From NCBI RefSeq assembly GCF_027111275.1, contig NZ_CP114286.1, forward strand, positions 3,892,501 to 3,956,500: DNA of 64,000 nucleotides, read 5' to 3'. Below the pieces are notes generated by a model that did not search any database, was not told the origin of the DNA, and saw only the letters and a list, made by a program, of their open reading frames with translations. This document shows positions 1 through 64,000 of this stretch, in pieces; the first letter of the stretch is position 1, and every line of letters begins with the position of its first letter. The DNA is from Flavobacterium luteolum (lineage in GTDB: Bacteria > Bacteroidota > Bacteroidia > Flavobacteriales > Flavobacteriaceae). Both the position numbers and the translations under genes were made by a program.

Positions 1-957
1 CGGCGTTACTTCGCCACCTTTAAATCCAGCTCCTAACGTGAATCCGGTGAATAAAATTTTTAGCAGGAAATCGTACCATTGGTTTGTATTGGAAAAAGAA
101 TCGACAATAACGGGAACTCCCAAACCAGAGAATTTTGTAAATCCGAAACCAGCAATGGCAATAGCCAAAACTACACCACCAATTACAGGACGAAGTGGAG
201 GATATTTAATATTTTTTGAAAAAAGAGAACCCCAGAAATGTGTGCTTCTAGAAAATAATAGAGCAGCAAATCCAGATAAAATTCCAACAATTATAGTAAA
301 AACAATGTTGTTTAAACTAAGTTCTGGAACAATTGGAATACTGCAATGTGTATGTTTAATTTCCCAGAATTCTACAGTAAAATAAGCTGCATAAGCAACT
401 AAGAAAGAAAGAAGAATGCTTTTAAAATTAATTTTACTGAAATATAAAACTTCCAAAGCAAAAATAGCTCCCGCAAGAGGAGTTCCAAAAACAGAAGCAA
501 ATCCAGCACTGATACCTAGAATGATTAAAATTCTGCGTTCAGAATTATTTAGATTGAAAAACTTTGTGAATTGATCGGCAATTGCGCCTCCCATTTGAAC
601 GGCTGTTCCTTCGCGTCCTGCAGATCCTCCAAATAAATGAGTCAAAAGCGTTCCTAAAAGAACTAATGGAGCCATTTTAAAAGGAATGACTTTTTTAGGG
701 TTTTCGTATTCTTCCAGTAAAAGATTGTTTCCTTTTGCAACTGATTCTCCCCAATAATAATAACTCAATCCAACTAGAAATCCGCCGAAAGGTAAAAGCC
801 AAATAATCCAATCATGCTGAATTCTAAATTGCGTCACCCATTCTAAAGAAACTAAGAAAAATGCTGAAGCCGATCCGGAAAGTATACCTATTAATGCACA
901 GATAAGAATCCATTTTGGAAGAGAAAGCAGGAATTGTTTTGGATTTAATGAAGTCAT
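1..957 (-). CDS. CLC-family anion transporter, CLC(F)-like (3' end cut by window edge)
   Basis: Integral membrane CLC channel/antiporter; 319 residues are present and the C-terminus lies beyond position 1. Visible CLC landmarks are GGSAGREGT (canonical GREGP, with the gating Glu kept), GTPLAGAIFALE and GAGFKGGEVTP. The usual first selectivity motif GSGIP is missing; the matching stretch reads AKGNNLLLEEYENP. Replacement of GSGIP by a GNNL-type stretch together with GREGT is, as I recall, typical of fluoride/proton antiporters (CLC-F), so a fluoride exporter is more likely than a chloride channel; this subtype call is inference. ATG at 957 is chosen because the hydrophobic N-terminus follows directly. 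The upstream 150 bp is a repeat element and shows no fluoride riboswitch. Confidence 0.85.
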   Translation of the reverse strand, partial: MTSLNPKQFLLSLPKWILICALIGILSGSASAFFLVSLEWVTQFRIQHDWIIWLLPFGGFLVGLSYYYWGESVAKGNNLLLEEYENPKKVIPFKMAPLVLLGTLLTHLFGGSAGREGTAVQMGGAIADQFTKFFNLNNSERRILIILGISAGFASVFGTPLAGAIFALEVLYFSKINFKSILLSFLVAYAAYFTVEFWEIKHTHCSIPIVPELSLNNIVFTIIVGILSGFAALLFSRSTHFWGSLFSKNIKYPPLRPVIGGVVLAIAIAGFGFTKFSGLGVPVIVDSFSNTNQWYDFLLKILFTGFTLGAGFKGGEVTP

Positions 958-977
958 TAATGAATTCTAAAAAGTTT

Positions 978-1100
978 GCCACGAATTTCGCCAATTTTCA
1001 TGAATTAAAAGGGAAAAAACAATCATTTTAATCCATTATCCCGATAGCTATCGGGAGTGCCATAAGAAAAATAATTAGTAGAATTAGCGAAATTCGTGGC
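978..1100. repeat. Intergenic inverted repeat (CCACGAATTTCGC family) with nested palindrome
   Basis: GCCACGAATTTCGC at 978-991 is matched by its exact reverse complement at 1087-1100. The loop holds an 18-bp perfect palindrome, TCCCGATAGCTATCGGGA, at 1039-1056. A half copy related to the arms (AATTCGTGAAATTTGTGGC) occurs near 54585-54604. It fills the gap between the CLC and Rid genes and contains no plausible ORF. Confidence 0.8.
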
Positions 1101-1110
1101 AAAAAAAATA

Positions 1111-1491
1111 TTATACTACAGCTGTAAATTCGATTTCCACCAAATATTCTGGAGCAACCAATTTACTGATTCCGTAAAATCCTGTAGTTGGTTTTACATC
1201 TTTAAAGAAAGCAGAGTGTGCTCTAGCTACTTCTTCGAAAGTAGAAACGTCTGTTGTGAAAATTCTTGTTCTAATAACGTCTTTCATGCTTACATTTAAA
1301 TCTTCTAAAACTTTTTCTACTCGTTCCAAAATATTATACGTTTGAGCATAAGCGTCATCAGCTTTTACTTTATCGCCGTCAACAATGGCTACAGTTCCAG
1401 AAACTTCCACAATATTGCCAATTCTTACGGCACGGCAATATCCCATTTTGTCTTCCCACGGAGATCCAGTTAAGATGTTTTCTCTTTTCAT
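1111..1491 (-). CDS. Rid family (YjgF/YER057c/UK114) protein
   Basis: A 126-residue protein with the whole Rid fold, including GNIVEVSGTVA, the helix with YAQTYNILERVEKVLE, VIRTRIFTTD and the final YLVEIEFTAVV strand. RidA itself hydrolyses reactive enamine/imine intermediates from PLP enzymes in the cytosol. The catalytic Arg of RidA (about residue 105 in a P-x-R context before the last strand) is not seen; this stretch reads KPTTGFYG. It is therefore better called a Rid-family member than RidA, and the substrate is unknown. It appears monocistronic, with the CLC gene downstream beyond a repeat and cbpM upstream beyond a terminator. Confidence 0.85.
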   Translation of the reverse strand: MKRENILTGSPWEDKMGYCRAVRIGNIVEVSGTVAIVDGDKVKADDAYAQTYNILERVEKVLEDLNVSMKDVIRTRIFTTDVSTFEEVARAHSAFFKDVKPTTGFYGISKLVAPEYLVEIEFTAVV

Positions 1492-1590
1492 TTTTTATAA
1501 TTTTTGCGAATTTGTCTGTATGGTTTTAAAAGCAAATTCAGGTTGATTAAAGATGCTGCAATTTAAGAATTATGGTTTTTACAGCGATTA

Positions 1591-1628
1591 AAAAAAGCTT
1601 GAAATCAATTCAGAAATCAAGCTTTTTT
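1591..1628. terminator. Bidirectional intrinsic terminator after cbpM
   Basis: A-rich arm AAAAAAGCTTGA (1591-1602) pairs perfectly with TCAAGCTTTTTT (1617-1628). The stem has flanking A and T runs, so it can terminate on both strands. It sits just downstream of the cbpA-cbpM pair. Confidence 0.8.
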
Positions 1629-1641
1629 GTGATATTAATCG

Positions 1642-1947
1642 TTATTCAGTTTCTTTTTCTTCGTATAGTCGAAGCTTGTTTTGTACCGTATTTAAATTTT
1701 GCTGTAAGGCCTCAATCTTATTTAATAAATGTGCAATTGCATCAATTCCTTCCAGATTTATTTTAAGATCGTAATGCATTCGAATCATTTTTTCGACCGT
1801 TGGAAGCTGTTCTGGTTCCAGAAATTCGTCATTTTCTTGTGTAATAATATGAATGAGTCCATAATTATTAAGTTCGGTTATAAAAGTATTTTCAATTTCG
1901 TGGTAAATACAAAACTGTTTTATCTGGATCAAATTTTTATTTTTCAT
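1642..1947 (-). CDS. cbpM: Chaperone modulator CbpM-like protein
   Basis: A 101-residue, mostly helical protein with a MerR-like start ([24 protein letters not shown]), a [22 protein letters not shown] segment and a C-terminal coiled coil ([23 protein letters not shown]). This layout is that of CbpM, which binds the J domain of CbpA and blocks its co-chaperone and DNA-binding activity. The assignment is supported by position: its start overlaps the end of the upstream cbpA-like gene by 11 bp, so the two are almost certainly translated from one mRNA. A terminator follows at 1591-1628. Confidence 0.85.
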
Positions 1948-2863
1948 GACTTCTGAGTTTTGCTAATTCTTCAAATAATTCTTTTTCTTTATTCGACAGT
2001 TTTGTTGGGAGTTTTATAGTGTATGTTATGTATAAATCACCAAACTGATTTTCTTTTTTATAAACAGGAAAACCTTTTCCTTTCAACTTCACTTTGGTTC
2101 CAGGCTGTGTTTCTGGCGGCACTTTAATTTTTAGCTTTCCGTCAAAAGTATTGATGTAAGTTTCTCCGCCTAAAATTGCCGTGTATAAATCAATTGGAGC
2201 CTCGGCATAAAGATTGTTGCCTTCTCGTTTAAAATCTGAATTGTTAGAAATTATAAAAGTGATGTATAAATCGCCATTTGGTCCGCCATTAACACCTGGA
2301 CCGCCATGATTCGGAATTTTAATAATCTGTCCATTTTCTACACCAGCAGGAATTGTAATTCGAATATTTTTTCCGTTTACAGTTAAGTTTTGTTTGTGCG
2401 TGGTATAAGCGGCTTTAAGATCCAGTTCCAATTCGGCATTAAAATCCTGTCCTCTATATTTAGCCTGCGATCTCGATTTTCCGCCTCCATACATCGAATT
2501 GAAAAAATCTGAAAAGTCGCTTCCAGAAAAATCTCCGCCTCCAAAACCAGAGAAATCACCTTCAGAATATTGATAACCACCTTGCTGTCTGCTTTGCTGC
2601 TGATTAGGATCGTAACCTGCTTTTTCAAATTCGTCAGCATGTTTCCAGTCTTTTCCGTATTTATCGTATTTTTTTCGATTTTCAGGATTGCTTAAAACTT
2701 CGTTGGCTTCGTTTATTTCTTTGAATTTCTTCTCGGCTTCTTTATCATTCGGATTCAAATCAGGATGGTATTTTCTCGCCAGTTTTCGATATGCTTTTTT
2801 GATGTCTGCTTCAGTAGCCGATTTTGTAACATCTAATACTTTGTAATAATCGATATAATCCAT
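1937..2863 (-). CDS. cbpA: DnaJ-class co-chaperone CbpA (curved-DNA-binding protein family)
   Basis: A 308-residue class II J protein. The J domain spans about residues 4-70 with the HPD tripeptide at 33-35, which stimulates DnaK ATPase. A Gly/Ser/Phe-rich linker follows (about 85-130), then the two-part DnaJ C-terminal substrate-binding domain (about 140-305; [48 protein letters not shown]). The CxxCxGxG zinc fingers of true DnaJ are absent. Pairing with overlapping cbpM supports CbpA. An alternate reading frame around 2383-2640 is only the shadow of the Gly-rich linker. Confidence 0.92.
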
Positions 2864-3067
2864 TTTTCTGAGATTTATAAATGGTAAATAAAGTCTTCAA
2901 GTTAAGAATAAGTTGTTAATAATCAAAATGCTGAATGTTTTTATAAAGTGATTTTTTGGAATTTATAAGATTTGAAATTTGAAATTTATTTTTTTTGAAA
3001 TAAAAAATTTTGGCAGGTTTTTTGATTCCAAAAATTAGCTTAATTTAATGTTATAAAACTCCTAAAG

Positions 3068-3099
3068 TTGTAGCAAGTAAGTAAATTATACTATTTTTG
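3068..3099 (+). promoter_or_regulatory. Bacteroidota-type promoter (TTG-N21-TATTTTTG)
   Basis: TTG at 3068-3070 and TATTTTTG at 3092-3099 match the Bacteroidota -33/-7 consensus TTG-N17-23-TAnnTTTG. The expected start of transcription is about 55 nt before the ATG at 3158. Confidence 0.6.
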
Positions 3100-3157
3100 T
3101 GAAGCTGGACTTTTGATTTATATTAATTATAAAAGGCGATTCGATAATACTTTTTCA

Positions 3158-3871
3158 ATGAAGCACATTTTATTTTTCATATTATTTTTTACTGCACTGT
3201 CTGTATCAGCCCAAATAGAGTCTAGTACTAAATTTAAAACTATTCCTGGAGGGAAATTTACTGCCAAGCCTAAAAAGACTCCAGTTCCTGAAGTCAAAGA
3301 CCCGCAGGCAAATTTTAATGATATGCCAGCAATTAAAACTCCAAATGTTTTTGAAAATACGACTATAACTCCAAAATCAAAATTTCAGATTGGCGAAGAA
3401 AAAAGCAAATTTACCATGTCTACAGAAACCGATTTTGCTAATCCAGGCGATCGATATGTGGCAAAAATGGAGAAAGATTTAGATAAATCTTTAAAAGATG
3501 CCGGACTAAGAGAAGGTCGTGGAGTATTGGTAAAGAAAAATATTTCTTTAGGAGATTTTAGAACCAAATCGGAATTCTTTATTGTTAAGTTCCGAGATTT
3601 CGGAGCAATTGACGGTGATTTAGTAAAAGTTTCTTCAAATGACAACATAATTCGCGATAGAATTTTACTGGATTCTAATTTTCAGCAAGTAAAAATTAAT
3701 CTTACACCAGGCTTTAATAAATTAGATTTCGAAGCCCTAAATATTGGAACATTAGGAGGAAATACAGCCGAAATTCAAGTCTATGATGATAAAGGCAATC
3801 TGGTAACAAATGATTATTGGGATAATCTAGCTGCAGGATTTAAGGCATCTATTATTGTTACGAAAGAGTGA
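3158..3871 (+). CDS. Exported protein of unknown function
   Basis: A 237-residue protein with a clear Sec signal peptide (MKHILFFILFFTALSVSAQ, cleavage after about residue 18). I chose the ATG at 3158 rather than an in-frame start at 3113 because the signal peptide begins there. The mature N-terminus is Pro/Lys/Thr-rich and probably disordered. The second half looks beta-rich and ends GTLGGNTAEIQVYDDKGNLVTNDYWDNL. I do not recognise a named family. It has its own promoter upstream and converges on the lipoprotein gene, with a large inverted-repeat terminator region between them. Confidence 0.75.
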   Translation: MKHILFFILFFTALSVSAQIESSTKFKTIPGGKFTAKPKKTPVPEVKDPQANFNDMPAIKTPNVFENTTITPKSKFQIGEEKSKFTMSTETDFANPGDRYVAKMEKDLDKSLKDAGLREGRGVLVKKNISLGDFRTKSEFFIVKFRDFGAIDGDLVKVSSNDNIIRDRILLDSNFQQVKINLTPGFNKLDFEALNIGTLGGNTAEIQVYDDKGNLVTNDYWDNLAAGFKASIIVTKE

Positions 3872-3877
3872 TTTTTT

Positions 3878-4030
3878 TAAGATGCTAAGACACTAAGGTT
3901 CTAAGATACTAAGTTTTTTTTCAGAAGCTTTAATACAAACAAAAAGGAGATTCTATTTTTAGAATCTCCTTTTTTTATACAATCTGATTAAAATCTCAGA
4001 ATCTCAGAACCTTAGTGTCTTAGCATCTTA
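3878..4030. repeat. Octamer-array inverted repeat with nested terminator
   Basis: The left arm (about 3878-3913) is four tandem copies of a degenerate octamer, GATGCTAA, GACACTAA, GGTTCTAA, GATACTAA. The right arm (about 3995-4030) is the same array inverted, with about 33 of 36 positions matching. Between them lies a perfect 14-bp A/T-flanked stem. The element occupies nearly all of the gap between two convergent genes. Related octamer arrays occur near 36.6 kb and 49.9 kb. Confidence 0.85.
3941..3977. terminator. Bidirectional intrinsic terminator
   Basis: AAAAAGGAGATTCT (3941-3954) pairs perfectly with AGAATCTCCTTTTT (3961-3974) around a 6-nt loop, with A and T tracts on both sides. It sits between convergent genes and inside the octamer inverted repeat. 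Confidence 0.85.
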
Positions 4031-4032
4031 GA

Positions 4033-4560
4033 CTAGAATGGATCGGCAGTCACCTTAAATTTCATTTCTGCTTTTACTGTAACATCTTTAGTTAAAGTTT
4101 CTTTTAATGTTACCTGTGTTCTTATTTTGTAACTATTTGCTTTAATGTATTCATCTAATCGTTTATCTGTACAAATCAAATCAACTGAATTGCTCGATAC
4201 ATTAATGTTGTCTGCATACGCTAATTCAATTTCTTCTGAATTTGCTGTTGAGATATACAAATGAACCGATTTTAGAAATGTGAAAGTTTTATCGGAAGGA
4301 TCTGTAATCGAAAGTTTCAGCGATCTTAGCTTTACATCTTTTACTAGATTTGCTTTTGTTTTGTTGTTTTCAAATTCCGCAGATGAATTGGTTGTAACCT
4401 CGGGCGTAATAATCTCCGATGGCAAGTTAATTGGTGAAGTGCTTTGAATTTTAATCGAAGCATTGTTCGAAATAGTAAAAGTTAGCAAATCATCAACAGT
4501 GTCGCACGAACTAAAAAAGATGGACAAGAAAGCTGTCAGGGCAATAATTTTTGATTTCAT
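4033..4560 (-). CDS. Putative lipoprotein of unknown function
   Basis: A 175-residue protein starting MKSKIIALTAFLSIFFSSC, a lipoprotein signal peptide with the lipidated Cys at 19. An earlier in-frame start at 4656 is possible but would put 32 odd residues before the signal peptide, so 4560 is preferred. The mature part is a Ser/Thr/Asn-rich, predicted beta protein with no motif I can name (SLKLSITDPSDKTFTFLKSV, VTVKAEMKFKVTADPF). It is probably anchored in the outer membrane. It is divergent from guaA and has a consensus promoter at 4629-4656. Confidence 0.75.
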   Translation of the reverse strand: MKSKIIALTAFLSIFFSSCDTVDDLLTFTISNNASIKIQSTSPINLPSEIITPEVTTNSSAEFENNKTKANLVKDVKLRSLKLSITDPSDKTFTFLKSVHLYISTANSEEIELAYADNINVSSNSVDLICTDKRLDEYIKANSYKIRTQVTLKETLTKDVTVKAEMKFKVTADPF

Positions 4561-4628
4561 AGTTAAATTTAATATCGGTTTTTCGTTAGATACGAATTTT
4601 TGGATTGTTTGGATTTTTTTTTGAGGTT

Positions 4629-4656
4629 CAAAGTTACAAAGGTTTAAAGGGAGCAA
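4629..4656 (-). promoter_or_regulatory. Promoter of the lipoprotein gene (TTG-N17-TAACTTTG)
   Basis: On the minus strand TTG (4656-4654), a 17-bp spacer and TAACTTTG (4636-4629) match the Bacteroidota consensus. Predicted leader length to the ATG at 4560 is about 65 nt. Confidence 0.65.
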
Positions 4657-4700
4657 AGAAAAAAAACTTTGAACCTTTGCTACTCAGAACCTTTCAGTCT

Positions 4701-4752
4701 AAAAATCGGAACATTGAAAAAAAATATTTATTTTTTCAACGTTCCGATTTTT
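4701..4752. promoter_or_regulatory. Long inverted repeat overlapping the guaA promoter
   Basis: The arms at 4701-4722 and 4731-4752 match at 21 of 22 positions around an 8-nt AT loop (core AAAAATCGGAAC / GTTCCGATTTTT). The right arm runs into the -33 TTG of the guaA promoter (4751-4753). No gene on either strand runs into it as a terminator would require, because the flanking genes diverge. It may be an operator or a cruciform; function is unproven. Confidence 0.7.
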
Positions 4753-4779
4753 GAATTTCGAATATAAAAAGTACTTTTG
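4751..4779 (+). promoter_or_regulatory. guaA promoter (TTG-N18-TACTTTTG), probably leaderless
   Basis: TTG at 4751-4753 and TACTTTTG at 4772-4779 fit the consensus with an 18-bp spacer. The -7 element ends only 3 nt before the ATG at 4783, so transcription is expected to start at or next to the start codon. Confidence 0.65.
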
Positions 4780-4782
4780 CGC

Positions 4783-6312
4783 ATGCAACACAACGTACTT
4801 ATTTTAGATTTCGGGTCGCAATATACTCAGCTTATTGCGCGTAGAGTTCGCGAATTAAATATATTCTGCGAAATTTTTCCTTACAATCACATTCCAAGTG
4901 ATTTATCAAGTTATAAAGCCGTAATTTTAGGAGGAAGCCCTTTCTCTGTTAGAGGAGAAGATGCACCGCATCCTGATTTATCGCAAATTAGAGGTAAAAT
5001 GCCTTTACTTGCTGTTTGTTACGGAGCACAATATTTAGCACACTTTAGTGGTGGAGAAGTTGCTGCTTCAAACACAAGAGAATACGGAAGAGCAAACTTG
5101 TCTTATATTAAAGAAGGTGAAACTTTTTTTGAAGGAGTTTCAGAAAATAGCCAAGTTTGGATGAGCCATAGTGATAGTATCAAAGCGCTTCCAACAAATG
5201 CTGTAAAGCTTGCAAGCACACATGATGTAGAATATGCAGCTTACAAAATTGAAGGCGAAACTACTTATGCAATTCAATACCATCCAGAGGTTTACCATTC
5301 AACAGATGGAAAGAAAATGCTGGAAAACTTCTTAGTTAAAATTGCTGAAGTTCCTCAAAACTTTACTCCAAATGCTTTCGTTGATGAAATGGTAGCAGAA
5401 TTAAAAGAGAAATTAGGAAACGATAAAGTAGTTCTTGGTTTATCTGGAGGAGTAGATTCTACTGTAGCAGCAGTTTTATTAAACAAAGCAATCGGACAGA
5501 ATTTATATTGCATCTTCGTTAATAACGGTTTACTTCGTAAAAATGAATTCCAAAATGTATTAGATCAATACAAAGGAATGGGATTGAACGTAAAAGGTGT
5601 AGATGCTGGAGATCGTTTCCTTGGCGAATTAGCCGGAATTAGTGATCCAGAAACAAAACGTAAAACAATCGGTCGTGTATTTATCGAAGTTTTTGATGAT
5701 GAATCACACTTGTTAGAAGACGTAAAATGGTTAGCGCAAGGAACTATTTACCCAGACGTTATCGAGTCTGTTTCGGTAAAAGGACCATCTGCAACAATTA
5801 AATCGCACCACAACGTTGGTGGATTGCCAGATTATATGAAATTAAAAATTGTAGAACCGCTTAGAATGCTTTTCAAAGATGAAGTAAGAAGAGTAGGAGC
5901 TACATTAGGAATAGATCCTGAATTGCTAGGAAGACACCCTTTCCCAGGACCGGGATTATCAATTAGAATTTTAGGAGATATTACTCCAGAGAAAGTACAG
6001 ATTTTACAAGATGTAGATTCTGTATTTATCGAAGGATTAAAATCTTGGGGATTATACGATAAAGTTTGGCAGGCTGGAGCAATTTTGCTTCCTGTAAACA
6101 GTGTTGGTGTTATGGGTGATGAGCGTACTTACGAAAAAGTAGTAGCGCTTAGAGCTGTAGAATCAACTGACGGTATGACTGCTGACTGGGTTCATTTACC
6201 TTACGATTTCTTGATGAAAGTGTCAAATGACATCATCAATAAAGTAAAAGGCGTGAATCGTGTAGTTTACGATATTAGTTCAAAACCACCTGCAACAATT
6301 GAGTGGGAATAG
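4783..6312 (+). CDS. guaA: GMP synthase (glutamine-hydrolysing)
   Basis: A 509-residue enzyme converting XMP, ATP and glutamine to GMP in the last step of guanine nucleotide synthesis. It has the N-terminal class I glutamine amidotransferase domain (nucleophile Cys79 in LAVCYGAQ, His167 and Glu169 in YHPEV), then the ATP pyrophosphatase domain (P-loop SGGVDS at 221-226) and the C-terminal dimerization domain ending in KPPATIEWE. Full length for the family. The ATG at 4783 is preferred over a TTG two codons upstream, which lies inside the -7 promoter element. Expressed alone and closed by a terminator at 6324. Confidence 0.98.
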
Positions 6313-6323
6313 TAGCATAATTT

Positions 6324-6361
6324 AAAATTAAGGTCTTACATTTGTAAGGCCTTAATTTTTT
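6324..6361 (+). terminator. guaA intrinsic terminator
   Basis: AAATTAAGGTCTTAC pairs with GTAAGGCCTTAATTT (one G-T pair) around a 4-nt loop and is followed by a T run. Confidence 0.8.
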
Positions 6362-6375
6362 ATAACCTACTATTT

Positions 6376-8289
6376 ATGAGAGAACTTTTAACGATTTCTC
6401 TTGTGTTTATTTTGTCTTTTAACAAAATAACTGCACAAGATGCAATAATTGAACACAGAATTCAACAAGGAGAAACCGCTTTTTTCATTGCCCAAAAATA
6501 CAAGGTTTCTGTAGACGAGATTTACAAACTCAACCCCGAATCGCAAAACGGAATCAAAGACAATCAGGTTTTAAAGATTCCAATTCACCACTCAGAAAAC
6601 ACAACTTCAAAGCAGCAAACCCATATTGTTGCGCCAAAAGAAACATTGTTTGGTTTGTCAAAGCAATATCATGTTTCAGTTGAAGCACTTCAGAATGCCA
6701 ATCAGGAAATTTTGGCCAGCGGACTTCAAATCGGTCAAGAATTAATTATTCCTCAAAATTTAGAGTATTCTTCAAAACAAGAAAATGTTATTTCGTCTAA
6801 AACTTCTCATCAGGTTTTGGCTAAAGAATCGCTTTTTAGTATTGCAAGACAATACAATGTTTCGGTTGAAGATTTAGAAAACCTAAATAAAGATATTTTA
6901 ATTAACGGATTGCAAATTGGACAGACGATTTCAATTCCAAACAAAAGAAAAACATTAGACGGAAGGGTTCGTGTTATTAATCAGGAAACGGTTTTTCATG
7001 TTGTTGAACCAAAAGAAACCAAATTTTCGATTGCAAAGAAATACGGCATTTCAATCGATCAATTAGAGTCTCAAAATCCCGAAATCGTAAACGGATTAAT
7101 TGTCGGGAACAAATTGGCTATTAATACTACAGCAATAAAGCCTGCAAACGAGAGCGAAGAATTGATGTTGGCTTTAGCTGAAAAACAGGTTGTGGTTGAA
7201 AAAACAAAAGCGAAAACAGTAGAAATTGAAGATTTGAAAGACCGTTTGGTTGTTCAGAAAGAAATGAATCAGAAAATTATAAAAATTAATGATTTGAAAG
7301 TAAATCTGAATGATATGAATGGTTCTAAAGAAAACTCTGTTGAAAAATTGCGTCTGGTTTTAGAAGCCAATAAAAATGTTCAAGATGTTTTAATGGCAAA
7401 ATTAGATTCGCTTGTCAGTTCAATGAACGACGATTTGAAGGAATTGAAGCGAATGGATTTTTTAAATGTTGAAGAATCAAAAAGATTAGAAAAACAATCT
7501 TCAGAAGGAATCAATAAAACCAATGAATTATCGTCTCAGCTGAAAAAAGAATTGGCTGAAAACAGAAAAGTTTATGCCGGATTGATGAACAAAGTAGAGA
7601 AAATTGCTGTTGAGGAAAATCAGGAGTATAAAAAGAAAATCCGCGAAAGCGAAAAAAAGGCAAATACAGAGCCTTTGCAACAGCGTTTATCTTTAGAAGA
7701 AATTAAACGCTATAAAGAAGACCAGCAAAAAGGAGATGAAAAAAATCAACTTTTGATTGCTAAAATTGATTCTTTGGATACTCAGAAAAAAATTGAAGTA
7801 AAAAGACACATCAGCAAAGCTGCTTATTATAGTATGGAAGCTAGAAAATTTGATGATAAACTGGCTTTGGTGAAATTAAAGAAATATCAAGACGAAGCGG
7901 TTAAAAAACAGAGGAAAAATAATACCGCTGAAAATTCAAAAATAATTTCATTAGAAGAAATGAAACAGGAATTGAAAGACAATCCTTTAAGAACAGATAA
8001 AACAGTAAAAGTAGAAGTTTATGATAATCTTAGAGAAGTTTCAAACGGGTATTACTTAGTTTTAGGTATATTTACAGACGCAGTTGACCGCGATAAGTTT
8101 ATTATGAAACTCATTGATTCTGGTGCTTTTAATGCTAGTTTCTTTTTCAATATTAACAGTCTTTCGTACTATGTTTATACCGATAAGTATGAAAACATGG
8201 AAGAAGTGCTTTATAAATGCAAGAAAAAAGAAGAAGATGAGTTATATAAAGAAATCATAATTGCCAAAGTAGAAATCGACTTGAGGTAA
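6376..8289 (+). CDS. Exported LysM-repeat protein with coiled coil
   Basis: A 637-residue protein with a Sec signal peptide (ending ITAQ at about 21) and four LysM domains of about 45 residues at roughly 25-70, 78-122, 138-183 and 206-252, each with the G/PKETxFxIAxxYxVS...GLxIGQxLxIP pattern. LysM modules bind peptidoglycan GlcNAc. A long Lys/Glu-rich coiled coil follows (about 265-545), then a small C-terminal domain (GYYLVLGIFTDAVDRDKFIMKLIDSG...) that resembles a SPOR-type fold, which would also bind peptidoglycan; that last call is tentative. It probably sits in the periplasm as a cell-wall-spanning or scaffolding protein. The next gene encodes a second LysM protein, suggesting a shared job. 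Confidence 0.85.
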   Translation: MRELLTISLVFILSFNKITAQDAIIEHRIQQGETAFFIAQKYKVSVDEIYKLNPESQNGIKDNQVLKIPIHHSENTTSKQQTHIVAPKETLFGLSKQYHVSVEALQNANQEILASGLQIGQELIIPQNLEYSSKQENVISSKTSHQVLAKESLFSIARQYNVSVEDLENLNKDILINGLQIGQTISIPNKRKTLDGRVRVINQETVFHVVEPKETKFSIAKKYGISIDQLESQNPEIVNGLIVGNKLAINTTAIKPANESEELMLALAEKQVVVEKTKAKTVEIEDLKDRLVVQKEMNQKIIKINDLKVNLNDMNGSKENSVEKLRLVLEANKNVQDVLMAKLDSLVSSMNDDLKELKRMDFLNVEESKRLEKQSSEGINKTNELSSQLKKELAENRKVYAGLMNKVEKIAVEENQEYKKKIRESEKKANTEPLQQRLSLEEIKRYKEDQQKGDEKNQLLIAKIDSLDTQKKIEVKRHISKAAYYSMEARKFDDKLALVKLKKYQDEAVKKQRKNNTAENSKIISLEEMKQELKDNPLRTDKTVKVEVYDNLREVSNGYYLVLGIFTDAVDRDKFIMKLIDSGAFNASFFFNINSLSYYVYTDKYENMEEVLYKCKKKEEDELYKEIIIAKVEIDLR

Positions 8290-8382
8290 ATTTGATTGCA
8301 ATAAACAAACGGCGCGAATTTTGCTTTTAGCAGAATTGAAACTTATTTTAGAATTAGAAATTAAATTGTTTTAAGCCTTATT

Positions 8383-10455
8383 ATGAAATATTATTTAACA
8401 TTATTATCCTTTGTATTCTTTATTAGTTCAAGTGCTTTTTCGCAGGAAAAGGTGGTTAAGTATAAAGTATCAAGCGGTGAGACTATTAATCAGATTGCAC
8501 AGAAATTTAAAGTAACACCTTTTGATATTTATCAACTCAATCCTGACGCTCGAACAGGATTGGTGCCAAACTCTGTGCTTTTAATTCCAACAAAAACAGG
8601 GGAAGCAAAAAAAGAGGTTGTTGAAACTAAATCTGTAGCTTCAGGAAAAGAAATAATCCATGAAGTGCAGCCTAAAGAAACATTTTATAGCATTGAACAC
8701 AAGTACGGAATTTCAGATGAAGCTTTAAAAGCGGCAAATCCGTTTTTAGAAAAAACAGGAGTTCAGATTGGACAGAAACTAGTTATTCCTGCAAAAGGAA
8801 CAACTCCAAAAACAGCTGCCAAACCTACTAAAGAAAAAGGTGCTGAAAAATATGTTTACCATGATGTTCAGCCAAAAGAAACAAAATTTGGAATTGCAAA
8901 ACAGTACAATATGACTGTTGATGAATTGGAAAAACGCAATCCGGATATTGTTTCAAGCCTGCCAGTTGGTTACAGATTAACCATAAAAGGAACCGCACCA
9001 AAAACGGATAGCATTCCAGCAGAAACAATAAAACCTGCTGAAAGTAAAAAACCTGCTGAAGCTTCTAAAAAAGCAGTTACTTACATGGATTATCAGGTAA
9101 AGCCAAAAGAAACTTTTTATAGTTTAGGAAGAGTTTTTCATTTAACACAAGATGAATTAGTAGCCTTAAATCCGTCACTTTCTGAAGGTGTAAAAGAAGG
9201 AATGGTTTTGAAAGTTCCTGCTGGATACATAGCTCCTGCGCCAATTATAGCAGCACAAGTTCCTACTGAAAAACCAGCTGATTCTTCAATAAGCAAACCA
9301 ATGGAAACTACTGGGGGTGGAATTAAGATTGTCGATAAAGTAAAATCTACAGAAAACGAAAATGCAGAAATTGTAGAATTAACCAAAAAAAGAGGGATTA
9401 ACGAGCGTAAAAAAGTAGTTTTATTGCTTCCTTTTAATATGGCAAAAGTACAAAGCGATACGTCTGGAACGGCTAATAGAATTAAAAACGATAAGTTCTT
9501 AAATATGACTCTAGATTTTTATTCTGGAGCTTTGATGGCGATTGATTCTGCAAAAACATTGAAACTGCCAATTGATGTTGCTATTTACGATTCTCAAGAA
9601 ACTAAAACAACTTCTAATGTTGTAGGTTTAACTCCGAAACTTCAAGATGCAGATGCTGTAATTGGGCCATTTTACCAAAGTAACGCAGAAACGACAGCAA
9701 ACATGTTGCGTTCGTATAATGTTCCTGTAATTTCGCCTTTATCAAAAGATAGTGCCAATCCGATTGACAATTTATACCAAACAATACCTTCAAATGATGT
9801 GATTAGAAATTCGGTTTTTGATTATATGCGTTCTAAAAACGGTAATATTGTTGCGGTAGTAGACAAGAAAAAAGAATCGGTTATCAATTATATCAAACAA
9901 AATCAAAAAGGGGTGGCATTTGCTTCTTTGACTGAGACTGGCGGACTGGATGTCGCTAATCTAAAAAGTTTGTTGCTGCCAAATCGAATGAATTATGTTG
10001 TAATGGAAACAGGTAATACGGCAATGGTTAAAGCAACAATAAAAGCTCTACTTGATTCTCAGAAAACATGTCAGGTGCAATTGGTGATTTTGGAACCAAA
10101 TAGCACATTAGATACAGATGAAATTAGTTTTGATAATTTGGTAAAACTGAAATTAATGTATCCATCTGTTACTCGAGAGAGCGACGAACAGCCAGTTTTA
10201 ATTTATGAAAAGCAGTATCGTCTGAAAAACAAAGCTAATCCAACGACTTATGCAACGAGAGGTTTTGATGTGACATTTGACACTATGATGCGTTTGATGC
10301 AGGGAAAAACATTTCAGGAAACAGCTGACTTGATGACGACTCAGCAAGTAGATAATAAATTTCAATATTATAGAAAAGAAGATGGCGGACACGCTAATAA
10401 AGGCGTTTACATCTTATATTATGATAGTGACTTAACTTTAAAAGTAGCAAATTAA
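8383..10455 (+). CDS. LysM-repeat protein with periplasmic binding protein (type 1) domain
   Basis: A 690-residue exported protein (signal peptide ending AFSQ). It has four LysM domains at about 25-70, 92-137, 156-200 and 230-277, separated by Lys/Pro/Ala linkers. From about residue 335 (ERKKVVLLLPFNMAKVQ) to the end is a type 1 periplasmic-binding fold like that of ABC solute receptors, with DAVIGPFYQSNAETTANMLRSYNVPVISPLS as signature. No ABC permease is nearby, so it is more likely a cell-wall sensor or a regulator of wall synthesis (compare the C-terminal fold of LpoA) than a transporter subunit; this is inference. Its stop codon overlaps the start of the OsmC gene. Confidence 0.87.
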   Translation: MKYYLTLLSFVFFISSSAFSQEKVVKYKVSSGETINQIAQKFKVTPFDIYQLNPDARTGLVPNSVLLIPTKTGEAKKEVVETKSVASGKEIIHEVQPKETFYSIEHKYGISDEALKAANPFLEKTGVQIGQKLVIPAKGTTPKTAAKPTKEKGAEKYVYHDVQPKETKFGIAKQYNMTVDELEKRNPDIVSSLPVGYRLTIKGTAPKTDSIPAETIKPAESKKPAEASKKAVTYMDYQVKPKETFYSLGRVFHLTQDELVALNPSLSEGVKEGMVLKVPAGYIAPAPIIAAQVPTEKPADSSISKPMETTGGGIKIVDKVKSTENENAEIVELTKKRGINERKKVVLLLPFNMAKVQSDTSGTANRIKNDKFLNMTLDFYSGALMAIDSAKTLKLPIDVAIYDSQETKTTSNVVGLTPKLQDADAVIGPFYQSNAETTANMLRSYNVPVISPLSKDSANPIDNLYQTIPSNDVIRNSVFDYMRSKNGNIVAVVDKKKESVINYIKQNQKGVAFASLTETGGLDVANLKSLLLPNRMNYVVMETGNTAMVKATIKALLDSQKTCQVQLVILEPNSTLDTDEISFDNLVKLKLMYPSVTRESDEQPVLIYEKQYRLKNKANPTTYATRGFDVTFDTMMRLMQGKTFQETADLMTTQQVDNKFQYYRKEDGGHANKGVYILYYDSDLTLKVAN

Positions 10456-10856
10456 TGACATCAAAAGTAACCTATTTAGGAGATTTAAGAACAAGTTCAA
10501 TTCACGTGCAATCAGGAAGCGAAATCATTTCTGACGCACCAGTAGATAATAACGGAAAAGGAGAAGCATTTTCTCCCACAGATACTGTAGCAAACGCATT
10601 AGCAAGTTGCATGATGACAATTATGGGAATCAAAGCTCGTGATTTAGAAGTTGATTTTGTTGGTTCAACAGCAGAAGTAACTAAAATTATGAATGCAGAA
10701 CCTAGAAGAATTGGAGCAATCGAAATTGTATTTCAAATGAAAAGCAACGCTGACGAAAAAAGCAAAACTATTTTAGAACGTGCTGCAATGACTTGTCCAG
10801 TTTTTCTAAGTTTAAGCAGTGAAATCGAAAAGAAAATTACGTTCAACTGGAATTAA
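10455..10856 (+). CDS. OsmC family protein
   Basis: A 133-residue protein of the OsmC/Ohr family, thiol peroxidases that reduce organic hydroperoxides. The central helix carries ANALASCMMTIMGIKARDLE with the first redox Cys, and the second Cys is in ERAAMTCPVFLSLS, so both catalytic cysteines are present. The start codon overlaps the upstream LysM gene stop by one base (TAATG), which implies translational coupling. A terminator follows at 10877. Confidence 0.92.
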   Translation: MTSKVTYLGDLRTSSIHVQSGSEIISDAPVDNNGKGEAFSPTDTVANALASCMMTIMGIKARDLEVDFVGSTAEVTKIMNAEPRRIGAIEIVFQMKSNADEKSKTILERAAMTCPVFLSLSSEIEKKITFNWN

Positions 10857-10876
10857 TTTTTTATCAAAAATAAAAG

Positions 10877-10905
10877 AAGCCATCTGAGAAAATCAGGTGG
10901 CTTTT
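10877..10905 (+). terminator. Intrinsic terminator after the OsmC gene
   Basis: AAGCCATCTGA pairs with TCAGGTGGCTT (one mismatch) around a short A-rich loop and runs into TTTTTG. Confidence 0.8.
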
Positions 10906-10930
10906 TTGTTTTACGAATTGTCTAAAACAG

Positions 10931-10962
10931 ACAAGAGAGCAACATCTACTTTGCTCTCTTGT
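10931..10962 (-). terminator. Stem-loop after the GH109-type gene
   Basis: ACAAGAGAGCAA (10931-10942) pairs perfectly with TTGCTCTCTTGT (10951-10962) across an 8-nt loop. On the minus strand it follows the stop at 10988 and is followed by a short TGTTTTAG tract, so it probably ends the leftward PUL transcript. Confidence 0.65.
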
Positions 10963-10987
10963 CCCCACTTTAACTAACCAATAATAT

Positions 10988-12367
10988 TTATTCTGAAAAC
11001 TCTAATTTTTTAAGTTTGTTCCAGCCTCCGCGAGTAAAATCTGGGATTTCAACAGGTGCTGAATTATGGTCTAATGAAATTTCAGTTAATGGGCCAAGGC
11101 AAGACCATTCGGCTAAATCGTAAACGTCCATGTCAAGCGGAAGTCCTTTTTGAAGGCAGTGAATTAAACGATAATCCATAATAAAATCCATTCCGCCGTG
11201 ACCGCCTACTTTTTTGGCTTGTTCTTCAATTCCTTTGGCAATTGGGTGTTTGTATTTTTCCATCAATGCTTTTTTCACTTCTTCTGGAACAAAAGAATGA
11301 GCACTTAATTTTTCGTGATTTGGTTTTACGTCATCACCTAATTCTTTTCCATCCAAAGCATAACCTTCTAATGGATATTTGTTGGCAAATCCTTTTGTAC
11401 CGCTCAACTGATACATTCTGCTGTAGGGACGAGGAGAAGTCACATCATGCTGAATTTGGATTGTTTTTCCGTTTTCAGTACGAATCATTGTCATCGTGTG
11501 ATCTCCATTTCTAAAATCTTTAATTTCCTGTCCTGATTTTTCTTTAATGTAAGCAGGATTTCCCACGGCTTTTGTATCCATAGAAACTAAGAAATTCATT
11601 TTGTCACCACGGTGAATATTTAGTGCCTGACACGCAGGCCCCATACCGTGTGTCGCATAAACATCACCGCGGTGTTTGATGTTGTAATCCATTCTCCAGT
11701 TGTTCCAGTATTCTCCCCAAAAAGGCTGTAAACCATGAATATAAGAACCTTCTGCATGTAAAATTTCGCCAAAAACACCTTGTTGTGCCATGTTTAATGT
11801 TGTTAATTCGAAGAAATCGTAAACGCAGTTTTCCAATTGCATACAATGTTTTCTCGTTTTTTCCGAAGTGTCGATCAGTTCCCAGATTTCTTTCATAGTT
11901 AAAGCGCCAGGAACTTCTATTGCAACGTGTTTTCCATCTTTCATAGCCTGAACTCCAATTATAGCATGATGTTTCCAATCTGTGGCAATATATACTAAAT
12001 CTACGTTTGGCAAGGCCGTTACTTTTCTCCAAGCATTTTCGTCACCGTAGAATTCTTGTGCTTTTGGAAAACCTGCTTTCGTTAAAATCTCATTTGATTT
12101 TGCAGTATTTTCTTGAGTCATGTCGCACAACGCTACAATTTCTACACCCGGAATATGTGTCATACGTTCTACCGCGCCAGGTCCACGCATTCCAAGTCCG
12201 ATGAAAGCAACACGAACGGTTGGAATTGGATCTGCGGCCATTCTCAATACATCTTGCTGTCCTTTGGCACGTGCAGGAGTTTTAGTCTTAATCATTTGTG
12301 CAGAGGCAATTGTCCATCCGAACAAAAGAAAAAGGATTGTTATAGGTTTTAAGAAAGTGATTTTCAT
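10988..12367 (-). CDS. Gfo/Idh/MocA-fold glycosidase, GH109-like (alpha-N-acetylgalactosaminidase family)
   Basis: A 459-residue exported protein (signal peptide ending ASAQ at 24). The N-terminal Rossmann domain has the NAD motif GLGMRG at 57-62 and YIATDWKHHAIIGVQAM, KHVAIEVPGAL; the catalytic half has LENCVYDFFEL, GSYIHGLQPF, GDVYATHGMGP and GGHGGMDFIMDYR. These are the hallmarks I associate with GH109, which uses bound NAD+ in a redox-elimination mechanism to remove alpha-GalNAc from glycoproteins and blood group A antigen. The export signal separates it from cytosolic dehydrogenases of the same fold. It is the last gene of the leftward PUL arm. Alternative: another specificity within the GH109-like clade. 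Confidence 0.85.
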   Translation of the reverse strand: MKITFLKPITILFLLFGWTIASAQMIKTKTPARAKGQQDVLRMAADPIPTVRVAFIGLGMRGPGAVERMTHIPGVEIVALCDMTQENTAKSNEILTKAGFPKAQEFYGDENAWRKVTALPNVDLVYIATDWKHHAIIGVQAMKDGKHVAIEVPGALTMKEIWELIDTSEKTRKHCMQLENCVYDFFELTTLNMAQQGVFGEILHAEGSYIHGLQPFWGEYWNNWRMDYNIKHRGDVYATHGMGPACQALNIHRGDKMNFLVSMDTKAVGNPAYIKEKSGQEIKDFRNGDHTMTMIRTENGKTIQIQHDVTSPRPYSRMYQLSGTKGFANKYPLEGYALDGKELGDDVKPNHEKLSAHSFVPEEVKKALMEKYKHPIAKGIEEQAKKVGGHGGMDFIMDYRLIHCLQKGLPLDMDVYDLAEWSCLGPLTEISLDHNSAPVEIPDFTRGGWNKLKKLEFSE

Positions 12368-12398
12368 GAGTGATTATTGTTAGATAATTTTTTAAAAT

Positions 12399-12429
12399 AA
12401 CCTCTCTAATGAACCAAATTAGAGAGGTT
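12399..12429 (-). terminator. Stem-loop between the M1 peptidase and GH109-type genes
   Basis: AACCTCTCTAAT (12399-12410) pairs with ATTAGAGAGGTT (12418-12429), a perfect 12-bp stem. The downstream T tract on the minus strand is broken, so it may be a partial terminator or a processing site within the operon. Confidence 0.6.
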
Positions 12430-12464
12430 TTCAAAAACAAAACAGATTCTAAGAATTCCTATAA

Positions 12465-14648
12465 TTATTTTTGACTACTAAATCTTTTCATTAAAGGCGT
12501 TACATGTTTTTTGGTATCGTCATCTAATGAAGCCAATGCTTTATCTGCTTCGGCTGGTGCGTATTTTGTTAATCCCGCTAATCCTGCTGCAATTACGTTG
12601 TATGATTGTTCTTTAAGGCTTTCGTCCATCAATGCTTTATAAGAAGCATCTCCTGTTGAAGCTAATTTTACAATAGCATTTGCTCTTGCAATAGTTTTTT
12701 TGTCATTTTTAGCAATATCAAGAAGCGTTTTTAAAACCTGATCTTTGTTTTGTTTTTCATTTAAATCAATTGCTTTGATACTCAATACTCTTAAATCTTC
12801 TTGAGGATCTTTTAAGCCTTCTAGTAAAATAAGCTGGGATTCCTGACTTCTATCTTTTGAAGCAAATTTTATAGCTTCAATTCGGTTATAATACGATGGT
12901 GCATTTTTATATTGATAAAGATAATCAGCAGCCGTTTTTTTATCGACATTCATTTCTCCAACTAAGATTTTATCTGGATCTAAATCAATAAATTCAGGTT
13001 TTGAAGGAAGATCAAAACTGAAACTTTGTTGTCTTTTATCAATTAAAATATCCTTTCTGATTTTAGTTCCGTTTACGTAAAAATCAACTTTTAAAGGTAG
13101 TGTAAAGGTTTGCACCGAACTATCTTGCGATTGACTTATTGTAATGGTAACTTTTCCATTAGCGTATTTATAAGTCACATCCAGAATCGGACTTCCAGCA
13201 TTATAATACCATTGATCGAAATATGGCAACCAGTCTTTTCCAGTCACTTCTTCCATCGATAAACGCAACTGATGCGGTTCGCCAGATTTATATGCATTTG
13301 TAGTCAAATAATGATTTAGACCTTTAAAAAAGGCTTCATCACCCATTTGATTTTTCATGGCATATAAAATAATTGAACCTTTAGAATAGCTGATATTATC
13401 AAACATATCATCTGCGTTTCTGTAATGAAAACGTGCTAAAATAGGGCTGTCACCATTTTTTTGAGAACGTAAATAATTCTGCAATTTTTCATAACGAGAT
13501 CTGTCTTCACCATCTTGTCCGGCATCGTGTCCGTGCCAAAGCACTTCTCCAAAAGTGGCAAACGATTCATTCATGGTTAAGTTTGACCAAGATTCAGCCG
13601 TTACATAATCGCCAAACCATTGGTGAAAAAGCTCGTGAGCAATGGTGCTTTCTTGATTATCATCTAATAATTCTCGTTCTGTTTTCTGAACATATTCGCC
13701 ATGAACAGTTGCAGAAGTATTTTCCATCGCACCTCCAAAATAGTCTTTCACCACAATTTGCGAATATTTTGCCCAAGGATATTCTACACCAAGCATTTTG
13801 CTGTAAAAATTCATCATATCTGGCGTTTTATAAAAAATCTGTTTGGCATATGGTGCATATTTAGGTTCTAAATAATAGCTGACTTCTTTACCGTTATAAG
13901 AATCTTTATAGATTTTAAAATCACCAACGGCCATCATAAACAAATAAGGCGCATTTGGCTGTTCCATTTTCCAGATATCAGTTCTTGTCCCGTCTTTATT
14001 TACTTTTTGGGAGGTTAATTTACCGTTTGAAAGTGTCGTATATTTTGCCTCAACAGTCATCGCAATTTCAGAAGTTGTTTTCTGATTTGGTTTGTCAATT
14101 GTTGGGAACCAGCAAGAAGAAGCTTCTGTTTCGCCTTGTGTCCATATTTGTGTTGGTTTGTCACCTTTTCCGTCAGGATTAATAAAATACAATCCGTTTG
14201 AGTTGGTAATCGATTCGCCTGCTTTACTTTTCAGTTCTGCTGGTTTTGCAGTATAATTAATGAAAATCGTATACTTTTCTGTGCTTTTGTATTTTCTGTT
14301 TAAAGCGATTGAAAGTTCTTCGTTATCGTATTTGTATTGCAACGGAATGCTTTTTTTACCGTCAATAATGGCGATTTCTTTGAAATCCATTCCTTTTGCA
14401 TCCAACTTAAGCGAATCAGTTGCATAGAAATGAGGTTTTAAAGTAATCCATTCCTTTCCGTACAAATAACGTTTTCCGTAATCGAAAGAAACTTCCAGTT
14501 TGGTATGAATTAAATCGTGTGTTTTTAATGGAGTAGCGCGGTAAATAGATAATTCATCAACCTTTTCTGCTTTGTTTTGTGCCTCAATTTTTGGACTCAT
14601 CAAAACGACAAGACCTAAAAAAGTATATTTTAAAAAATGGTTTTTCAT
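12465..14648 (-). CDS. M1 family metallo-aminopeptidase, exported
   Basis: A 727-residue enzyme that removes N-terminal amino acids from peptides. Motifs are the exopeptidase loop GGAMEN at about 306-310 and the zinc site HELFH at 338-342 with Glu361 (NESF). The C-terminal third is HEAT-like. The start at 14648 is preferred because it begins the signal peptide (MKNHFLKYTFLGLVVLMSPKIEAQ); an in-frame start at 14717 would overlap the upstream gene. It follows the DUF5107-TPR gene by 22 bp and lies in a PUL, which suggests the substrate includes peptide, such as a glycoprotein. Confidence 0.93.
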   Translation of the reverse strand: MKNHFLKYTFLGLVVLMSPKIEAQNKAEKVDELSIYRATPLKTHDLIHTKLEVSFDYGKRYLYGKEWITLKPHFYATDSLKLDAKGMDFKEIAIIDGKKSIPLQYKYDNEELSIALNRKYKSTEKYTIFINYTAKPAELKSKAGESITNSNGLYFINPDGKGDKPTQIWTQGETEASSCWFPTIDKPNQKTTSEIAMTVEAKYTTLSNGKLTSQKVNKDGTRTDIWKMEQPNAPYLFMMAVGDFKIYKDSYNGKEVSYYLEPKYAPYAKQIFYKTPDMMNFYSKMLGVEYPWAKYSQIVVKDYFGGAMENTSATVHGEYVQKTERELLDDNQESTIAHELFHQWFGDYVTAESWSNLTMNESFATFGEVLWHGHDAGQDGEDRSRYEKLQNYLRSQKNGDSPILARFHYRNADDMFDNISYSKGSIILYAMKNQMGDEAFFKGLNHYLTTNAYKSGEPHQLRLSMEEVTGKDWLPYFDQWYYNAGSPILDVTYKYANGKVTITISQSQDSSVQTFTLPLKVDFYVNGTKIRKDILIDKRQQSFSFDLPSKPEFIDLDPDKILVGEMNVDKKTAADYLYQYKNAPSYYNRIEAIKFASKDRSQESQLILLEGLKDPQEDLRVLSIKAIDLNEKQNKDQVLKTLLDIAKNDKKTIARANAIVKLASTGDASYKALMDESLKEQSYNVIAAGLAGLTKYAPAEADKALASLDDDTKKHVTPLMKRFSSQK

Positions 14649-14670
14649 TTTTATTTTTTTTGAAAGTTCT

Positions 14671-17600
14671 TTACAATTTTTCGATAATTCTAACTTCGCC
14701 GTCTTTTTCATCTTCACTCAAAATATTCGATGGTTTTTTCGTGTAAGACAATAAAGTCCACTGCACTATTTTATTTGCTGGATATAAATCTGCCTGAGTT
14801 TTAATCCATTTTTCTGCCTCTTGTGAAGAAGACGTTTTCTCAATTGCCCAAGCCGAAACAAGGTTGTTCGCCGGAAGGAAATTCATAACCGTATTATCCA
14901 CTACAGGACGGAAAGCGACAATTTTATCTAAAGATTTAGAAGCCATTTCTTTATTTCCAAGACTGTTGTAGCATTGATAATCCAGCCAGTTTTCTAGTCT
15001 TTCATCTATGTTTTCGTCATACGGTTTTCCAACGCCTAAATTCTCTGGAAACAATTTGGCATCTGAAATAAATTGTAATGCTTTTTTGTATTGCTTGTTT
15101 TTGATTTCTGCTAAAGCCTGCATCAATTTAGCTTCGTGATACAATTGTCTTCCTGCTGTTGCGCCTTCAAACGGAAGGATTTGCAATTTGGTCAAGAACG
15201 AATCGGCTTCGCGGTATTTTTTATTTAGCAATAAAGTTTTAGCATACAGCATTCCAATCAAATAATTGTCTTGATGTTTTTTATAGAAAGATTCAGCCGT
15301 TGTAAGCGCTTTATCAAATTGTTTTTGAGCGATATAATGTTCCGCAAGCATTTTATGGTATCTCCAGCCTTGCGGATCCAATTTTATAGCTTGCTGAAGA
15401 CTTGCCAATACTATTGAAGCATCGTCTTTAAACAAAGAAGCTTTTGCGCCATAAAAAGCTGGATCGATTGGTTTTGCACCGCATTCTGAAAACAATCTTT
15501 TAGCTTCTGAAATACTGTTACGATTCCATTCAATTAATCCTAAATGATATTTTAATTGGTATTGATCATTTGTTTTAATTAATGATTTTAAAATTTCAGC
15601 AGTTTCATTTCTAAAAGGGAAACTAGTTCCAGGTTTGATTTTGCTTACATCAACAGGTTTGTTTTCTAAAAAGGCTTTCCAATAAATAATTTCAGCACTT
15701 GGTTCTGCAATAGAAAACACTTTTAAAGCTTCTTCTTTACGACTTATATTATTATACCAGATTCCTAATTCAAGAAAAGTTTGTTCTGGCATTTCGTTTT
15801 GAATGGCAGCGACAAATGCATTTTTTGAATCGTTTGAATTGTTCGAAAGGTATTTTTCAAAATCAGCAAAATGATTCAGCGGATCCAATTTTGTAATGGT
15901 TTTTAAAACTGAATTTGCTTTATCGGAATTATTTTGAAGACGATATAAAACCGCTAAAACCTGTAAACCTTCTATGTTGTATTGATTGAATATCAAGCTT
16001 TTTTCAGCATATTCAACCGCTTTTGAAAGATCGTTTTCGGCCAAATAAATTTTGCTTAAAGCAGTATAAGCTGGACTGCGAAATTCGACACTTGCAGCCG
16101 CAATGTCAAAACCATCTTTTGCATCGGTATTATTTCCTAAATGGAAATTAGCCAAAGCATAAAAATAATTACCCGCAGGATCATAAGTGTCTATCGATAA
16201 AGCTTTACTTGCCGAATTTACAGCCGCTTTGTAATCTAATTTTCTGATTTGCAAAGAAGCCAATGCAGAAAGAGCAGGAGCGTAGTTAGCATCTAATTTT
16301 ATACAGGCATTTAGTTTTTCTTCGGCAAGTACATAATCTTTAAAACTGATGTAATTTTTCCCCTGCAAATACAATCCATAAACCGAATTATGATCAAAAT
16401 CTTTTGGAATTTCTACAGGGCGATTGATGTTTCCATCTTCTGGAGCAGAATTCCAAACCAATTTATTGCCGCCCAAAACAAATTTCAATTTATTAGAATC
16501 AACTTTTATTTGAATTGAATCTTTAAAAGTTTGCATCGTATTCAGTGCAATATCTTTAGAATATACTTTTTTGTCATTTTCAAAAACTTCAATTTTTTCG
16601 TTTAATTTTTGAAGCGGAGAAAAATAGATTTTCAGCCAGCCGTTTTCGTTTTTGATATTTACAGAACCATAATTATTCGCTTTCACAAAACCTTTTGTCT
16701 GTTTTACAGGAAACCAATATTCTGTCCAGGTATCGGTTTGATATGGTGCGAATGAACGCTGTTTGAAAGGTGTAAGATTACTGCCTTCGCTCGCCTGATT
16801 AAACAATCTACCGCTTTGCACTTCTACATATTGTCCGTCAGTATCGGTTAATAATTTTTCCCAAATCATTCCTTGTTGCGACAATCCCCAAATCCAGATT
16901 TTTTTGCCCGGTTTATCGTCGTGATTGCCGTATCTTCCCATTCCGAAATCTTCGTCATGGTAATATCCGCCAAAGAAATCATCGTATTTCCCGAAAACAT
17001 GATACGATTTGTAACCGCCAAAATTGTTGTTTTTGTAGAAAGATAAATCTTTGCCGTTTTCTTTGTCAATTGGCCATGCATGGTAATCTCCGTTATGACC
17101 AATATAAGTTTGTCCTGGATAAATAAACTGCAGATTTTCGGCCGCTTTAATTCCCGTATTCATCCAAGTATAGTAAGGCTGTTCGAATTCGGTTGTGTTA
17201 GACCAAAACGAATTTGTGGTAAAATACGCTTTATCTTTTGGCAGATTGATGTCTAATTTCCAAGAAGTTCTTGTCAATAAATCTAAAACCCCAATAACGC
17301 AGCTGATGCTTCCGTCTTCTCGGTTTATGATTTTATAATCGACGGGAGTTGCGCAGTTTGGCGTATGGCCTATAATTCCGTAATTGCCTTCAACACCGCC
17401 GCTTGTCCACGGTCCGCGCATGGCAATGTCTCTAAATTTTACCACATGATTGTTGTAAACGATGTCTTTTCCTGTAGATTTTTCTATAGCCGACCAGACT
17501 TTTCCACCAATTTCTGGTAGAATCATCAGTTTGATATAATCGTTTTCAATTTCGATTACTTTCCATTCTTTCTGAATCGGTTTATCGGTAAAACCATCAA

Positions 17601-17766
17601 AACGGAAATACGGATAAAACTTGGTATCTGGTTTCGGAATCGGATCAGGATCTGAGAACGGATATGTTGTAAATACTTTTTTGTATTCTTTTATAGTGGG
17701 TTTGTTTTGTGCTGAGACAAAAAGGCTTCCAAGGAGTAAAAAGGATAGTAGTGGTCTAAATTTCAT
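14671..17766 (-). CDS. DUF5107 domain and TPR repeat protein, exported
   Basis: A 1031-residue protein with a signal peptide (MKFRPLLSFLLLGSLFVSAQ). Residues about 45-360 match the DUF5107 domain, a probable galactose-mutarotase-like beta sandwich (ENDYIKLMILPEIGGKVWSA, WTSGGVEGNYGIIGHTPN). From about 450 onward it is an array of tetratricopeptide repeats (for example KNYISFKDYVLAEEKLNACI and repeats around 550-650 and 800-900). DUF5107-TPR proteins are common in Bacteroidota glycan loci and may act on or bind sugars, but the activity is not established as far as I know. It shares an operon with the M1 peptidase, and a repeat-filled 256-bp gap separates it from the upstream hydrolase. Confidence 0.85.
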   Translation of the reverse strand: MKFRPLLSFLLLGSLFVSAQNKPTIKEYKKVFTTYPFSDPDPIPKPDTKFYPYFRFDGFTDKPIQKEWKVIEIENDYIKLMILPEIGGKVWSAIEKSTGKDIVYNNHVVKFRDIAMRGPWTSGGVEGNYGIIGHTPNCATPVDYKIINREDGSISCVIGVLDLLTRTSWKLDINLPKDKAYFTTNSFWSNTTEFEQPYYTWMNTGIKAAENLQFIYPGQTYIGHNGDYHAWPIDKENGKDLSFYKNNNFGGYKSYHVFGKYDDFFGGYYHDEDFGMGRYGNHDDKPGKKIWIWGLSQQGMIWEKLLTDTDGQYVEVQSGRLFNQASEGSNLTPFKQRSFAPYQTDTWTEYWFPVKQTKGFVKANNYGSVNIKNENGWLKIYFSPLQKLNEKIEVFENDKKVYSKDIALNTMQTFKDSIQIKVDSNKLKFVLGGNKLVWNSAPEDGNINRPVEIPKDFDHNSVYGLYLQGKNYISFKDYVLAEEKLNACIKLDANYAPALSALASLQIRKLDYKAAVNSASKALSIDTYDPAGNYFYALANFHLGNNTDAKDGFDIAAASVEFRSPAYTALSKIYLAENDLSKAVEYAEKSLIFNQYNIEGLQVLAVLYRLQNNSDKANSVLKTITKLDPLNHFADFEKYLSNNSNDSKNAFVAAIQNEMPEQTFLELGIWYNNISRKEEALKVFSIAEPSAEIIYWKAFLENKPVDVSKIKPGTSFPFRNETAEILKSLIKTNDQYQLKYHLGLIEWNRNSISEAKRLFSECGAKPIDPAFYGAKASLFKDDASIVLASLQQAIKLDPQGWRYHKMLAEHYIAQKQFDKALTTAESFYKKHQDNYLIGMLYAKTLLLNKKYREADSFLTKLQILPFEGATAGRQLYHEAKLMQALAEIKNKQYKKALQFISDAKLFPENLGVGKPYDENIDERLENWLDYQCYNSLGNKEMASKSLDKIVAFRPVVDNTVMNFLPANNLVSAWAIEKTSSSQEAEKWIKTQADLYPANKIVQWTLLSYTKKPSNILSEDEKDGEVRIIEKL

Positions 17767-17797
17767 GGTGGAGAGCTAGTTTTTGTGGTTGTTTTTT

Positions 17798-17880
17798 TGC
17801 CACAGATTACACAGATTAAAATGATTTTTTTTAATCTGTGTGGACAAATTAATCTGTGTTAATCTGTGAAATCTGTGGCA
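17798..17880. repeat. CCACAGATT-family inverted repeat
   Basis: The arm TGCCACAGATTACACAGATT (17798-17817) and its inverted partner ending at 17880 match at 21 of 22 positions. The interior repeats AATCTGTG three times. Related elements lie at 53321-53423 (full) and 36754-36792 (half). Confidence 0.8.
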
Positions 17881-17894
17881 TTATTTTTTTAAGC

Positions 17895-18003
17895 TTTTTT
17901 GTCATTTCGACGAAGGAGAAATCTTCGTGAGAAACTCCGCAAAGTATATCGTCAATCTTTGTCGATCTACTAGTGTGATTCCTCGTTCCTCGGAATGACA
18001 AAT
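17895..18003. repeat. MITE-like 110-bp repeat, diverged copy
   Basis: It starts TTTTTGTCATTTCGACG and GAAGGAGAAATCTTC, continues with AACTCCGCA and CAATCTTTGTCGA, and ends GGAATGACAAAT. The left arm and these interior blocks are shared with the copy at 62618-62727. The right arm has drifted, so the ends pair only over about the outer 10-14 bp. Confidence 0.8.
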
Positions 18004-18022
18004 AAAATGCTGTAATTGTTGA

Positions 18023-21000
18023 TTACTTCACAATCAATAACCATCCTTTTCCTTTAGGAACAGTTATTTCGTCTTTTGCTGTGAACGTTTTTGCAGGTTG
18101 GAAATTGGTAACTTCTGGAGCAGTAATAGTTGCTTTTGAAGGATTGATTCCTAGCTTTTTCCAGTCGATATTTAGTTTCACATTTACATCAGCATCTGCC
18201 CAACTTGCGATTGAAATTAAAGCCGTTCCATTCTTTTTGTAAACTGTTGCAAGAACTTTGTCGTTGTTTGTTTTTACAGGACAGTTTTCGCTCCAATATC
18301 CAATCATTTCAGAGCCTTTAATTCCGAAAGAATCCCAAACTTTCCAGATGTTTCTTGGGTCAGCACCGTCGCTCCAAGGCAATCTGTTTGTCATTCCGTA
18401 AACCATTCCTCTCCAAGGATTTCCACCATCTTGAAGCATTTCTCCCATTAATCCAAACGGAATTCCGCTTACTTCTGTCAAGAAAAAGTCAGGCTGATTT
18501 TTTTCATAATCAAAATATTCTCCAAACCATAATTTATTGATGTACGGGAAGTGCTCCATGTATAAGTTGGCACTGTTATTAAATCCGTCGCTTTTGTTGT
18601 ATTGGTTCGCACTATGCAAATCGATAATTCCAGGGTGACCATCTTTAGTTAAAACTCTTTTGATGCGTTTCATCGTGATTCTATCAAAAGCAACATCATC
18701 TAGATAAATTCCGTCAATACCAACATTTTGAGTCAGCCAGTTCATTCCTTCAACATAATAATTATGCCAACGGTTCATACCGCTGTTTACAATCGCAGCA
18801 TCTTTAATTTCAGGAACAAACCAAGCAGCGATATAATCGTCTCCAACATGCTCTTGCAACCAAGAGAATCCGCCACCTTTTCCTGGAGAATAGATTTCGT
18901 GACCTAAACTTCTTAAAGCGAAAGTCTCATAAGCCTTGTTAGAAACCTCTCTAACTGTGTTGTAGATTTTTACTTTTAATCCTTTTTCGTGTGCTTCATC
19001 GATATACGTTTTCATCTTTTTAAATTCGATAAAAGGATAATTGATATACGGATTGATTGCATTTGCGTGGTGAATATTAATTACCGTTGCTCCAGTTTTA
19101 GCAATAGAATCGATTGGGCTGTATTTGTGGTAAAACTTTGTATCCCATTGAAAATCGGTATTTATGGTATGGAAAGGTGTAATCAATAAGTTGAAGTTAT
19201 AGTACAAAACATCGCCTTTTTTCATTGTTCTAGCACCGCTGTACGCATTTACTAGAACCGATTTTTGGTTTGGCGCAATTGTAATACCGCCCTTATTTTC
19301 GTTACCCCATGAAGTAGGCAGTAATAAAGGTTTTTGTAAATAGAAATTAGTATTTAAAGGGCGGCTATATTTTTCATCTCTTAAAGAAAATTGCAATCCA
19401 GAATTTACAGCTCCAATCCAAGCGCCGTCTTGGTTTTTATGCGCTACATCCCATTTCCAGTCAAAAGTTGCAGGACGATCGCCTCCTTTTTGACCTAATC
19501 CCATCATGTATTTTGCAGATGTTGGCTGCATTGGCATTTGGAAATTAATGTCATTAAAGGCAACATCTTCAAGAGCTGTGACTTTCACGATATAATGTAC
19601 GAAACCATCAAATTCAACAGATGCGTTAACATCCATTTGAACCGATTTTGAAGTCGAAGTGCTTTCCCAAGAAACCGTTCCAGCTTCTTTTTTAGTGAAT
19701 TTTACACCACTGTTTTTCCATTGCACTTCTTTTCCTGATGCATCAACAAAATGAAAATCGATTGGTGAGCTTAAAACGTCATTTGCTTTTGCTGTTACAG
19801 AAGTCATTTCTGGAGTAAAGAAAGTCTGGATTTGGGCAGGGAATCCGTTTGGTGCTAAGATCAGTTTTCTACCTAATAAAGCAATTTCAGAATTGTTTAC
19901 TGTTAATGGAGTATAAGGAGCAATAACCGTATTTTCTTGCGCTAAAGTTGAGTTTAACCATTTTAGACGCGTCATTTTTTCTGGACTGTCGATGCCTCCG
20001 TTTTTCGTTACTTGGTTAGAAACCGTAATTTGAAGATTGATTTCTTTTGATTTTCCATCAGCAATAACAGTTGCTTTTCCGTTGTACGTTCCAGCAGCAG
20101 CTGTTTGCGGAACATCGATACCGCACCACATTGCCTGAATTTTTCCTTTTGAAACAGAAACAGTATTGGTGAAAGGATTACCGTCATATTTCGTTCCGTC
20201 AGTATTGATACAGCTGATATCTTTCGCTTCGATTGTTGCGCCAGTTGTACTAACTAGATTGGTAAAAGTTACTTTTATGTTTTTTAAATCTTCAAGAGCA
20301 TAAACTCCCAATTGAAAAGCTAAATATTCACCTTTCATTGCCGTATAAGAAAAGCTGTTTTGAACGCCTTTCTGAATCCATCTTTGTGGCAAATCTGATT
20401 TTAATTTGATAGAATGTTCTCTGTCTTCTGGGAAAACTAAGAAAGAATTTCCGCTGTTTTTTGCCACAAGAGCCGAAGTTTCGGCAGCTGTAGCAATTAC
20501 TTCCATCGGGTAAAAACTATTGAAAGCATTCACGCTCTGAATTTCTGTTACAGCCGCATTGTCTTTTAAGTTTGCTTTTACGTTAGAAAGCCATTTTGCA
20601 TCGGCTTTGTCTTCAGGTTTCTGATAAATTCCTTTTGGATAATTTGCAGTTCCTTCATCAACATAAGGCATATAATAAACGTAGTATGTTCCTTTTCCCG
20701 AAATTGGTTCAAAGAAAATAGTTCCGTTTTCTCTATTGATGTTTTCGGTTTTTATATTCTGAATTTCTTTTCCAGACGCATCCTGAACGATAATTTTTTT
20801 AAGTTCTGGATTAGTGTCTCTTCTTCGCCATTCGATAGTTGTTTTAGCAACATTTCCTGAACCAGAAAAAGCAACTACAGCACGGTGATTCCCTAATTTA
20901 TTCGGATTCCAGCTGTCATTTCCGTCTGAATATTTAATTTGTGCAGTTAGAGGAATGCTGATCGTGATAAAACACATTATCAATATTCTGCTTAAAAGCG

Positions 21001-21025
21001 TTGTGTTGTTTAGGTTTAGTTTCAT
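18023..21025 (-). CDS. Exported glycoside hydrolase, DUF6067/GH123-related
   Basis: A 1000-residue exported protein (signal peptide ending IPLTAQ at about 29). The first 600 residues are beta-rich modules. The C-terminal half looks like a TIM-barrel hydrolase: KVKIYNTVREVSNKAYE, YYVEGMNWLTQNVGIDGIYLDD (a likely acid pair DD), GIIDLHSANQYN and the GEYFDY stretch. This domain order is that of DUF6067-type proteins related to GH123, a family containing beta-N-acetylgalactosaminidases. Exact specificity cannot be read from sequence. It follows the cytochrome gene by 37 bp, and a repeat element sits just past its stop. Confidence 0.72.
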   Translation of the reverse strand: MKLNLNNTTLLSRILIMCFITISIPLTAQIKYSDGNDSWNPNKLGNHRAVVAFSGSGNVAKTTIEWRRRDTNPELKKIIVQDASGKEIQNIKTENINRENGTIFFEPISGKGTYYVYYMPYVDEGTANYPKGIYQKPEDKADAKWLSNVKANLKDNAAVTEIQSVNAFNSFYPMEVIATAAETSALVAKNSGNSFLVFPEDREHSIKLKSDLPQRWIQKGVQNSFSYTAMKGEYLAFQLGVYALEDLKNIKVTFTNLVSTTGATIEAKDISCINTDGTKYDGNPFTNTVSVSKGKIQAMWCGIDVPQTAAAGTYNGKATVIADGKSKEINLQITVSNQVTKNGGIDSPEKMTRLKWLNSTLAQENTVIAPYTPLTVNNSEIALLGRKLILAPNGFPAQIQTFFTPEMTSVTAKANDVLSSPIDFHFVDASGKEVQWKNSGVKFTKKEAGTVSWESTSTSKSVQMDVNASVEFDGFVHYIVKVTALEDVAFNDINFQMPMQPTSAKYMMGLGQKGGDRPATFDWKWDVAHKNQDGAWIGAVNSGLQFSLRDEKYSRPLNTNFYLQKPLLLPTSWGNENKGGITIAPNQKSVLVNAYSGARTMKKGDVLYYNFNLLITPFHTINTDFQWDTKFYHKYSPIDSIAKTGATVINIHHANAINPYINYPFIEFKKMKTYIDEAHEKGLKVKIYNTVREVSNKAYETFALRSLGHEIYSPGKGGGFSWLQEHVGDDYIAAWFVPEIKDAAIVNSGMNRWHNYYVEGMNWLTQNVGIDGIYLDDVAFDRITMKRIKRVLTKDGHPGIIDLHSANQYNKSDGFNNSANLYMEHFPYINKLWFGEYFDYEKNQPDFFLTEVSGIPFGLMGEMLQDGGNPWRGMVYGMTNRLPWSDGADPRNIWKVWDSFGIKGSEMIGYWSENCPVKTNNDKVLATVYKKNGTALISIASWADADVNVKLNIDWKKLGINPSKATITAPEVTNFQPAKTFTAKDEITVPKGKGWLLIVK

Positions 21026-21062
21026 TGTATTGTATAATCAGGTTAAATAGTATATTTTGATT

Positions 21063-22064
21063 TTAGTAAACGGCTTTCCATCCTTGTTTTTTCCAATAAG
21101 CTATAATAGGTTTATAAGGGCCGTATTTATGCTGTTCTTCAGAGAAATTATCATTAAACGGACTGTGTGCATAATCGATTGGTTTGCCCATTTTATCAGG
21201 ATAATCCAATGTTTTTGGGTTTGGTCTTGAATGTTGAGAATCGTCATTTACATAAGCCGCAATGTCAAGTGCTTCTTTGTCTGTAAGATACGGTTTTCCT
21301 AGTTGAACTTTATCATAAGGCATATTGCTTTTTAACCATTGCGCCTGTTTGATTACGCGGTGCATGCTTGATCCTGGCTGATAACCGTATTGTCCCCAAA
21401 GTGGAGGATAAGTATAGCCTGATTTATCTGCATTGTAAACTCCCTCTCCATTATTTCCGTGGCATCTCGCGCAGTTTTCAGCAAATAAAACTTTTCCTCT
21501 TTCTGGGCTTGCAGCAACATCTGGAAATGCGATTTCTAAATTTTTGGCTCCTTTAAATTTACCGTCTTTTGGAACAAATTTACTGATCCATTTAAAGTAC
21601 GATAAAAACGCCACCATTTCTTTGCTGTCCAGCGGAAGCGGTTTTCCAGAATGCGGACGCATAATGCAGTTATTAACTCTTTCTGCTAAAGTAAGGACTT
21701 TGTTTTCGCGTCCGCGATATTGTGGATAATTGTCATGTGAAGACATTAAATTGAATGCATGAGGTTTTGTTCCTGCATCTTGATGACAATTGGTGCAGTT
21801 CATTTTATTACCTAAATATTGTCCGTTTTTTCCATTCGGACCAATGTAATAGGCGGTTTTCATCATTAATTCTCTTCCGTAACGAACCGATTCTCCAAAT
21901 TGATCATCAGGAATTTGAGAAGTATCAATTGTGATGTAACCTTCATCTTCTTCTCCTTCTTCGGTTGATTTTGAAGCCAAAGTTTGAGAATTGGTTTTGG
22001 TGCAGGAATTGAAAACAGCCATTGATAATGCTGAAAAAAGTCCGATAAGAATTGTTTTTTTCAT
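21063..22064 (-). CDS. Dihaem c-type cytochrome lipoprotein, TsdA-like
   Basis: A 333-residue lipoprotein (lipidated Cys at 21 in VFNSCTK). Two haem-binding CxxCH sites occur at 90-94 (CTNCH) and 198-202 (CARCH). The segment RVNNCIMRPHSGKPLPLDSKEM with Cys133 resembles the region of thiosulfate dehydrogenase TsdA that supplies a Cys haem ligand; this is a resemblance, not a proven function. The product is expected in the periplasm or on a membrane as an electron carrier or oxidoreductase. It lies 12 bp downstream of the arylsulfotransferase-like gene, so the two are cotranscribed, an unusual pair inside a sugar-degradation locus. Confidence 0.82.
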   Translation of the reverse strand: MKKTILIGLFSALSMAVFNSCTKTNSQTLASKSTEEGEEDEGYITIDTSQIPDDQFGESVRYGRELMMKTAYYIGPNGKNGQYLGNKMNCTNCHQDAGTKPHAFNLMSSHDNYPQYRGRENKVLTLAERVNNCIMRPHSGKPLPLDSKEMVAFLSYFKWISKFVPKDGKFKGAKNLEIAFPDVAASPERGKVLFAENCARCHGNNGEGVYNADKSGYTYPPLWGQYGYQPGSSMHRVIKQAQWLKSNMPYDKVQLGKPYLTDKEALDIAAYVNDDSQHSRPNPKTLDYPDKMGKPIDYAHSPFNDNFSEEQHKYGPYKPIIAYWKKQGWKAVY

Positions 22065-22076
22065 GGTTACTATTTT

Positions 22077-23483
22077 TTAATTTAGAAGAAAAGGTTTTAG
22101 TTTTTCTTCAGGAATAAAGATGGTTCTGTATGGCGGAATTTCAGATTCTAAAGCCCATAGCAAAACACCTTTTTTATTGGTTAAAACGGTAATATGTCTT
22201 TTTGAACAACAAACCAAAAAGAGGTCTTTATTGATCATATAAGCACTTCCCATTCTATCGTTGTATATATCTTTTGGTAATTTGATATGAAAATCAAGTT
22301 TTACATCATTATTTTTTTCATCCACTTTTAAGGCAAAAACAGAAGATTGTTTGATGTTGACTCCATTATCAAAAAACAATAAACTTCCTTCTTGATCAAT
22401 ATGTGCGGCATGTGCCTGAGAGAAATTAGTGGCTGGAGCCATTTTCATTGTGCCTCCTTTTCCTAATTTCCAGATTACTTTTCCAGTTTTAGAATTGATT
22501 TTCCAAATCTGACCATTGTTGTAGAAAGAAATTAAAAAGTTTCCATCTGTATCGTAGCTCAAACTGTTGGCATGCGTCCAATCCTTTTTGGTTTTTAGTA
22601 AATCCTTATCTTTAAACGGATCTAAATCATCAAAAACACTCCATTTCCAAAGCTGTTTTCCTTTTTTATTTAAGATTATAATTCCGTCTCCGTTGATGGT
22701 ATCTTGTTTTTTTCCTCCGATAGAAGTCAAATCGATTATTTTTTGCTCAACAGTTAAAGCGACAATTTCGTCAGCCGATTTTTTTATGATTTCATGATGA
22801 AGAACCTGCTTCAAATCGCCTTGTCCTTTTTTGATATGAGTTAAAGTATCGCCTTGAAGGTTAATTTCTAAAATCTCACTTCCATAACTTGTTGGTTCAT
22901 CATTTGTACCCAAAATAGAAAGAATCGTTTGGTCTTTTGTAAAATGAGTTACTTTAAATCCAGTTCCTTCGAGCGTATGGTACCATCTTAGATTTCCTTT
23001 GTAATCAACAATATAAGCAGTTCCCGGAGTTTCTCTTTTCGCTAAAAGTAAAAATCCTTTTTTGAAATTTTCAGGAAGCAATTCTGGTTTCGGACAATTG
23101 GCTTTGAATTGTTTCTGTAGCCATTCTGGAAGTTTTCTCGATTTGAAAGTATAAACTTTGCTGGTTTGTTTATTGCCTCCTTGAACCGTAATTAATTGAA
23201 AACTATAATTGGTTTCTGGAATAATGTTGCAAAGTACCAACGAATGTTTAAGACCAGATTTTGAAATAGGAGAGGTTATTTTATGTTCTATTCCTTTTTT
23301 GTCAGACCAATATTCTGCATATACCTGAGCTTGGTCATTCGTAGTAACATCGATCTGAATTTTCAGTTCGTTGTTGCCATGAGTGCCAATATTGATATTG
23401 GAGATAATTTGGTTGTTAGAACAACTTGCCAATGCAAGCAGGACTAAAATAAAACTTCCGTATTGTATTAATTTTTTAATCAT
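22077..23483 (-). CDS. Arylsulfotransferase (ASST) family lipoprotein
   Basis: A 468-residue lipoprotein (lipidated Cys at 21 in ALASCSN). After a small N-terminal beta domain comes a six-bladed propeller typical of bacterial arylsulfate sulfotransferases, with conserved His-containing motifs VLHHEI, WTHANSLSYD and QAHAAHID, of which ASST uses a His as the sulfurylated nucleophile. Such enzymes move sulfate from a donor ester to a phenolic acceptor. Here the locus suggests action on a sulfated sugar substrate or an accessory role, which is inference. It follows susD by 98 bp containing a strong terminator-like hairpin, so it is probably expressed less than susCD. Confidence 0.82.
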   Translation of the reverse strand: MIKKLIQYGSFILVLLALASCSNNQIISNINIGTHGNNELKIQIDVTTNDQAQVYAEYWSDKKGIEHKITSPISKSGLKHSLVLCNIIPETNYSFQLITVQGGNKQTSKVYTFKSRKLPEWLQKQFKANCPKPELLPENFKKGFLLLAKRETPGTAYIVDYKGNLRWYHTLEGTGFKVTHFTKDQTILSILGTNDEPTSYGSEILEINLQGDTLTHIKKGQGDLKQVLHHEIIKKSADEIVALTVEQKIIDLTSIGGKKQDTINGDGIIILNKKGKQLWKWSVFDDLDPFKDKDLLKTKKDWTHANSLSYDTDGNFLISFYNNGQIWKINSKTGKVIWKLGKGGTMKMAPATNFSQAHAAHIDQEGSLLFFDNGVNIKQSSVFALKVDEKNNDVKLDFHIKLPKDIYNDRMGSAYMINKDLFLVCCSKRHITVLTNKKGVLLWALESEIPPYRTIFIPEEKLKPFLLN

Positions 23484-23532
23484 CTGAAAAGCTTCTTTTG
23501 TGAAACAGAAAAGTACTTTTATTGTTGTAAAA

Positions 23533-23572
23533 AATCAAGAATAGACAGACATTTAACTGTCTATTCTTGATT
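23533..23572 (-). terminator. Intrinsic terminator or attenuator after susD
   Basis: A perfect 16-bp stem, AATCAAGAATAGACAG (23533-23548) with its complement at 23557-23572, has an 8-nt loop and is followed on the minus strand by TTTTTT. Because genes continue in the same direction, it likely sets a step-down in expression after susCD. Confidence 0.82.
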
Positions 23573-23581
23573 GGGTATTTT

Positions 23582-25093
23582 TTATTGTCTGTCGGAGTTG
23601 CTTAAGTTTGGATTAAGATCAACCTGACTTTGTGGATAAGTATAATATTTGTTTTGTGGCATTTTGATTAAAGCTGCTTCTCCAACTCTAAGGTGATATG
23701 CATTCACCAAAACATCATATTTGTTCATTCTGATTAAATCTGAACGGCGTTTTCCTTCGTAGAAAAGTTCCCAACCTCTTTCCTGTAAAATGGCATCTCT
23801 TAAACTAGTTTGCGTGTGATCTGATAAAACTAGAAGTTTTGCATGTGATCTTCCTTTTACTTGATTGATAAGGTCAATCGCTTCTTGAGTTGGCCCGCTA
23901 ATTTCGTTTAAGGCTTCAGCTCTGCTCAATAAAACATCAGCATAACGAAGGATGTTTACACTATGGCCATCATAATAAGTAGTCGTTTCGTCGTCAGCAT
24001 ATTTTTTTGTAGAAACATCTTGCATGTAGAATTCTCCAGCTGGCGGTTGAGCTCCCAATGAAGGTGCTTGTTTATGAAGAAGACCGTCTGTACCCATAAA
24101 TTCTGGAAAGAAACATTGTTTTCTTTCATCTTCGTCACCAAAAGTGTTGTAGAAATCCCAGTTTACAGTATAATATTGCCATCTGTTTTGAACAACAGGG
24201 TGATCAACAGGACCAAAGTGATTTAGTAATTCAGTTCCGTTTGTGTTGGCATCGCTTAAAGAAGAGAAGATGTTTTCGCTGCACCATTTGTTACTTTCTT
24301 TAAACAAACCTAAGTAAGAAGGATATAAATGATATTCGTTTAAATCCATTACTTTTTGTGTATAGGTAACCACTTTTTGCCAATCATGGCTTCTCAAGTA
24401 TAATTTTGCCAATAATGTAAGAGCAGCACCTTTTGTAGCGCGTCCCACATCGTTTGTACCATAAATATCATTGTTTTTATAATTAACTGGAAGCACATCA
24501 GCAGCTTCGGTTAATTCTTTAATCATAAAAGCATCGATTTCTTCTACAGAAGATGGTGGAGTTTGATCTAAATAACCTGGATTTCCTAGATTGGCTTCTG
24601 TAATTAAAATTACTGGTCCCCAAGAATCTGTTAAATCCATGTAAGCAGAACATCTTAAGAATTTAGCTTCTGCAATAAATTGTGCTTTTTCTGCAGCTGT
24701 AATTCCACCCATTGGTGTAATGTTGAAAATCGCATTATTAGCATTGGCAATCAATTTATACATCGCGTTCCAATCTTCTTTTAGAAGACCGTTTGCTGAG
24801 TTCCAAGTTCCTAATGATAATTGTCCTGGATCTCCTCCAAATTGGCAATGTCCTAAATCTGTTGCGATATCAGTAAGGGCAAAGTGTCTTGTAGCCCAAT
24901 AAGAAAAGTTATCGCCTACAGAAGGTCCTTTTAATCTTCCATAAATGGAATTGATAGCCGCAATAGCATCCGATTTTGTCTGATACCCATTGGTATTAGT
25001 CAAGCTGCTATATACCGTGGGATCAAGATCTTGATTGCAAGAAACTTGTGTTCCAGCGGCAAGTAAAAGTAATAAGATTGTATATTTTTTCAT
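23582..25093 (-). CDS. susD: SusD/RagB family outer-membrane glycan-binding lipoprotein
   Basis: A 503-residue lipoprotein (lipidated Cys at 19 in TQVSCNQ). Typical SusD features are an N-terminal TPR-like helical part (NGYQTKSDAIAAINSIYGRLKG) and the C-terminal NILRYADVLLSRAEALNEI and LRDAILQERGWELFYEGKRRSDLIR signatures. It caps the SusC barrel and captures oligosaccharides at the cell surface. I start at 25093, where the lipoprotein signal begins, not at an upstream in-frame ATG. It follows susC by 36 bp. Confidence 0.95.
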   Translation of the reverse strand: MKKYTILLLLLAAGTQVSCNQDLDPTVYSSLTNTNGYQTKSDAIAAINSIYGRLKGPSVGDNFSYWATRHFALTDIATDLGHCQFGGDPGQLSLGTWNSANGLLKEDWNAMYKLIANANNAIFNITPMGGITAAEKAQFIAEAKFLRCSAYMDLTDSWGPVILITEANLGNPGYLDQTPPSSVEEIDAFMIKELTEAADVLPVNYKNNDIYGTNDVGRATKGAALTLLAKLYLRSHDWQKVVTYTQKVMDLNEYHLYPSYLGLFKESNKWCSENIFSSLSDANTNGTELLNHFGPVDHPVVQNRWQYYTVNWDFYNTFGDEDERKQCFFPEFMGTDGLLHKQAPSLGAQPPAGEFYMQDVSTKKYADDETTTYYDGHSVNILRYADVLLSRAEALNEISGPTQEAIDLINQVKGRSHAKLLVLSDHTQTSLRDAILQERGWELFYEGKRRSDLIRMNKYDVLVNAYHLRVGEAALIKMPQNKYYTYPQSQVDLNPNLSNSDRQ

Positions 25094-25129
25094 TTGAATC
25101 AATTTAATGTTACTATAAAGCATTTTAGA

Positions 25130-28100
25130 CTAGTGAATTGCTACTTTAATTCCAAGTATAAAAGTTCTTGAAGCTGGGAATGAGTTAAAGTCGATTCCTC
25201 CACCTAAATTTTGTTTTGTTGCATTGTCGGGAGTAAAATGTCCATTAACCTCAGGGTCATTTCCAGAATAGTTTGTAATTGTCAAAAGATTTTGTCCAAT
25301 CGCATACAATCTAATGCTATCAATAAATTTTACTGTTTTTAATGCGCTTTCAGGAATTGTATATCCGATAGAAACATTTTTCAGACGCAAATAAGACGCT
25401 TCTTCAACAAATTTAGAGTTCACATAACTTCCGTAAGTGCTTTTGTAATAACCATCTCTAGGAATATCTGTGTTTTCGTTTTTTCCAGCAACCCAACGGT
25501 TTAGAGCATCAGTGCTTGTAGAAGACTCACCAACCATTTTAGTCATATTGTAAACTGAATAATCAAAAGCGCCTTGGAAAAAGATATTCATATCAAAATT
25601 TCTATATCTGAAATCGTTATTAAAACCAGCCACATAATGCGGGATAGAATTTCCTAAATATGTTCTATCTTTTGCTGTAATTTTACCATCGCCATCAACG
25701 TCTACATACTTAGGATCTCCAGCAACAGATAATGGTTGAGGAGCGTAAGTTTCTCCAGTTTTGATAACTCCGGCGTATTTGTAACCAAACAAAACTCCCA
25801 TTTCTTTTCCTGGTTCCAATCTAGTAAATTCTTGACCAGAAACCGTTCCGCTTGGATTTGAAGTATTTGTACTGATGATTTTTACATTGTCAGCTAGAGA
25901 TACCACTTCTTGTTTGTTATATGCAACATTTAAAGAAGTCGTCCAAGTAAATTTATCATTTCTATAGTTTGTTGTGCTTATTCCTAATTCGACACCGTGG
26001 TTATCAATTACTCCAGAATTAATTCTTTGAGTATCAAATCCCCACCATCCTCCAACAGGAACATTTAAAAGGGCATCACTAGTTCTTTTTTTGTAATAAT
26101 CGAATGTAATAGAAAGTTTGTCATTAAATAAACCTAAATCTAAACCAATATCAGTTTGAGCAGTTTGTTCCCATTTTAGATTTGGGTTTGCTAAGTTGGC
26201 AGGCTCAGTTCCTGATACGAATTGATCTGGAGAAATAGTTACACCCCAAGAAGACAATCGGCTCATATAAGCATAATCCCCAATACCGTCACTACCTGTG
26301 ATACCATAACTTGCTCTCAATTTAAGTTCAGAAACTGCTTTTACGTTTTGCATAAAAGATTCGTTAGATATTTTCCAGGCAACGGCTCCAGAAGGGAAAA
26401 TACCAAATTTGTTATTTGGACCAAAACGAGAAGAACCGTCTTTTCTAATAGTAAAGGTTGCTAGGTATTTATCATTGAAAGCATAATTTAACCTTCCAAA
26501 ATAAGATGTCAATTTCGTTTCTGTTTTTTCTGTTTCAGGTTTTAAATATACTGAAGCTCCTTGCAGGTTGTAATAAGTCAATAAGTCACTAGAAAAACCA
26601 GTACCTGCAGCTCTCATTCTTTCGTACGTATCTTTTTGGTTAGAAGTACCGATCATTGCAGTAATTGCATGTACTTCTTTGATGTCAAATTTATACGTTA
26701 AATATTGTTCTGTACTCCATCTGAAATATGTTTTGTTTTCTTCTGAACCAGAACCTTTTAATGCAGCTCCTGCTACTAAAGTACTTGGAGTATATTTTCC
26801 TTGAATGTTTTCCTGCCATTCTGCACCAGCACCAAAATGATATGTTAATCCTTTAATAATTTGATAATCTAAAAACATGTTTCCGTTTACCAATCTGTTG
26901 ATTGTATGATCTGTCGGTTCAAGTAAAAGTGCTAATGCATTGTCTTTTCCTTGAAATTTATAATAAGAACCATCTGCATTGTAAATTGGAATAGCTGGCG
27001 GAGCAGTTTGGATAGAGAACATTGGAGACAAAATATTATCGCCAAAATCACTATTATTTCCTTCAGCAAAAGCGCCATAAGCATTCATACCCATGGTCAG
27101 CTTATCGTTGAATTTCTTTTCTGCACCCATTCTCACAGTATATCTTTCAAAATCAGTATTAACTATAGCTCCAGTTTGTTTTAAATAGTTTCCTGAAAGA
27201 AAGAATTTTGAAGTTTGGTCGCTTCCGCTAAAAGTAAGCGTTCTGTTAAGCACTTCGCCAGGACGAGTTGCAGCGTCAAACCAGTTAGTGTTGGCAACAG
27301 GGAAGCTTGAAGGGAAAAGTGGAGGTCTTCCGTTTTCAGCATTAAGAGCATTTTGATAATCTGCATATTGCTGTCCAGTCATTAAAGATGGTTCTTTTAT
27401 GATATTTTGAAAACCATCAGAAATCTCAGCTTCCACATTCATTTTTCCAGCTTTTCCTTTTTTAGTTGTAATCAAAATTACCCCATTTCCTCCGCGAGCA
27501 CCGTAAATTGCAGTAGAAGCGGCATCTTTTAGAATCTGAATATTTTCAATGTCGTTTGGACTAATTGAAGCTCCAGTACTAGTAATGAATCCGTCAACAA
27601 CATATAACGGAGCATTAGAAGTATTGATTGAGTTTCCACCTCTAATTACAACCTGCGGATTTGTTCCCGGTGCATAACTATTTTGCTGAACCTGTACTCC
27701 CGAAGCACGTCCTTGAAGAGCTTGTCCAACATTTGCAACCGTTCCGCCTAAGTTTAAATTGTCTTTGCTAAGTGAACTCACAGAACCAGTAAGGTCTTTT
27801 TTTTTAGATTTTCCGTATCCAATAACAACTTCTTCTAGTTTTTGTCCAGCTTCTTTCATGACAATTTTTAAAGGAGAGCTTCCAATGCTTACTTCTTGAT
27901 CTTCCATACCAATGAAAGTAATCACAAGTTTTGTAGCATTATCTGGAACTGTAATGGCAAAAGTCCCGTCAACATCTGTCTGAACACCTTTTGTAGTTCC
28001 TTTAACTACAACATTGGCGCCAGGAAGAGGCATGCCGTTTTGATCTGTTACAGTACCTTTTACAGTTTTTTCAAAAAATAGTGCCGTATTGTTTTTATCA

Positions 28101-28234
28101 GAAATATTTATAGAAGAAGCTGCAGAGGCTTGAAATGTAAAAACTAATAACGAGAGAACCGTTATTCCGATTTCTTTACGGGATAAATTGTTAATCCGAA
28201 AATCTCTTGGCTTTTTTTGGGTTAATAATTTCAT
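25130..28234 (-). CDS. susC: SusC/RagA family TonB-linked outer-membrane transporter
   Basis: A 1034-residue TonB-dependent glycan importer. Order: signal peptide (ending FQASA at about 38); a carboxypeptidase-regulatory-like domain at about 58-130 (VKGTVTDQNGMPLPGANV); plug with EEVVIGYGKSKKKDLTGSVSS and IRGGNSINTSNAPLYVVDG; then the 22-strand barrel ending ASRTFILGIKVAIH. No anti-sigma-interacting (STN) extension is seen, so control is by the LacI-type regulator rather than an ECF system. The predicted 5' leader is long, about 240 nt. The partner SusD gene lies 36 bp downstream. Confidence 0.97.
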   Translation of the reverse strand: MKLLTQKKPRDFRINNLSRKEIGITVLSLLVFTFQASAASSINISDKNNTALFFEKTVKGTVTDQNGMPLPGANVVVKGTTKGVQTDVDGTFAITVPDNATKLVITFIGMEDQEVSIGSSPLKIVMKEAGQKLEEVVIGYGKSKKKDLTGSVSSLSKDNLNLGGTVANVGQALQGRASGVQVQQNSYAPGTNPQVVIRGGNSINTSNAPLYVVDGFITSTGASISPNDIENIQILKDAASTAIYGARGGNGVILITTKKGKAGKMNVEAEISDGFQNIIKEPSLMTGQQYADYQNALNAENGRPPLFPSSFPVANTNWFDAATRPGEVLNRTLTFSGSDQTSKFFLSGNYLKQTGAIVNTDFERYTVRMGAEKKFNDKLTMGMNAYGAFAEGNNSDFGDNILSPMFSIQTAPPAIPIYNADGSYYKFQGKDNALALLLEPTDHTINRLVNGNMFLDYQIIKGLTYHFGAGAEWQENIQGKYTPSTLVAGAALKGSGSEENKTYFRWSTEQYLTYKFDIKEVHAITAMIGTSNQKDTYERMRAAGTGFSSDLLTYYNLQGASVYLKPETEKTETKLTSYFGRLNYAFNDKYLATFTIRKDGSSRFGPNNKFGIFPSGAVAWKISNESFMQNVKAVSELKLRASYGITGSDGIGDYAYMSRLSSWGVTISPDQFVSGTEPANLANPNLKWEQTAQTDIGLDLGLFNDKLSITFDYYKKRTSDALLNVPVGGWWGFDTQRINSGVIDNHGVELGISTTNYRNDKFTWTTSLNVAYNKQEVVSLADNVKIISTNTSNPSGTVSGQEFTRLEPGKEMGVLFGYKYAGVIKTGETYAPQPLSVAGDPKYVDVDGDGKITAKDRTYLGNSIPHYVAGFNNDFRYRNFDMNIFFQGAFDYSVYNMTKMVGESSTSTDALNRWVAGKNENTDIPRDGYYKSTYGSYVNSKFVEEASYLRLKNVSIGYTIPESALKTVKFIDSIRLYAIGQNLLTITNYSGNDPEVNGHFTPDNATKQNLGGGIDFNSFPASRTFILGIKVAIH

Positions 28235-28480
28235 ACTTTGAATTGGTTTTGGTTAATGTTTAATTGTTTTTTCTTTGTTTGTAGGTTTTAGATTTCTTTT
28301 TTGATCTGGAAATTCATTTTGCCTTTTTAATTGTGTTGTGATTGAGTTGTTTTTTAGATCAATCAGAGCTTTTGTTTTTTGCTTTAAATACTGCTTGTTT
28401 AGCTCAATTTTTTACTTCCTGAAGCGTGAAAATCACCGAATATTTTTCATAATTAACTTAGTTTTAAGATTAATCTCTGA

Positions 28481-28511
28481 CGAAACTAGAGATTATATTT
28501 TTATAAAACAA
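28481..28511 (-). promoter_or_regulatory. susC promoter (TTG-N20-TAGTTTCG)
   Basis: On the minus strand TTG at 28511-28509, a 20-bp spacer and TAGTTTCG (28488-28481, one mismatch to TAnnTTTG). The same promoter with the same spacing precedes the kinase gene on the other arm. Confidence 0.6.
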
Positions 28512-28527
28512 GAAAAAATACAAAAAA

Positions 28528-28564
28528 TGTGCTCGAACACACAAATTTTATGTTCTCGAGCACA
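28528..28564. promoter_or_regulatory. Twin LacI-type operators upstream of susC
   Basis: TGTGCTCGAACACA (28528-28541) and TGTTCTCGAGCACA (28551-28564) are 14-bp near-perfect palindromes centred on TCGA, 23 bp apart centre to centre. They match the sites at 30915-30951 in sequence and spacing, next to the LacI-family gene. Confidence 0.8.
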
Positions 28565-28912
28565 TAAAATTGTGTGAATCATTTTTTTTGACTTAAATTG
28601 CTGTGATATTTTTAAAATAATTTAGAAAAAACAGTGTGTGTAATATTGATGGTTTTTTGAATTATAAATAAGGATTTATTAAAAACTTATGAATTTCGCA
28701 ATCACTAAACGAAAAACGTAAAAATTAAGCAGTCTTTTCTTATGCTGAAAAGAGCGGAATTTTTGGTTTTAATTATGAATTCGGTTTGTTTTTTAATTCG
28801 ATTTTTGAACTATATTGGTCACGAAGAAAAAGGACGAAAACGCGAAATGAATTAATGGTCATTTTGACCTTTTTTGAAAATGAAAAATTAACAGATTTTA
28901 AGAAGAAGAATT

Positions 28913-29551
28913 TTGAAAGAATACCACATACAAATAATAGATAAAAATCAAGAAAATGCAACCCGTATTTTAGATTCTTTTTTTTGGGAAAAAGCAAATT
29001 GTTTGACCGATTTTACTTCTCCATGGAATAATGATCCAGTTTTAAGAATTGAATTTCGTGCACTCTGGGATAAGGATAATTTCTATTTTAATTTTAGGGT
29101 TTTTGACACGGATATCTATATAGATAAGAAAGATAATAGTGTAGACAGTATTTGTGAGTCAGATAGAGTGGAGCTGTTTTTTAGGAGTAATGATAAGCTT
29201 AATCCTTATTATTGTTTAGAAATAGATCCTTCAACTAGATTGTTGGATTTCGAAGCGCGTCCAGATAAAATTTTTGACTATGACTGGAAGTGGGCTGAAA
29301 ACCATATAAAGTTGGCATCTTCAAAAGACGAAGTTTCTTTCACGGTTGCGGGATCAATTAGTATTGCATCTTTAAAAGAATTGGATTTAATTCATGATAA
29401 TATTATCGAAACTGGGGTTTACAGGGCTAAATTTGTCAAGCAAAAAGGCGGAAATTACGAACCAACCTGGATAACGTGGGTAGATCCTAATACTGCAGAA
29501 CCGAATTTTCATATCGCTTCTTCTTTCGGGAAATTTGTTTTGATGGAATAG
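28913..29551 (+). CDS. Carbohydrate-binding module family 9-like protein
   Basis: A 212-residue beta-sandwich protein related to CBM9-like domains of Bacteroidota (WEKANCLTDFTSPWNND, LWDKDNFYFNFRVFDTDI, DRVELFF, YCLEIDPSTRLLDFEARP, TWITWVDPNTAEPNFHIASSFGKFVL). It has no signal peptide, unlike most CBMs, so it may be cytosolic. No ATG is available; TTG at 28913, preceded by purine-rich AAGAAGAAGAA, is the best start, with stop codons just upstream. It diverges from susC and lies between the two operator regions, so it is probably part of the PUL. Function beyond sugar binding is unknown. Confidence 0.75.
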   Translation: MKEYHIQIIDKNQENATRILDSFFWEKANCLTDFTSPWNNDPVLRIEFRALWDKDNFYFNFRVFDTDIYIDKKDNSVDSICESDRVELFFRSNDKLNPYYCLEIDPSTRLLDFEARPDKIFDYDWKWAENHIKLASSKDEVSFTVAGSISIASLKELDLIHDNIIETGVYRAKFVKQKGGNYEPTWITWVDPNTAEPNFHIASSFGKFVLME

Positions 29552-29813
29552 TTTTGCCTGCCACAAAGGCGCGAAGACGCAAAGGTTTTTTTTAAAGGGA
29601 ATAATCTAATTTGGATTGCCTCCAGCTTTAACTTTTGTTGTTTTTTTGCGTCTATTTTTAAACACAGTCCGTGGTTGAAACGATGAACTAAACTGGAATA
29701 CAAGTAAAGTATTGAAAGTATAAAAAAACTTTGCGCCTCCGCTCCCGATAGCTATCGGGATTGCGAGATTCAAATAAAAAAAACTTTGCGTTCTAGTGGC
29801 TTCGTGGCAAAAT
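29552..29813. repeat. Compound inverted repeat (CACAAAGGCGCGAAGACGC family) with nested palindrome
   Basis: TTTTGCCTGCCACAAAGG... at 29552-29594 is mirrored imperfectly by 29775-29812 (GCGTTCTAGTGGCTTCGTGG). Inside is a second A-run plus CTTTGCG unit (29721-29735) and the 18-bp palindrome TCCCGATAGCTATCGGGA at 29743-29760, identical to that at 1039-1056. The element fills the gap between the CBM9-like gene and the convergent LacI gene. Confidence 0.7.
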
Positions 29814-29814
29814 C

Positions 29815-30855
29815 CTAGCTAATGTAAAAAGAAGCGTTTTCGACATTTATAATATCAATAGGAAGCAAAATAGTTTCCGGAATATCTTTTCGGAATAAAA
29901 AGTGTTCGACTAAAGTGCTGACTCCCAAATAAGCTTGTCTCTTCTGATTCTGATGAATTAAAAAATGAATCAATCCCTGATTAAGAAAGCTGACGTTTTT
30001 ATCAACTAAGTCGTAACCGATCAAAGCGATTTTTTCGTCTGTTATATTTGAAAGCGTAGAAGCGATTTGGTAAGCTTTTGAAGTGGTGATGAAAATACCG
30101 CTTAAATCTGGATTTTCATTTATAAAGGCAGGAAGCTTAGTTTCGATGTTAGAATATTTGAGTTTTAAAGTGGTTAAAGAAAAATCTGAAAGGTCTTTTT
30201 CTTCAAAATAACTTCTAAAACCTCGTTCTTTTTCCTGCATGTGAATCGCGTTTTTAAGGCTTTCATCAATATGGATAATGGCGATTTGGCCTTTCGACAG
30301 AATTAAATTCATTAAACTTGCAGCAACTCGGCCACTTTTGTATAGATCTTGCCCAACAAAGCTTTTTATTGACGAAGATTCAACTTGATTGTTGAAAGTG
30401 TTTACCATAATTCCCAGTTCCTCATATTGTTTTATGATTTCTATGGTTTCTTTATGGAAAAGCGGTGCTAATAAAACAGCATCTGGCGATTTGGCTACAA
30501 TAGCTTCATGAGTCTTTAAAAAAGATTTTGTGCTTTCAGGATTGAAATAATGCGTTTCAATAACCACATTATAAGCCTTGAATTCTGTTATAGCGTCTTG
30601 GATTCCGTTAACACATGGAAGCCAGTATGGGTCAAATACAGGATCTGGAAGTAAAACGCAAATGCGGTACACTTTTGTGCTTTTTAAATTTCTAGCAATT
30701 AAGTTGGGTTCGTAATCAATTACATTCAAAACTTCATTGATTTTTTCGAGTGCAGCAGGAGAGACTTTTCCTCTATTATGCAGCACGCGATCCACAGTTC
30801 CTTTAGAAACTCCAGCCATTTGTGCTATATCCTTAATTGTGTACTTTTTATCCAT
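29815..30855 (-). CDS. LacI family transcriptional regulator of the PUL
   Basis: A 346-residue regulator. The N-terminal LacI helix-turn-helix is intact (YTIKDIAQMAGVSKGTVDRVL, about residues 5-25) with the hinge helix PNLIARNLKSTK, then a periplasmic-binding-type effector domain. LacI regulators bind palindromic DNA and are released or engaged by a sugar. Two sets of TCGA-centred palindromes flank this gene, in the promoters of susC and of the kinase gene, and are the obvious targets. The operators sit upstream of the promoters, so activation or looping is as plausible as simple repression. The effector is probably a breakdown product of the PUL substrate. Confidence 0.93.
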   Translation of the reverse strand: MDKKYTIKDIAQMAGVSKGTVDRVLHNRGKVSPAALEKINEVLNVIDYEPNLIARNLKSTKVYRICVLLPDPVFDPYWLPCVNGIQDAITEFKAYNVVIETHYFNPESTKSFLKTHEAIVAKSPDAVLLAPLFHKETIEIIKQYEELGIMVNTFNNQVESSSIKSFVGQDLYKSGRVAASLMNLILSKGQIAIIHIDESLKNAIHMQEKERGFRSYFEEKDLSDFSLTTLKLKYSNIETKLPAFINENPDLSGIFITTSKAYQIASTLSNITDEKIALIGYDLVDKNVSFLNQGLIHFLIHQNQKRQAYLGVSTLVEHFLFRKDIPETILLPIDIINVENASFYIS

Positions 30856-30860
30856 ATAGA

Positions 30861-30868
30861 CAAATATA
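30861..30868 (-). promoter_or_regulatory. -7 element of the LacI-family gene (TATATTTG), near-leaderless
   Basis: TATATTTG on the minus strand ends 5 nt before the ATG at 30855, giving an expected leader of about 2 nt. No good -33 TTG was found at the right distance, so a regulator may assist. Confidence 0.45.
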
Positions 30869-30914
30869 AAAACTTTGATTTAATAAATGCATTTTTTCTG
30901 TAAGAATTATAAAA

Positions 30915-30951
30915 TGTGCTCGAGAACATAAAAATAGTGTGTTCGAGCACA
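30915..30951. promoter_or_regulatory. Twin LacI-type operators upstream of the kinase gene
   Basis: TGTGCTCGAGAACA (30915-30928) and TGTGTTCGAGCACA (30938-30951) repeat the sequence and 23-bp spacing of the susC-side operators in inverted orientation. They lie between the divergent LacI and kinase genes and may control both. Confidence 0.82.
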
Positions 30952-30966
30952 TTTTTGTATTTTTTC

Positions 30967-30997
30967 TTGTTTTATAAAAATATAATCTATAGTTTCG
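30967..30997 (+). promoter_or_regulatory. Promoter of the kinase-transporter operon (TTG-N20-TAGTTTCG)
   Basis: TTG at 30967-30969 and TAGTTTCG at 30990-30997. The spacing and flanks are almost identical to the susC promoter. Confidence 0.6.
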
Positions 30998-31086
30998 TGA
31001 AATCAAAACCGAAAAACTAAAATAAAAAGATAACCTAATAATATTGTAATTTATTGAATTGCAATATTTTAACACAATGTGTTTAC

Positions 31087-32178
31087 GTGAAAAAAATTAC
31101 CTCATTAGCTCCCGGCCGAACCTGTCTTTTTGGAGATCATCAAGATTATTTAGGATTGCCTGTTATAGCCTGTGCGATAGATAGAAGTATTAAATTAATA
31201 GCAAAAGAAAATCAGACCGACACATTTGTTCTGAATATGGTTGATATTAATGAAATTCGAGTTATCAATATACACGAGGCTTTCGAAAAATTAGAACCAA
31301 GAGATTATTTTGCATCCTCGTTGCGTGTCTTGCGCAGATATGGCTGTAAACCAACATCTGGTTATACGATTACCATTACTGGAGATATTCCAATTAATTC
31401 AGGAACTTCGAGTTCGTCAGCCTTATTAATGGCTTGGATTCGTTTCCTGATAGAAGCTTTCGGAATAGATCATGAAGTTACGCCTGAATTTCTTTCTAAA
31501 TTAGGTTATGAATCTGAAGTGTTAGAGCACGGAGAGCCAGGCGGAATGATGGATCATTTTAGTATTGGCGTTGGAAATATTGTCTACATTAATACCAAAA
31601 AACCGTTTTCTTTTAATGTAATAGGAACGGAGTTAAAAGGTTTGATTACAGGAGTTTCAGGTGTTCCAAAGGAAACTATCGGACTTCTTGGTGAGCTGAA
31701 AGGAAATGCTTTAATGGCAATTGATATTGTGAAACAGAATTATCCGCAGTTTGATTTAAATGCTGCTGAAATAGAAGATTTGGATAAATACAGAAATTGT
31801 CTGCCAGATCGCATGATTCCGTTTTTTGAAGCGGCAATCAAAAATTATCATTATACCAAAGAAGCATTAAAGGAATTTGAGAAACCGGTTTTAGATCTAA
31901 AAAAAATAGGTGCATTAATGAATGCCCATCATGAAGTTTTGCGTGATTTACTGAAAATAACTGTTCCGAGAATAGATGCAATGGTTAACGCTGCATTAAA
32001 AGCAGGAGCATACGGAGCAAAAATTGTGGGCTCTGGCGGTGGTGGAAGTATTGTTGTAATTGCTGATCCTAAGTATGAAGATGTGGTTATAAAAGCGATT
32101 TTACATGCTGGAGCACAAGAAGCTTATGCGGTAAATGTTGATCCCGGAGTACGAATTATTAATAATATTGAAAATTAA
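31087..32178 (+). CDS. GHMP kinase, galactokinase family
   Basis: A 363-residue cytosolic sugar kinase. It has all three galactokinase motifs: N-terminal sugar-binding SLAPGRTCLFGDHQDYLGLP (GRxNxIGEHxDY type), ATP-binding INSGTSSSSALL and C-terminal GAKIVGSGGGGSI; the catalytic Asp is in GGMMDHF. The E-to-D and N-to-C changes in motif 1 and the locus (GalNAc-type hydrolases, NagB) suggest an N-acetylated hexose 1-kinase, as with GALK2, rather than plain galactokinase; this is inference. GTG at 31087 is chosen as start; an upstream TTG at 31054 would add residues unlike the family. The next gene starts 5 bp after its stop. Confidence 0.85.
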   Translation: MKKITSLAPGRTCLFGDHQDYLGLPVIACAIDRSIKLIAKENQTDTFVLNMVDINEIRVINIHEAFEKLEPRDYFASSLRVLRRYGCKPTSGYTITITGDIPINSGTSSSSALLMAWIRFLIEAFGIDHEVTPEFLSKLGYESEVLEHGEPGGMMDHFSIGVGNIVYINTKKPFSFNVIGTELKGLITGVSGVPKETIGLLGELKGNALMAIDIVKQNYPQFDLNAAEIEDLDKYRNCLPDRMIPFFEAAIKNYHYTKEALKEFEKPVLDLKKIGALMNAHHEVLRDLLKITVPRIDAMVNAALKAGAYGAKIVGSGGGGSIVVIADPKYEDVVIKAILHAGAQEAYAVNVDPGVRIINNIEN

Positions 32179-32183
32179 ATAAA

Positions 32184-33065
32184 ATGCACGACAATTTAGT
32201 GATTTTAGCAGGTGGAGCTTCTTCTCGTATGAAAAAAGAAGCAGTTGCCAATAATCTTTCTCCAGAAGAAATTGCTCAGGCTAATGAAAGGAGTAAAGGC
32301 TTAATAGGTGTTGGTGCAAGCGGAAGGCCTCTTTTGGATTATCTTTTATGGAATGCAAAAAAAGCAGGCTATAAAAACATTTATATTATAATAGGAGAGC
32401 AAGGAGAATTGTTTAAAGAATTTTATGGAAGTAAAATGAAGGATAACGATTTTCACGGACTCAATATTTCATTTGCTGTTCAGTATATTCCTGAAGGAAG
32501 AGTGAAGCCTTTTGGAACTGCAGATGCTCTGTTTCAAGCTGTAGAGCAATATCCAGAACTAAATTCGCAGTTTTATTCGGTTTGCAACAGCGATAATTTG
32601 TATTCGGCTGAAGCATTGCTTGCTTTGAGAGAAACTGAAAGTCTGAATGCTTTTATTAGTTATGATCGTGATGCAATGGATTTTCCGCTGGAGCGTATTT
32701 CGCGTTTTGCAATTGCAAAATTGGACCAGAATAATCAGTTGCTGGATATTTTAGAAAAACCTACAGAAGAAGATTTGGAGCAATATAAAGATACGGAAGG
32801 AAAAATACGTGTTAGTATGAATGCTTTTAAGTTTAATGGCAAGACCTTATATGTGCATCTTAAAAATTGTCCTGTTCATCCAGAGCGTGATGAAAAGGAG
32901 CTTCCGACGGTTCTTTTGAATTCTGTTAAGGAAAATCCGAATACAACGATCGGAATTCCGTTTTCTGAGCACGTTCCAGACCTAACCGCAAAAGAAGATA
33001 TTGCCGAAGTAAAAACATATTTGGCAAAATATTATCCTGATTTAAATTGGAATAATAAAAATTAA
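32184..33065 (+). CDS. Sugar-phosphate nucleotidyltransferase
   Basis: A 293-residue NTP-transferase fold protein. The nucleotide-binding start LVILAGGASSRMKKE and the sugar/metal site VCNSDNLYSAEAL fit the family; a kinked insertion (SPEEIAQANERSKGLIGVGASG) replaces the usual K-x-LLP motif. It should join NTP to a sugar 1-phosphate. Its place 5 bp after a GHMP 1-kinase suggests the kinase product is its substrate, giving an activated UDP- or similar HexNAc. The sugar and nucleotide cannot be read from the sequence. Confidence 0.8.
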   Translation: MHDNLVILAGGASSRMKKEAVANNLSPEEIAQANERSKGLIGVGASGRPLLDYLLWNAKKAGYKNIYIIIGEQGELFKEFYGSKMKDNDFHGLNISFAVQYIPEGRVKPFGTADALFQAVEQYPELNSQFYSVCNSDNLYSAEALLALRETESLNAFISYDRDAMDFPLERISRFAIAKLDQNNQLLDILEKPTEEDLEQYKDTEGKIRVSMNAFKFNGKTLYVHLKNCPVHPERDEKELPTVLLNSVKENPNTTIGIPFSEHVPDLTAKEDIAEVKTYLAKYYPDLNWNNKN

Positions 33066-33110
33066 CAAAACTTTCATATCTAAATTAGAGAATAAGGAAA
33101 TTTAATGTAG

Positions 33111-33118
33111 TACTTTTG
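33111..33118 (+). promoter_or_regulatory. -7 element (TACTTTTG) before the transporter gene
   Basis: TACTTTTG lies in a 165-bp gap before the transporter gene. No -33 TTG at correct spacing was seen, so this is a possible internal promoter only. Confidence 0.4.
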
Positions 33119-33230
33119 TTTTGCAAAAAAAATGCAGATATTTGCATAAATTACGCAATCAATAATGTGAGAGTTGATTCTAATTTAGATTTTGAATTAA
33201 ATAAATCTATAACTAAATCAACCAAAAATT

Positions 33231-34610
33231 ATGACAAACATTCAAAGTACATTACAGCTGGAGAAAAAAAGTACCATTGTTCCTATGGTAATTTTAACCT
33301 TATTGTTTTTTATTCTAGGATTTGTAACCTGGCTTAACGGACCACTAATTCCGTTTTTTGAATTAGCTTGCGAATTAACTTCTTCGCAAGCCTATTTTGT
33401 GACTTTCGCATTTTATATTGCCTACTTCGTAATGGCAGTTCCTTCTTCTTATATTATTGAAAAAGTGGGGTATAAAAACGGAATTTCTTTAGGATTGTTG
33501 ATTATAGCCGCAGGAGCTTTTATGTTTTATCCAGCGGCTTCAAGTCGTACATTTCTCTTGTTTCTATTAGCTTTATTTATCATGGGAACTGGTTTGGCAG
33601 TTTTACAGACAGCTTCAAATCCGTATGTTGTTGTAATTGGCCCAAGAGAAAGTGCTGCTGCAAGAATTAGCGTTTTAGGAATTGCAAATAAATTGGCAGG
33701 TTTTGTTGCGCCAATTGTGCTTACTATTTTGGTTTTGTCTAATATGCAGGACTTTACCGCAGACAAAATTGCCTTGATGGATGAAGCTGCAAAAACTAGC
33801 GCATTAAATTCTCTTGCTTTACAATTACAAACGCCGTATCTTTATATGGGGTTGATTATTACTGTTTTAGCTTTAATGGTGAAATTTTCTCCTCTTCCAG
33901 AAATTGATTTGGGCGAAGATGGAAATGTGTCAGAATTGAGTGTTTTTAAACAAATTAAAAATGCTTTTCAGCACCCGCAGTTAGTTTTAGGAGTAATAAC
34001 TCTAATGTTGTATTTATCTGCCGAAGTTTTGGCGGGAGATTCGATTGGAGCTTTCGGAAAACAGCTGGGAGTTTATGGTGAAGAAGGGAATTTTTATCTC
34101 AAATTGACCTCATTTACCATGTCAGCAATGGTGATCGGCTATATTCTTGGTATAGTTTTGATTCCTAAATATGTTTCGCAGGTCACTGCTTTAAAAGTGT
34201 CTGGATTGCTTGGTTTGGTGCTAGTTATGGCAATTGTTTTGATCTCTCCAAAGATAATGATTGCATTGCCAGGAACTCCAAATATACCATTGGTGATACT
34301 TTTAGTAGCGCTTTTAGGACTAGCAAATGCTTTGTGTTGGCCAGCAATATGGCCAATGGCTCTGCAAGATTTAGGTGGTTATACAAAGATTGGAAGTGCT
34401 ATTTTGATTATGGGAATTATCGGTGGAGCAGTTTTTCCACTTTTTTACGGAATGATCACCGAAAGTATCAATTCTGCAAATGTTGCAAAAAATATGCAAG
34501 AGGTTTCGAAAAGTGGAAATCAGTTAGCATATTTAATGCTGTTGCCTTCTTATGCAATGATTTTGTTTTATGCTGTTAAAGGGCATAAATACAGGAAATG
34601 GAATAGTTGA
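33231..34610 (+). CDS. MFS sugar:H+ symporter, FucP/NagP type
   Basis: A 459-residue inner-membrane protein with about 12 helices. The start FILGFVTWLNGPLIPFFELACELTSSQAYFVTFAFYIAYFVM and GTGLAVLQTASNPYVVVIGP are typical of the FucP group, which imports fucose, glucose/galactose or N-acetylglucosamine with protons. With NagB downstream, an N-acetylhexosamine (NagP-like) substrate is the best guess. It has a 165-bp leader gap and is followed 24 bp later by the NagB fusion. Confidence 0.92.
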   Translation: MTNIQSTLQLEKKSTIVPMVILTLLFFILGFVTWLNGPLIPFFELACELTSSQAYFVTFAFYIAYFVMAVPSSYIIEKVGYKNGISLGLLIIAAGAFMFYPAASSRTFLLFLLALFIMGTGLAVLQTASNPYVVVIGPRESAAARISVLGIANKLAGFVAPIVLTILVLSNMQDFTADKIALMDEAAKTSALNSLALQLQTPYLYMGLIITVLALMVKFSPLPEIDLGEDGNVSELSVFKQIKNAFQHPQLVLGVITLMLYLSAEVLAGDSIGAFGKQLGVYGEEGNFYLKLTSFTMSAMVIGYILGIVLIPKYVSQVTALKVSGLLGLVLVMAIVLISPKIMIALPGTPNIPLVILLVALLGLANALCWPAIWPMALQDLGGYTKIGSAILIMGIIGGAVFPLFYGMITESINSANVAKNMQEVSKSGNQLAYLMLLPSYAMILFYAVKGHKYRKWNS

Positions 34611-34634
34611 ACAAAAAATAAAAATTAATATATC

Positions 34635-36563
34635 ATGTTAAAAAGTAAAATCGACAAAGCAACAGGTTTCGAAAAACGATTCGAAAACATTAACACAGTT
34701 GTTTTTGAAAACTCAACGGATGCTTCAAAAGAAGTAGCGCAAGAAATTGCGTCTTTAATCAAAGAAAAACAAAAAGAAGGAAAGCCTTGTATTTTAGGAT
34801 TAGCTACTGGTTCTTCTCCAAAAGGTTTGTATGCTGAATTAGTGCGTCTTCATAAAGAAGAAGGTTTGAGTTTTAAAAACGTAATCAGTTTTAACTTGGA
34901 TGAATATTATCCAATGGAACCAAATTCAATCAACAGTTATGTTCGTTTCATGAAAGAGCTTTTGTTTGATCATGTCGATATTTTACCTGAAAACGCTCAC
35001 GTTCCAGACGGACTTTTAACAAAAGAACAAATTGCAGATTATTGCCACGAATATGAAGCTAAAATTGAAGCTTTGGGCGGAATCGATCTTCAGATTCTTG
35101 GAATTGGAGGAAACGGACACATCGGATTTAATGAGTCTGGTTCGCTTCAAAACTCTAAAACTCGTTTGGTGGCTTTAGATCATATTACAAGAGTTGCGGC
35201 AAGTAAAGATTTCTTTGGTTTAAATAATACGCCAAGAACTGCGATTACGCTTGGTGTTAAAAAAATCATGGAAGCAAAAAGAGTGATCTTGTTAGCTTGG
35301 GGTGAAGGAAAAGCAAACATTGTAAAAAAATCTGTTGAAGATGAAGTTACAAATCGAGTTCCTGCTTCATTCTTGCAAGAGCATAACAACGCAGTTTTTA
35401 TTTTAGACAAAGAAGCTTCTTCAAAATTAACGAGAATCAACAAACCTTGGTTGGTTGAAAAAATTGTTTGGACAGATAAATTGACTCGTAAAGCAGTTTT
35501 AGGATTAGCATTAGATCTTAAAAAACCAATTTTAATGCTTACAGATGCTGATTATATCGAGAATGGTATGAGCGATTTGTTGGCGGATTCAGGTCCAGCT
35601 TACGATACTAACATTAAGATATTTAATAAATTACAAAATACAATTACAGGTTGGCCAGGTGGAAAACCAAATGCAGACGATACAAACCGTCCTGAAAGAG
35701 CAGAGCCGGCTAAAAAACGCGTATTGATTTTTAGTCCGCATCCTGATGATGATATTATCAGTATGGGAGGAACTTTCATGCGTTTGCAAGAGCAAGGACA
35801 TGAAGTGCATGTTGCATACCAAACTTCAGGAAATATCGCTGTCGCAGATGATGAAGCTTTACGTTTCGCAAGATTCGTAATTGATTACAATGAAAAGTTC
35901 GGAATTAAAAGTGCGGAGGCAGATAGTATCTACAAAAAAGCAGAAGCATTTTTACAGAACAAAAAGAACAGCGAAATTGATATTCCAGAAGTTCGTTATA
36001 TTAAAGGTTTAATTAGAAAAGGAGAGGCGAGAGCTACAAGTCATTTTGTTGGTCTTCCGGATTCTCAAATTCACTTTATGGAATTGCCTTTTTACGAAAC
36101 AGGAACAATCGAGAAAAAACCAATCGGTCCAGAAGATATTCAGTTGACAGTTGATTTAATTGAAAAAATTAAGCCACATCAAATTTATGCCGCTGGTGAT
36201 TTAGCAGATCCACACGGAACACACAAAGTTTGTTTAGATGCTATTTTTGAGGCAGTTAAAGTTTTAAAGCCAAAAGAATTCATGAACGACTGCTGGTTAT
36301 GGTTATACCGTGGAGCTTGGCAAGAGTGGGGAATTGACGAAGTTGAAATGGCAGTTCCAATGAGCCCAGACCAAGTTTTAGCAAAACGTCACGGAATCTT
36401 CAAACACCAGTCACAAAAAGACGGAGTTGTTTTTCAAGGAACAGATGCAAGAGAGTTCTGGCAGAGAGCGGAAGACAGAAACCGCGAAACAGCAGAATTG
36501 TACCACCAGTTAGGTTTGGCAACTTATGCTGCAATGGAAGCTTTCGTGAGATGGCATTACTAA
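34635..36563 (+). CDS. nagB: Glucosamine-6-phosphate deaminase fused to PIG-L/LmbE deacetylase domain
   Basis: A 642-residue cytosolic fusion. Residues about 20-290 form a NagB domain (ATGSSPKGLY, FNLDEYYPM with Asp89/Glu90, GIGGNGHIGFNESGS at 156-170), which turns glucosamine-6-phosphate into fructose-6-phosphate and ammonia. Residues about 360-640 are a PIG-L (LmbE-type) zinc deacetylase with HPDDD at 369-373 and DPHGTH. This fusion is known in Bacteroidota, and the PIG-L half may supply the deacetylation normally done by NagA, which is absent here. It is the last gene of the rightward arm; repeat arrays follow. Confidence 0.93.
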   Translation: MLKSKIDKATGFEKRFENINTVVFENSTDASKEVAQEIASLIKEKQKEGKPCILGLATGSSPKGLYAELVRLHKEEGLSFKNVISFNLDEYYPMEPNSINSYVRFMKELLFDHVDILPENAHVPDGLLTKEQIADYCHEYEAKIEALGGIDLQILGIGGNGHIGFNESGSLQNSKTRLVALDHITRVAASKDFFGLNNTPRTAITLGVKKIMEAKRVILLAWGEGKANIVKKSVEDEVTNRVPASFLQEHNNAVFILDKEASSKLTRINKPWLVEKIVWTDKLTRKAVLGLALDLKKPILMLTDADYIENGMSDLLADSGPAYDTNIKIFNKLQNTITGWPGGKPNADDTNRPERAEPAKKRVLIFSPHPDDDIISMGGTFMRLQEQGHEVHVAYQTSGNIAVADDEALRFARFVIDYNEKFGIKSAEADSIYKKAEAFLQNKKNSEIDIPEVRYIKGLIRKGEARATSHFVGLPDSQIHFMELPFYETGTIEKKPIGPEDIQLTVDLIEKIKPHQIYAAGDLADPHGTHKVCLDAIFEAVKVLKPKEFMNDCWLWLYRGAWQEWGIDEVEMAVPMSPDQVLAKRHGIFKHQSQKDGVVFQGTDAREFWQRAEDRNRETAELYHQLGLATYAAMEAFVRWHY

Positions 36564-36867
36564 AAAAAGGTTCTAAGGTGCTAAGTTGCTAAGGTTCTAA
36601 GTTTTTTTAATCTTTTGAAATTTAGTGCTTAGTCTTAAATAATATTTTTGAAGCAGGAAGAGGGAACGAAAATAAGTTCTTTTTTCTTGCTTCTTTTTTT
36701 AAAAGGTGCTAAGGTTCTAAGATTCTGAGGTTCTAAGTTTTTTAATTTTTGATTTAATAATCTGTGAGAATCCTTTTAATCTGTGGCAAATTAATAATAG
36801 CTTTGCAACTAATTGAAGCAAGAAGAAGGCATTGGTCTTTCTTCTTGCTTCTTTCTTCTTAAAAACT
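36564..36867. repeat. Octamer arrays, half CCACAGATT element and hairpins after nagB
   Basis: This 300-bp gap holds two direct octamer arrays (GGTTCTAA, GGTGCTAA, GTTGCTAA, GGTTCTAA at 36569-36601; a second at 36705-36737), a half CCACAGATT unit at 36754-36792, and two GAAGCAAGAAG-type hairpins. The second hairpin (36815-36827 with 36839-36851) is a perfect 13-bp stem 17 bp before the next start codon. No gene was seen in it. Confidence 0.75.
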
Positions 36868-37098
36868 ATGGATCAAGATAAAAAGCAACTTATAAAATTA
36901 GCTCACACCAAAATGCCTTTCGGAAAATATGAAGGTAGATACTTAATTGATTTGCCTGAATATTATGTGGTTTGGTATCATAATAAAGGATTTCCTAAAG
37001 GAGAATTAGGCCAGCAGCTACAGCTTATTTATGAATTAAAATTAAATGGTTTGGAGGAGTTAATAAGGAATATAAAGAAGCAATATCCTAAGAGTTAA
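36868..37098 (+). CDS. DUF3820 family small protein
   Basis: A 76-residue protein with the DUF3820 pattern MPFGKYEGRYLIDLPEYYVVWYHNKGFPKGELG. These short proteins are common in Bacteroidota; function unknown. I start at the ATG at 36868, because a longer in-frame reading from 36832 would translate the hairpin. That hairpin stands directly upstream and may act on expression. It is followed by a small membrane protein gene. Confidence 0.85.
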   Translation: MDQDKKQLIKLAHTKMPFGKYEGRYLIDLPEYYVVWYHNKGFPKGELGQQLQLIYELKLNGLEELIRNIKKQYPKS

Positions 37099-37143
37099 AA
37101 AAAAAGAGTACTATGCACTAGTAACTGAGTAAAATTATTTCTA

Positions 37144-37151
37144 TATATTTG
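37144..37151 (+). promoter_or_regulatory. -7 element (TATATTTG)
   Basis: Matches TAnnTTTG 19 bp before the start of the small membrane protein gene. No clear -33 TTG. Confidence 0.4.
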
Positions 37152-37170
37152 TAAAAAAAATCTTATATAA

Positions 37171-37563
37171 ATGAATAATAAAATGTATTCTTCAAATGCT
37201 GGACAAAACATGGGTATTTTGGCTTTAGTATTTGGTATTATGGCTTTAATAGTTGCAATTATACCGTGTTTCATCGCATTTATTTCTGTTATCTTAGGGA
37301 TTATCGCATTAATTTTTGGAACTATAAGTTTTTTTCAGGCAAAAAAAAATAACGCTTCAACACAATTGTCAAAAGCAGGTTTAATTTTGGGTATTGTAGC
37401 AATTGTAATTAATATTATTTGGGTTGCATCTTTCTTTAGTTTTTTTAAATTTCTTGATTCTAAACAAGACGAAATAAATAAAATAGACTCAATAGAAATA
37501 CATACTGTAAAAATAGACTCTGCAAGTACTAAAATAATAACTGATTCAATCCAAATTAAATAA
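37171..37563 (+). CDS. Small membrane protein, DUF4190-like
   Basis: A 130-residue protein with about three hydrophobic helices: GILALVFGIMALIVAIIPC, then FISVILGIIALIFGTISFF, a cytosolic QAKKNN loop, and LSKAGLILGIVAIVINIIWV. This double-helix pattern is that of DUF4190 proteins. The C-terminal tail is Asp/Ser/Thr-rich. Function unknown. A weak promoter precedes it; the next membrane protein gene begins 36 bp after its stop. Confidence 0.75.
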   Translation: MNNKMYSSNAGQNMGILALVFGIMALIVAIIPCFIAFISVILGIIALIFGTISFFQAKKNNASTQLSKAGLILGIVAIVINIIWVASFFSFFKFLDSKQDEINKIDSIEIHTVKIDSASTKIITDSIQIK

Positions 37564-37599
37564 ATCTTGTAACCTGTTGAATTAGAAATTATTTATAAA

Positions 37600-37971
37600 A
37601 TGAATTCTTATAAAAAAATAAATTTAATTTTTATTTTATTAATTCTGTTTATCTTTTTTTATTGTTTTTTTCTTCCCTATTTAAATTTTGGTTTGCGTTC
37701 ATCCTGTGAAGGATTTCCATTGATGTACTGTAAAAGCCGTGGACTTACGAGGGCTTTTTCTCAAATTCTTAGAATGAATTTTCAGCATGCAATAATTTAC
37801 AATCCATTTAGTCTAAAAATTTTTAGTTTCTTTTTCTTTCAGCTTCTTGCAAGGTTTTTCGTTAACTGTATTATTTCTTTTTCTGTATTTAAAAGACTAT
37901 TGATTTTTGATGTTTTAGTAGGTGCAATTTCTTTTTTCTTCTGCTTTTATAATTTAATATTTCCTTATTAG
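37600..37971 (+). CDS. DUF2752 family membrane protein
   Basis: A 123-residue membrane protein with about three helices. The signature C-x-GLTRAFSQILRMNFQHAIIYNPF matches the DUF2752 motif (CPxCGLTR...NP). Family function unknown. It sits with the DUF4190-like gene in a likely two-gene unit. Confidence 0.8.
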   Translation: MNSYKKINLIFILLILFIFFYCFFLPYLNFGLRSSCEGFPLMYCKSRGLTRAFSQILRMNFQHAIIYNPFSLKIFSFFFFQLLARFFVNCIISFSVFKRLLIFDVLVGAISFFFCFYNLIFPY

Positions 37972-40158
<2,187 letters not shown>

Positions 40159-40238
40159 TAATTATATTCTGAGAAGATGTAACATTTGAGTCAGACTCAT
40201 TACTAATAACCTTCAACGAATAACTTTTTAAATTAATA

Positions 40239-42152
40239 ATGGAAGAAAAAAAATTAGACTTTAATTCGATCATTGGTTTTGTATTGATCTTCGGAATTTT
40301 GATTTGGATTATGTATCAAAATCAGCCTTCTGAAAAAGAAATTGCTGCTGAAAAAGCCAAGAAAGAATTAGTTGCTAAACAAGAAGCACAAGCAAAAGCA
40401 GATAAAGCTAAAACTGCGTCATTACCAGCTGCAGCTGTAACTCCTGGAGATACAGTTCAATTGGCGCAATTGCAAAAAACTTTAGGAGGATTTGCTTATT
40501 CTGCAACCCTTCCTTCTGCTAAAGAAGCTTTTACTACAATCGAAAACGAAAAATTAAGATTAAAGATTGCTAATAAAGGTGGTTATATTGTTGAAGCTAC
40601 TTTAAAAGAATTCGAAAGATTAAAAAAAGGTTCTGGACAATTAGTTGAGTTAATCAAAAACAACAACTCTAACTTAAATTTACAACTTCTTACTACAGAT
40701 AATAGAACATTAAACTCTAAAGATTTGTACTTTGAACCAACTTTAGAAAAAATTGGTGCAGACCAAGTTTTGTCTATGCGTTTGAAAGCTGGAGCTAATG
40801 AATTTTTAGAATATAAATACATTCTTAAACCAAACGATTACTTAGTTGGTTTTGATATTCGTTCTCAAGGATTAAATAGAGTTTTAAATTCTGCAAAACC
40901 AATTGATTTGCAATGGGATTTAAAAACATACAGAAATGAGAAAAGTATTGCGTATGAAAATCGTTATGCACAAATTGATTTTAAATACGAAGAATCAAAA
41001 TACAACAACGTAAGTTCGCACGGACAAGGGAAAGAAGAGACGCCTACAAAAGTGAGTTATGTTGCTTTCAAACAGCATTTCTTTACTACGATTTTATCTA
41101 CAGACAAACCTTTTGAAACTTCAAAATTACAATCTGACGATTTAGTTAAAGACGAAAAAATCGATACTGTTTTCACTAAGCAGTTTAGAGCTAATTTGCC
41201 TTTAGCGTTTTCAAATGGAGAGATCGATTACAAAATGAATCTGTACATGGGTCCTGCAGATTACAAAACATTAAAAGCTTACGATAAAAATTTCGAAAAG
41301 ATTATTCCATTAGGATGGGGAATCTTTGGATGGATTAACAAATGGATCTTTATTCCTTTATTTGGATTCTTAAGCTCAACAATCGGATTATCATTAGGTA
41401 TCGCGATTATCATTTTTACAATTATCATCAAATTGGCCATGTCGCCAATTACCTATAAGTCATTCTTGTCTCAGGCTAAAATGAAAGTTTTAAGACCTGA
41501 TATTGCTGAGTTGGGAGAAAAATTCAAAAAAGACCCAATGAAGAAACAGCAGGAAACAATGAAGTTGTACAACAAAGCAGGTGTAAACCCAATGGCAGGA
41601 TGTATTCCGGCATTGATTCAGTTGCCATTTATGTATGCATCGTTCCAGTTTTTCCCTGCGGCGTTTGAATTAAGACAAAAAAGTTTCCTTTGGGCAGACG
41701 ATTTATCTTCTTTTGACTCGGTTGTAAAATTACCATTCACTATTCCGATGTATGGAGATCACATCAGTTTGTTCCCAATCTTGGCGGCAATTGCGATTTT
41801 CTTCTACATGAAGATGACTTCAGGAGATCAGCAAATGGCAGCTCCTCAACAAGAAGGTATGCCAGATATGGCAAAAATGATGAAAATCATGATTTATGTT
41901 TCGCCATTAATGATGTTAATTTTCTTCAACAATTACGGTTCAGGATTATCTTTATACAACTTCATTTCGAACTTAATTACAATTGGAATTATGTTCGTAA
42001 TTAAGAATTATATTGTAGATAGTGATAAAATTCACGCTCAGATTCAAGAAAATAAACAAAGAGAGCCTAAGAAGCCAAGTAAGTTCCAACAACGTCTTCA
42101 AGAAGTAATGGAACAGCAGGAAGCCGCAAAAGCTCAGAATAAAAAGAAATAA
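40239..42152 (+). CDS. yidC: Membrane protein insertase YidC
   Basis: A 637-residue inner-membrane insertase that works with or without SecYEG. It has an N-terminal anchor (SIIGFVLIFGILIWIMYQ), a periplasmic beta domain (about 90-350) and the conserved five-helix Oxa1/YidC core (about 360-600; GWGIFGWINKWIFIPLF, IIIFTIIIKLAMSPITYKSFLSQAKMK, MAGCIPALIQLPFMYASFQFFP). The basic tail (KKPSKFQQRL... KKK) probably aids ribosome binding. It pairs with pyrG as in many Bacteroidota. A terminator follows at 42161. Confidence 0.97.
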   Translation: MEEKKLDFNSIIGFVLIFGILIWIMYQNQPSEKEIAAEKAKKELVAKQEAQAKADKAKTASLPAAAVTPGDTVQLAQLQKTLGGFAYSATLPSAKEAFTTIENEKLRLKIANKGGYIVEATLKEFERLKKGSGQLVELIKNNNSNLNLQLLTTDNRTLNSKDLYFEPTLEKIGADQVLSMRLKAGANEFLEYKYILKPNDYLVGFDIRSQGLNRVLNSAKPIDLQWDLKTYRNEKSIAYENRYAQIDFKYEESKYNNVSSHGQGKEETPTKVSYVAFKQHFFTTILSTDKPFETSKLQSDDLVKDEKIDTVFTKQFRANLPLAFSNGEIDYKMNLYMGPADYKTLKAYDKNFEKIIPLGWGIFGWINKWIFIPLFGFLSSTIGLSLGIAIIIFTIIIKLAMSPITYKSFLSQAKMKVLRPDIAELGEKFKKDPMKKQQETMKLYNKAGVNPMAGCIPALIQLPFMYASFQFFPAAFELRQKSFLWADDLSSFDSVVKLPFTIPMYGDHISLFPILAAIAIFFYMKMTSGDQQMAAPQQEGMPDMAKMMKIMIYVSPLMMLIFFNNYGSGLSLYNFISNLITIGIMFVIKNYIVDSDKIHAQIQENKQREPKKPSKFQQRLQEVMEQQEAAKAQNKKK

Positions 42153-42160
42153 TTCTCAAT

Positions 42161-42190
42161 AAAAAAATCTCGATTTATCGGGATTTTTTT
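42161..42190 (+). terminator. yidC terminator
   Basis: AAAAAAATCTCGAT pairs with ATCGGGATTTTTTT (one mismatch) around a 2-nt loop, ending in a T7 run. Confidence 0.8.
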
Positions 42191-42246
42191 ATACCATTAT
42201 ACTTTATAAGTAAGATTTTCGTTAAGCTTAAAAATTAGAACTTATT

Positions 42247-42972
42247 ATGATCTCAAAAAAAATCATGTTTGGATTATTATTACTGACAACATTAATGTCA
42301 AATGCCCAAACCGATATAAATAAAGTTGATGCATCTGGAAAAAAAGATGGACTTTGGAAAGGTACTTATGCGGAATCTAAACGCCCTCGCTACGAAGGAA
42401 CTTTTGATCACGGAAAAGAAACAGGTGTTTTTAAATTTTTTGATGATACAAAAAAGGGAGACATTGTAGCTACAAGAGATTTTAGTGCCAATGATGGAAG
42501 TTCATACACAATTTTTTACGATCAGAGCAAAAATAAAGTAAGTGAAGGAAAAGAGATTGGAAAAGCTCGTGAAGGCGAGTGGAAATACTATCATAAAGCG
42601 TCTAAAGTTTTAATGACGGTTGAGAACTACAAAAATGGAAAACTAGAAGGCTTAAGAACGATTTATTATCCAAATGCTCAAATTGCAGAAGAGATGACGT
42701 ATAAAAATGGTTTAAAAGAAGGACCATATAAAAAAATAGGTCAGGATGGAACGCTTTTGGAAGAATCGAACTTTATGAATAACGAATACAATGGAGAATC
42801 TGTTTTTTATGATTCAGACAAATCTATTGCATCTAAAGGTAAATTTGTGAACGGTAAAAAAGCAGGAATCTGGCAATTTTATCAGAAAGGAAAATTGGTA
42901 AAAGAAGTAAATATGAGTGATCCTAAAAACACGAATAAAGCTTCTGAAAAAGGTGCAGCGTCGAAAAAGTAG
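42247..42972 (+). CDS. Exported MORN/YwqK-type repeat protein
   Basis: A 241-residue exported protein (signal peptide MISKKIMFGLLLLTTLMSNAQ). At least six repeats of the type KDGLWKGTY, REGEWKYYH, LEGLRTIYYPN, LKEGPYKKI and KAGIWQFYQKG match the MORN-like toxin-antitoxin YwqK repeat. In this phylum most such proteins are of unknown role, and no toxin gene lies next to it. The tail is basic and low-complexity. Confidence 0.8.
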   Translation: MISKKIMFGLLLLTTLMSNAQTDINKVDASGKKDGLWKGTYAESKRPRYEGTFDHGKETGVFKFFDDTKKGDIVATRDFSANDGSSYTIFYDQSKNKVSEGKEIGKAREGEWKYYHKASKVLMTVENYKNGKLEGLRTIYYPNAQIAEEMTYKNGLKEGPYKKIGQDGTLLEESNFMNNEYNGESVFYDSDKSIASKGKFVNGKKAGIWQFYQKGKLVKEVNMSDPKNTNKASEKGAASKK

Positions 42973-43061
42973 TAGTCTAAAAAGTTCAGAATTCAGTCAT
43001 TAAAAAATAAAATAGGTAAAGAATAAATTGATTACATTTGATTAACCAATTATTCTAACCA

Positions 43062-43619
43062 ATGGATTTAAATGAACTTTTAGGACGATTTTTACTGTTG
43101 TTTTGCTCAATTTTAGTTCTGTATTTTTTCTCCAATAGAAAAGATAACGCCACCATAAATCCGTTGATGGTCATTGTTGGGCTTTGTACTTTTTCTCTTT
43201 GTTACCTTTTTACTAAAATCGAAATTGGCGTCGGAATAGGGTTTGGATTATTTGCGATTTTTTCAATACTCCGTTTTAGGACACAATCCTTTACTGTAAA
43301 TGCAATTATATTTCTGTTTGCAACAATCACATTGTCTATTTTAGACATTATGTATCCGTTTGAAAAGATTGAATTATTACTATTCTTTCAGATCATAATC
43401 ATCGGATTTTACATCGCAGCTTCGATTATTGTCAATAAAAAGGCTTCAAAATACCTGAATTCAGTTGATGTGAAAATTTCGCTTGACGAAAATTTTTCAT
43501 TAAACTCCGAAGTAATTAGAAAATCAATTCAGCAGAAAATTAAAATTGAAGACTTTGATTTTCGAATTGTATTAATCAACACAACAGCCAACGAAATAGA
43601 TTTATTAGTATTCTATTAA
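43062..43619 (+). CDS. DUF4956 family membrane protein
   Basis: A 185-residue protein with four predicted helices followed by a soluble C-terminal domain (VDVKISLDENFSLNSEVIRKSI...). The segment FAIFSILRFRTQSFTVNAI is typical of DUF4956. In other bacteria this family sits beside a VTC-type polyphosphate polymerase domain protein, but none is visible here. A TACATTTG box lies at 43033-43040. Its stop codon overlaps that of the convergent gene in TTAA. Confidence 0.85.
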   Translation: MDLNELLGRFLLLFCSILVLYFFSNRKDNATINPLMVIVGLCTFSLCYLFTKIEIGVGIGFGLFAIFSILRFRTQSFTVNAIIFLFATITLSILDIMYPFEKIELLLFFQIIIIGFYIAASIIVNKKASKYLNSVDVKISLDENFSLNSEVIRKSIQQKIKIEDFDFRIVLINTTANEIDLLVFY

Positions 43620-45493
43620 TCGTTGAAAGGACGAACTTGTTTAATGTATAAATCTCTTTTTTCGCCCACAATTTTAAACTCAATATCTACCGGATGAAAT
43701 TGGTTTTTACGCCAATATCGATACATTTTGGTTTCAATTTTTTTGCTGACATCATACAGATTACTCATTTCTTTTCTGGTCAATAAAGGCTCATTATTGT
43801 TTAAATTGGAATTGGAAGTATAATCGATATCAAAATCGGTTTCGTCTTTTCCGTCATTAAAATGATAAGCGACAAATTGTTCGCAGATTTCTCCTTTTTC
43901 GGGTTTTACAACAGAGTTTTCTCCTTTTTGAACATTAACTGTAATTCCTGGAAAGTTTTCTCTAAATATATTTTTGGTGATAATAACGCCATTTGCTAAT
44001 TCGTCAGGAAAAGAGCGATGCACTAAAACGCCCATTGCAATATTCTGCTGATCGATTCCAAAAAGTTCTCTTTCGTTATACGAAGCTTCATTCCAGACAC
44101 TTGCCCATACTTGTTTTATAGCTTTTTCGAAAGTTTTGATAGAATCGCCTATAATTCCTGTTTTTGAATCGTACAATCCAGCGCCATTAAAGTCATCCAA
44201 ATCTTCTGCGTTTGTAGAAGAACGAAATCTGAAATTTTTGAATTTAGCATCTTTAAAAGCAATGTTCAATTTCGAAATCAATTCAGGATCAATAGGCTCT
44301 TTTTTGATAGCGTCTCTAATCTTCTTAAGCTGTTTATTAATCCAAGCCGTAGAATCTTTTTTAGAGGAAGCCAAAAGCTCTGTAATTAATGAAGAAATAG
44401 CAGGATTCTGAATGTGCTTTGTATAATAGTAAAACGGAATAGCGTGTGCATTTTCGGGTACTTTAAACGGAATTTCTTTTGAAATCGCAATTAAATACGC
44501 CATGTTTTGTGCTTTTGAACCAATATAATTCACTCCTTTTTTTGGAATTTCAGCCAAGTTCACTAATTCAGTAACGCTATTATCAATAATGAGTTTTTTC
44601 TTTTTTCCAGAGGCTTTTACTGGAATCTTTTTGGTTGTTTCTTTGAGGAAAAAAGTATCGACTTCGATTTTTAGTTCTACTTTTTTAGATAGCAGTTTTT
44701 TGATATTGTTGTCTTTTTCAATATCGGTGTAAGCCATAATCGGAATCTTTCTATTTTTTCCTAGAAGAACCAAATGGCTTAAAGGCGTCTGGAGTTCATT
44801 TACAATAATTCCTCGCACATTTGGAAGAACATCAGGTGTTCCGTCCAAAATAATGATTTCATCAGAATTAGGTTTTGTGGTTTCTAATTCCTTGATTTTG
44901 TATTGCTTCAAAATTCCAATATTGGTTCCTCGAACAACTTCTTGATATTTGATTTCGCCAAAAATATAATCTGATTTTACGCAAGGGATTTTGAATTTCT
45001 GTTCTTGATACCATTGCATCATATCTGGATTGTTCAGATAAAATTTCAGTTTTTCTCCAATAAAGGTGGAATTTTTAACCATACCAAAAAAACGTTCAAT
45101 TAGTGGAACTGGCATATGATCAGATGCAGCAAGTTCGAAAATCCATTTATCTGTTCCTTTTATGTGGTTTAAATTTCCGAGAAGAAAATCTCTGTTTTTT
45201 TCTGTATCGCTGTAATTTTCATTGTTGAATACTTCAAGATCTTGGCTGTAGCCTAAATAGTTAACCACAAAATCATAATGAAGTAAAATAACACTACTGT
45301 TGAAATAATACATTTTCTGTTTTCGCATATCATAAATCACTTTTACCGATTCGATATTCGAAAATTTATCAGACAAAGGTTTTCCTCTAAATGCCTTGTA
45401 AGCTTCATAATTTGACAGGGACGCGCTAAATCGCTGTGCACTTAAAGAAGTTAAGGCAAGAAAGAAAAACAGGCTGTAAATGTATTTTTTCAT
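43616..45493 (-). CDS. Exported PEP/pyruvate-binding domain protein (PPDK-like)
   Basis: A 625-residue protein with a clear signal peptide (MKKYIYSLFFFLALTSLSAQ). Around residues 235-270 there is a swivelling phosphohistidine-like domain (VNELQTPLSHLVLLGKNRKIP), and about 330-620 an ATP-grasp PEP/pyruvate-binding domain (SKAQNMAYLIAI, FRFRSSTNAEDLDDFNGAGLYDSKTG, final DLYIKQVRPF). In cytosolic PEP synthase and PPDK the ATP-grasp domain comes first; here the order is reversed and the protein is exported, where ATP is scarce. Its substrate is unknown. It converges on the DUF4956 gene, whose stop overlaps. Confidence 0.82.
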   Translation of the reverse strand: MKKYIYSLFFFLALTSLSAQRFSASLSNYEAYKAFRGKPLSDKFSNIESVKVIYDMRKQKMYYFNSSVILLHYDFVVNYLGYSQDLEVFNNENYSDTEKNRDFLLGNLNHIKGTDKWIFELAASDHMPVPLIERFFGMVKNSTFIGEKLKFYLNNPDMMQWYQEQKFKIPCVKSDYIFGEIKYQEVVRGTNIGILKQYKIKELETTKPNSDEIIILDGTPDVLPNVRGIIVNELQTPLSHLVLLGKNRKIPIMAYTDIEKDNNIKKLLSKKVELKIEVDTFFLKETTKKIPVKASGKKKKLIIDNSVTELVNLAEIPKKGVNYIGSKAQNMAYLIAISKEIPFKVPENAHAIPFYYYTKHIQNPAISSLITELLASSKKDSTAWINKQLKKIRDAIKKEPIDPELISKLNIAFKDAKFKNFRFRSSTNAEDLDDFNGAGLYDSKTGIIGDSIKTFEKAIKQVWASVWNEASYNERELFGIDQQNIAMGVLVHRSFPDELANGVIITKNIFRENFPGITVNVQKGENSVVKPEKGEICEQFVAYHFNDGKDETDFDIDYTSNSNLNNNEPLLTRKEMSNLYDVSKKIETKMYRYWRKNQFHPVDIEFKIVGEKRDLYIKQVRPFND

Positions 45494-45600
45494 GTTTTAA
45501 AAATGTATGACTAAATGTAATTAAAAAAGTAATAAGTTTTATCTACCGCAGGATTGCTTAAACTAATGAAAACCATGGTGAAATTTTCTATTATTTGGTG

Positions 45601-45608
45601 TACCTTTG
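45601..45608 (+). promoter_or_regulatory. -7 element of mnmA (TACCTTTG)
   Basis: TACCTTTG matches TAnnTTTG and gives a leader of about 24 nt to the ATG at 45636. The -33 box is not clear. Confidence 0.45.
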
Positions 45609-45635
45609 CAACCTTAAAAAATTAAACATTTCAAA

Positions 45636-46823
45636 ATGAAACGAGTAGTTGTTGGACTTTCAGGTGGAGTAGATTCTAGTGTTGCAGCATATTTATTGCA
45701 GCAGCAGGGATACGAAGTTATTGGCCTTTTCATGAAGAACTGGCACGATGATTCGGTTACTATTTCGAACGAATGTCCTTGGCTGGAAGACAGTAACGAT
45801 GCTTTGCTTGTTGCTGAAAAACTGGGTATACCGTTTCAAACTGTTGATTTAAGTGAAGAATACAAAGAAAAAATCGTTGACTACATGTTTAACGAATACG
45901 AAAAAGGAAGAACTCCAAATCCTGATGTGCTTTGTAACCGCGAAATCAAATTTGATGTGTTTATGAAAATCGCTTTAAGCCTTGGTGCAGATTATGTGGC
46001 AACAGGACATTATTGCCAAAAAAGCGAAATTGAAGTAGACGGAAAACCAGTTTACCAATTAATTGCTGGAAATGATGTGAACAAAGATCAATCGTACTTT
46101 TTATGCCAGTTGTCTCAAGAGCAATTGTCAAAAGCTTTGTTTCCTATTGGAGCTTTAACAAAACCAGAAGTACGTGAAATTGCTGCCGAAATGGAATTGG
46201 TTACAGCTGAAAAGAAAGATTCTCAAGGTTTATGTTTTATTGGAAAAGTTCGTCTTCCAGAATTTTTACAGCAAAAACTACAGCCTAAAGATGGTAAAAT
46301 TGTTCAGATTGATAAAAATGATCCGATTTATACTGTTGAGAAATCGGCTGAACTTTCTTTGGAAGAAAGACTAAAATTAGAATCTCAAAAATTAGAATAT
46401 CTTCCAACAATGGGAAAAGTAGTTGGAAAACACCAAGGCGCACATTATTTTACAGTTGGACAAAGAAAAGGTCTGAATGTAGGAGGTACAATAGATCCTT
46501 TATTTGTAATTGCTACTGATGTAGAGACTAATACCATTTATACAGGTATGTCAAGCCAGCATCCAGGTTTGTTTAAAAAAGCACTTTTTGTTGGAGAATC
46601 TGAAGTACACTGGATTAGAGAAGACATGACTCTTAAACCTGGTGAGAAAATGGAAGTGATGGCTAGAATTCGTTACCGTCAGCCTTTGCAAAAAGCTGTT
46701 TTATATCAATTTGAAGACGGAATGTATGTAGAGTTTGAAGAGCCGCAGTCTGCTATTACAGAAGGACAATTTGTTGCTTGGTATTTGGAAAATGAATTAG
46801 TTGGTTCGGGAGTAATTTCTTAG
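45636..46823 (+). CDS. mnmA: tRNA-specific 2-thiouridylase MnmA
   Basis: A 395-residue enzyme that thiolates U34 of tRNAs for Lys, Glu and Gln. P-loop [15 protein letters not shown] at residues 7-21, catalytic cysteines at about 100 (CNREIKF) and 200 (GLCFIGK), and the GHY motif (VATGHYCQ) are present, followed by the C-terminal beta-barrel. Full length for the family, starting at the residues just before the P-loop. It precedes the subtilase gene with a stem-loop in the 44-bp gap. Confidence 0.97.
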
Positions 46824-46824
46824 C

Positions 46825-46864
46825 TTTATACTTTATTTGGGAGTAAATCCCTTAAAGGTATAAA
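46825..46864. other. Stem-loop between mnmA and the subtilase gene
   Basis: TTTATACTTTA pairs with TAAAGGTATAAA (one bulge), and an inner GGGA/TCCC pair extends the stem. It ends just before the ATG at 46868 and has no T run, so it may affect translation or mRNA processing rather than terminate. Confidence 0.5.
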
Positions 46865-46867
46865 TTG

Positions 46868-48475
46868 ATGAGATGTAGCTTTACTTTTCTTTTATTACTT
46901 CTTTCGTTTACAGTATTTTCACAAGAAGATGCGTGGGTTTATTTTAATGGTAAACCTAATGCACAAGCTTTTTATGACAATCCATTAAGCGAGCTTTCGC
47001 AAAGAGCCTTGGATCGAAGAACGAGCCAGAATATTGCTTTAGCTATTACAGATGCTCCTCTAGAAATCTCTTATGTAAATCAAATTGCTTCAAGCGCAGG
47101 AATTACTATAAAAGCGCAATCAAAATGGTTGAATGCACTTCATATTCAAGGAACTCAATCGAATATTAATGCCTTAAAATCACTGTCTTTTGTTTCTAGA
47201 ATTGAGTTTGCAGATAGAACTTTAAATACTACAGGGAAAAGAGTTTCTGAAGCTTCTATAAACCAAGTTCACGAACAGTTAAAGACTACAATTTATTATT
47301 CTTATGGAAATTCTGCGAATCAAATTCAGATGCTAAACGGACAAGTTCTCCATCAGCAGAATTATACAGGAGAAGGAAAAATTATAGCAGTTATGGACGG
47401 CGGTTTTCCTGGCGTTAATACTGCGCAGCCATTTGAAAATCTTAGAAATAATAATAAGATTCTAGGTGGTTATGATTATACGACCAGAAACAGCAATTTC
47501 TATACGGGCGATTCTCATGGAACTTCGGTGCTTTCAACTATGGGCGGTTATAAAGCAAATTCTTTAGTAGGAACTGCTCCAAATGCATCTTATTATCTTT
47601 TTATTACAGAAATTCAAGCTCAAGAGATTCCGTTGGAAGAATCGCTTTGGGTTGAAGCTGCGGAAAAGGCTGATGCTTTAGGAGTCGATATAATTACTAC
47701 TTCATTAGGCTATTTTTTGGATAGAGACGAAATTAGGTACAATCACACCTACAGCGAGATGAATGGAATTACGACTTTTATTTCTCGCGGTGTTGAAATT
47801 GCTTTTAGTAAAGGAATTTTGGTTTTGGCATCTGCTGGAAATGAAGGAACTCAAGTAGAAAAACATATTGGTGCTCCTGCAGATGCGGTTTCTGTGTTGA
47901 CAGTTGGTTCTGTTAATGCTTCTAAAGTAAGAGCTAGTTCTAGTTCTATCGGACCAAGTTACGATGGAAGAATAAAACCAGATGTTATGGCGCAAGGAGC
48001 ATCGGCGGTAGTTTCCGATGCAAATGGAAATATTGTGACAGCAAGCGGAACGTCATTTTCTTGTCCAATAATGGCGGGAATGGCAGCTTCTTTATGGCAG
48101 GCATTTCCAACTAAAACCAATAATGAAATTAGACAAATGATTTTGCAATCTGCCGATAGATATGCGAATCCTGATAACAATTACGGATACGGAATTCCAA
48201 ATTTTGGTGCTGCATTGAGTGTTGATGATTTTATTGCCGAAACTGCTTTTTCGGTTTATCCAAACCCAACTCAAACATCGATTACTTTTTCTTTTTTAAA
48301 CGAAGACAATACAGCATCAGTAACTATTTATTCTGTTTTAGGACAGAAGTTAATTGAAGAAAAAATTAGTAATTTAAATCCCGTTCTGTCTTTACAATCT
48401 TTACAAAGCGGACTTTATTTTTATAGTTTTGACGCCAATAAACTGCATAAGACAGGAAAGATAATCAAGCAATAA
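46868..48475 (+). CDS. Subtilisin-like serine protease (S8) with type IX secretion sorting domain
   Basis: A 535-residue secreted protease. Signal peptide (MRCSFTFLLLLLSFTVFSQ), a propeptide (about 20-165), then the catalytic domain with Asp177 (IIAVMDGGF), His217 (GDSHGTS) and Ser396 (ASGTSFSCP). The C-terminal about 75 residues (FSVYPNPTQTSITFSF ... SGLYFYSF) form a type IX secretion (Por) sorting domain, so it is exported across the outer membrane. The start at 46868 is preferred over a TTG one codon upstream. The next gene starts 9 bp after its stop. Confidence 0.96.
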   Translation: MRCSFTFLLLLLSFTVFSQEDAWVYFNGKPNAQAFYDNPLSELSQRALDRRTSQNIALAITDAPLEISYVNQIASSAGITIKAQSKWLNALHIQGTQSNINALKSLSFVSRIEFADRTLNTTGKRVSEASINQVHEQLKTTIYYSYGNSANQIQMLNGQVLHQQNYTGEGKIIAVMDGGFPGVNTAQPFENLRNNNKILGGYDYTTRNSNFYTGDSHGTSVLSTMGGYKANSLVGTAPNASYYLFITEIQAQEIPLEESLWVEAAEKADALGVDIITTSLGYFLDRDEIRYNHTYSEMNGITTFISRGVEIAFSKGILVLASAGNEGTQVEKHIGAPADAVSVLTVGSVNASKVRASSSSIGPSYDGRIKPDVMAQGASAVVSDANGNIVTASGTSFSCPIMAGMAASLWQAFPTKTNNEIRQMILQSADRYANPDNNYGYGIPNFGAALSVDDFIAETAFSVYPNPTQTSITFSFLNEDNTASVTIYSVLGQKLIEEKISNLNPVLSLQSLQSGLYFYSFDANKLHKTGKIIKQ

Positions 48476-48483
48476 TTTTCTTA

Positions 48484-49428
48484 ATGAATAAAATCACCCA
48501 ACTTTTCAATATAAAATATCCAATCATTCAAGGCGGAATGATCTGGAACAGTGGTTATAAATTGGCTTCGGCAGTAAGTAATGCTGGAGGTTTAGGGCTT
48601 ATTGGTGCAGGTTCGATGTATCCAGAAGTTTTAAGAGAACACATCCAAAAATGTAAAAAAGCAACTGGCAAACCTTTTGGTGTCAATATTCCGATGTTAT
48701 ATCCAAATATCGAAGAAATTATGAATATTGTGGTTGAAGAAGGCGTTAAAATCGTTTTTACGTCGGCTGGAAATCCTAAAACCTGGACTTCTTTTTTGAA
48801 AGAAAAAGGAATTACAGTTGTACATGTAGTAAGCAGCAGTATTTTTGCTTTGAAAGCGCAAGATGCTGGTGTAGATGCGGTCGTAGCCGAAGGTTTTGAA
48901 GCGGGAGGTCATAACGGACGCGAAGAAACCACTACTTTGACTTTGATTCCAATGGTGAAAGAAAAAATAAAAATTCCTTTAATTGCAGCGGGAGGAATTG
49001 CTACAGGAAGAGGAATGCTTGCTGCAATGGTTCTTGGAGCAGATGGTGTTCAGGTTGGAAGTCGTTTTGCGGCATCTATAGAATCTTCTTCACACAATAA
49101 TTTTAAAGAAACTATAGTTAGTACTATAGAAGGCGGTACGCAGTTGACTTTGAGAGAATTAGCGCCTGTTCGATTAATAAAAAATAAATTTTATCAGGAT
49201 GTTCAGGATTTGTATCAAAAATGTCCATCCAAAGAAGAATTGGTTCAGCTTTTAGGAAGAGCTAGAGCAAAAAAAGGAATGTTTGAAGGAGATTTGGATG
49301 AGGGAGAATTGGAAATTGGACAAGTAGCAGGTCTAATTCATGAAATCTTACCAGTTGAGCAAATTGTTCAACAAATGATAGCCGAATTTGAAGTCGCATC
49401 CAAAGAAAAGAGTACTTTTGAGTTTTAA
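48484..49428 (+). CDS. Nitronate monooxygenase-family protein
   Basis: A 314-residue FMN-dependent TIM-barrel protein. It shows IKYPIIQGGMIWNSGYKLASAVSNAGGLGLIG at the N-terminus, the FMN phosphate site AAGGIATGRGMLAAMVLGADGVQVGSRF, and EAGGHNGREE with the His of nitronate monooxygenases. The same family includes FabK enoyl-ACP reductases, so the exact reaction is uncertain. It is 9 bp downstream of the subtilase gene, a likely operon. Confidence 0.85.
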   Translation: MNKITQLFNIKYPIIQGGMIWNSGYKLASAVSNAGGLGLIGAGSMYPEVLREHIQKCKKATGKPFGVNIPMLYPNIEEIMNIVVEEGVKIVFTSAGNPKTWTSFLKEKGITVVHVVSSSIFALKAQDAGVDAVVAEGFEAGGHNGREETTTLTLIPMVKEKIKIPLIAAGGIATGRGMLAAMVLGADGVQVGSRFAASIESSSHNNFKETIVSTIEGGTQLTLRELAPVRLIKNKFYQDVQDLYQKCPSKEELVQLLGRARAKKGMFEGDLDEGELEIGQVAGLIHEILPVEQIVQQMIAEFEVASKEKSTFEF

Positions 49429-49448
49429 TTACCTGCAAGAAATATTTT

Positions 49449-49859
49449 ATGAATTTCCTACGCCCCTACATATTGTTACTATTTTTAGCTTTTGGATTGC
49501 AACAGGTTCAGAGTCAGTCTTATCATTTTAAAACCTCAGGATTTAGTGTTCTGGAAAAAAATGAAAGAGGCAAGTGGGGTGAGTGGTCCAATCTAGATCT
49601 GGTAAATCTTTCGGTGGTTTTAGATACCAATAAACATAGGATTGTTGTGTATTCTCAAGAAATCCAGCTTTACAGTATTTTAGATTATATAGAAAGAGAA
49701 GAAAACGATACCGACATTGTATATTCCTTTATGTGTAAAGATAATGACGGAAAAGAATGTAAACTGTCAATTATTACTCGAAAAAAACAAGACTATAGAA
49801 AACAGCTTTATATCAATTATGACGATCATATTATTGTGTATAATATTATTACAGTATAA
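49449..49859 (+). CDS. Exported hypothetical protein
   Basis: A 136-residue protein with a signal peptide (MNFLRPYILLLFLAFGLQQVQSQ). The mature part is beta-rich (SYHFKTSGFSVLEKNERGKWGEWSNLDLVNLSVVLDT, LYINYDDHIIVYNII). I do not recognise the family. It follows the nitronate monooxygenase gene by 20 bp and is closed by the octamer-flanked terminator at 49861-49997. Confidence 0.72.
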   Translation: MNFLRPYILLLFLAFGLQQVQSQSYHFKTSGFSVLEKNERGKWGEWSNLDLVNLSVVLDTNKHRIVVYSQEIQLYSILDYIEREENDTDIVYSFMCKDNDGKECKLSIITRKKQDYRKQLYINYDDHIIVYNIITV

Positions 49860-49860
49860 T

Positions 49861-49997
49861 AAGGTTCTAAGATACTAAGGTTCTGAGGTGCTAAGTTTTT
49901 TATATAGCAAACCCGACAGGTTTTTAAACTGTCGGGTTTGTTGTTTTATTTAAGCTCAAAAGGCTTAGAACCTTAGTATCTCAGAACCTCAGAACCT
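49861..49997. repeat. Octamer-array inverted repeat with nested terminator
   Basis: The left arm 49861-49895 reads GGTTCTAA, GATACTAA, GGTTCTGA, GGTGCTAA; the right arm 49963-49997 carries the same octamers inverted in a different order. The terminator at 49908-49940 lies between. It separates convergent genes, as at 3878-4030. Confidence 0.82.
49908..49940. terminator. Intrinsic terminator
   Basis: CAAACCCGACAG pairs perfectly with CTGTCGGGTTTG over 12 bp. Placed between convergent genes. Confidence 0.85.
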
Positions 49998-50436
49998 ACA
50001 AAGAATCCACATCCTTAATAAACTCATCATATTCTAAATAGAACATTTCTAGAGCGTGCATATTTTCGTTGAAAAAATCAAAAATAGTATCCCAAGTATT
50101 TTTATTGCTGAAACCAACGCCTAGTTTTTCAACCCAAATTCTGCTGATGGTTTTACCACTTTCTAGAGTATGATTTTTCTCAAAGACTAAATCTTTAATA
50201 AATTCTTCTTCTAAAATATTTTTTAAAGCTTCCAGTTTTTCGAAATACGCAATGCGTTTTTCATCGCTTCGCTGTTCAATGTCAATTAAAACTTGAGCCT
50301 TTTTGTTGTCAACATAAAACTTAAAAGAAAAGTCTTTGATCTTTGTATCATAAAGCACCCATTTACGAGGATATTTTTCGGCAAAAGCTACCCAAAATTC
50401 TCTTTTTATTCTTTGTGATTCTTCTTTGCTGTACAT
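49996..50436 (-). CDS. DUF4268 domain protein
   Basis: A 146-residue protein with the DUF4268 pattern: KREFWVAFAEKYPRK near the start, FKFYVDNKKAQVLIDIEQRSDEKRIAYFEKLEALK in the centre and IFDFFNENMHALEMFYLEY at the end. The family occurs in Bacteroidota and archaea and has no firm function; some members are linked to restriction-like endonuclease folds, which I do not see clearly here. It is divergent from the NUDIX gene and converges on the exported hypothetical protein gene. Confidence 0.8.
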   Translation of the reverse strand: MYSKEESQRIKREFWVAFAEKYPRKWVLYDTKIKDFSFKFYVDNKKAQVLIDIEQRSDEKRIAYFEKLEALKNILEEEFIKDLVFEKNHTLESGKTISRIWVEKLGVGFSNKNTWDTIFDFFNENMHALEMFYLEYDEFIKDVDSL

Positions 50437-50528
50437 TTTTTTAGGCTTTAATAATAGAAAACTTGTGGTACTGCGTTTTCTGGAGTATATTTATGTTTTA
50501 TTTGAAAGTACAAAAATAAGCTTTGATT

Positions 50529-51173
50529 ATGAATTTTCAAGACTTTTTGAAATATGTTCCCAATATAATTCCTGTAGAGCTGCCAGCAGTAACCTCACAT
50601 TTAAAAATGGCACCCAAAGAACGTATAGAAGGATTAAAAAATCTTGATATCGAAGCGCTAAATGCCAGAATGGCTGGAGTAATGATGCTGTTTTATCCAA
50701 AACAAGAAAAAACACATCTCGTTTTGATTGTGAGAAACGCTTATGATGGTGTTCATTCGGCACAGATTGCATTTCCGGGAGGAAAGTATGAAAAGGAAGA
50801 TTTAGATTTTGAAACCACAGCACTTAGAGAAACACATGAGGAAGTAGGAATTACTAGTGACAAAATAAATATAGTTAAGCGTTTTTCTCCAATGTATATT
50901 CCGCCAAGTAATTTTTTGGTACATCCGTTTTTAGGAATTGCAACAGAGGAACTTTCTTTTTACCCTGATATAAGAGAGGTAGCCGGAATTATAGAATTGC
51001 CTTTGTCTGTTTTTTTAAATGATGATATTGTTATCGAAGCCAGATTATCAACTTCTTATGGAGCAAATATTTTAGTTCCAGCCTTTAATATTCAGAACCA
51101 TATTGTTTGGGGAGCCACAGCGATGATTTTGAGTGAATTGAGAGATGTTTTGCAAGCAGTTATTGCAAAATAA
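50529..51173 (+). CDS. NUDIX hydrolase, CoA pyrophosphatase-like
   Basis: A 214-residue protein with a complete NUDIX box at about 85-107 (GGKYEKEDLDFETTALRE then THEEVGI), giving the metal-binding Glu set (Glu101, 104, 105). VRNAYDGVHSAQIAFPGG before the box is the UPF0035-type signature of CoA pyrophosphatases (CoAse), which degrade CoA and its derivatives. The ATG at 50529 is used; two weak codons upstream are not needed. Confidence 0.88.
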   Translation: MNFQDFLKYVPNIIPVELPAVTSHLKMAPKERIEGLKNLDIEALNARMAGVMMLFYPKQEKTHLVLIVRNAYDGVHSAQIAFPGGKYEKEDLDFETTALRETHEEVGITSDKINIVKRFSPMYIPPSNFLVHPFLGIATEELSFYPDIREVAGIIELPLSVFLNDDIVIEARLSTSYGANILVPAFNIQNHIVWGATAMILSELRDVLQAVIAK

Positions 51174-51245
51174 ATTTGATAAAGTTTATTTAATGATTTG
51201 ATATTCATTTGGATAACTCTTAATTGGAGAAATTGTTTTATACTG

Positions 51246-51274
51246 TTGCTAAAAGAATAATTTTTGTATGTTTG
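51246..51274 (+). promoter_or_regulatory. Promoter of the PlsC-like gene (TTG-N18-TATGTTTG)
   Basis: TTG at 51246-51248 and TATGTTTG at 51267-51274, an 18-bp spacer. Leader about 28 nt to the ATG at 51306. Confidence 0.65.
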
Positions 51275-51305
51275 CGACCTAACAAAAAAATAAGATAAAT
51301 TAGTT

Positions 51306-52136
51306 ATGGGATTGTTTAAACGAAATCCTTTTGGGCATATATTATTCATCAAGAAATGGTTAATCCGTATTTTGGGGGCCATGACTCATAGAAGATATAG
51401 AGGTTTTAATGAATTGCAGATTGAAGGATCTGAGATTATTAAAACGCTTCCAGATAATAATGTTTTGTTTATATCCAATCACCAGACTTATTTTGCAGAT
51501 GTGGTAGCGATGTTTCATGTCTTTAATGCCAGTTTATCTGGACGTCAGGATACAATTAAAAATATTGGTTATCTGTGGCAACCTAAAATGAATATTTATT
51601 ATGTTGCGGCAAAAGAGACTATGCAAGCTGGTTTGCTGCCGAGAATTTTGGCTTATGTCGGTGCAATTACCGTTGAACGAACATGGCGCGCTAAAGGTGT
51701 TGATGTTACCGAAAAACGTGAGGTAAACCCAAACGATACTGAAAATATTAGAATTGCCCTTGAAGACGGTTGGGTAATTACTTTTCCTCAAGGAACTACA
51801 AAATCATTTAAGCCTGTTCGTAAAGGAACTGCACATATTATCAAACAGCACAAACCAATCGTTATTCCAATTGTAATTGACGGCTTCCGTAGATCATTCG
51901 ATAAAAAAGGACTTCGAATGAAGAAAAAAGGAATACTACAATCTTTCATTATCAAAGAACCTCTAGATATTGATTATGAAAATGATACAATCGAACAAAT
52001 TGTAGAAAAAGTAGAATACGCAATTGAACAACATCCATCATTTTTAAAAGTTATTCCTGCTGAAGAAATCAAAGCACAAGAAGAACTTAATGAAATGAGA
52101 AGATGGAGTTACAAGGATTCTGAAAATGAATATTAG
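51306..52136 (+). CDS. PlsC-like acyltransferase with variant active-site motifs
   Basis: A 276-residue membrane-associated protein with the 1-acyl-glycerol-3-phosphate acyltransferase fold. The usual HX4D is here NHQTYFAD, with five residues between His59 and Asp65, and the FPEGTR motif is FPQGTT at 160-165, so Glu and Arg are replaced. IPIVIDGFRRSF follows as in the family. The fold is clear, but whether it uses lysophosphatidate or another lipid acceptor is open. A strong promoter precedes it. Confidence 0.83.
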   Translation: MGLFKRNPFGHILFIKKWLIRILGAMTHRRYRGFNELQIEGSEIIKTLPDNNVLFISNHQTYFADVVAMFHVFNASLSGRQDTIKNIGYLWQPKMNIYYVAAKETMQAGLLPRILAYVGAITVERTWRAKGVDVTEKREVNPNDTENIRIALEDGWVITFPQGTTKSFKPVRKGTAHIIKQHKPIVIPIVIDGFRRSFDKKGLRMKKKGILQSFIIKEPLDIDYENDTIEQIVEKVEYAIEQHPSFLKVIPAEEIKAQEELNEMRRWSYKDSENEY

Positions 52137-52138
52137 AT

Positions 52139-52771
52139 TTAAAAATCAATTTTTTTCAATTCTTTATAATTAGCATATAATCTGCGTAAAAGTGTTCCGT
52201 AAATCACTCTGTAGAAACACCAAAATAATCCGAAGAAACCTAAAATTACTAAGATTAGGATGCCTATTGTTACAAACATAGCTTTTCCGTTCATGGCTAA
52301 TTTTTCTCTAAGAAACTCCATGTCTGGATTGTACACAAAAGCAATAAAAAAGCTCAGAATTGCTGTGATTACAATCATTCCCAAGTTGTACCAAACATAA
52401 TATTGCACCGTTTTACGGGTTTTTAGGATAGCGCTCATCAAAGATTTTGTGGCTATTGTAGTCGAAATTGTTTTGTAATTTTTATAGAAGATGTAAACAA
52501 AAATTAAAACAACCACATAATTGAAATAGGTTAGAAACTCTAAAGCAGTTACAATTTCAGGATGGTTCATTTTGTGCAATACATCGTCTGTATTGATGAA
52601 AATATTTGAAAATGTCCAAAACGAAATTTCCAAAATGCTGATAATCAAAATCCATTTTACAATGGAAGATGACTTTCTGTGAATCATCTTGTAGATTTCG
52701 TTTTCAGAAATTTGTTGAAAAGAACCTGAGTTCTTTTGCCAATCTTTTTTTAATAAATCCAGTTCTTTCAT
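52139..52771 (-). CDS. Membrane protein, putative anti-sigma partner
   Basis: A 210-residue protein with about four transmembrane helices (IVKWILIISILEISFWTF, FLTYFNYVVVLIFVYIFY, YYVWYNLGMIVITAILSFFIAF, MFVTIGILILVILGFFGLFW) and a short cytosolic N-terminus (ELDLLKKDWQKNSGSFQQISENEIYKMI). It lies 8 bp after an ECF sigma gene, the classical place for an anti-sigma factor, but no zinc anti-sigma motif is visible. Function otherwise unknown. Confidence 0.7.
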   Translation of the reverse strand: MKELDLLKKDWQKNSGSFQQISENEIYKMIHRKSSSIVKWILIISILEISFWTFSNIFINTDDVLHKMNHPEIVTALEFLTYFNYVVVLIFVYIFYKNYKTISTTIATKSLMSAILKTRKTVQYYVWYNLGMIVITAILSFFIAFVYNPDMEFLREKLAMNGKAMFVTIGILILVILGFFGLFWCFYRVIYGTLLRRLYANYKELKKIDF

Positions 52772-52779
52772 AATAATTT

Positions 52780-53274
52780 TTAAGGATTTAGTATTTTTTT
52801 AAGTTTCCCCTTAATTCTGTTCATTTTCACGCGCGCATTCACTTCGCTGATTCCTAGGGTTTCAGCTATTTCTTGATAATCTTTGTCTTCTAAATACATA
52901 AAAACTAATGCCTTTTCGATGTCATTTAATTGATAAACTGCTTTGTACATCAGTTTAATCTGTTCTTCTTCTTCATAATTATAGTCAACATCTTTTACAA
53001 AATGCTGATGGTTTTCATAATCTACGGTCGATATAGTTCTTTTGGTTTTGCGGTATAAGGTAATCGCTGTGTTTAAGGCAACACGATATGTCCAAGTCGA
53101 AAATTTACTGTCGCCTCTAAATTTTGGATAAGCTTTCCAAAGCTGTATGGTAATCTCTTGAAACAGGTCTTTATGAGCGTCTTCTCCAGCAGTATATAAT
53201 CTACAAATCTTGTGGATTATATTCTGATTTGCCTGCAGCTGCGCAACAAATGACTGTTCTAGATTTTCGCTCAT
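52780..53274 (-). CDS. ECF-type RNA polymerase sigma factor
   Basis: A 164-residue sigma-70 family protein. Region 2 spans about 25-95 (FQEITIQLWKAYPKFRGDSKFSTWTYRVALNTAI) and region 4 about 110-160 (MYKAVYQLNDIEKALVFMYLEDKDYQEIAETLGISEVNARVKMNRIKGKL). It directs transcription of a small regulon, probably in response to an envelope signal sensed by the downstream membrane protein. It is not adjacent to the PUL and the targets are unknown. Confidence 0.94.
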   Translation of the reverse strand: MSENLEQSFVAQLQANQNIIHKICRLYTAGEDAHKDLFQEITIQLWKAYPKFRGDSKFSTWTYRVALNTAITLYRKTKRTISTVDYENHQHFVKDVDYNYEEEEQIKLMYKAVYQLNDIEKALVFMYLEDKDYQEIAETLGISEVNARVKMNRIKGKLKKILNP

Positions 53275-53320
53275 AATGTATTAGTAGTTATGAAATCATT
53301 TTTGTTACAGTTGAGTTTAT

Positions 53321-53423
53321 TTTTTTTGCCACAGATTGAACAGATTTTAATGATTTCTATTTTTAGACTAAATGATTAAAAGAGATTAGAAATCATTTTT
53401 AATCATTTAATCTGTGGTAAAAG
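53321..53423. repeat. CCACAGATT-family inverted repeat
   Basis: TTTGCCACAGATTGAACAG at the left pairs imperfectly with TTAATCTGTGGTAAAA at the right, with TGATTTCTA and TAGAAATCA inside. Related to the copy at 17798-17880. It occupies the gap between the sigma factor and DUF3810 genes. Confidence 0.75.
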
Positions 53424-53426
53424 AAA

Positions 53427-54488
53427 TTATAGTTCTCTTGTTTTATAATAATTAATAGTCAAATCGATGAATTTACTATAGCTTTTCATTCCATCTTTTT
53501 GGTTATTTGTTTTTAAAAAACTATCCCAAAGAAAATGAAAACCTTCGTCTATAAATGTGTCATATTTTTTCCAGAAATCTTGGTCTTCTTGATAGTTTTT
53601 TAAAATTCCAGTATTTACTTGTTTCTTTAGTATTTCAAAAATTTTCTCGTTTTTAAACTGCCAGATTCCGAGACAATAACGTAATGCAAAACTATATCCT
53701 GCATATTGATAATATAAATTGTCATTTTTGACAGAAGCCAAAAGACCAATAAAATTGCATTCGCTTTCACTTGCAAAACCAATCTGATGCGCCATTTCAT
53801 GAGATGTAGTTAGCGGAAAAGTGTACATTGGCAATAAGTCGTTAATTTGCGCTTCGTTTGTAAATGGATTTAAATAGCCGCCAAATCCCATATAAGTTAA
53901 AGGAAGGCTGAACAATGATTTTTTTACGCTTAATGTTTTGTATTCAAAATAAGGATGTTCTTTTGCTAAATTATCATAACCGTTTAAAATCATGTTAAAT
54001 GACTCTTTCTGTGAATATGGAAAGACAATTTTAGAGCTATTATTTTTTGTGATTTGAAACTGAACTTCATTCGTCTTTGCAATTAATCTTTTGGTGAAAG
54101 CCAAAAGATCAGCATCGGTATATTCTCTTTTGATTTCCATTTTCTCAAAAAGAGGTTTGCGATAATAATTGAAAGCCCAAAGCAGATGGAAGAAAAAGTA
54201 AAAAACAGAAATTTTGCCTATTATTTTTAAAAGATGATCTTTCCAATTAGCCTTCCATGTTCCTCTTATTTTCCAAAACCAGCTAATTATAGAAATCATC
54301 AAAATAGCATAAATTATGTCGCCGACAGAAAACGGAATATTGCCTAAAACTGTTCTAGAAAAATGTGAAATCCTGGCGAATAAATTTTTACTGTAAAAAC
54401 CTTCAACAAAATCTGGGAAGTATGGAAGGATTTTATAAAAGATGATTTGAACTATTAGAAATAAAGGTAAAACGTATTTTGATTTCAC
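53427..54488 (-). CDS. DUF3810 family membrane protein, metallopeptidase-like
   Basis: A 353-residue protein with about three N-terminal helices and a long extracytoplasmic domain containing HEMAH at 230-234 and ASESECNFIG at 239-248, a HExxH zinc motif with a downstream Glu. This pattern is the hallmark of DUF3810; a peptidase activity is implied but not shown as far as I know. It starts with MKSKYVLPLFLIVQIIF, an anchor. It sits alone between the repeat and pepD, divergent from pepD. Confidence 0.85.
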   Translation of the reverse strand: MKSKYVLPLFLIVQIIFYKILPYFPDFVEGFYSKNLFARISHFSRTVLGNIPFSVGDIIYAILMISIISWFWKIRGTWKANWKDHLLKIIGKISVFYFFFHLLWAFNYYRKPLFEKMEIKREYTDADLLAFTKRLIAKTNEVQFQITKNNSSKIVFPYSQKESFNMILNGYDNLAKEHPYFEYKTLSVKKSLFSLPLTYMGFGGYLNPFTNEAQINDLLPMYTFPLTTSHEMAHQIGFASESECNFIGLLASVKNDNLYYQYAGYSFALRYCLGIWQFKNEKIFEILKKQVNTGILKNYQEDQDFWKKYDTFIDEGFHFLWDSFLKTNNQKDGMKSYSKFIDLTINYYKTREL

Positions 54489-54584
54489 AAGGTAAATTTT
54501 AGATACGTAAATATAAACACAATTATTTGTAACTAAAAAAGAATAGTATTTGTGAAATTTGATTTTAAAGTGGATAATTAGTGC

Positions 54585-54604
54585 TAATTCGTGAAATTTG
54601 TGGC
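54585..54604. repeat. Half copy of the CCACGAATTTCGC element
   Basis: AATTCGTGAAATTTGTGGC matches the arms of the element at 978-1100. It overlaps the upstream part of the pepD promoter region. Confidence 0.6.
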
Positions 54605-54624
54605 GAAAAAAAATATAAACTTTG

Positions 54625-54632
54625 TAACTTTG
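54625..54632 (+). promoter_or_regulatory. -7 element of pepD (TAACTTTG)
   Basis: TAACTTTG lies about 31 nt before the pepD ATG. A TTG at 54598-54600 is 24 bp upstream, slightly long. Confidence 0.45.
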
Positions 54633-54666
54633 AAGCTCTTAATTGTTAAACATCAAACAAAATATA

Positions 54667-56127
54667 ATGAGTCAAGAAATTAGAAATCTGGAACCAAAAG
54701 CACTTTGGAACAAATTTGCAGATTTAAATGCTGTTCCTCGTCCATCGAAGAAAGAAGAGCGTGTAATTGAGTTTATGAAAAACTTTGGAAACAGCTTAGG
54801 TTTAGAAACTTTCGAAGATGAAATTAGAAACGTAATCATCAGAAAACCGGCAACTCCAGGAATGGAAAACCGTAAACCAATCGTAATGCAGGGGCATTTA
54901 GATATGGTGCACCAAAAAAATGCAGATACCGTTTTTGATTTTGATACACAAGGAATCGATATGTATGTAGATGGTGACTGGGTTCGCGCGCGCGGTACAA
55001 CACTTGGAGCTGATAATGGGTTAGGAGTGGCGACTATTATGGCAATTCTAGAAAGCAAAGATATTCCGCATCCTGCAATCGAAGCTTTATTTACAATTGA
55101 TGAAGAAACAGGAATGACTGGAGCTTTAAATCTAAAAGGCGGAATTTTGCAGGGTCAGATTTTATTAAATTTGGATACAGAAGAGGATGATGAAATTGAT
55201 ATTGGATGTGCGGGTGGAATTGATGTAACGGCTACAAGAACATATCATGAAGAAGAAGTTCCAGAAGGTTCTGTTGGTTATACTATTACAGTAAAAGGCT
55301 TAAACGGAGGGCATTCAGGAATGGATATTCATAAAGGTTTAGGAAATGCCAATAAAATCATGAATCGTTTATTGTTTGATGCATTTGAAAACTTTGGTTT
55401 GCAGATTGTAGAAATCAATGGTGGAAGTCTTAGAAATGCAATTCCGAGAGAAAGTGTTGCTAAGGTAATTATTTCTCAAATGTTTGATGAGGCTTATGTT
55501 TATGATATGCAGGAAATCATTTCTGATATCAAAGCAGAATATAAAACAACTGAACCAAACTTATCAATTGAAATCGTAAAAGGCGATTTACCTGAAAAAG
55601 TAATGGAACTTGGTGTTCAAGAAGGAATCATCAGAGCGATTTACGCAGCGCAGAATGGAGTCTATAAAATGAGTGCTGATATGGCCGATTTGGTTGAAAC
55701 TTCAAATAATATTGCTCGTGTAGTAATTAAAGACGGTGAAATTTTAGTTGGATGTTTAACGCGTTCTTCTGTAGAATCTTCAAAATTTGATTTGGCTAAT
55801 TCTTTGCGTTCTGCTTTTGAATTGGTTGGATGCGAAGTAGAACTTTCTGGTTCTTATCCAGGTTGGACACCAAACGTAAACTCTGAAATTTTAGAAGTTC
55901 TAAAAGAAATCTACGAAAAACAAAATGGAGAACAGCCAAAAGTTGTGGCTTGTCACGCTGGTTTAGAGTGCGGAATTTTAGGAACAAATTACCCAGATAT
56001 GGATATGATTTCTTTTGGTCCAACAATTCACGGAGCGCATTCTCCAGACGAAAGAGCAAGTATTTCTTCTGCTCAAAAATACTGGAAATTTGTATTGGAA
56101 ATTCTTTCTAATATACCAGTTAAATAG
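54667..56127 (+). CDS. pepD: Aminoacyl-histidine dipeptidase (M20/peptidase D)
   Basis: A 486-residue zinc metallopeptidase of the PepD type that cleaves Xaa-His and similar dipeptides in the cytosol. Zinc and catalytic motifs seen are MQGHLDMVHQ (His77, Asp79), GADNGLGVA, FTIDEETGMTGA and HAGLECGIL. ATG at 54667 is chosen over an in-frame one 24 bp upstream, because MSQEIRNLEPKALW is the usual family start. Its own promoter is present, and an inverted repeat follows. Confidence 0.94.
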   Translation: MSQEIRNLEPKALWNKFADLNAVPRPSKKEERVIEFMKNFGNSLGLETFEDEIRNVIIRKPATPGMENRKPIVMQGHLDMVHQKNADTVFDFDTQGIDMYVDGDWVRARGTTLGADNGLGVATIMAILESKDIPHPAIEALFTIDEETGMTGALNLKGGILQGQILLNLDTEEDDEIDIGCAGGIDVTATRTYHEEEVPEGSVGYTITVKGLNGGHSGMDIHKGLGNANKIMNRLLFDAFENFGLQIVEINGGSLRNAIPRESVAKVIISQMFDEAYVYDMQEIISDIKAEYKTTEPNLSIEIVKGDLPEKVMELGVQEGIIRAIYAAQNGVYKMSADMADLVETSNNIARVVIKDGEILVGCLTRSSVESSKFDLANSLRSAFELVGCEVELSGSYPGWTPNVNSEILEVLKEIYEKQNGEQPKVVACHAGLECGILGTNYPDMDMISFGPTIHGAHSPDERASISSAQKYWKFVLEILSNIPVK

Positions 56128-56144
56128 TATTAGTTTTCAGTCAC

Positions 56145-56197
56145 AGTCTCAGTACTCGGTTTTATAAAACTGTATACTGAGATTGTATACTGAGACT
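56145..56197. terminator. Stem-loop after pepD
   Basis: AGTCTCAGTA (56145-56154) pairs with TACTGAGACT (56188-56197); a TATACTGAGA direct repeat lies inside. No T run, so termination strength is uncertain. Confidence 0.5.
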
Positions 56198-56200
56198 AGA

Positions 56201-56539
56201 CTAAACTAGAAAGTCCCCGTCTATTATTAGCAATTCGACACCTTTAGTTGTAACGGAGCGATGAGAACTCATATCGTCAGAAACGATATAGGTCATCCCC
56301 TTTGTTAATATCATTTTTTCACCGTTATCTAATTCATTGATGAAATTCCCTTTCAAACAATGCACGATGTGTCCTTTTTGGCACCAGTGATCAGCAAGAT
56401 AATTTTTACTGTAAACAACTTTTCGAACACGTAAACCTCCTAATTGTATGGTCTGCCAATAAGCAGTTCCGGTTTCTCCTGTGTGTTCTGTTTTTTCGAT
56501 TTCACTCCAATCAATCGTCTGAAAAGGTATTGTAGACAT
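56201..56539 (-). CDS. DHCW-motif cupin fold protein
   Basis: A 112-residue single-domain cupin. The stretch YLADHWCQKGHIVHCLKG carries a DHWC plus later His, matching a small Bacteroidota cupin family I know as DHCW-motif cupin; the residues could bind a metal. GMTYIVSDDMSSHR completes the second cupin motif. Function not known. It lies between pepD and the regulatory-domain protein gene, divergent from pepD's tail. Confidence 0.82.
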   Translation of the reverse strand: MSTIPFQTIDWSEIEKTEHTGETGTAYWQTIQLGGLRVRKVVYSKNYLADHWCQKGHIVHCLKGNFINELDNGEKMILTKGMTYIVSDDMSSHRSVTTKGVELLIIDGDFLV

Positions 56540-56580
56540 TTTTTTTTGTAGTTTTGTTAGTTAGTAGTTATATTTAAAAC

Positions 56581-56613
56581 AAAAAAAAATCCTCAGTTTT
56601 AAAAATGAGGATT
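56581..56613 (-). terminator. Intrinsic terminator on the minus strand
   Basis: On the minus strand AATCCTCA pairs with TGAGGATT and is followed by a run of eight or nine T. It ends the gene whose stop is at 56633. Confidence 0.85.
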
Positions 56614-56632
56614 GATTTTTTATGTTGTGAGT

Positions 56633-57409
56633 TTAATTTCGTTTCAAAACTTTATACTGTTCGTAACAAGCGCTGATTGCATCCATAATCTGAAGATCGT
56701 TTGCAGATTGAATGAAAGAATCAGAATAATTGCAACGGTGCATAATTTCAGGGATTTCATCCTTGCTGATGCCTAATAATACTGCAACCGTTTCACGATC
56801 GTATTTAGATTCTAAAAGCGTTCGTACGGTATCGTCTTTTTTCATTTCCTTTAGCTTCTTGAGTTCTTTTCCGTTCTTACCAAAGAAATTATAAAGCATG
56901 TCGGCAGGGTTAAAGATCGAACCGAGGACTTTTCCAAAAGCATTTGGAGCATATTCTCCAGCTTCGTAACCTTGTGTTAAACCTGAAATGCTATAACGGT
57001 AGTTTTCTTTTGTTGGAATTAATTTAGAGTCAATTTCAAGATATCCAGTCAAAGAGAAAGGTGCAATAACAACTTCTTCCAAAGCAATTGCTTTTTCAGT
57101 AAGCTGAATTCTAGTTACTTTATTTTTTATCCAGTCATTTGTGACCCTGATTCTTAGCGATTGAAATCCTAGAATAGAAAAATGAAGCGTGTCATTGACT
57201 TGCACATCAATTTCAAAATACCCTTTTTCGTCAGATTTTGCACCACGTACTTTATTGGTGTTAATGATATTTACGCCAGCAAGCGGTTGTTTGCTGTCGT
57301 CGTTAATAACATAACCTGAAACTCTTTGAGGAACTGTTGGCTGCTCTGTGTCTTGTGCAAAACCAATGTGAGCGAGAAGTGTAAAAAAGAAAACTGCGAA
57401 ATATTTCAT
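56633..57409 (-). CDS. Exported protein with carboxypeptidase-regulatory-like domain
   Basis: A 258-residue protein with a signal peptide (MKYFAVFFFTLLAHIGFAQ). Residues about 30-115 are the beta-sandwich regulatory-like domain (VSGYVINDDSKQPLAGVNI, GAKSDEKGYFEIDVQ) found at the N-terminus of TonB-linked transporters. The rest is helical and has no known domain (NYSDSFIQSANDLQIMDAISACYEQY). It is probably periplasmic or attached to the outer membrane; function unknown. Downstream is a strong terminator. Confidence 0.8.
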   Translation of the reverse strand: MKYFAVFFFTLLAHIGFAQDTEQPTVPQRVSGYVINDDSKQPLAGVNIINTNKVRGAKSDEKGYFEIDVQVNDTLHFSILGFQSLRIRVTNDWIKNKVTRIQLTEKAIALEEVVIAPFSLTGYLEIDSKLIPTKENYRYSISGLTQGYEAGEYAPNAFGKVLGSIFNPADMLYNFFGKNGKELKKLKEMKKDDTVRTLLESKYDRETVAVLLGISKDEIPEIMHRCNYSDSFIQSANDLQIMDAISACYEQYKVLKRN

Positions 57410-57522
57410 ATCCTGATTTAAAGCTCTAAAAGTAGTAAATCGGGATTAAATATCTCATAGTCTTGGAATTTAATTATAAGAAAATTAACAAAGACATTGA
57501 TAAGATTATTAGATATAAGAAA

Positions 57523-57561
57523 AAATCCCAAATTCCATATAAAAGTAGGAATTTGGGATTT
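57523..57561 (-). terminator. Terminator of the DEAD-box gene
   Basis: AAATCCCAAATTCC pairs perfectly with GGAATTTGGGATTT over 14 bp, followed by TTTTTTC on the minus strand. Confidence 0.85.
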
Positions 57562-57582
57562 ATATTTTAAGATCTTAAATGA

Positions 57583-59502
57583 TTAATCTCTTCTAGATCT
57601 TCTTGGTCTTGAGCTATCGCCGAAGTTTTCTGAACGTCTTGGAGCTCTATCTGAACCTCCTTCGCTTCTTGGAGCAGAGCTTCTGAAACCACCTTCTCTT
57701 CTAGGAGCTGAGTTTCTATCACCTCTAAAACCTCCGTCACGAGATCCGCCTTCGCGTGATCCACCGTCTCTTGAAGAATTTCTATCGCTTCTGAATCCGC
57801 CGTCACGTCTAGGAGCAAAGTTTCCTTCTCTTCTTGGTCCACCAGAATTACGTCCGCCACCACGGTTGTTGTGATCACGTCTTCCGCCACCATCATTTTT
57901 AGAAATCTCAACATTGATACGACGACCCTCTAATTGTACGTTGTTTAAAACGTCCATTACTTTGTCTGTATGCTGTGGATCTGTGTTGAAGAAAGAGAAT
58001 CCTTCTTTAACATCTACTTTAAAGATATCATCACGACCTAAATCTAATGTTTCTTTTAAGTAATCTTTTAATGACATCCAATCGAAGTTGTCTCTAGAAC
58101 CGATGTTTACAAAATAACGAACAGCTCCGTTGTTGCTGAATTCTCTTGGTTCAGAATCACCTCTTTCGCGTCTTTCTCCACCTACAGAAATATCTCTATT
58201 TTTCTTGTAATAAGTGATGAAACGGTTAAATTCTACTGAAACCATTTTCTTAATCAATTCTTCTTTAGATAAATCTTCAAGAACATTGTTGATTGCTGGT
58301 AAATAGTTGTCAATTTCGTGATCAACCTCAGTATCTTTAATTTTGTTTGCTAAGTGTAATAACTGAATTTCGCAGATTTCGATTCCAGATGGAATAGTTT
58401 TTTCTTCGAATTTTTGTTTAATGATTCTCTCGATAGAAGAAATTTTACGTAACTCGCTTTTTGTAACAATTACAATAGAAGTTCCTAATTTTCCAGCTCT
58501 ACCAGTACGGCCAGAACGGTGGTTGTAAGTTTCGATTTCGTCAGGCAATTGGTAGTTCACAACGTGAGTTACGTTGTCAACGTCAATACCACGTGCAGCA
58601 ACGTCAGTAGCAACAAGCATCTGAATTTGTCTTCCACGGAACGATTTCATTACACCATCACGTTGCGCTTGAGATAAATCTCCGTGTAACGCAGCGGCAC
58701 TATATCCATCTTCAATTAATTTCTCTGCAATAGCTTGCGTGTCTCTTTTTGTACGACAGAAAACTACAGAAAAAATATCTGGATTAGCATCAGCTAAACG
58801 TTTTAAAGCTTCGTAACGATCACGAGCATTAACTAAATAAAATTCGTGAGAAACTGTAGATGAACCTGAATTTTTAGTTCCTACAGTAATTTCTAGAGGA
58901 TCGCTCATAAATTGTTTTGCAATTCTAGCAACCTCTTGTGGCATAGTTGCAGAGAACAACCATGTGCTTTTTTCATCTGGAGTATCTGATAAAATAGATA
59001 CGATATCATCATAGAATCCCATGTTTAACATTTCGTCAGCCTCATCCAAAATACAGTAATCTATATTTTTAATGTTTACTAGACCTCTGTTAATCATGTC
59101 TTGCATTCTTCCTGGAGTTGCCACAATAATTTGTGCCCCTCTCTTTATTTCTCTTGCTTGCTCTGTTATACTAGCTCCTCCGTAAACTGCTACCACATTA
59201 ATACCTTTTTCGTATTTTGAGTAGTTTTTAAGTTCGTTAGTAATCTGTAAACATAACTCGCGTGTTGGCGATAAAACTAATGCTTGTGTATTTCTGTTGT
59301 CGGCATCAATTTTTTGAATTAGCGGAAAACCGAAAGCTGCCGTTTTCCCTGTCCCTGTTTGAGCCAACGCAACCATATCCGTGTCTTTTTCCAATAATAG
59401 GGGAATCGCCTTTTCCTGTACCTCTGACGGATTTTCAAATCCTAGATCTAAAATCGCCTTCAGTAACGATTCATTCAATCCTAATTGTTCAAATTTATTC
59501 AT
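57583..59502 (-). CDS. DEAD-box RNA helicase, DeaD/CsdA-like, with RGG-rich tail
   Basis: A 639-residue ATP-dependent RNA helicase. Q motif (LGFENPSEVQEKAIP), Walker A AQTGTGKTAA, DEAD (LDEADEMLN), SAT (FSATMPQ) and HRSGRTGRAG motifs are all present, followed by a DbpA-type RNA-binding domain (about 470-545). The last about 90 residues are Gly/Arg/Ser/Asp-rich repeats typical of RNA-chaperone tails. It likely acts in ribosome assembly or RNA decay at low temperature. A TAATTTTG box lies at 59530-59523. Confidence 0.95.
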   Translation of the reverse strand: MNKFEQLGLNESLLKAILDLGFENPSEVQEKAIPLLLEKDTDMVALAQTGTGKTAAFGFPLIQKIDADNRNTQALVLSPTRELCLQITNELKNYSKYEKGINVVAVYGGASITEQAREIKRGAQIIVATPGRMQDMINRGLVNIKNIDYCILDEADEMLNMGFYDDIVSILSDTPDEKSTWLFSATMPQEVARIAKQFMSDPLEITVGTKNSGSSTVSHEFYLVNARDRYEALKRLADANPDIFSVVFCRTKRDTQAIAEKLIEDGYSAAALHGDLSQAQRDGVMKSFRGRQIQMLVATDVAARGIDVDNVTHVVNYQLPDEIETYNHRSGRTGRAGKLGTSIVIVTKSELRKISSIERIIKQKFEEKTIPSGIEICEIQLLHLANKIKDTEVDHEIDNYLPAINNVLEDLSKEELIKKMVSVEFNRFITYYKKNRDISVGGERRERGDSEPREFSNNGAVRYFVNIGSRDNFDWMSLKDYLKETLDLGRDDIFKVDVKEGFSFFNTDPQHTDKVMDVLNNVQLEGRRINVEISKNDGGGRRDHNNRGGGRNSGGPRREGNFAPRRDGGFRSDRNSSRDGGSREGGSRDGGFRGDRNSAPRREGGFRSSAPRSEGGSDRAPRRSENFGDSSRPRRSRRD

Positions 59503-59522
59503 ATGTGTTTTAAAATAGGGTG

Positions 59523-59530
59523 CAAAATTA
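59523..59530 (-). promoter_or_regulatory. -7 element of the DEAD-box gene (TAATTTTG)
   Basis: TAATTTTG on the minus strand, about 17 nt of leader before the ATG at 59502. The nearest TTG is 26 bp upstream, so the -33 fit is poor. Confidence 0.45.
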
Positions 59531-59705
59531 CTGCTAATTATTCAGATAAACTAATGCAATTTTAAGAATTATGTATTTGTTAAGAATTGATTATCAAAAA
59601 GTTACATTTTTGTTGAAATAAATTTTCGTGTTAAATGAAGAAATATGCCAAAAAACACGTCTCAAAATCTAAAATTTAGCTAATAAAATGTTGTATTTTA
59701 AACAA

Positions 59706-60284
59706 TTATTTTGTGGTGCTCAGAAAATCAATGAGTTGCTTAACTGCTTTTCCGCGGTGACCTATAATGTTTTTAGTTTCCAAAGGCAGTTCTGCAAAGG
59801 TCTCGTTAAAATTTTCTGGTTTAAAAATAGGATCATAACCAAAACCATTTGTTCCTGTTTTGGTTAGCGTAATTTCTCCTTTTGCAATTCCGGTAAACAA
59901 ATATTGCTTTCCATTCAAGTTTAAAGTGATAACGGTCTTGAACTGGGCGCTGCGATTTTCTTCATTTTTTAATGCGTCTAAAAGCTTGTTCATGTTGTCG
60001 TCTGCATTTTTTTGTTCGCCTGCATATCGCGCAGAATAAACTCCAGGTTCTCCATTTAACGCATTTACTTCTAGGCCTGTATCATCTGCAAAACAATCGT
60101 AACCATATCTTTGAGTTACATAATCTGCTTTTAGAATAGCATTTCCTTCTATAGTGTCAGCTGTTTCTGGAATATCTTCTAAACAATTAATATCTTCTAA
60201 ACTCAATATTTTGATGCTTTCAGGAAGCATACTTTGAATTTCGGCGATTTTATTTTTGTTATTTGAAGCGAAAACGAGTTTCAT
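59706..60284 (-). CDS. rdgB: Non-canonical purine NTP pyrophosphatase (RdgB/HAM1 family)
   Basis: A 192-residue enzyme hydrolysing dITP, XTP and ITP to keep modified purines out of [16 protein letters not shown] at the N-terminus, [25 protein letters not shown] and GFGYDPIF are the family signature sequences. Full length. It is divergent from the ABC transporter gene, with both promoters in the 77-bp gap. Confidence 0.96.
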
Positions 60285-60314
60285 AAGTATAATGTGTTTA
60301 AATGATTTTCAACA

Positions 60315-60337
60315 CAAATTTAGAATTCTTATATTTG
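60315..60337. promoter_or_regulatory. Overlapping divergent promoters of rdgB and the ABC gene
   Basis: TAAATTTG on the minus strand (60322-60315) faces rdgB, and TATATTTG on the plus strand (60330-60337) faces the ABC gene. The -7 elements are 7 bp apart, so the two promoters may compete for polymerase. Confidence 0.5.
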
Positions 60338-60361
60338 ATATGTTGGCTAAAATTCAAATAA

Positions 60362-62140
60362 ATGCAATTATCAGTACTTTATAAAAAAATCTTGCCTTTT
60401 GTAAAGCCGTATCGAAAAATGGTAATTGCAACTTTACTGTTAACTTTCTTGGGTTCATTTGCGGCGCAGGTAAATGCTGTAATTTTAAAATATACTGTAG
60501 ATACCATAAACAATTTGATGGTTGCCCACGAACCTTTATCCAAGGGATTTCATTTACTCGGAATTATTAGTATCGTCTTGTTAACTAAAGAATTGGTTAA
60601 TTCTGTGGTTCAATTTGGGCAGAAATTCTACGGAGAAAAACTCCGAATTTTCATTACGCGTGATATTTCGCAAACTATAGTAGAAAAAATTCTAAGTTAC
60701 CGAATGGAGTTTTATACTTCTGATGAAAATGAAAGCGGAAAATTGCAAACCAGAATTGACGCTGGAATTAGTAGTTTGACCAGATTGGTTCAAAATTTCT
60801 TTATTGATATTCTGCCTTTGTTTGCCAACGCTTTTGTGGCTTTGGTTATTATGTTTTATGCCAATGTTTATGTGGGTTTGGTAAGTTTATGTATTATTCC
60901 AATTTATTTTTATATCAGTCAATTGCAAGCGACAAAATTGAGTGGATTCAGACGCCGAATGCGCAATTATCGTGAAACTAAGAACAACGGAATTATCAGT
61001 TTAATTGAATCCATAACGGTAATTAAATCCTTTGTACGTGAATCTACAGAAGCCGATCGTCATGAAAAGATTCAGTTTGAAATGACCGAAAATCAGCTGC
61101 AGACAAGAAAGACTAGCTTTATTTTTGAAAGCATTAAAAGCTTTGTCGAACAGATTGGAGTGGTAATTATCATTATTCTGACTGCTTATTTTGTTTTGAA
61201 TAATCAAATGACAATTGGAGCGATTATGTTTCATATTATGCTCTTCAATAATGTTTCGTCGCCAATTAGACAATTACACCGAATTTATGACGAGGTAAAT
61301 GACGCTTTGATTTATTCTGAAGGATTCTTTGATATTTTAGAAGCAGAAAAAGAAGTGGAAACGAGCGGTGATTTTATCCCGGAAAAAGTTGTTGGATTGA
61401 TCGAAGTAAAAAATGTAGATTTTGTATATCCAAACGGAACTCAGGCGCTTTACGATATTAATTTCACTGTAAAACCAAATGAAACAACAGCTTTGGTTGG
61501 ATTAAGCGGAGCTGGAAAAAGTACGATTATTAATCTATTGGATAAATTCTACTTGCCTTCGTCTGGTCAGATATTTTTGGATGGAGTTGATTTAGTGGAA
61601 TACAATACAGATTTTTTGCGTAAAAATATTGGTTTGGTACTTCAGAAAAACCACATTTTTAAAGGCACAATTGCAGAGAATATTTTGTACGGAAAACCTG
61701 AAGCTTCCAAAGAAGAAGTTATAGAAGCGGCAAAACAAGCCTATATTCACGAACAGGTAATTCAGCTGCCAAAAGGATATGATTCTGATGCACATTTGCT
61801 TTCAGGCGGCCAGCAGCAACGTATTGCAATTGCTAGATTGTTTTTAAAAAATCCGCCAATCATTTTCCTCGATGAACCCACAGCAAGTTTAGATGCTATT
61901 GCAACAGAGCAAATTAAAAAATCTTTGGACGCCATCAAAAAAGATAGAACCGTGATTATTGTATCGCACAGTATTTCGCAGATTATTGATGCTTCTAATA
62001 TTATCGTTTTAGAAAAGGGAAGATGTGTAGAAAAAGGAACGCATGATGAATTATATGATAATAAAGGAACGTATCATCAGATATTTATGGCAATGGCAAA
62101 CAGTTTAAATATCGAAAAAATTACGCAGACTTTTGATTGA
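60362..62140 (+). CDS. ABC exporter, fused permease and ATPase
   Basis: A 592-residue half-transporter. The N-terminal membrane domain (about 15-310) has six predicted helices, and the ATPase domain (about 340-575) has Walker A GLSGAGKSTI, Q-loop VLQKNHIFKGT, signature LLSGGQQQRIAIARL and Walker B IIFLDEPTASLD. It probably forms a homodimer that exports a lipid, peptide or drug; the cargo cannot be told from sequence. The gene converges on and overlaps the DUF2809 gene by 20 bp. Confidence 0.95.
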   Translation: MQLSVLYKKILPFVKPYRKMVIATLLLTFLGSFAAQVNAVILKYTVDTINNLMVAHEPLSKGFHLLGIISIVLLTKELVNSVVQFGQKFYGEKLRIFITRDISQTIVEKILSYRMEFYTSDENESGKLQTRIDAGISSLTRLVQNFFIDILPLFANAFVALVIMFYANVYVGLVSLCIIPIYFYISQLQATKLSGFRRRMRNYRETKNNGIISLIESITVIKSFVRESTEADRHEKIQFEMTENQLQTRKTSFIFESIKSFVEQIGVVIIIILTAYFVLNNQMTIGAIMFHIMLFNNVSSPIRQLHRIYDEVNDALIYSEGFFDILEAEKEVETSGDFIPEKVVGLIEVKNVDFVYPNGTQALYDINFTVKPNETTALVGLSGAGKSTIINLLDKFYLPSSGQIFLDGVDLVEYNTDFLRKNIGLVLQKNHIFKGTIAENILYGKPEASKEEVIEAAKQAYIHEQVIQLPKGYDSDAHLLSGGQQQRIAIARLFLKNPPIIFLDEPTASLDAIATEQIKKSLDAIKKDRTVIIVSHSISQIIDASNIIVLEKGRCVEKGTHDELYDNKGTYHQIFMAMANSLNIEKITQTFD

Positions 62141-62504
62141 GATAATGCAAGGTAAATTTCTCAGTTATAAAAACCACAAGAATTCCAAAAGTATAAGCCA
62201 GAATATCTTCCCAAAGAAATCCCTGTCCTAAAACGTATCTTCCAAAAAGTGTTTTTCTGAGTTCTATCATCCATTCACCTTGATACAATTGTAGAAATTC
62301 AATTCCGTAACAAATCAATAAAGAAAGCAATGCAATTCCGAAAGCATTTTTAAACGGAAGAAATATTCGAACCAAAAAATAAATCATCACAGCATATAGA
62401 AAATCACCTATCCATAATGGAATAAACGATATTTTTCTTGAAAGGATTCCGAGGAAAATGATGCTTATAAAAGCTAAGAAATAGTAGATTCTGGTTTTTT
62501 TCAA
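62121..62504 (-). CDS. DUF2809 family membrane protein
   Basis: A 127-residue protein with four predicted helices. The pattern LGILSRKISFIPLWIGDFLYAVMIYFLVR and ICYGIEFLQLYQ...ILGQGFLWEDILAYTFGI-type sequence is typical of DUF2809. Function unknown. Its 3' end overlaps the ABC gene by 20 bp on the other strand. A TACATTTG box lies at 62536-62529. Confidence 0.85.
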   Translation of the reverse strand: MKKTRIYYFLAFISIIFLGILSRKISFIPLWIGDFLYAVMIYFLVRIFLPFKNAFGIALLSLLICYGIEFLQLYQGEWMIELRKTLFGRYVLGQGFLWEDILAYTFGILVVFITEKFTLHYLNQKSA

Positions 62505-62936
62505 GTTGAGATTGGGTTTTGGTTAAAGCAAATGTATGTAATCAGTTGTAATTTTTCTTTGTCAAAGTTTAAAAACAAGAGTGTAAGAAATCTTTAGTTT
62601 TACACAGAATAGCCACGATTTTTGTCATTTCGACGAAGGAGAAATCTTCACAAGTAACTCCGCATCGAAAGTCCAATCTTTGTCGAGCTTCTTACGGAGA
62701 TTTCTCCTTCGTCGAAATGACAAAAATGCGTAAAAAGCAACTTTATCATTTATTTTTTATTAAAATACCTTATAACCTTAGTCTTAAACTTTGACAAAGA
62801 GGAAAGAGGTATAGAACATGAATAAAGGTTAATAAAATGGTACATCAATAATCCACTTTTAGGTAACAAAAAGTACAAAAACTTAAAGGGTTCACTTTAT
62901 TTCATAAATTTATCGATTAAACAAACTATCAACCAC
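62505..62936. other. 432-bp gap before the GH88 gene
   Basis: Holds the -7 box of the DUF2809 gene (62529-62536, minus) and the MITE-like element at 62618-62727. The remaining about 200 bp before the GH88 start is AT-rich, without a TAnnTTTG box or coding sequence I can support. Confidence 0.6.
62618..62727. repeat. MITE-like 110-bp element with perfect 30-bp terminal inverted repeats
   Basis: The left end 62618-62647 (ATTTTTGTCATTTCGACGAA, continuing GGAGAAATCT) is the exact reverse complement of 62698-62727. The 50-bp interior is AT-neutral, with AACTCCGCA and CAATCTTTGTCGAGC shared with the diverged copy at 17895-18003. No ORF is inside. Confidence 0.88.
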
Positions 62937-64000
62937 ATGAATGCAAAAAAAATTGCCTTGCTTGCCGTTTTCTTTATTTTAGGAAATCAGGGTTATTGTC
63001 AAAAAGACAAAACGTTTAATATTAAAAAACAGTTAGATTATTGCGCAGAACAAGCTTCTAAAACTTTAAAAGTAATTCCAAGCGACGGTACTTCTCCGAG
63101 AACAGTGCCAAACGGAAGTAAAGAATGGAAATTTGTCGGTTATAAAGACTGGACAAGCGGATTTTGGCCTGGAGAATTGTGGTTTTTATATGAAGCTACA
63201 AAAGATAAAAAATGGGAGAAAGAAGCTGATAAATTCAGTCGCTTTTTAACGCCTCTATCAGTAAGCAAAGCTGCGGATCACGATTTAGGTTTTCAGATTT
63301 TTAATAGTTTTGGAAATGGATATAGATTGACTAAGAATCCAGAGTACAAACAAATTATTTTAAAAACAGCCGATACGTTGGCAACACTTTTTAATCCGAA
63401 AGTGGGAACAATCCAATCTTGGCCTCATAATAAAATGGGCGGACACAATACTATTATAGATAATATGATGAATTTGGAGCTTTTGTTTTGGGCTTCAAAA
63501 AATGGCGGAAGTAAAAGTTTATACGATATAGCGGTTAAACATGCCGAAACCACATTGGCCAATCATTTTAGGTCAGATAATACTTCGTATCATGTTATAA
63601 TTTACGATTACGAAACTGGAAAAAAGATAAAAGGAAGAACAGCGCAAGGATACAGTGATGATAGTATGTGGGCGCGTGGTCAGGCTTGGGCGATTTACGG
63701 TTTTACAATGACTTACAGAGAAACAAAAGACGTTAAGTTTTTAGATTTTGCCCATAAATTAGCACGTGTTTATTTGGATAAATTAACTACCGAAGATTTG
63801 GTTCCGTATTGGGATTTTAATGCGCCAAATATTCCTAACGAACCTCGAGATGCTTCGGCGGCAGCGATTGTTTCGTCTGCACTTTTAGAATTAAGTTCGT
63901 ATACAAAAGATAAGAATTTAAAAGATGAATATTTGACAAAAGCTAAAAAGATGATCGTTTCGCTTTCAGATAATTATCAGAGTCATGATGTCAATTCGGC
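62937..64000 (+). CDS. Glycoside hydrolase family 88, unsaturated uronyl hydrolase (3' end cut)
   Basis: The first 354 residues of an exported (alpha/alpha)6-barrel enzyme. Signal peptide MNAKKIALLAVFFILGNQGYC (the Cys could be lipidated, not certain), then DWTSGFWPGELWF, catalytic Asp in IIDNMMNLELLFWAS and second Asp in GYSDDSMWARGQAWAIYGF, all standard for GH88. Such enzymes remove the unsaturated uronic acid left by polysaccharide lyases acting on glycosaminoglycans, ulvan or similar polymers. It stands alone at the window edge, so its PUL partners, if any, lie beyond it. Confidence 0.9.
   Translation, partial: MNAKKIALLAVFFILGNQGYCQKDKTFNIKKQLDYCAEQASKTLKVIPSDGTSPRTVPNGSKEWKFVGYKDWTSGFWPGELWFLYEATKDKKWEKEADKFSRFLTPLSVSKAADHDLGFQIFNSFGNGYRLTKNPEYKQIILKTADTLATLFNPKVGTIQSWPHNKMGGHNTIIDNMMNLELLFWASKNGGSKSLYDIAVKHAETTLANHFRSDNTSYHVIIYDYETGKKIKGRTAQGYSDDSMWARGQAWAIYGFTMTYRETKDVKFLDFAHKLARVYLDKLTTEDLVPYWDFNAPNIPNEPRDASAAAIVSSALLELSSYTKDKNLKDEYLTKAKKMIVSLSDNYQSHDVNS

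Follow-up and report, generated by a model that had tools for sequence, protein, structure and literature searches.

How a classical LacI-type protein acts on the -7/-33 promoters of Bacteroidota is, to our knowledge, not settled, and the control of polysaccharide utilization loci (PULs) in this phylum has been described mostly in terms of hybrid two-component, SusR-like and ECF systems. The question was raised by a locus of Flavobacterium luteolum in which a LacI-family gene lies between two almost identical promoter cassettes, S and K, within the window (the whole stretch of 64,000 nucleotides analysed; contig NZ_CP114286.1, positions 3,892,501 to 3,956,500). The letters at 28481-30997 confirmed that both cassettes were present as described in a first-pass annotation of this DNA. 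By direct reading, each consisted of two TCGA-centred operators with a spacing of 23 bp, followed by TTG-N20-TAGTTTCG. The reported near-identity was reproduced by global alignment (four differences in 84 columns, including one indel), and the cassettes were inverted, with S ahead of susC, K ahead of the kinase operon and the LacI-family gene in the middle, as had been stated. Each 14-mer operator was an imperfect palindrome with six of seven pairs matching. The features of this region, with the basis of each, were as follows.

28481..28564, minus strand: cassette S (susC side), operator pair and promoter (sequence, alignment)
28551..28564, minus strand: distal operator of S, TGTGCTCGAGAACA (direct reading, motif search)
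28528..28541, minus strand: proximal operator of S, TGTGTTCGAGCACA, edge to -7 box 39 bp (direct reading, motif search)
28509..28511, minus strand: predicted -33 element of S, TTG (sequence)
28481..28488, minus strand: predicted -7 box of S, TAGTTTCG (sequence)
28913..29551, plus strand: CBM9-like protein gene adjoining lacI, matched in 73 of 80 named loci (domain search)
29815..30855, minus strand: LacI-family regulator of 346 aa with HTH, putative hinge and periplasmic-binding-protein core (domain search, model, fold matches)
30861..30868, minus strand: predicted lacI -7 box, TATATTTG, 5 nt upstream of the ATG (sequence)
30915..30997, plus strand: cassette K (kinase side), operator pair and promoter (sequence, alignment)
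30915..30928, plus strand: distal operator of K, TGTGCTCGAGAACA, 46 bp from the lacI -7 box (direct reading, motif search)
30938..30951, plus strand: proximal operator of K, TGTGTTCGAGCACA, edge to -7 box 38 bp (direct reading, motif search)
30967..30969, plus strand: predicted -33 element of K, TTG (sequence)
30990..30997, plus strand: predicted -7 box of K, TAGTTTCG (sequence)

The regulator carried a LacI HTH (PF00356, E 3.9e-14) and a periplasmic-binding-protein core (PF13407, E 2.5e-28), and the fold matches of its model in the PDB included 3gbv, 1efa and CcpA-DNA structures. The hinge region was modelled as a helix at 52-58, with pLDDT below 50 at 52-56. LacI-family operators are typically central-CG palindromes, and the four TCGA-centred operators of the window were of this kind. 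The recognition helix (S17-V24) was invariant across 33 orthologs with identities down to 47%. Flavobacterium johnsoniae strain CI04 (L206) also carries an ortholog. An Rfam search of 27900-31400 found no RNA element near the cassettes. The label of -33 element is our own prediction, and a weak one in view of an F. johnsoniae paper (PMC7366714, in excerpt).

The operators were tied to the regulator by co-occurrence, and their binding by it is predicted. As the first-pass annotation had supposed, the cassettes went with the LacI-type regulator: a 23-bp pair was found in 57 of the 68 Flavobacterium genomes with an ortholog (best E <= 4.1e-130; the ortholog list was assembled by eye from search results) and in 0 of the 231 without one, 34 of which carried a 30-36% paralog. 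Among the family genomes the pair was present in 12 of 397, all 12 belonging to the 59 with the regulator, and a control with the reversed pattern found no pair in any of the genomes listed, 397 from the family and 299 from the genus. Both cassettes recurred throughout Flavobacterium, with an S-side pair in 68 of the 80 named loci and a K-side operator cluster in 74; in 65 of them lacI was flanked by clusters on either side. The named loci overlap in species with the 68 genomes, so that the counts are not independent, and no test is corrected for kinship. The switches were kept in many relatives even where the downstream genes differed, and non-homologous SusC arms were found behind the same switch.

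In the 5.36-Mb genome itself, TGTKYTCGARMACA matched exactly at five places, four of them the cassette operators, and with one mismatch at 21. No third pair with 23 bp spacing was found in this genome, nor were many unrelated copies of the cassette; as far as the motif shows, the cassettes delimit the regulon there, as proposed. Under an i.i.d. model, the looser TGTNNTCGANNACA would be expected at 5.8 lone sites per genome, and as 6e-6 pairs with the 23-bp spacing. Of the matches outside the cassettes, 18 were read (the remaining exact one and 17 of the 21 with one mismatch), and 17 of these 18 fell inside an open frame of at least 100 aa. The single exception (L101) had TAACTTTG at 41 bp; this site and another (L111), with TACCATTG at 38 bp within an open frame, came closest to a cassette promoter. 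Most of these sites look like background, and a wider regulon in this genome was rejected because nearly all the extra sites read lay in open frames. No operator was found inside a regulated gene in the window, where the four cassette operators were the only exact matches.

The strongest new fact is the geometry. Of 245 distinct operator clusters, 229 had a -7-like box 38-40 bp past the operator nearest the promoter; clusters were scored in both directions, with 19 chance-site loci of the own genome and clusters less than 95 bases from a locus end excluded; the box scorer was purpose-built and scored TTCG the same as TTTG. The gap was also seen at sites with one operator, in genera other than Flavobacterium and where the target genes were unrelated. 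In the first set it was observed in 62 of 68 clusters, as against 5.9% of shuffles at 38-39 bp (one cluster, L077 at 9438, was omitted from the histogram for its short flank, and L053, cut at the locus end, counted as a miss), and 10 of the 13 single-operator sites of this set kept it. It was 38-39 bp in 139 of 144 clusters of the named loci and 38-40 bp in 24 of 26 non-genus loci. Within the named loci, K had a gap of 38 bp in 58 of 74 and of 39 bp in 13, and S one of 39 bp in 68 of 70. Several of the 16 deviating clusters were pairs with a mismatched second operator (L074, L076, L130, L132, L133). Thus, in nearly all clusters, a site lay upstream of the -33 region at a fixed short range from a predicted -7 box, as expected of class I activation.

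Furthermore, TTG-N18-21-TAnnTTCG was present in 60 of 119 genus upstream regions with an operator (28 when scored on the reverse strand, where many of the regions are divergent) and in 4 of 227 without one (reverse strand, 1), so the predicted promoters of the Flavobacterium targets depart from the consensus. TTG and TTTG were present together in 4 of 35 groups. On the other side of the array, 18 of 28 non-genus loci had the lacI-facing edge 23-29 bp from the lacI -7 box (TAnnTTTG).

The sequence, its conservation, the tracking with the regulator and the geometry to predicted boxes were observed directly; we infer that the protein binds and that it contacts polymerase, as well as the sign of control, the effector and the transcription start. 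The dimer encoded between the cassettes would bind the TCGA-centred operators, the proximal one ending 38-40 bp short of the -7 box, with its centre at about -58 if the box spans -12 to -5. The fixed upstream spacing suggests that this dimer touches RNA polymerase, and it would most likely activate in the style of a class I activator, with the distal dimer, 23 bp further upstream, adding to its effect. In other genera the array also abuts the lacI promoter, which is divergent, at its -33 region and would probably repress lacI; such autorepression is less evident in the window and in those close relatives that were listed, because the lacI side lies some 46 bp away. Class-I-like activation of the catabolic arms together with autorepression of lacI is the reading that we favour, with modest confidence. 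The hint of activation that the first-pass annotation had drawn from operators upstream of promoters was reinforced by the operator-to-box distance.

Other accounts of the cassettes were weighed against this reading. Binding by the LacI-type protein is itself predicted, and the operators could be used by some other DNA-binding protein, which is quite improbable given the absence of the pair from genus genomes without the ortholog, the invariant recognition helix and the central-CG palindromes. The two cassettes of the window are inverted and 2.4 kb apart, and dimers bound to them could meet and loop out the DNA that carries the regulator gene, as the first-pass annotation had suggested; clusters do flank lacI on both sides in most named loci. 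Such a loop would need no fixed promoter distance, however, and the closest cluster on the far side lay anywhere from 1536 to 2967 bp from K (65 named loci, 4 kb flanks only), some S pairs lay 3-5 kb from lacI, and the ten non-genus genomes with a 23-bp pair had one such pair each, genome-wide; in L081 a second pair, of 22 bp spacing, lay 9 kb from the 23-bp pair. The model of the regulator also lacked a C-terminal tetramerisation helix, the core ending the chain with only a helix at 342-345 after it; LacI-like tetramer looping was rejected on this predicted structure, and looping in general appears very improbable. The likeness of the cassettes had further been ascribed to recent duplication or strong constraint. 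Mere recent copying, or a promoter cassette spreading without functional constraint, would fit the few differences between K and S, and an extra cassette in two relatives (L060 and L126) that shares a TAATTTCG box with K looks like a lineage-specific copy. Nevertheless, the K-S identity was 0.908 within genomes (n=9) and 0.899 between genomes (n=72), the cassettes were conserved genus-wide, the gaps of K and S differed by one base, and groups less than 65% alike retained the 38-40 bp gap in 20 of 29 (vs 2% of shuffles). Recent duplication or gene conversion was rejected on the identities and the one-base difference, and we give almost no credence to copying as the sole cause.

The main rival to activation is contact inhibition of the GalR type, in which a repressor at about -58 would trap RNA polymerase unproductively until an amino-sugar inducer releases it. 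LacI-family sugar regulators are usually repressors, and the same fixed geometry would be expected. Furthermore, five lineages had, on the catabolic side, a TAnnTTTG box at only 17-19 bp from the operators (TATATTTG at 17-18 bp in G143, G153 and G155, from three other genera; TATTTTTG at 18-19 bp in L072/L238 and L241), which are repressor-like places. E. coli GalR at O_E (-60.5) is a polymerase-touching LacI-family dimer at a near-identical position that activates galP2 but, through contact, represses galP1 (PMC4693257, in excerpt); since it acts both ways, a fixed distance speaks to contact rather than to its sign. Against contact inhibition, the off-consensus -7 boxes of Flavobacterium targets fit promoters in need of help, an argument that is uneven because non-genus boxes at the 38-40 bp gap are often consensus TAnnTTTG. 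The added upstream operator is also hard to reconcile with simple contact inhibition, and the gal system has an internal O_I at +53.5 and a loop (PMC4693257, in excerpt), whereas the window has two tandem operators and no internal one was found there. Contact repression is a serious, if rather unlikely, alternative to activation.

The genes behind the two cassettes, and a GH109-like gene farther off, were the following.

25130..28234, minus strand: SusC/RagA receptor, first gene of the S arm
23582..25123, minus strand: SusD-like lipoprotein
22077..23483, minus strand: arylsulfotransferase-like (ASST) protein
21063..22064, minus strand: c-type cytochrome
18023..21025, minus strand: GH123_N-domain protein, which we take to be related to beta-N-acetylgalactosaminidases
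10988..12367, minus strand: GH109-like protein, without a cassette of its own here
31054..32178, plus strand: candidate GalNAc 1-kinase of the GHMP family, bearing a galactokinase signature and probably starting at the GTG at 31087
32184..33065, plus strand: sugar-1-phosphate nucleotidyltransferase
33231..34610, plus strand: MFS transporter, NagP-like, 462 bits and below the curated cut-off of 625 (profile score)
34635..36563, plus strand: NagB/PIG-L-deacetylase fusion

The regulated genes probably serve the uptake and breakdown of amino sugars. GalNAc is indicated because targets or neighbours in relatives included GH109, GH101, kinases, a nucleotidyltransferase, an epimerase and NagB/PIG-L; several relatives had a GH109-like protein encoded next to a cassette of this kind or downstream of it. 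The effector would probably be GalNAc or a derivative. In Flavobacterium the second cassette would bring the SusCD arm under the same control, so that the S arm (polymer capture) and the K arm (amino-sugar uptake and phosphorylation) would be switched together.

Among known systems, Bacillus CcpA at ackA, pta and ilvB is a LacI-family protein that activates in a helix-face-dependent manner from sites upstream of the -35 (PMC3463425, in excerpt), but it is a global regulator with HPr as co-effector, whereas the present one is local, with tandem operators and -7/-33 promoters. Bacteroides KdgR, UxaR, UxmR and UxuR are local LacI-family regulators predicted by comparative genomics, but they govern uronate regulons; the sections of PMC3878776 concerned, which also treat hybrid two-component and SusR-like PUL control in Bacteroidetes, name no GalNAc regulator, and its main text contains neither "activator" nor "N-acetylgalactosamine". 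The B. thetaiotaomicron PUL BT4240-50 combines GH109 with the GalNAc kinase BT4240 of the APH family (PMC11992087, a paper that does not contain the word "LacI"), a family also found in the two other-genus arms scanned (L082 and L087), whereas the kinase of the window is of the GHMP family. No description of the cassette was recognised in the open-licence literature on LacI-type, GalNAc or activator regulators of Flavobacteriaceae and Bacteroidetes, which is weak evidence of absence.

Tentatively, and with rather less confidence than in activation as such, we propose that a LacI-family protein has become a dedicated class I activator of Bacteroidota PULs, its dimers in 22-23 bp steps ending at a set position beside the polymerase, with the same array repressing the divergent lacI. 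The promoter cassette would then be a fixed socket: the switch is kept, and whole SusCD arms behind it, even the family of the kinase, are swapped. Direct-repeat cassettes next to tandem arms could mediate such exchange. The conserved operator cassette, with its near bp-exact distance to the promoter, can serve as a marker of the regulon and offers a simple model of polymerase contact that lends itself to testing. A gut-genome survey placed the aga-type GalNAc pathway in Actinobacteria, Firmicutes and Proteobacteria (PMC5583593, in excerpt), and GalNAc use in B. theta goes through the kinase BT4240 (PMC11992087, in excerpt); the cassette locus points to a GalNAc route via the sugar-1-phosphate in Flavobacteriaceae.

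The two near-identical control cassettes described by the first-pass annotation were confirmed by direct reading of the sequence. The elements were as follows:

28481-28566, cassette S, before susC
29815-30855 (-), LacI-family regulator gene (lacI)
30914-30997, cassette K, before the GHMP kinase operon
distal operator of S and K, TGTGCTCGAGAACA
proximal operator of S and K, 23 bp further on, TGTGTTCGAGCACA
predicted promoter of S and K, TTG-N20-TAGTTTCG

S and K, in inverted orientation, differed in 4 of 84 alignment columns and were both directed outward, S toward susC and K toward the kinase operon, with the LacI-family gene (346 aa) and a CBM9-like gene between them. The regulator was 99% identical to those of Flavobacterium sp. 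LPB0248 and LHD-85, which assigns the window to Flavobacterium. In the genome carrying the window (5.36 Mb, one contig), the motif TGTKYTCGARMACA was found at 5 exact places, 4 of them the cassette operators, and at 21 places with one mismatch; 18 extra places were inspected, comprising the remaining exact place and 17 of those with one mismatch, and in 17 of the 18 the site lay within an open frame. Two 23-bp operator pairs were detected genome-wide and, as far as the motif can tell, the predicted regulon consists of these two cassettes. A leader of about 240 nt (28235-28480), without any Rfam match, separated the S promoter from susC; relatives had a similar leader, the interval from operator end to susC match having a median of 294 bp in 41 orthologous arms and 211 bp in 22 others.

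The operators and the regulator went together across genomes. An ortholog (best E <= 4.1e-130, 57-100% identity) was present in 68 of the 299 genus genomes, and 34 more carried only a 30-36% paralog. The 23-bp pair was observed in 57 genus genomes, all among these 68, and in none of the 231 without the ortholog. Among the 11 ortholog genomes lacking an exact pair, the spacing was 21 bp in six (L071, L077, L130-L133) and single operators were found in four (L072, L075, L078, L134); no operator was detected in the sequence present at L073, an ortholog locus on a short contig. In the family, the pair occurred in 12 of 397 genomes, all within the 59 having the regulator, and at least one exact operator lay within 1.5 kb of the regulator gene in 26 of the 28 non-genus loci. 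Recognition-helix residues 17-24 did not vary across 33 orthologs, with identity down to 47%.

The likeness of the cassettes had been attributed to recent duplication or strong constraint, and the former was not borne out. In nine close genomes, the mean K-S identity was 0.908 within a genome versus 0.899 between genomes (72 comparisons), with K-K and S-S identities of 0.908 and 0.937. Of the 80 named loci, 74 had a K-side operator cluster, 71 an S-side cluster and 65 both, several of the rest being truncated by contig ends. The gap, taken as the distance between the proximal operator edge and the initial T in the best-scoring -7-like box, was 38 bp in 58 of 74 and 39 bp in 13 on the K side, and 39 bp in 68 of 70 on the S side. 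Hence, the K-S likeness is old and constrained. Third cassettes in G561 (L060) and G488 (L126), with the TAATTTCG box common to K, were regarded as extra copies limited to those lineages.

A box scorer made for this analysis, in which TTCG scored like TTTG, gave a gap of 38-40 bp for 62 of the 68 first-set clusters, 38-39 bp for 139 of 144 named clusters and 38-40 bp for 24 of 26 non-genus loci; the data sets overlap, and the statistics ignore kinship. A good -7-like box at 38-40 bp, scored in either direction, accompanied 229 of 245 distinct clusters, and 20 of 29 groups less than 65% alike in their flanks retained it, versus 2% of shuffles. The distance was also kept at 10 of 13 single-operator sites of the first set and at promoters of unrelated genes, encoding SusC receptors of differing type, GH109 (L134), DUF3472 proteins (L115, L124), an epimerase (L126), a phosphomutase (L070) and a metallophosphoesterase (L066). 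The proximal operator centre lay 45.5 bp (K) and 46.5 bp (S) from the predicted -7 box, which would put it at about -58, provided that the box occupies -12 to -5. Operator spacing in the 144 named clusters was 23 bp in 119, 22 bp in 7 and 24 bp in 2, the others being 3 three-operator arrays and 13 single operators; the order was kept, with a distal inner half GAACA in 117 of 128 pairs and TGTGTTCGAGCACA as proximal operator in 123.

A nearly bp-exact upstream distance that survives sequence turnover is as expected for direct polymerase contact. From the upstream position of the sites, activation or looping over the regulator gene had been proposed; such a distance is not required by looping or by distant blocking, and activation of the catabolic promoters would be the most likely sign of control. 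This was favoured by the off-consensus target promoters of the genus, by extra operators stacked upstream at 22-23 bp and by the array facing lacI from a repressor position in other genera. Of 119 upstream regions with an operator, 60 contained TTG-N18-21-TAnnTTCG, versus 4 of 227 others; on the reverse strand, the counts were 28 and 1, with many of the operator-bearing regions divergent. The TTTG form, given for Bacteroidetes -7 boxes in PMC7366714, was found in 6 and 12, respectively. A -33 TTG and a -7 TTTG were combined in 4 of 35 groups.

The array lay 23-29 bp from the lacI box, against the -33 region, in 18 of 28 non-genus loci, a position suited to putative autorepression; in the window this distance was 46 bp. 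An array in repressor position toward the regulator's own gene is a usual layout of divergent activators. In 14 of 15 sequences, the lacI box itself, TATATTTG, was 4-7 nt 5' of the start codon (L083 had TATCTTTG). This short distance points to an mRNA with little or no leader, in other genera too; the window box was predicted at 30861-30868 (-). The LacI-family protein CcpA is able to activate from comparable upstream places (PMC3463425), and GalR can repress from the same position (PMC4693257); repression is the less probable alternative here. It would fit the -7 boxes at 38-40 bp in non-genus loci, often consensus, and boxes on the catabolic side of the array, TATATTTG at 17-18 bp in loci of three other genera and TATTTTTG at 18-19 bp in two further loci (L072/L238, L241). 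TAnnTTTG at 17-19 bp was noted in L079/L157, L080/L140, L154, L072/L238 and L241, where control may be of opposite sign.

The SusC arm behind the switch differed between loci and may be exchangeable. Among the 80 named loci, the SusC behind the S pair was orthologous to that of the window in 41, less than 45% identical in 22 and intermediate in 1. For 4 S pairs the locus contained no SusC, and an S pair was lacking from 12 loci. L164 encoded a regulator 98.6% identical to that of the window but already had the other kind of SusC behind the switch. Comparison of 38 loci having the orthologous SusC with 22 having the other gave an identity of 0.92-0.94 for the operators plus the -33 region. It was 0.83 for the last 20 bases ahead of the -7 box, 0.75 for 20 bases starting at the box and 0.31 for the 20 after those. 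G660 and G514 carried a further same-orientation cassette 17-19 kb off, before other genes, and deletion between such direct repeats would place another arm behind the switch. Between susD and the GH123_N gene (21063-23483) lay genes for an arylsulfotransferase-like protein and for a c-type cytochrome, an odd pair for a PUL; in several relatives, both accompanied the orthologous SusCD arm. A DUF5107 plus TPR protein and an M1 peptidase (12465-17766) recurred by the GH123_N gene or a further cassette (L053, L061, L115, L116).

The K arm of the window encodes the GHMP kinase, a nucleotidyltransferase, a NagP-like transporter and a NagB/PIG-L fusion. In L082, from another genus, the order was nucleotidyltransferase, APH kinase, epimerase, MFS and NagB/PIG-L, resembling the N-acetylhexosamine 1-kinase route, and L081, L085 and L087 had parts of this arm. 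The kinase family thus differed behind one switch, GHMP in the window (31054-33065) and APH in the scanned arms of other genera (L082:6888-9808), with nucleotidyltransferase and NagB/PIG-L retained despite this change. The B. theta APH kinase BT4240 has a preference of about 275-fold for GalNAc, as stated in PMC11992087. GH109 was found near or behind cassettes in several relatives and GH123_N within the S arm; in L128, a GH101 gene adjoined a single operator with boxes on both sides. Judging from these gene contents, our best guess is that the sugar is GalNAc.
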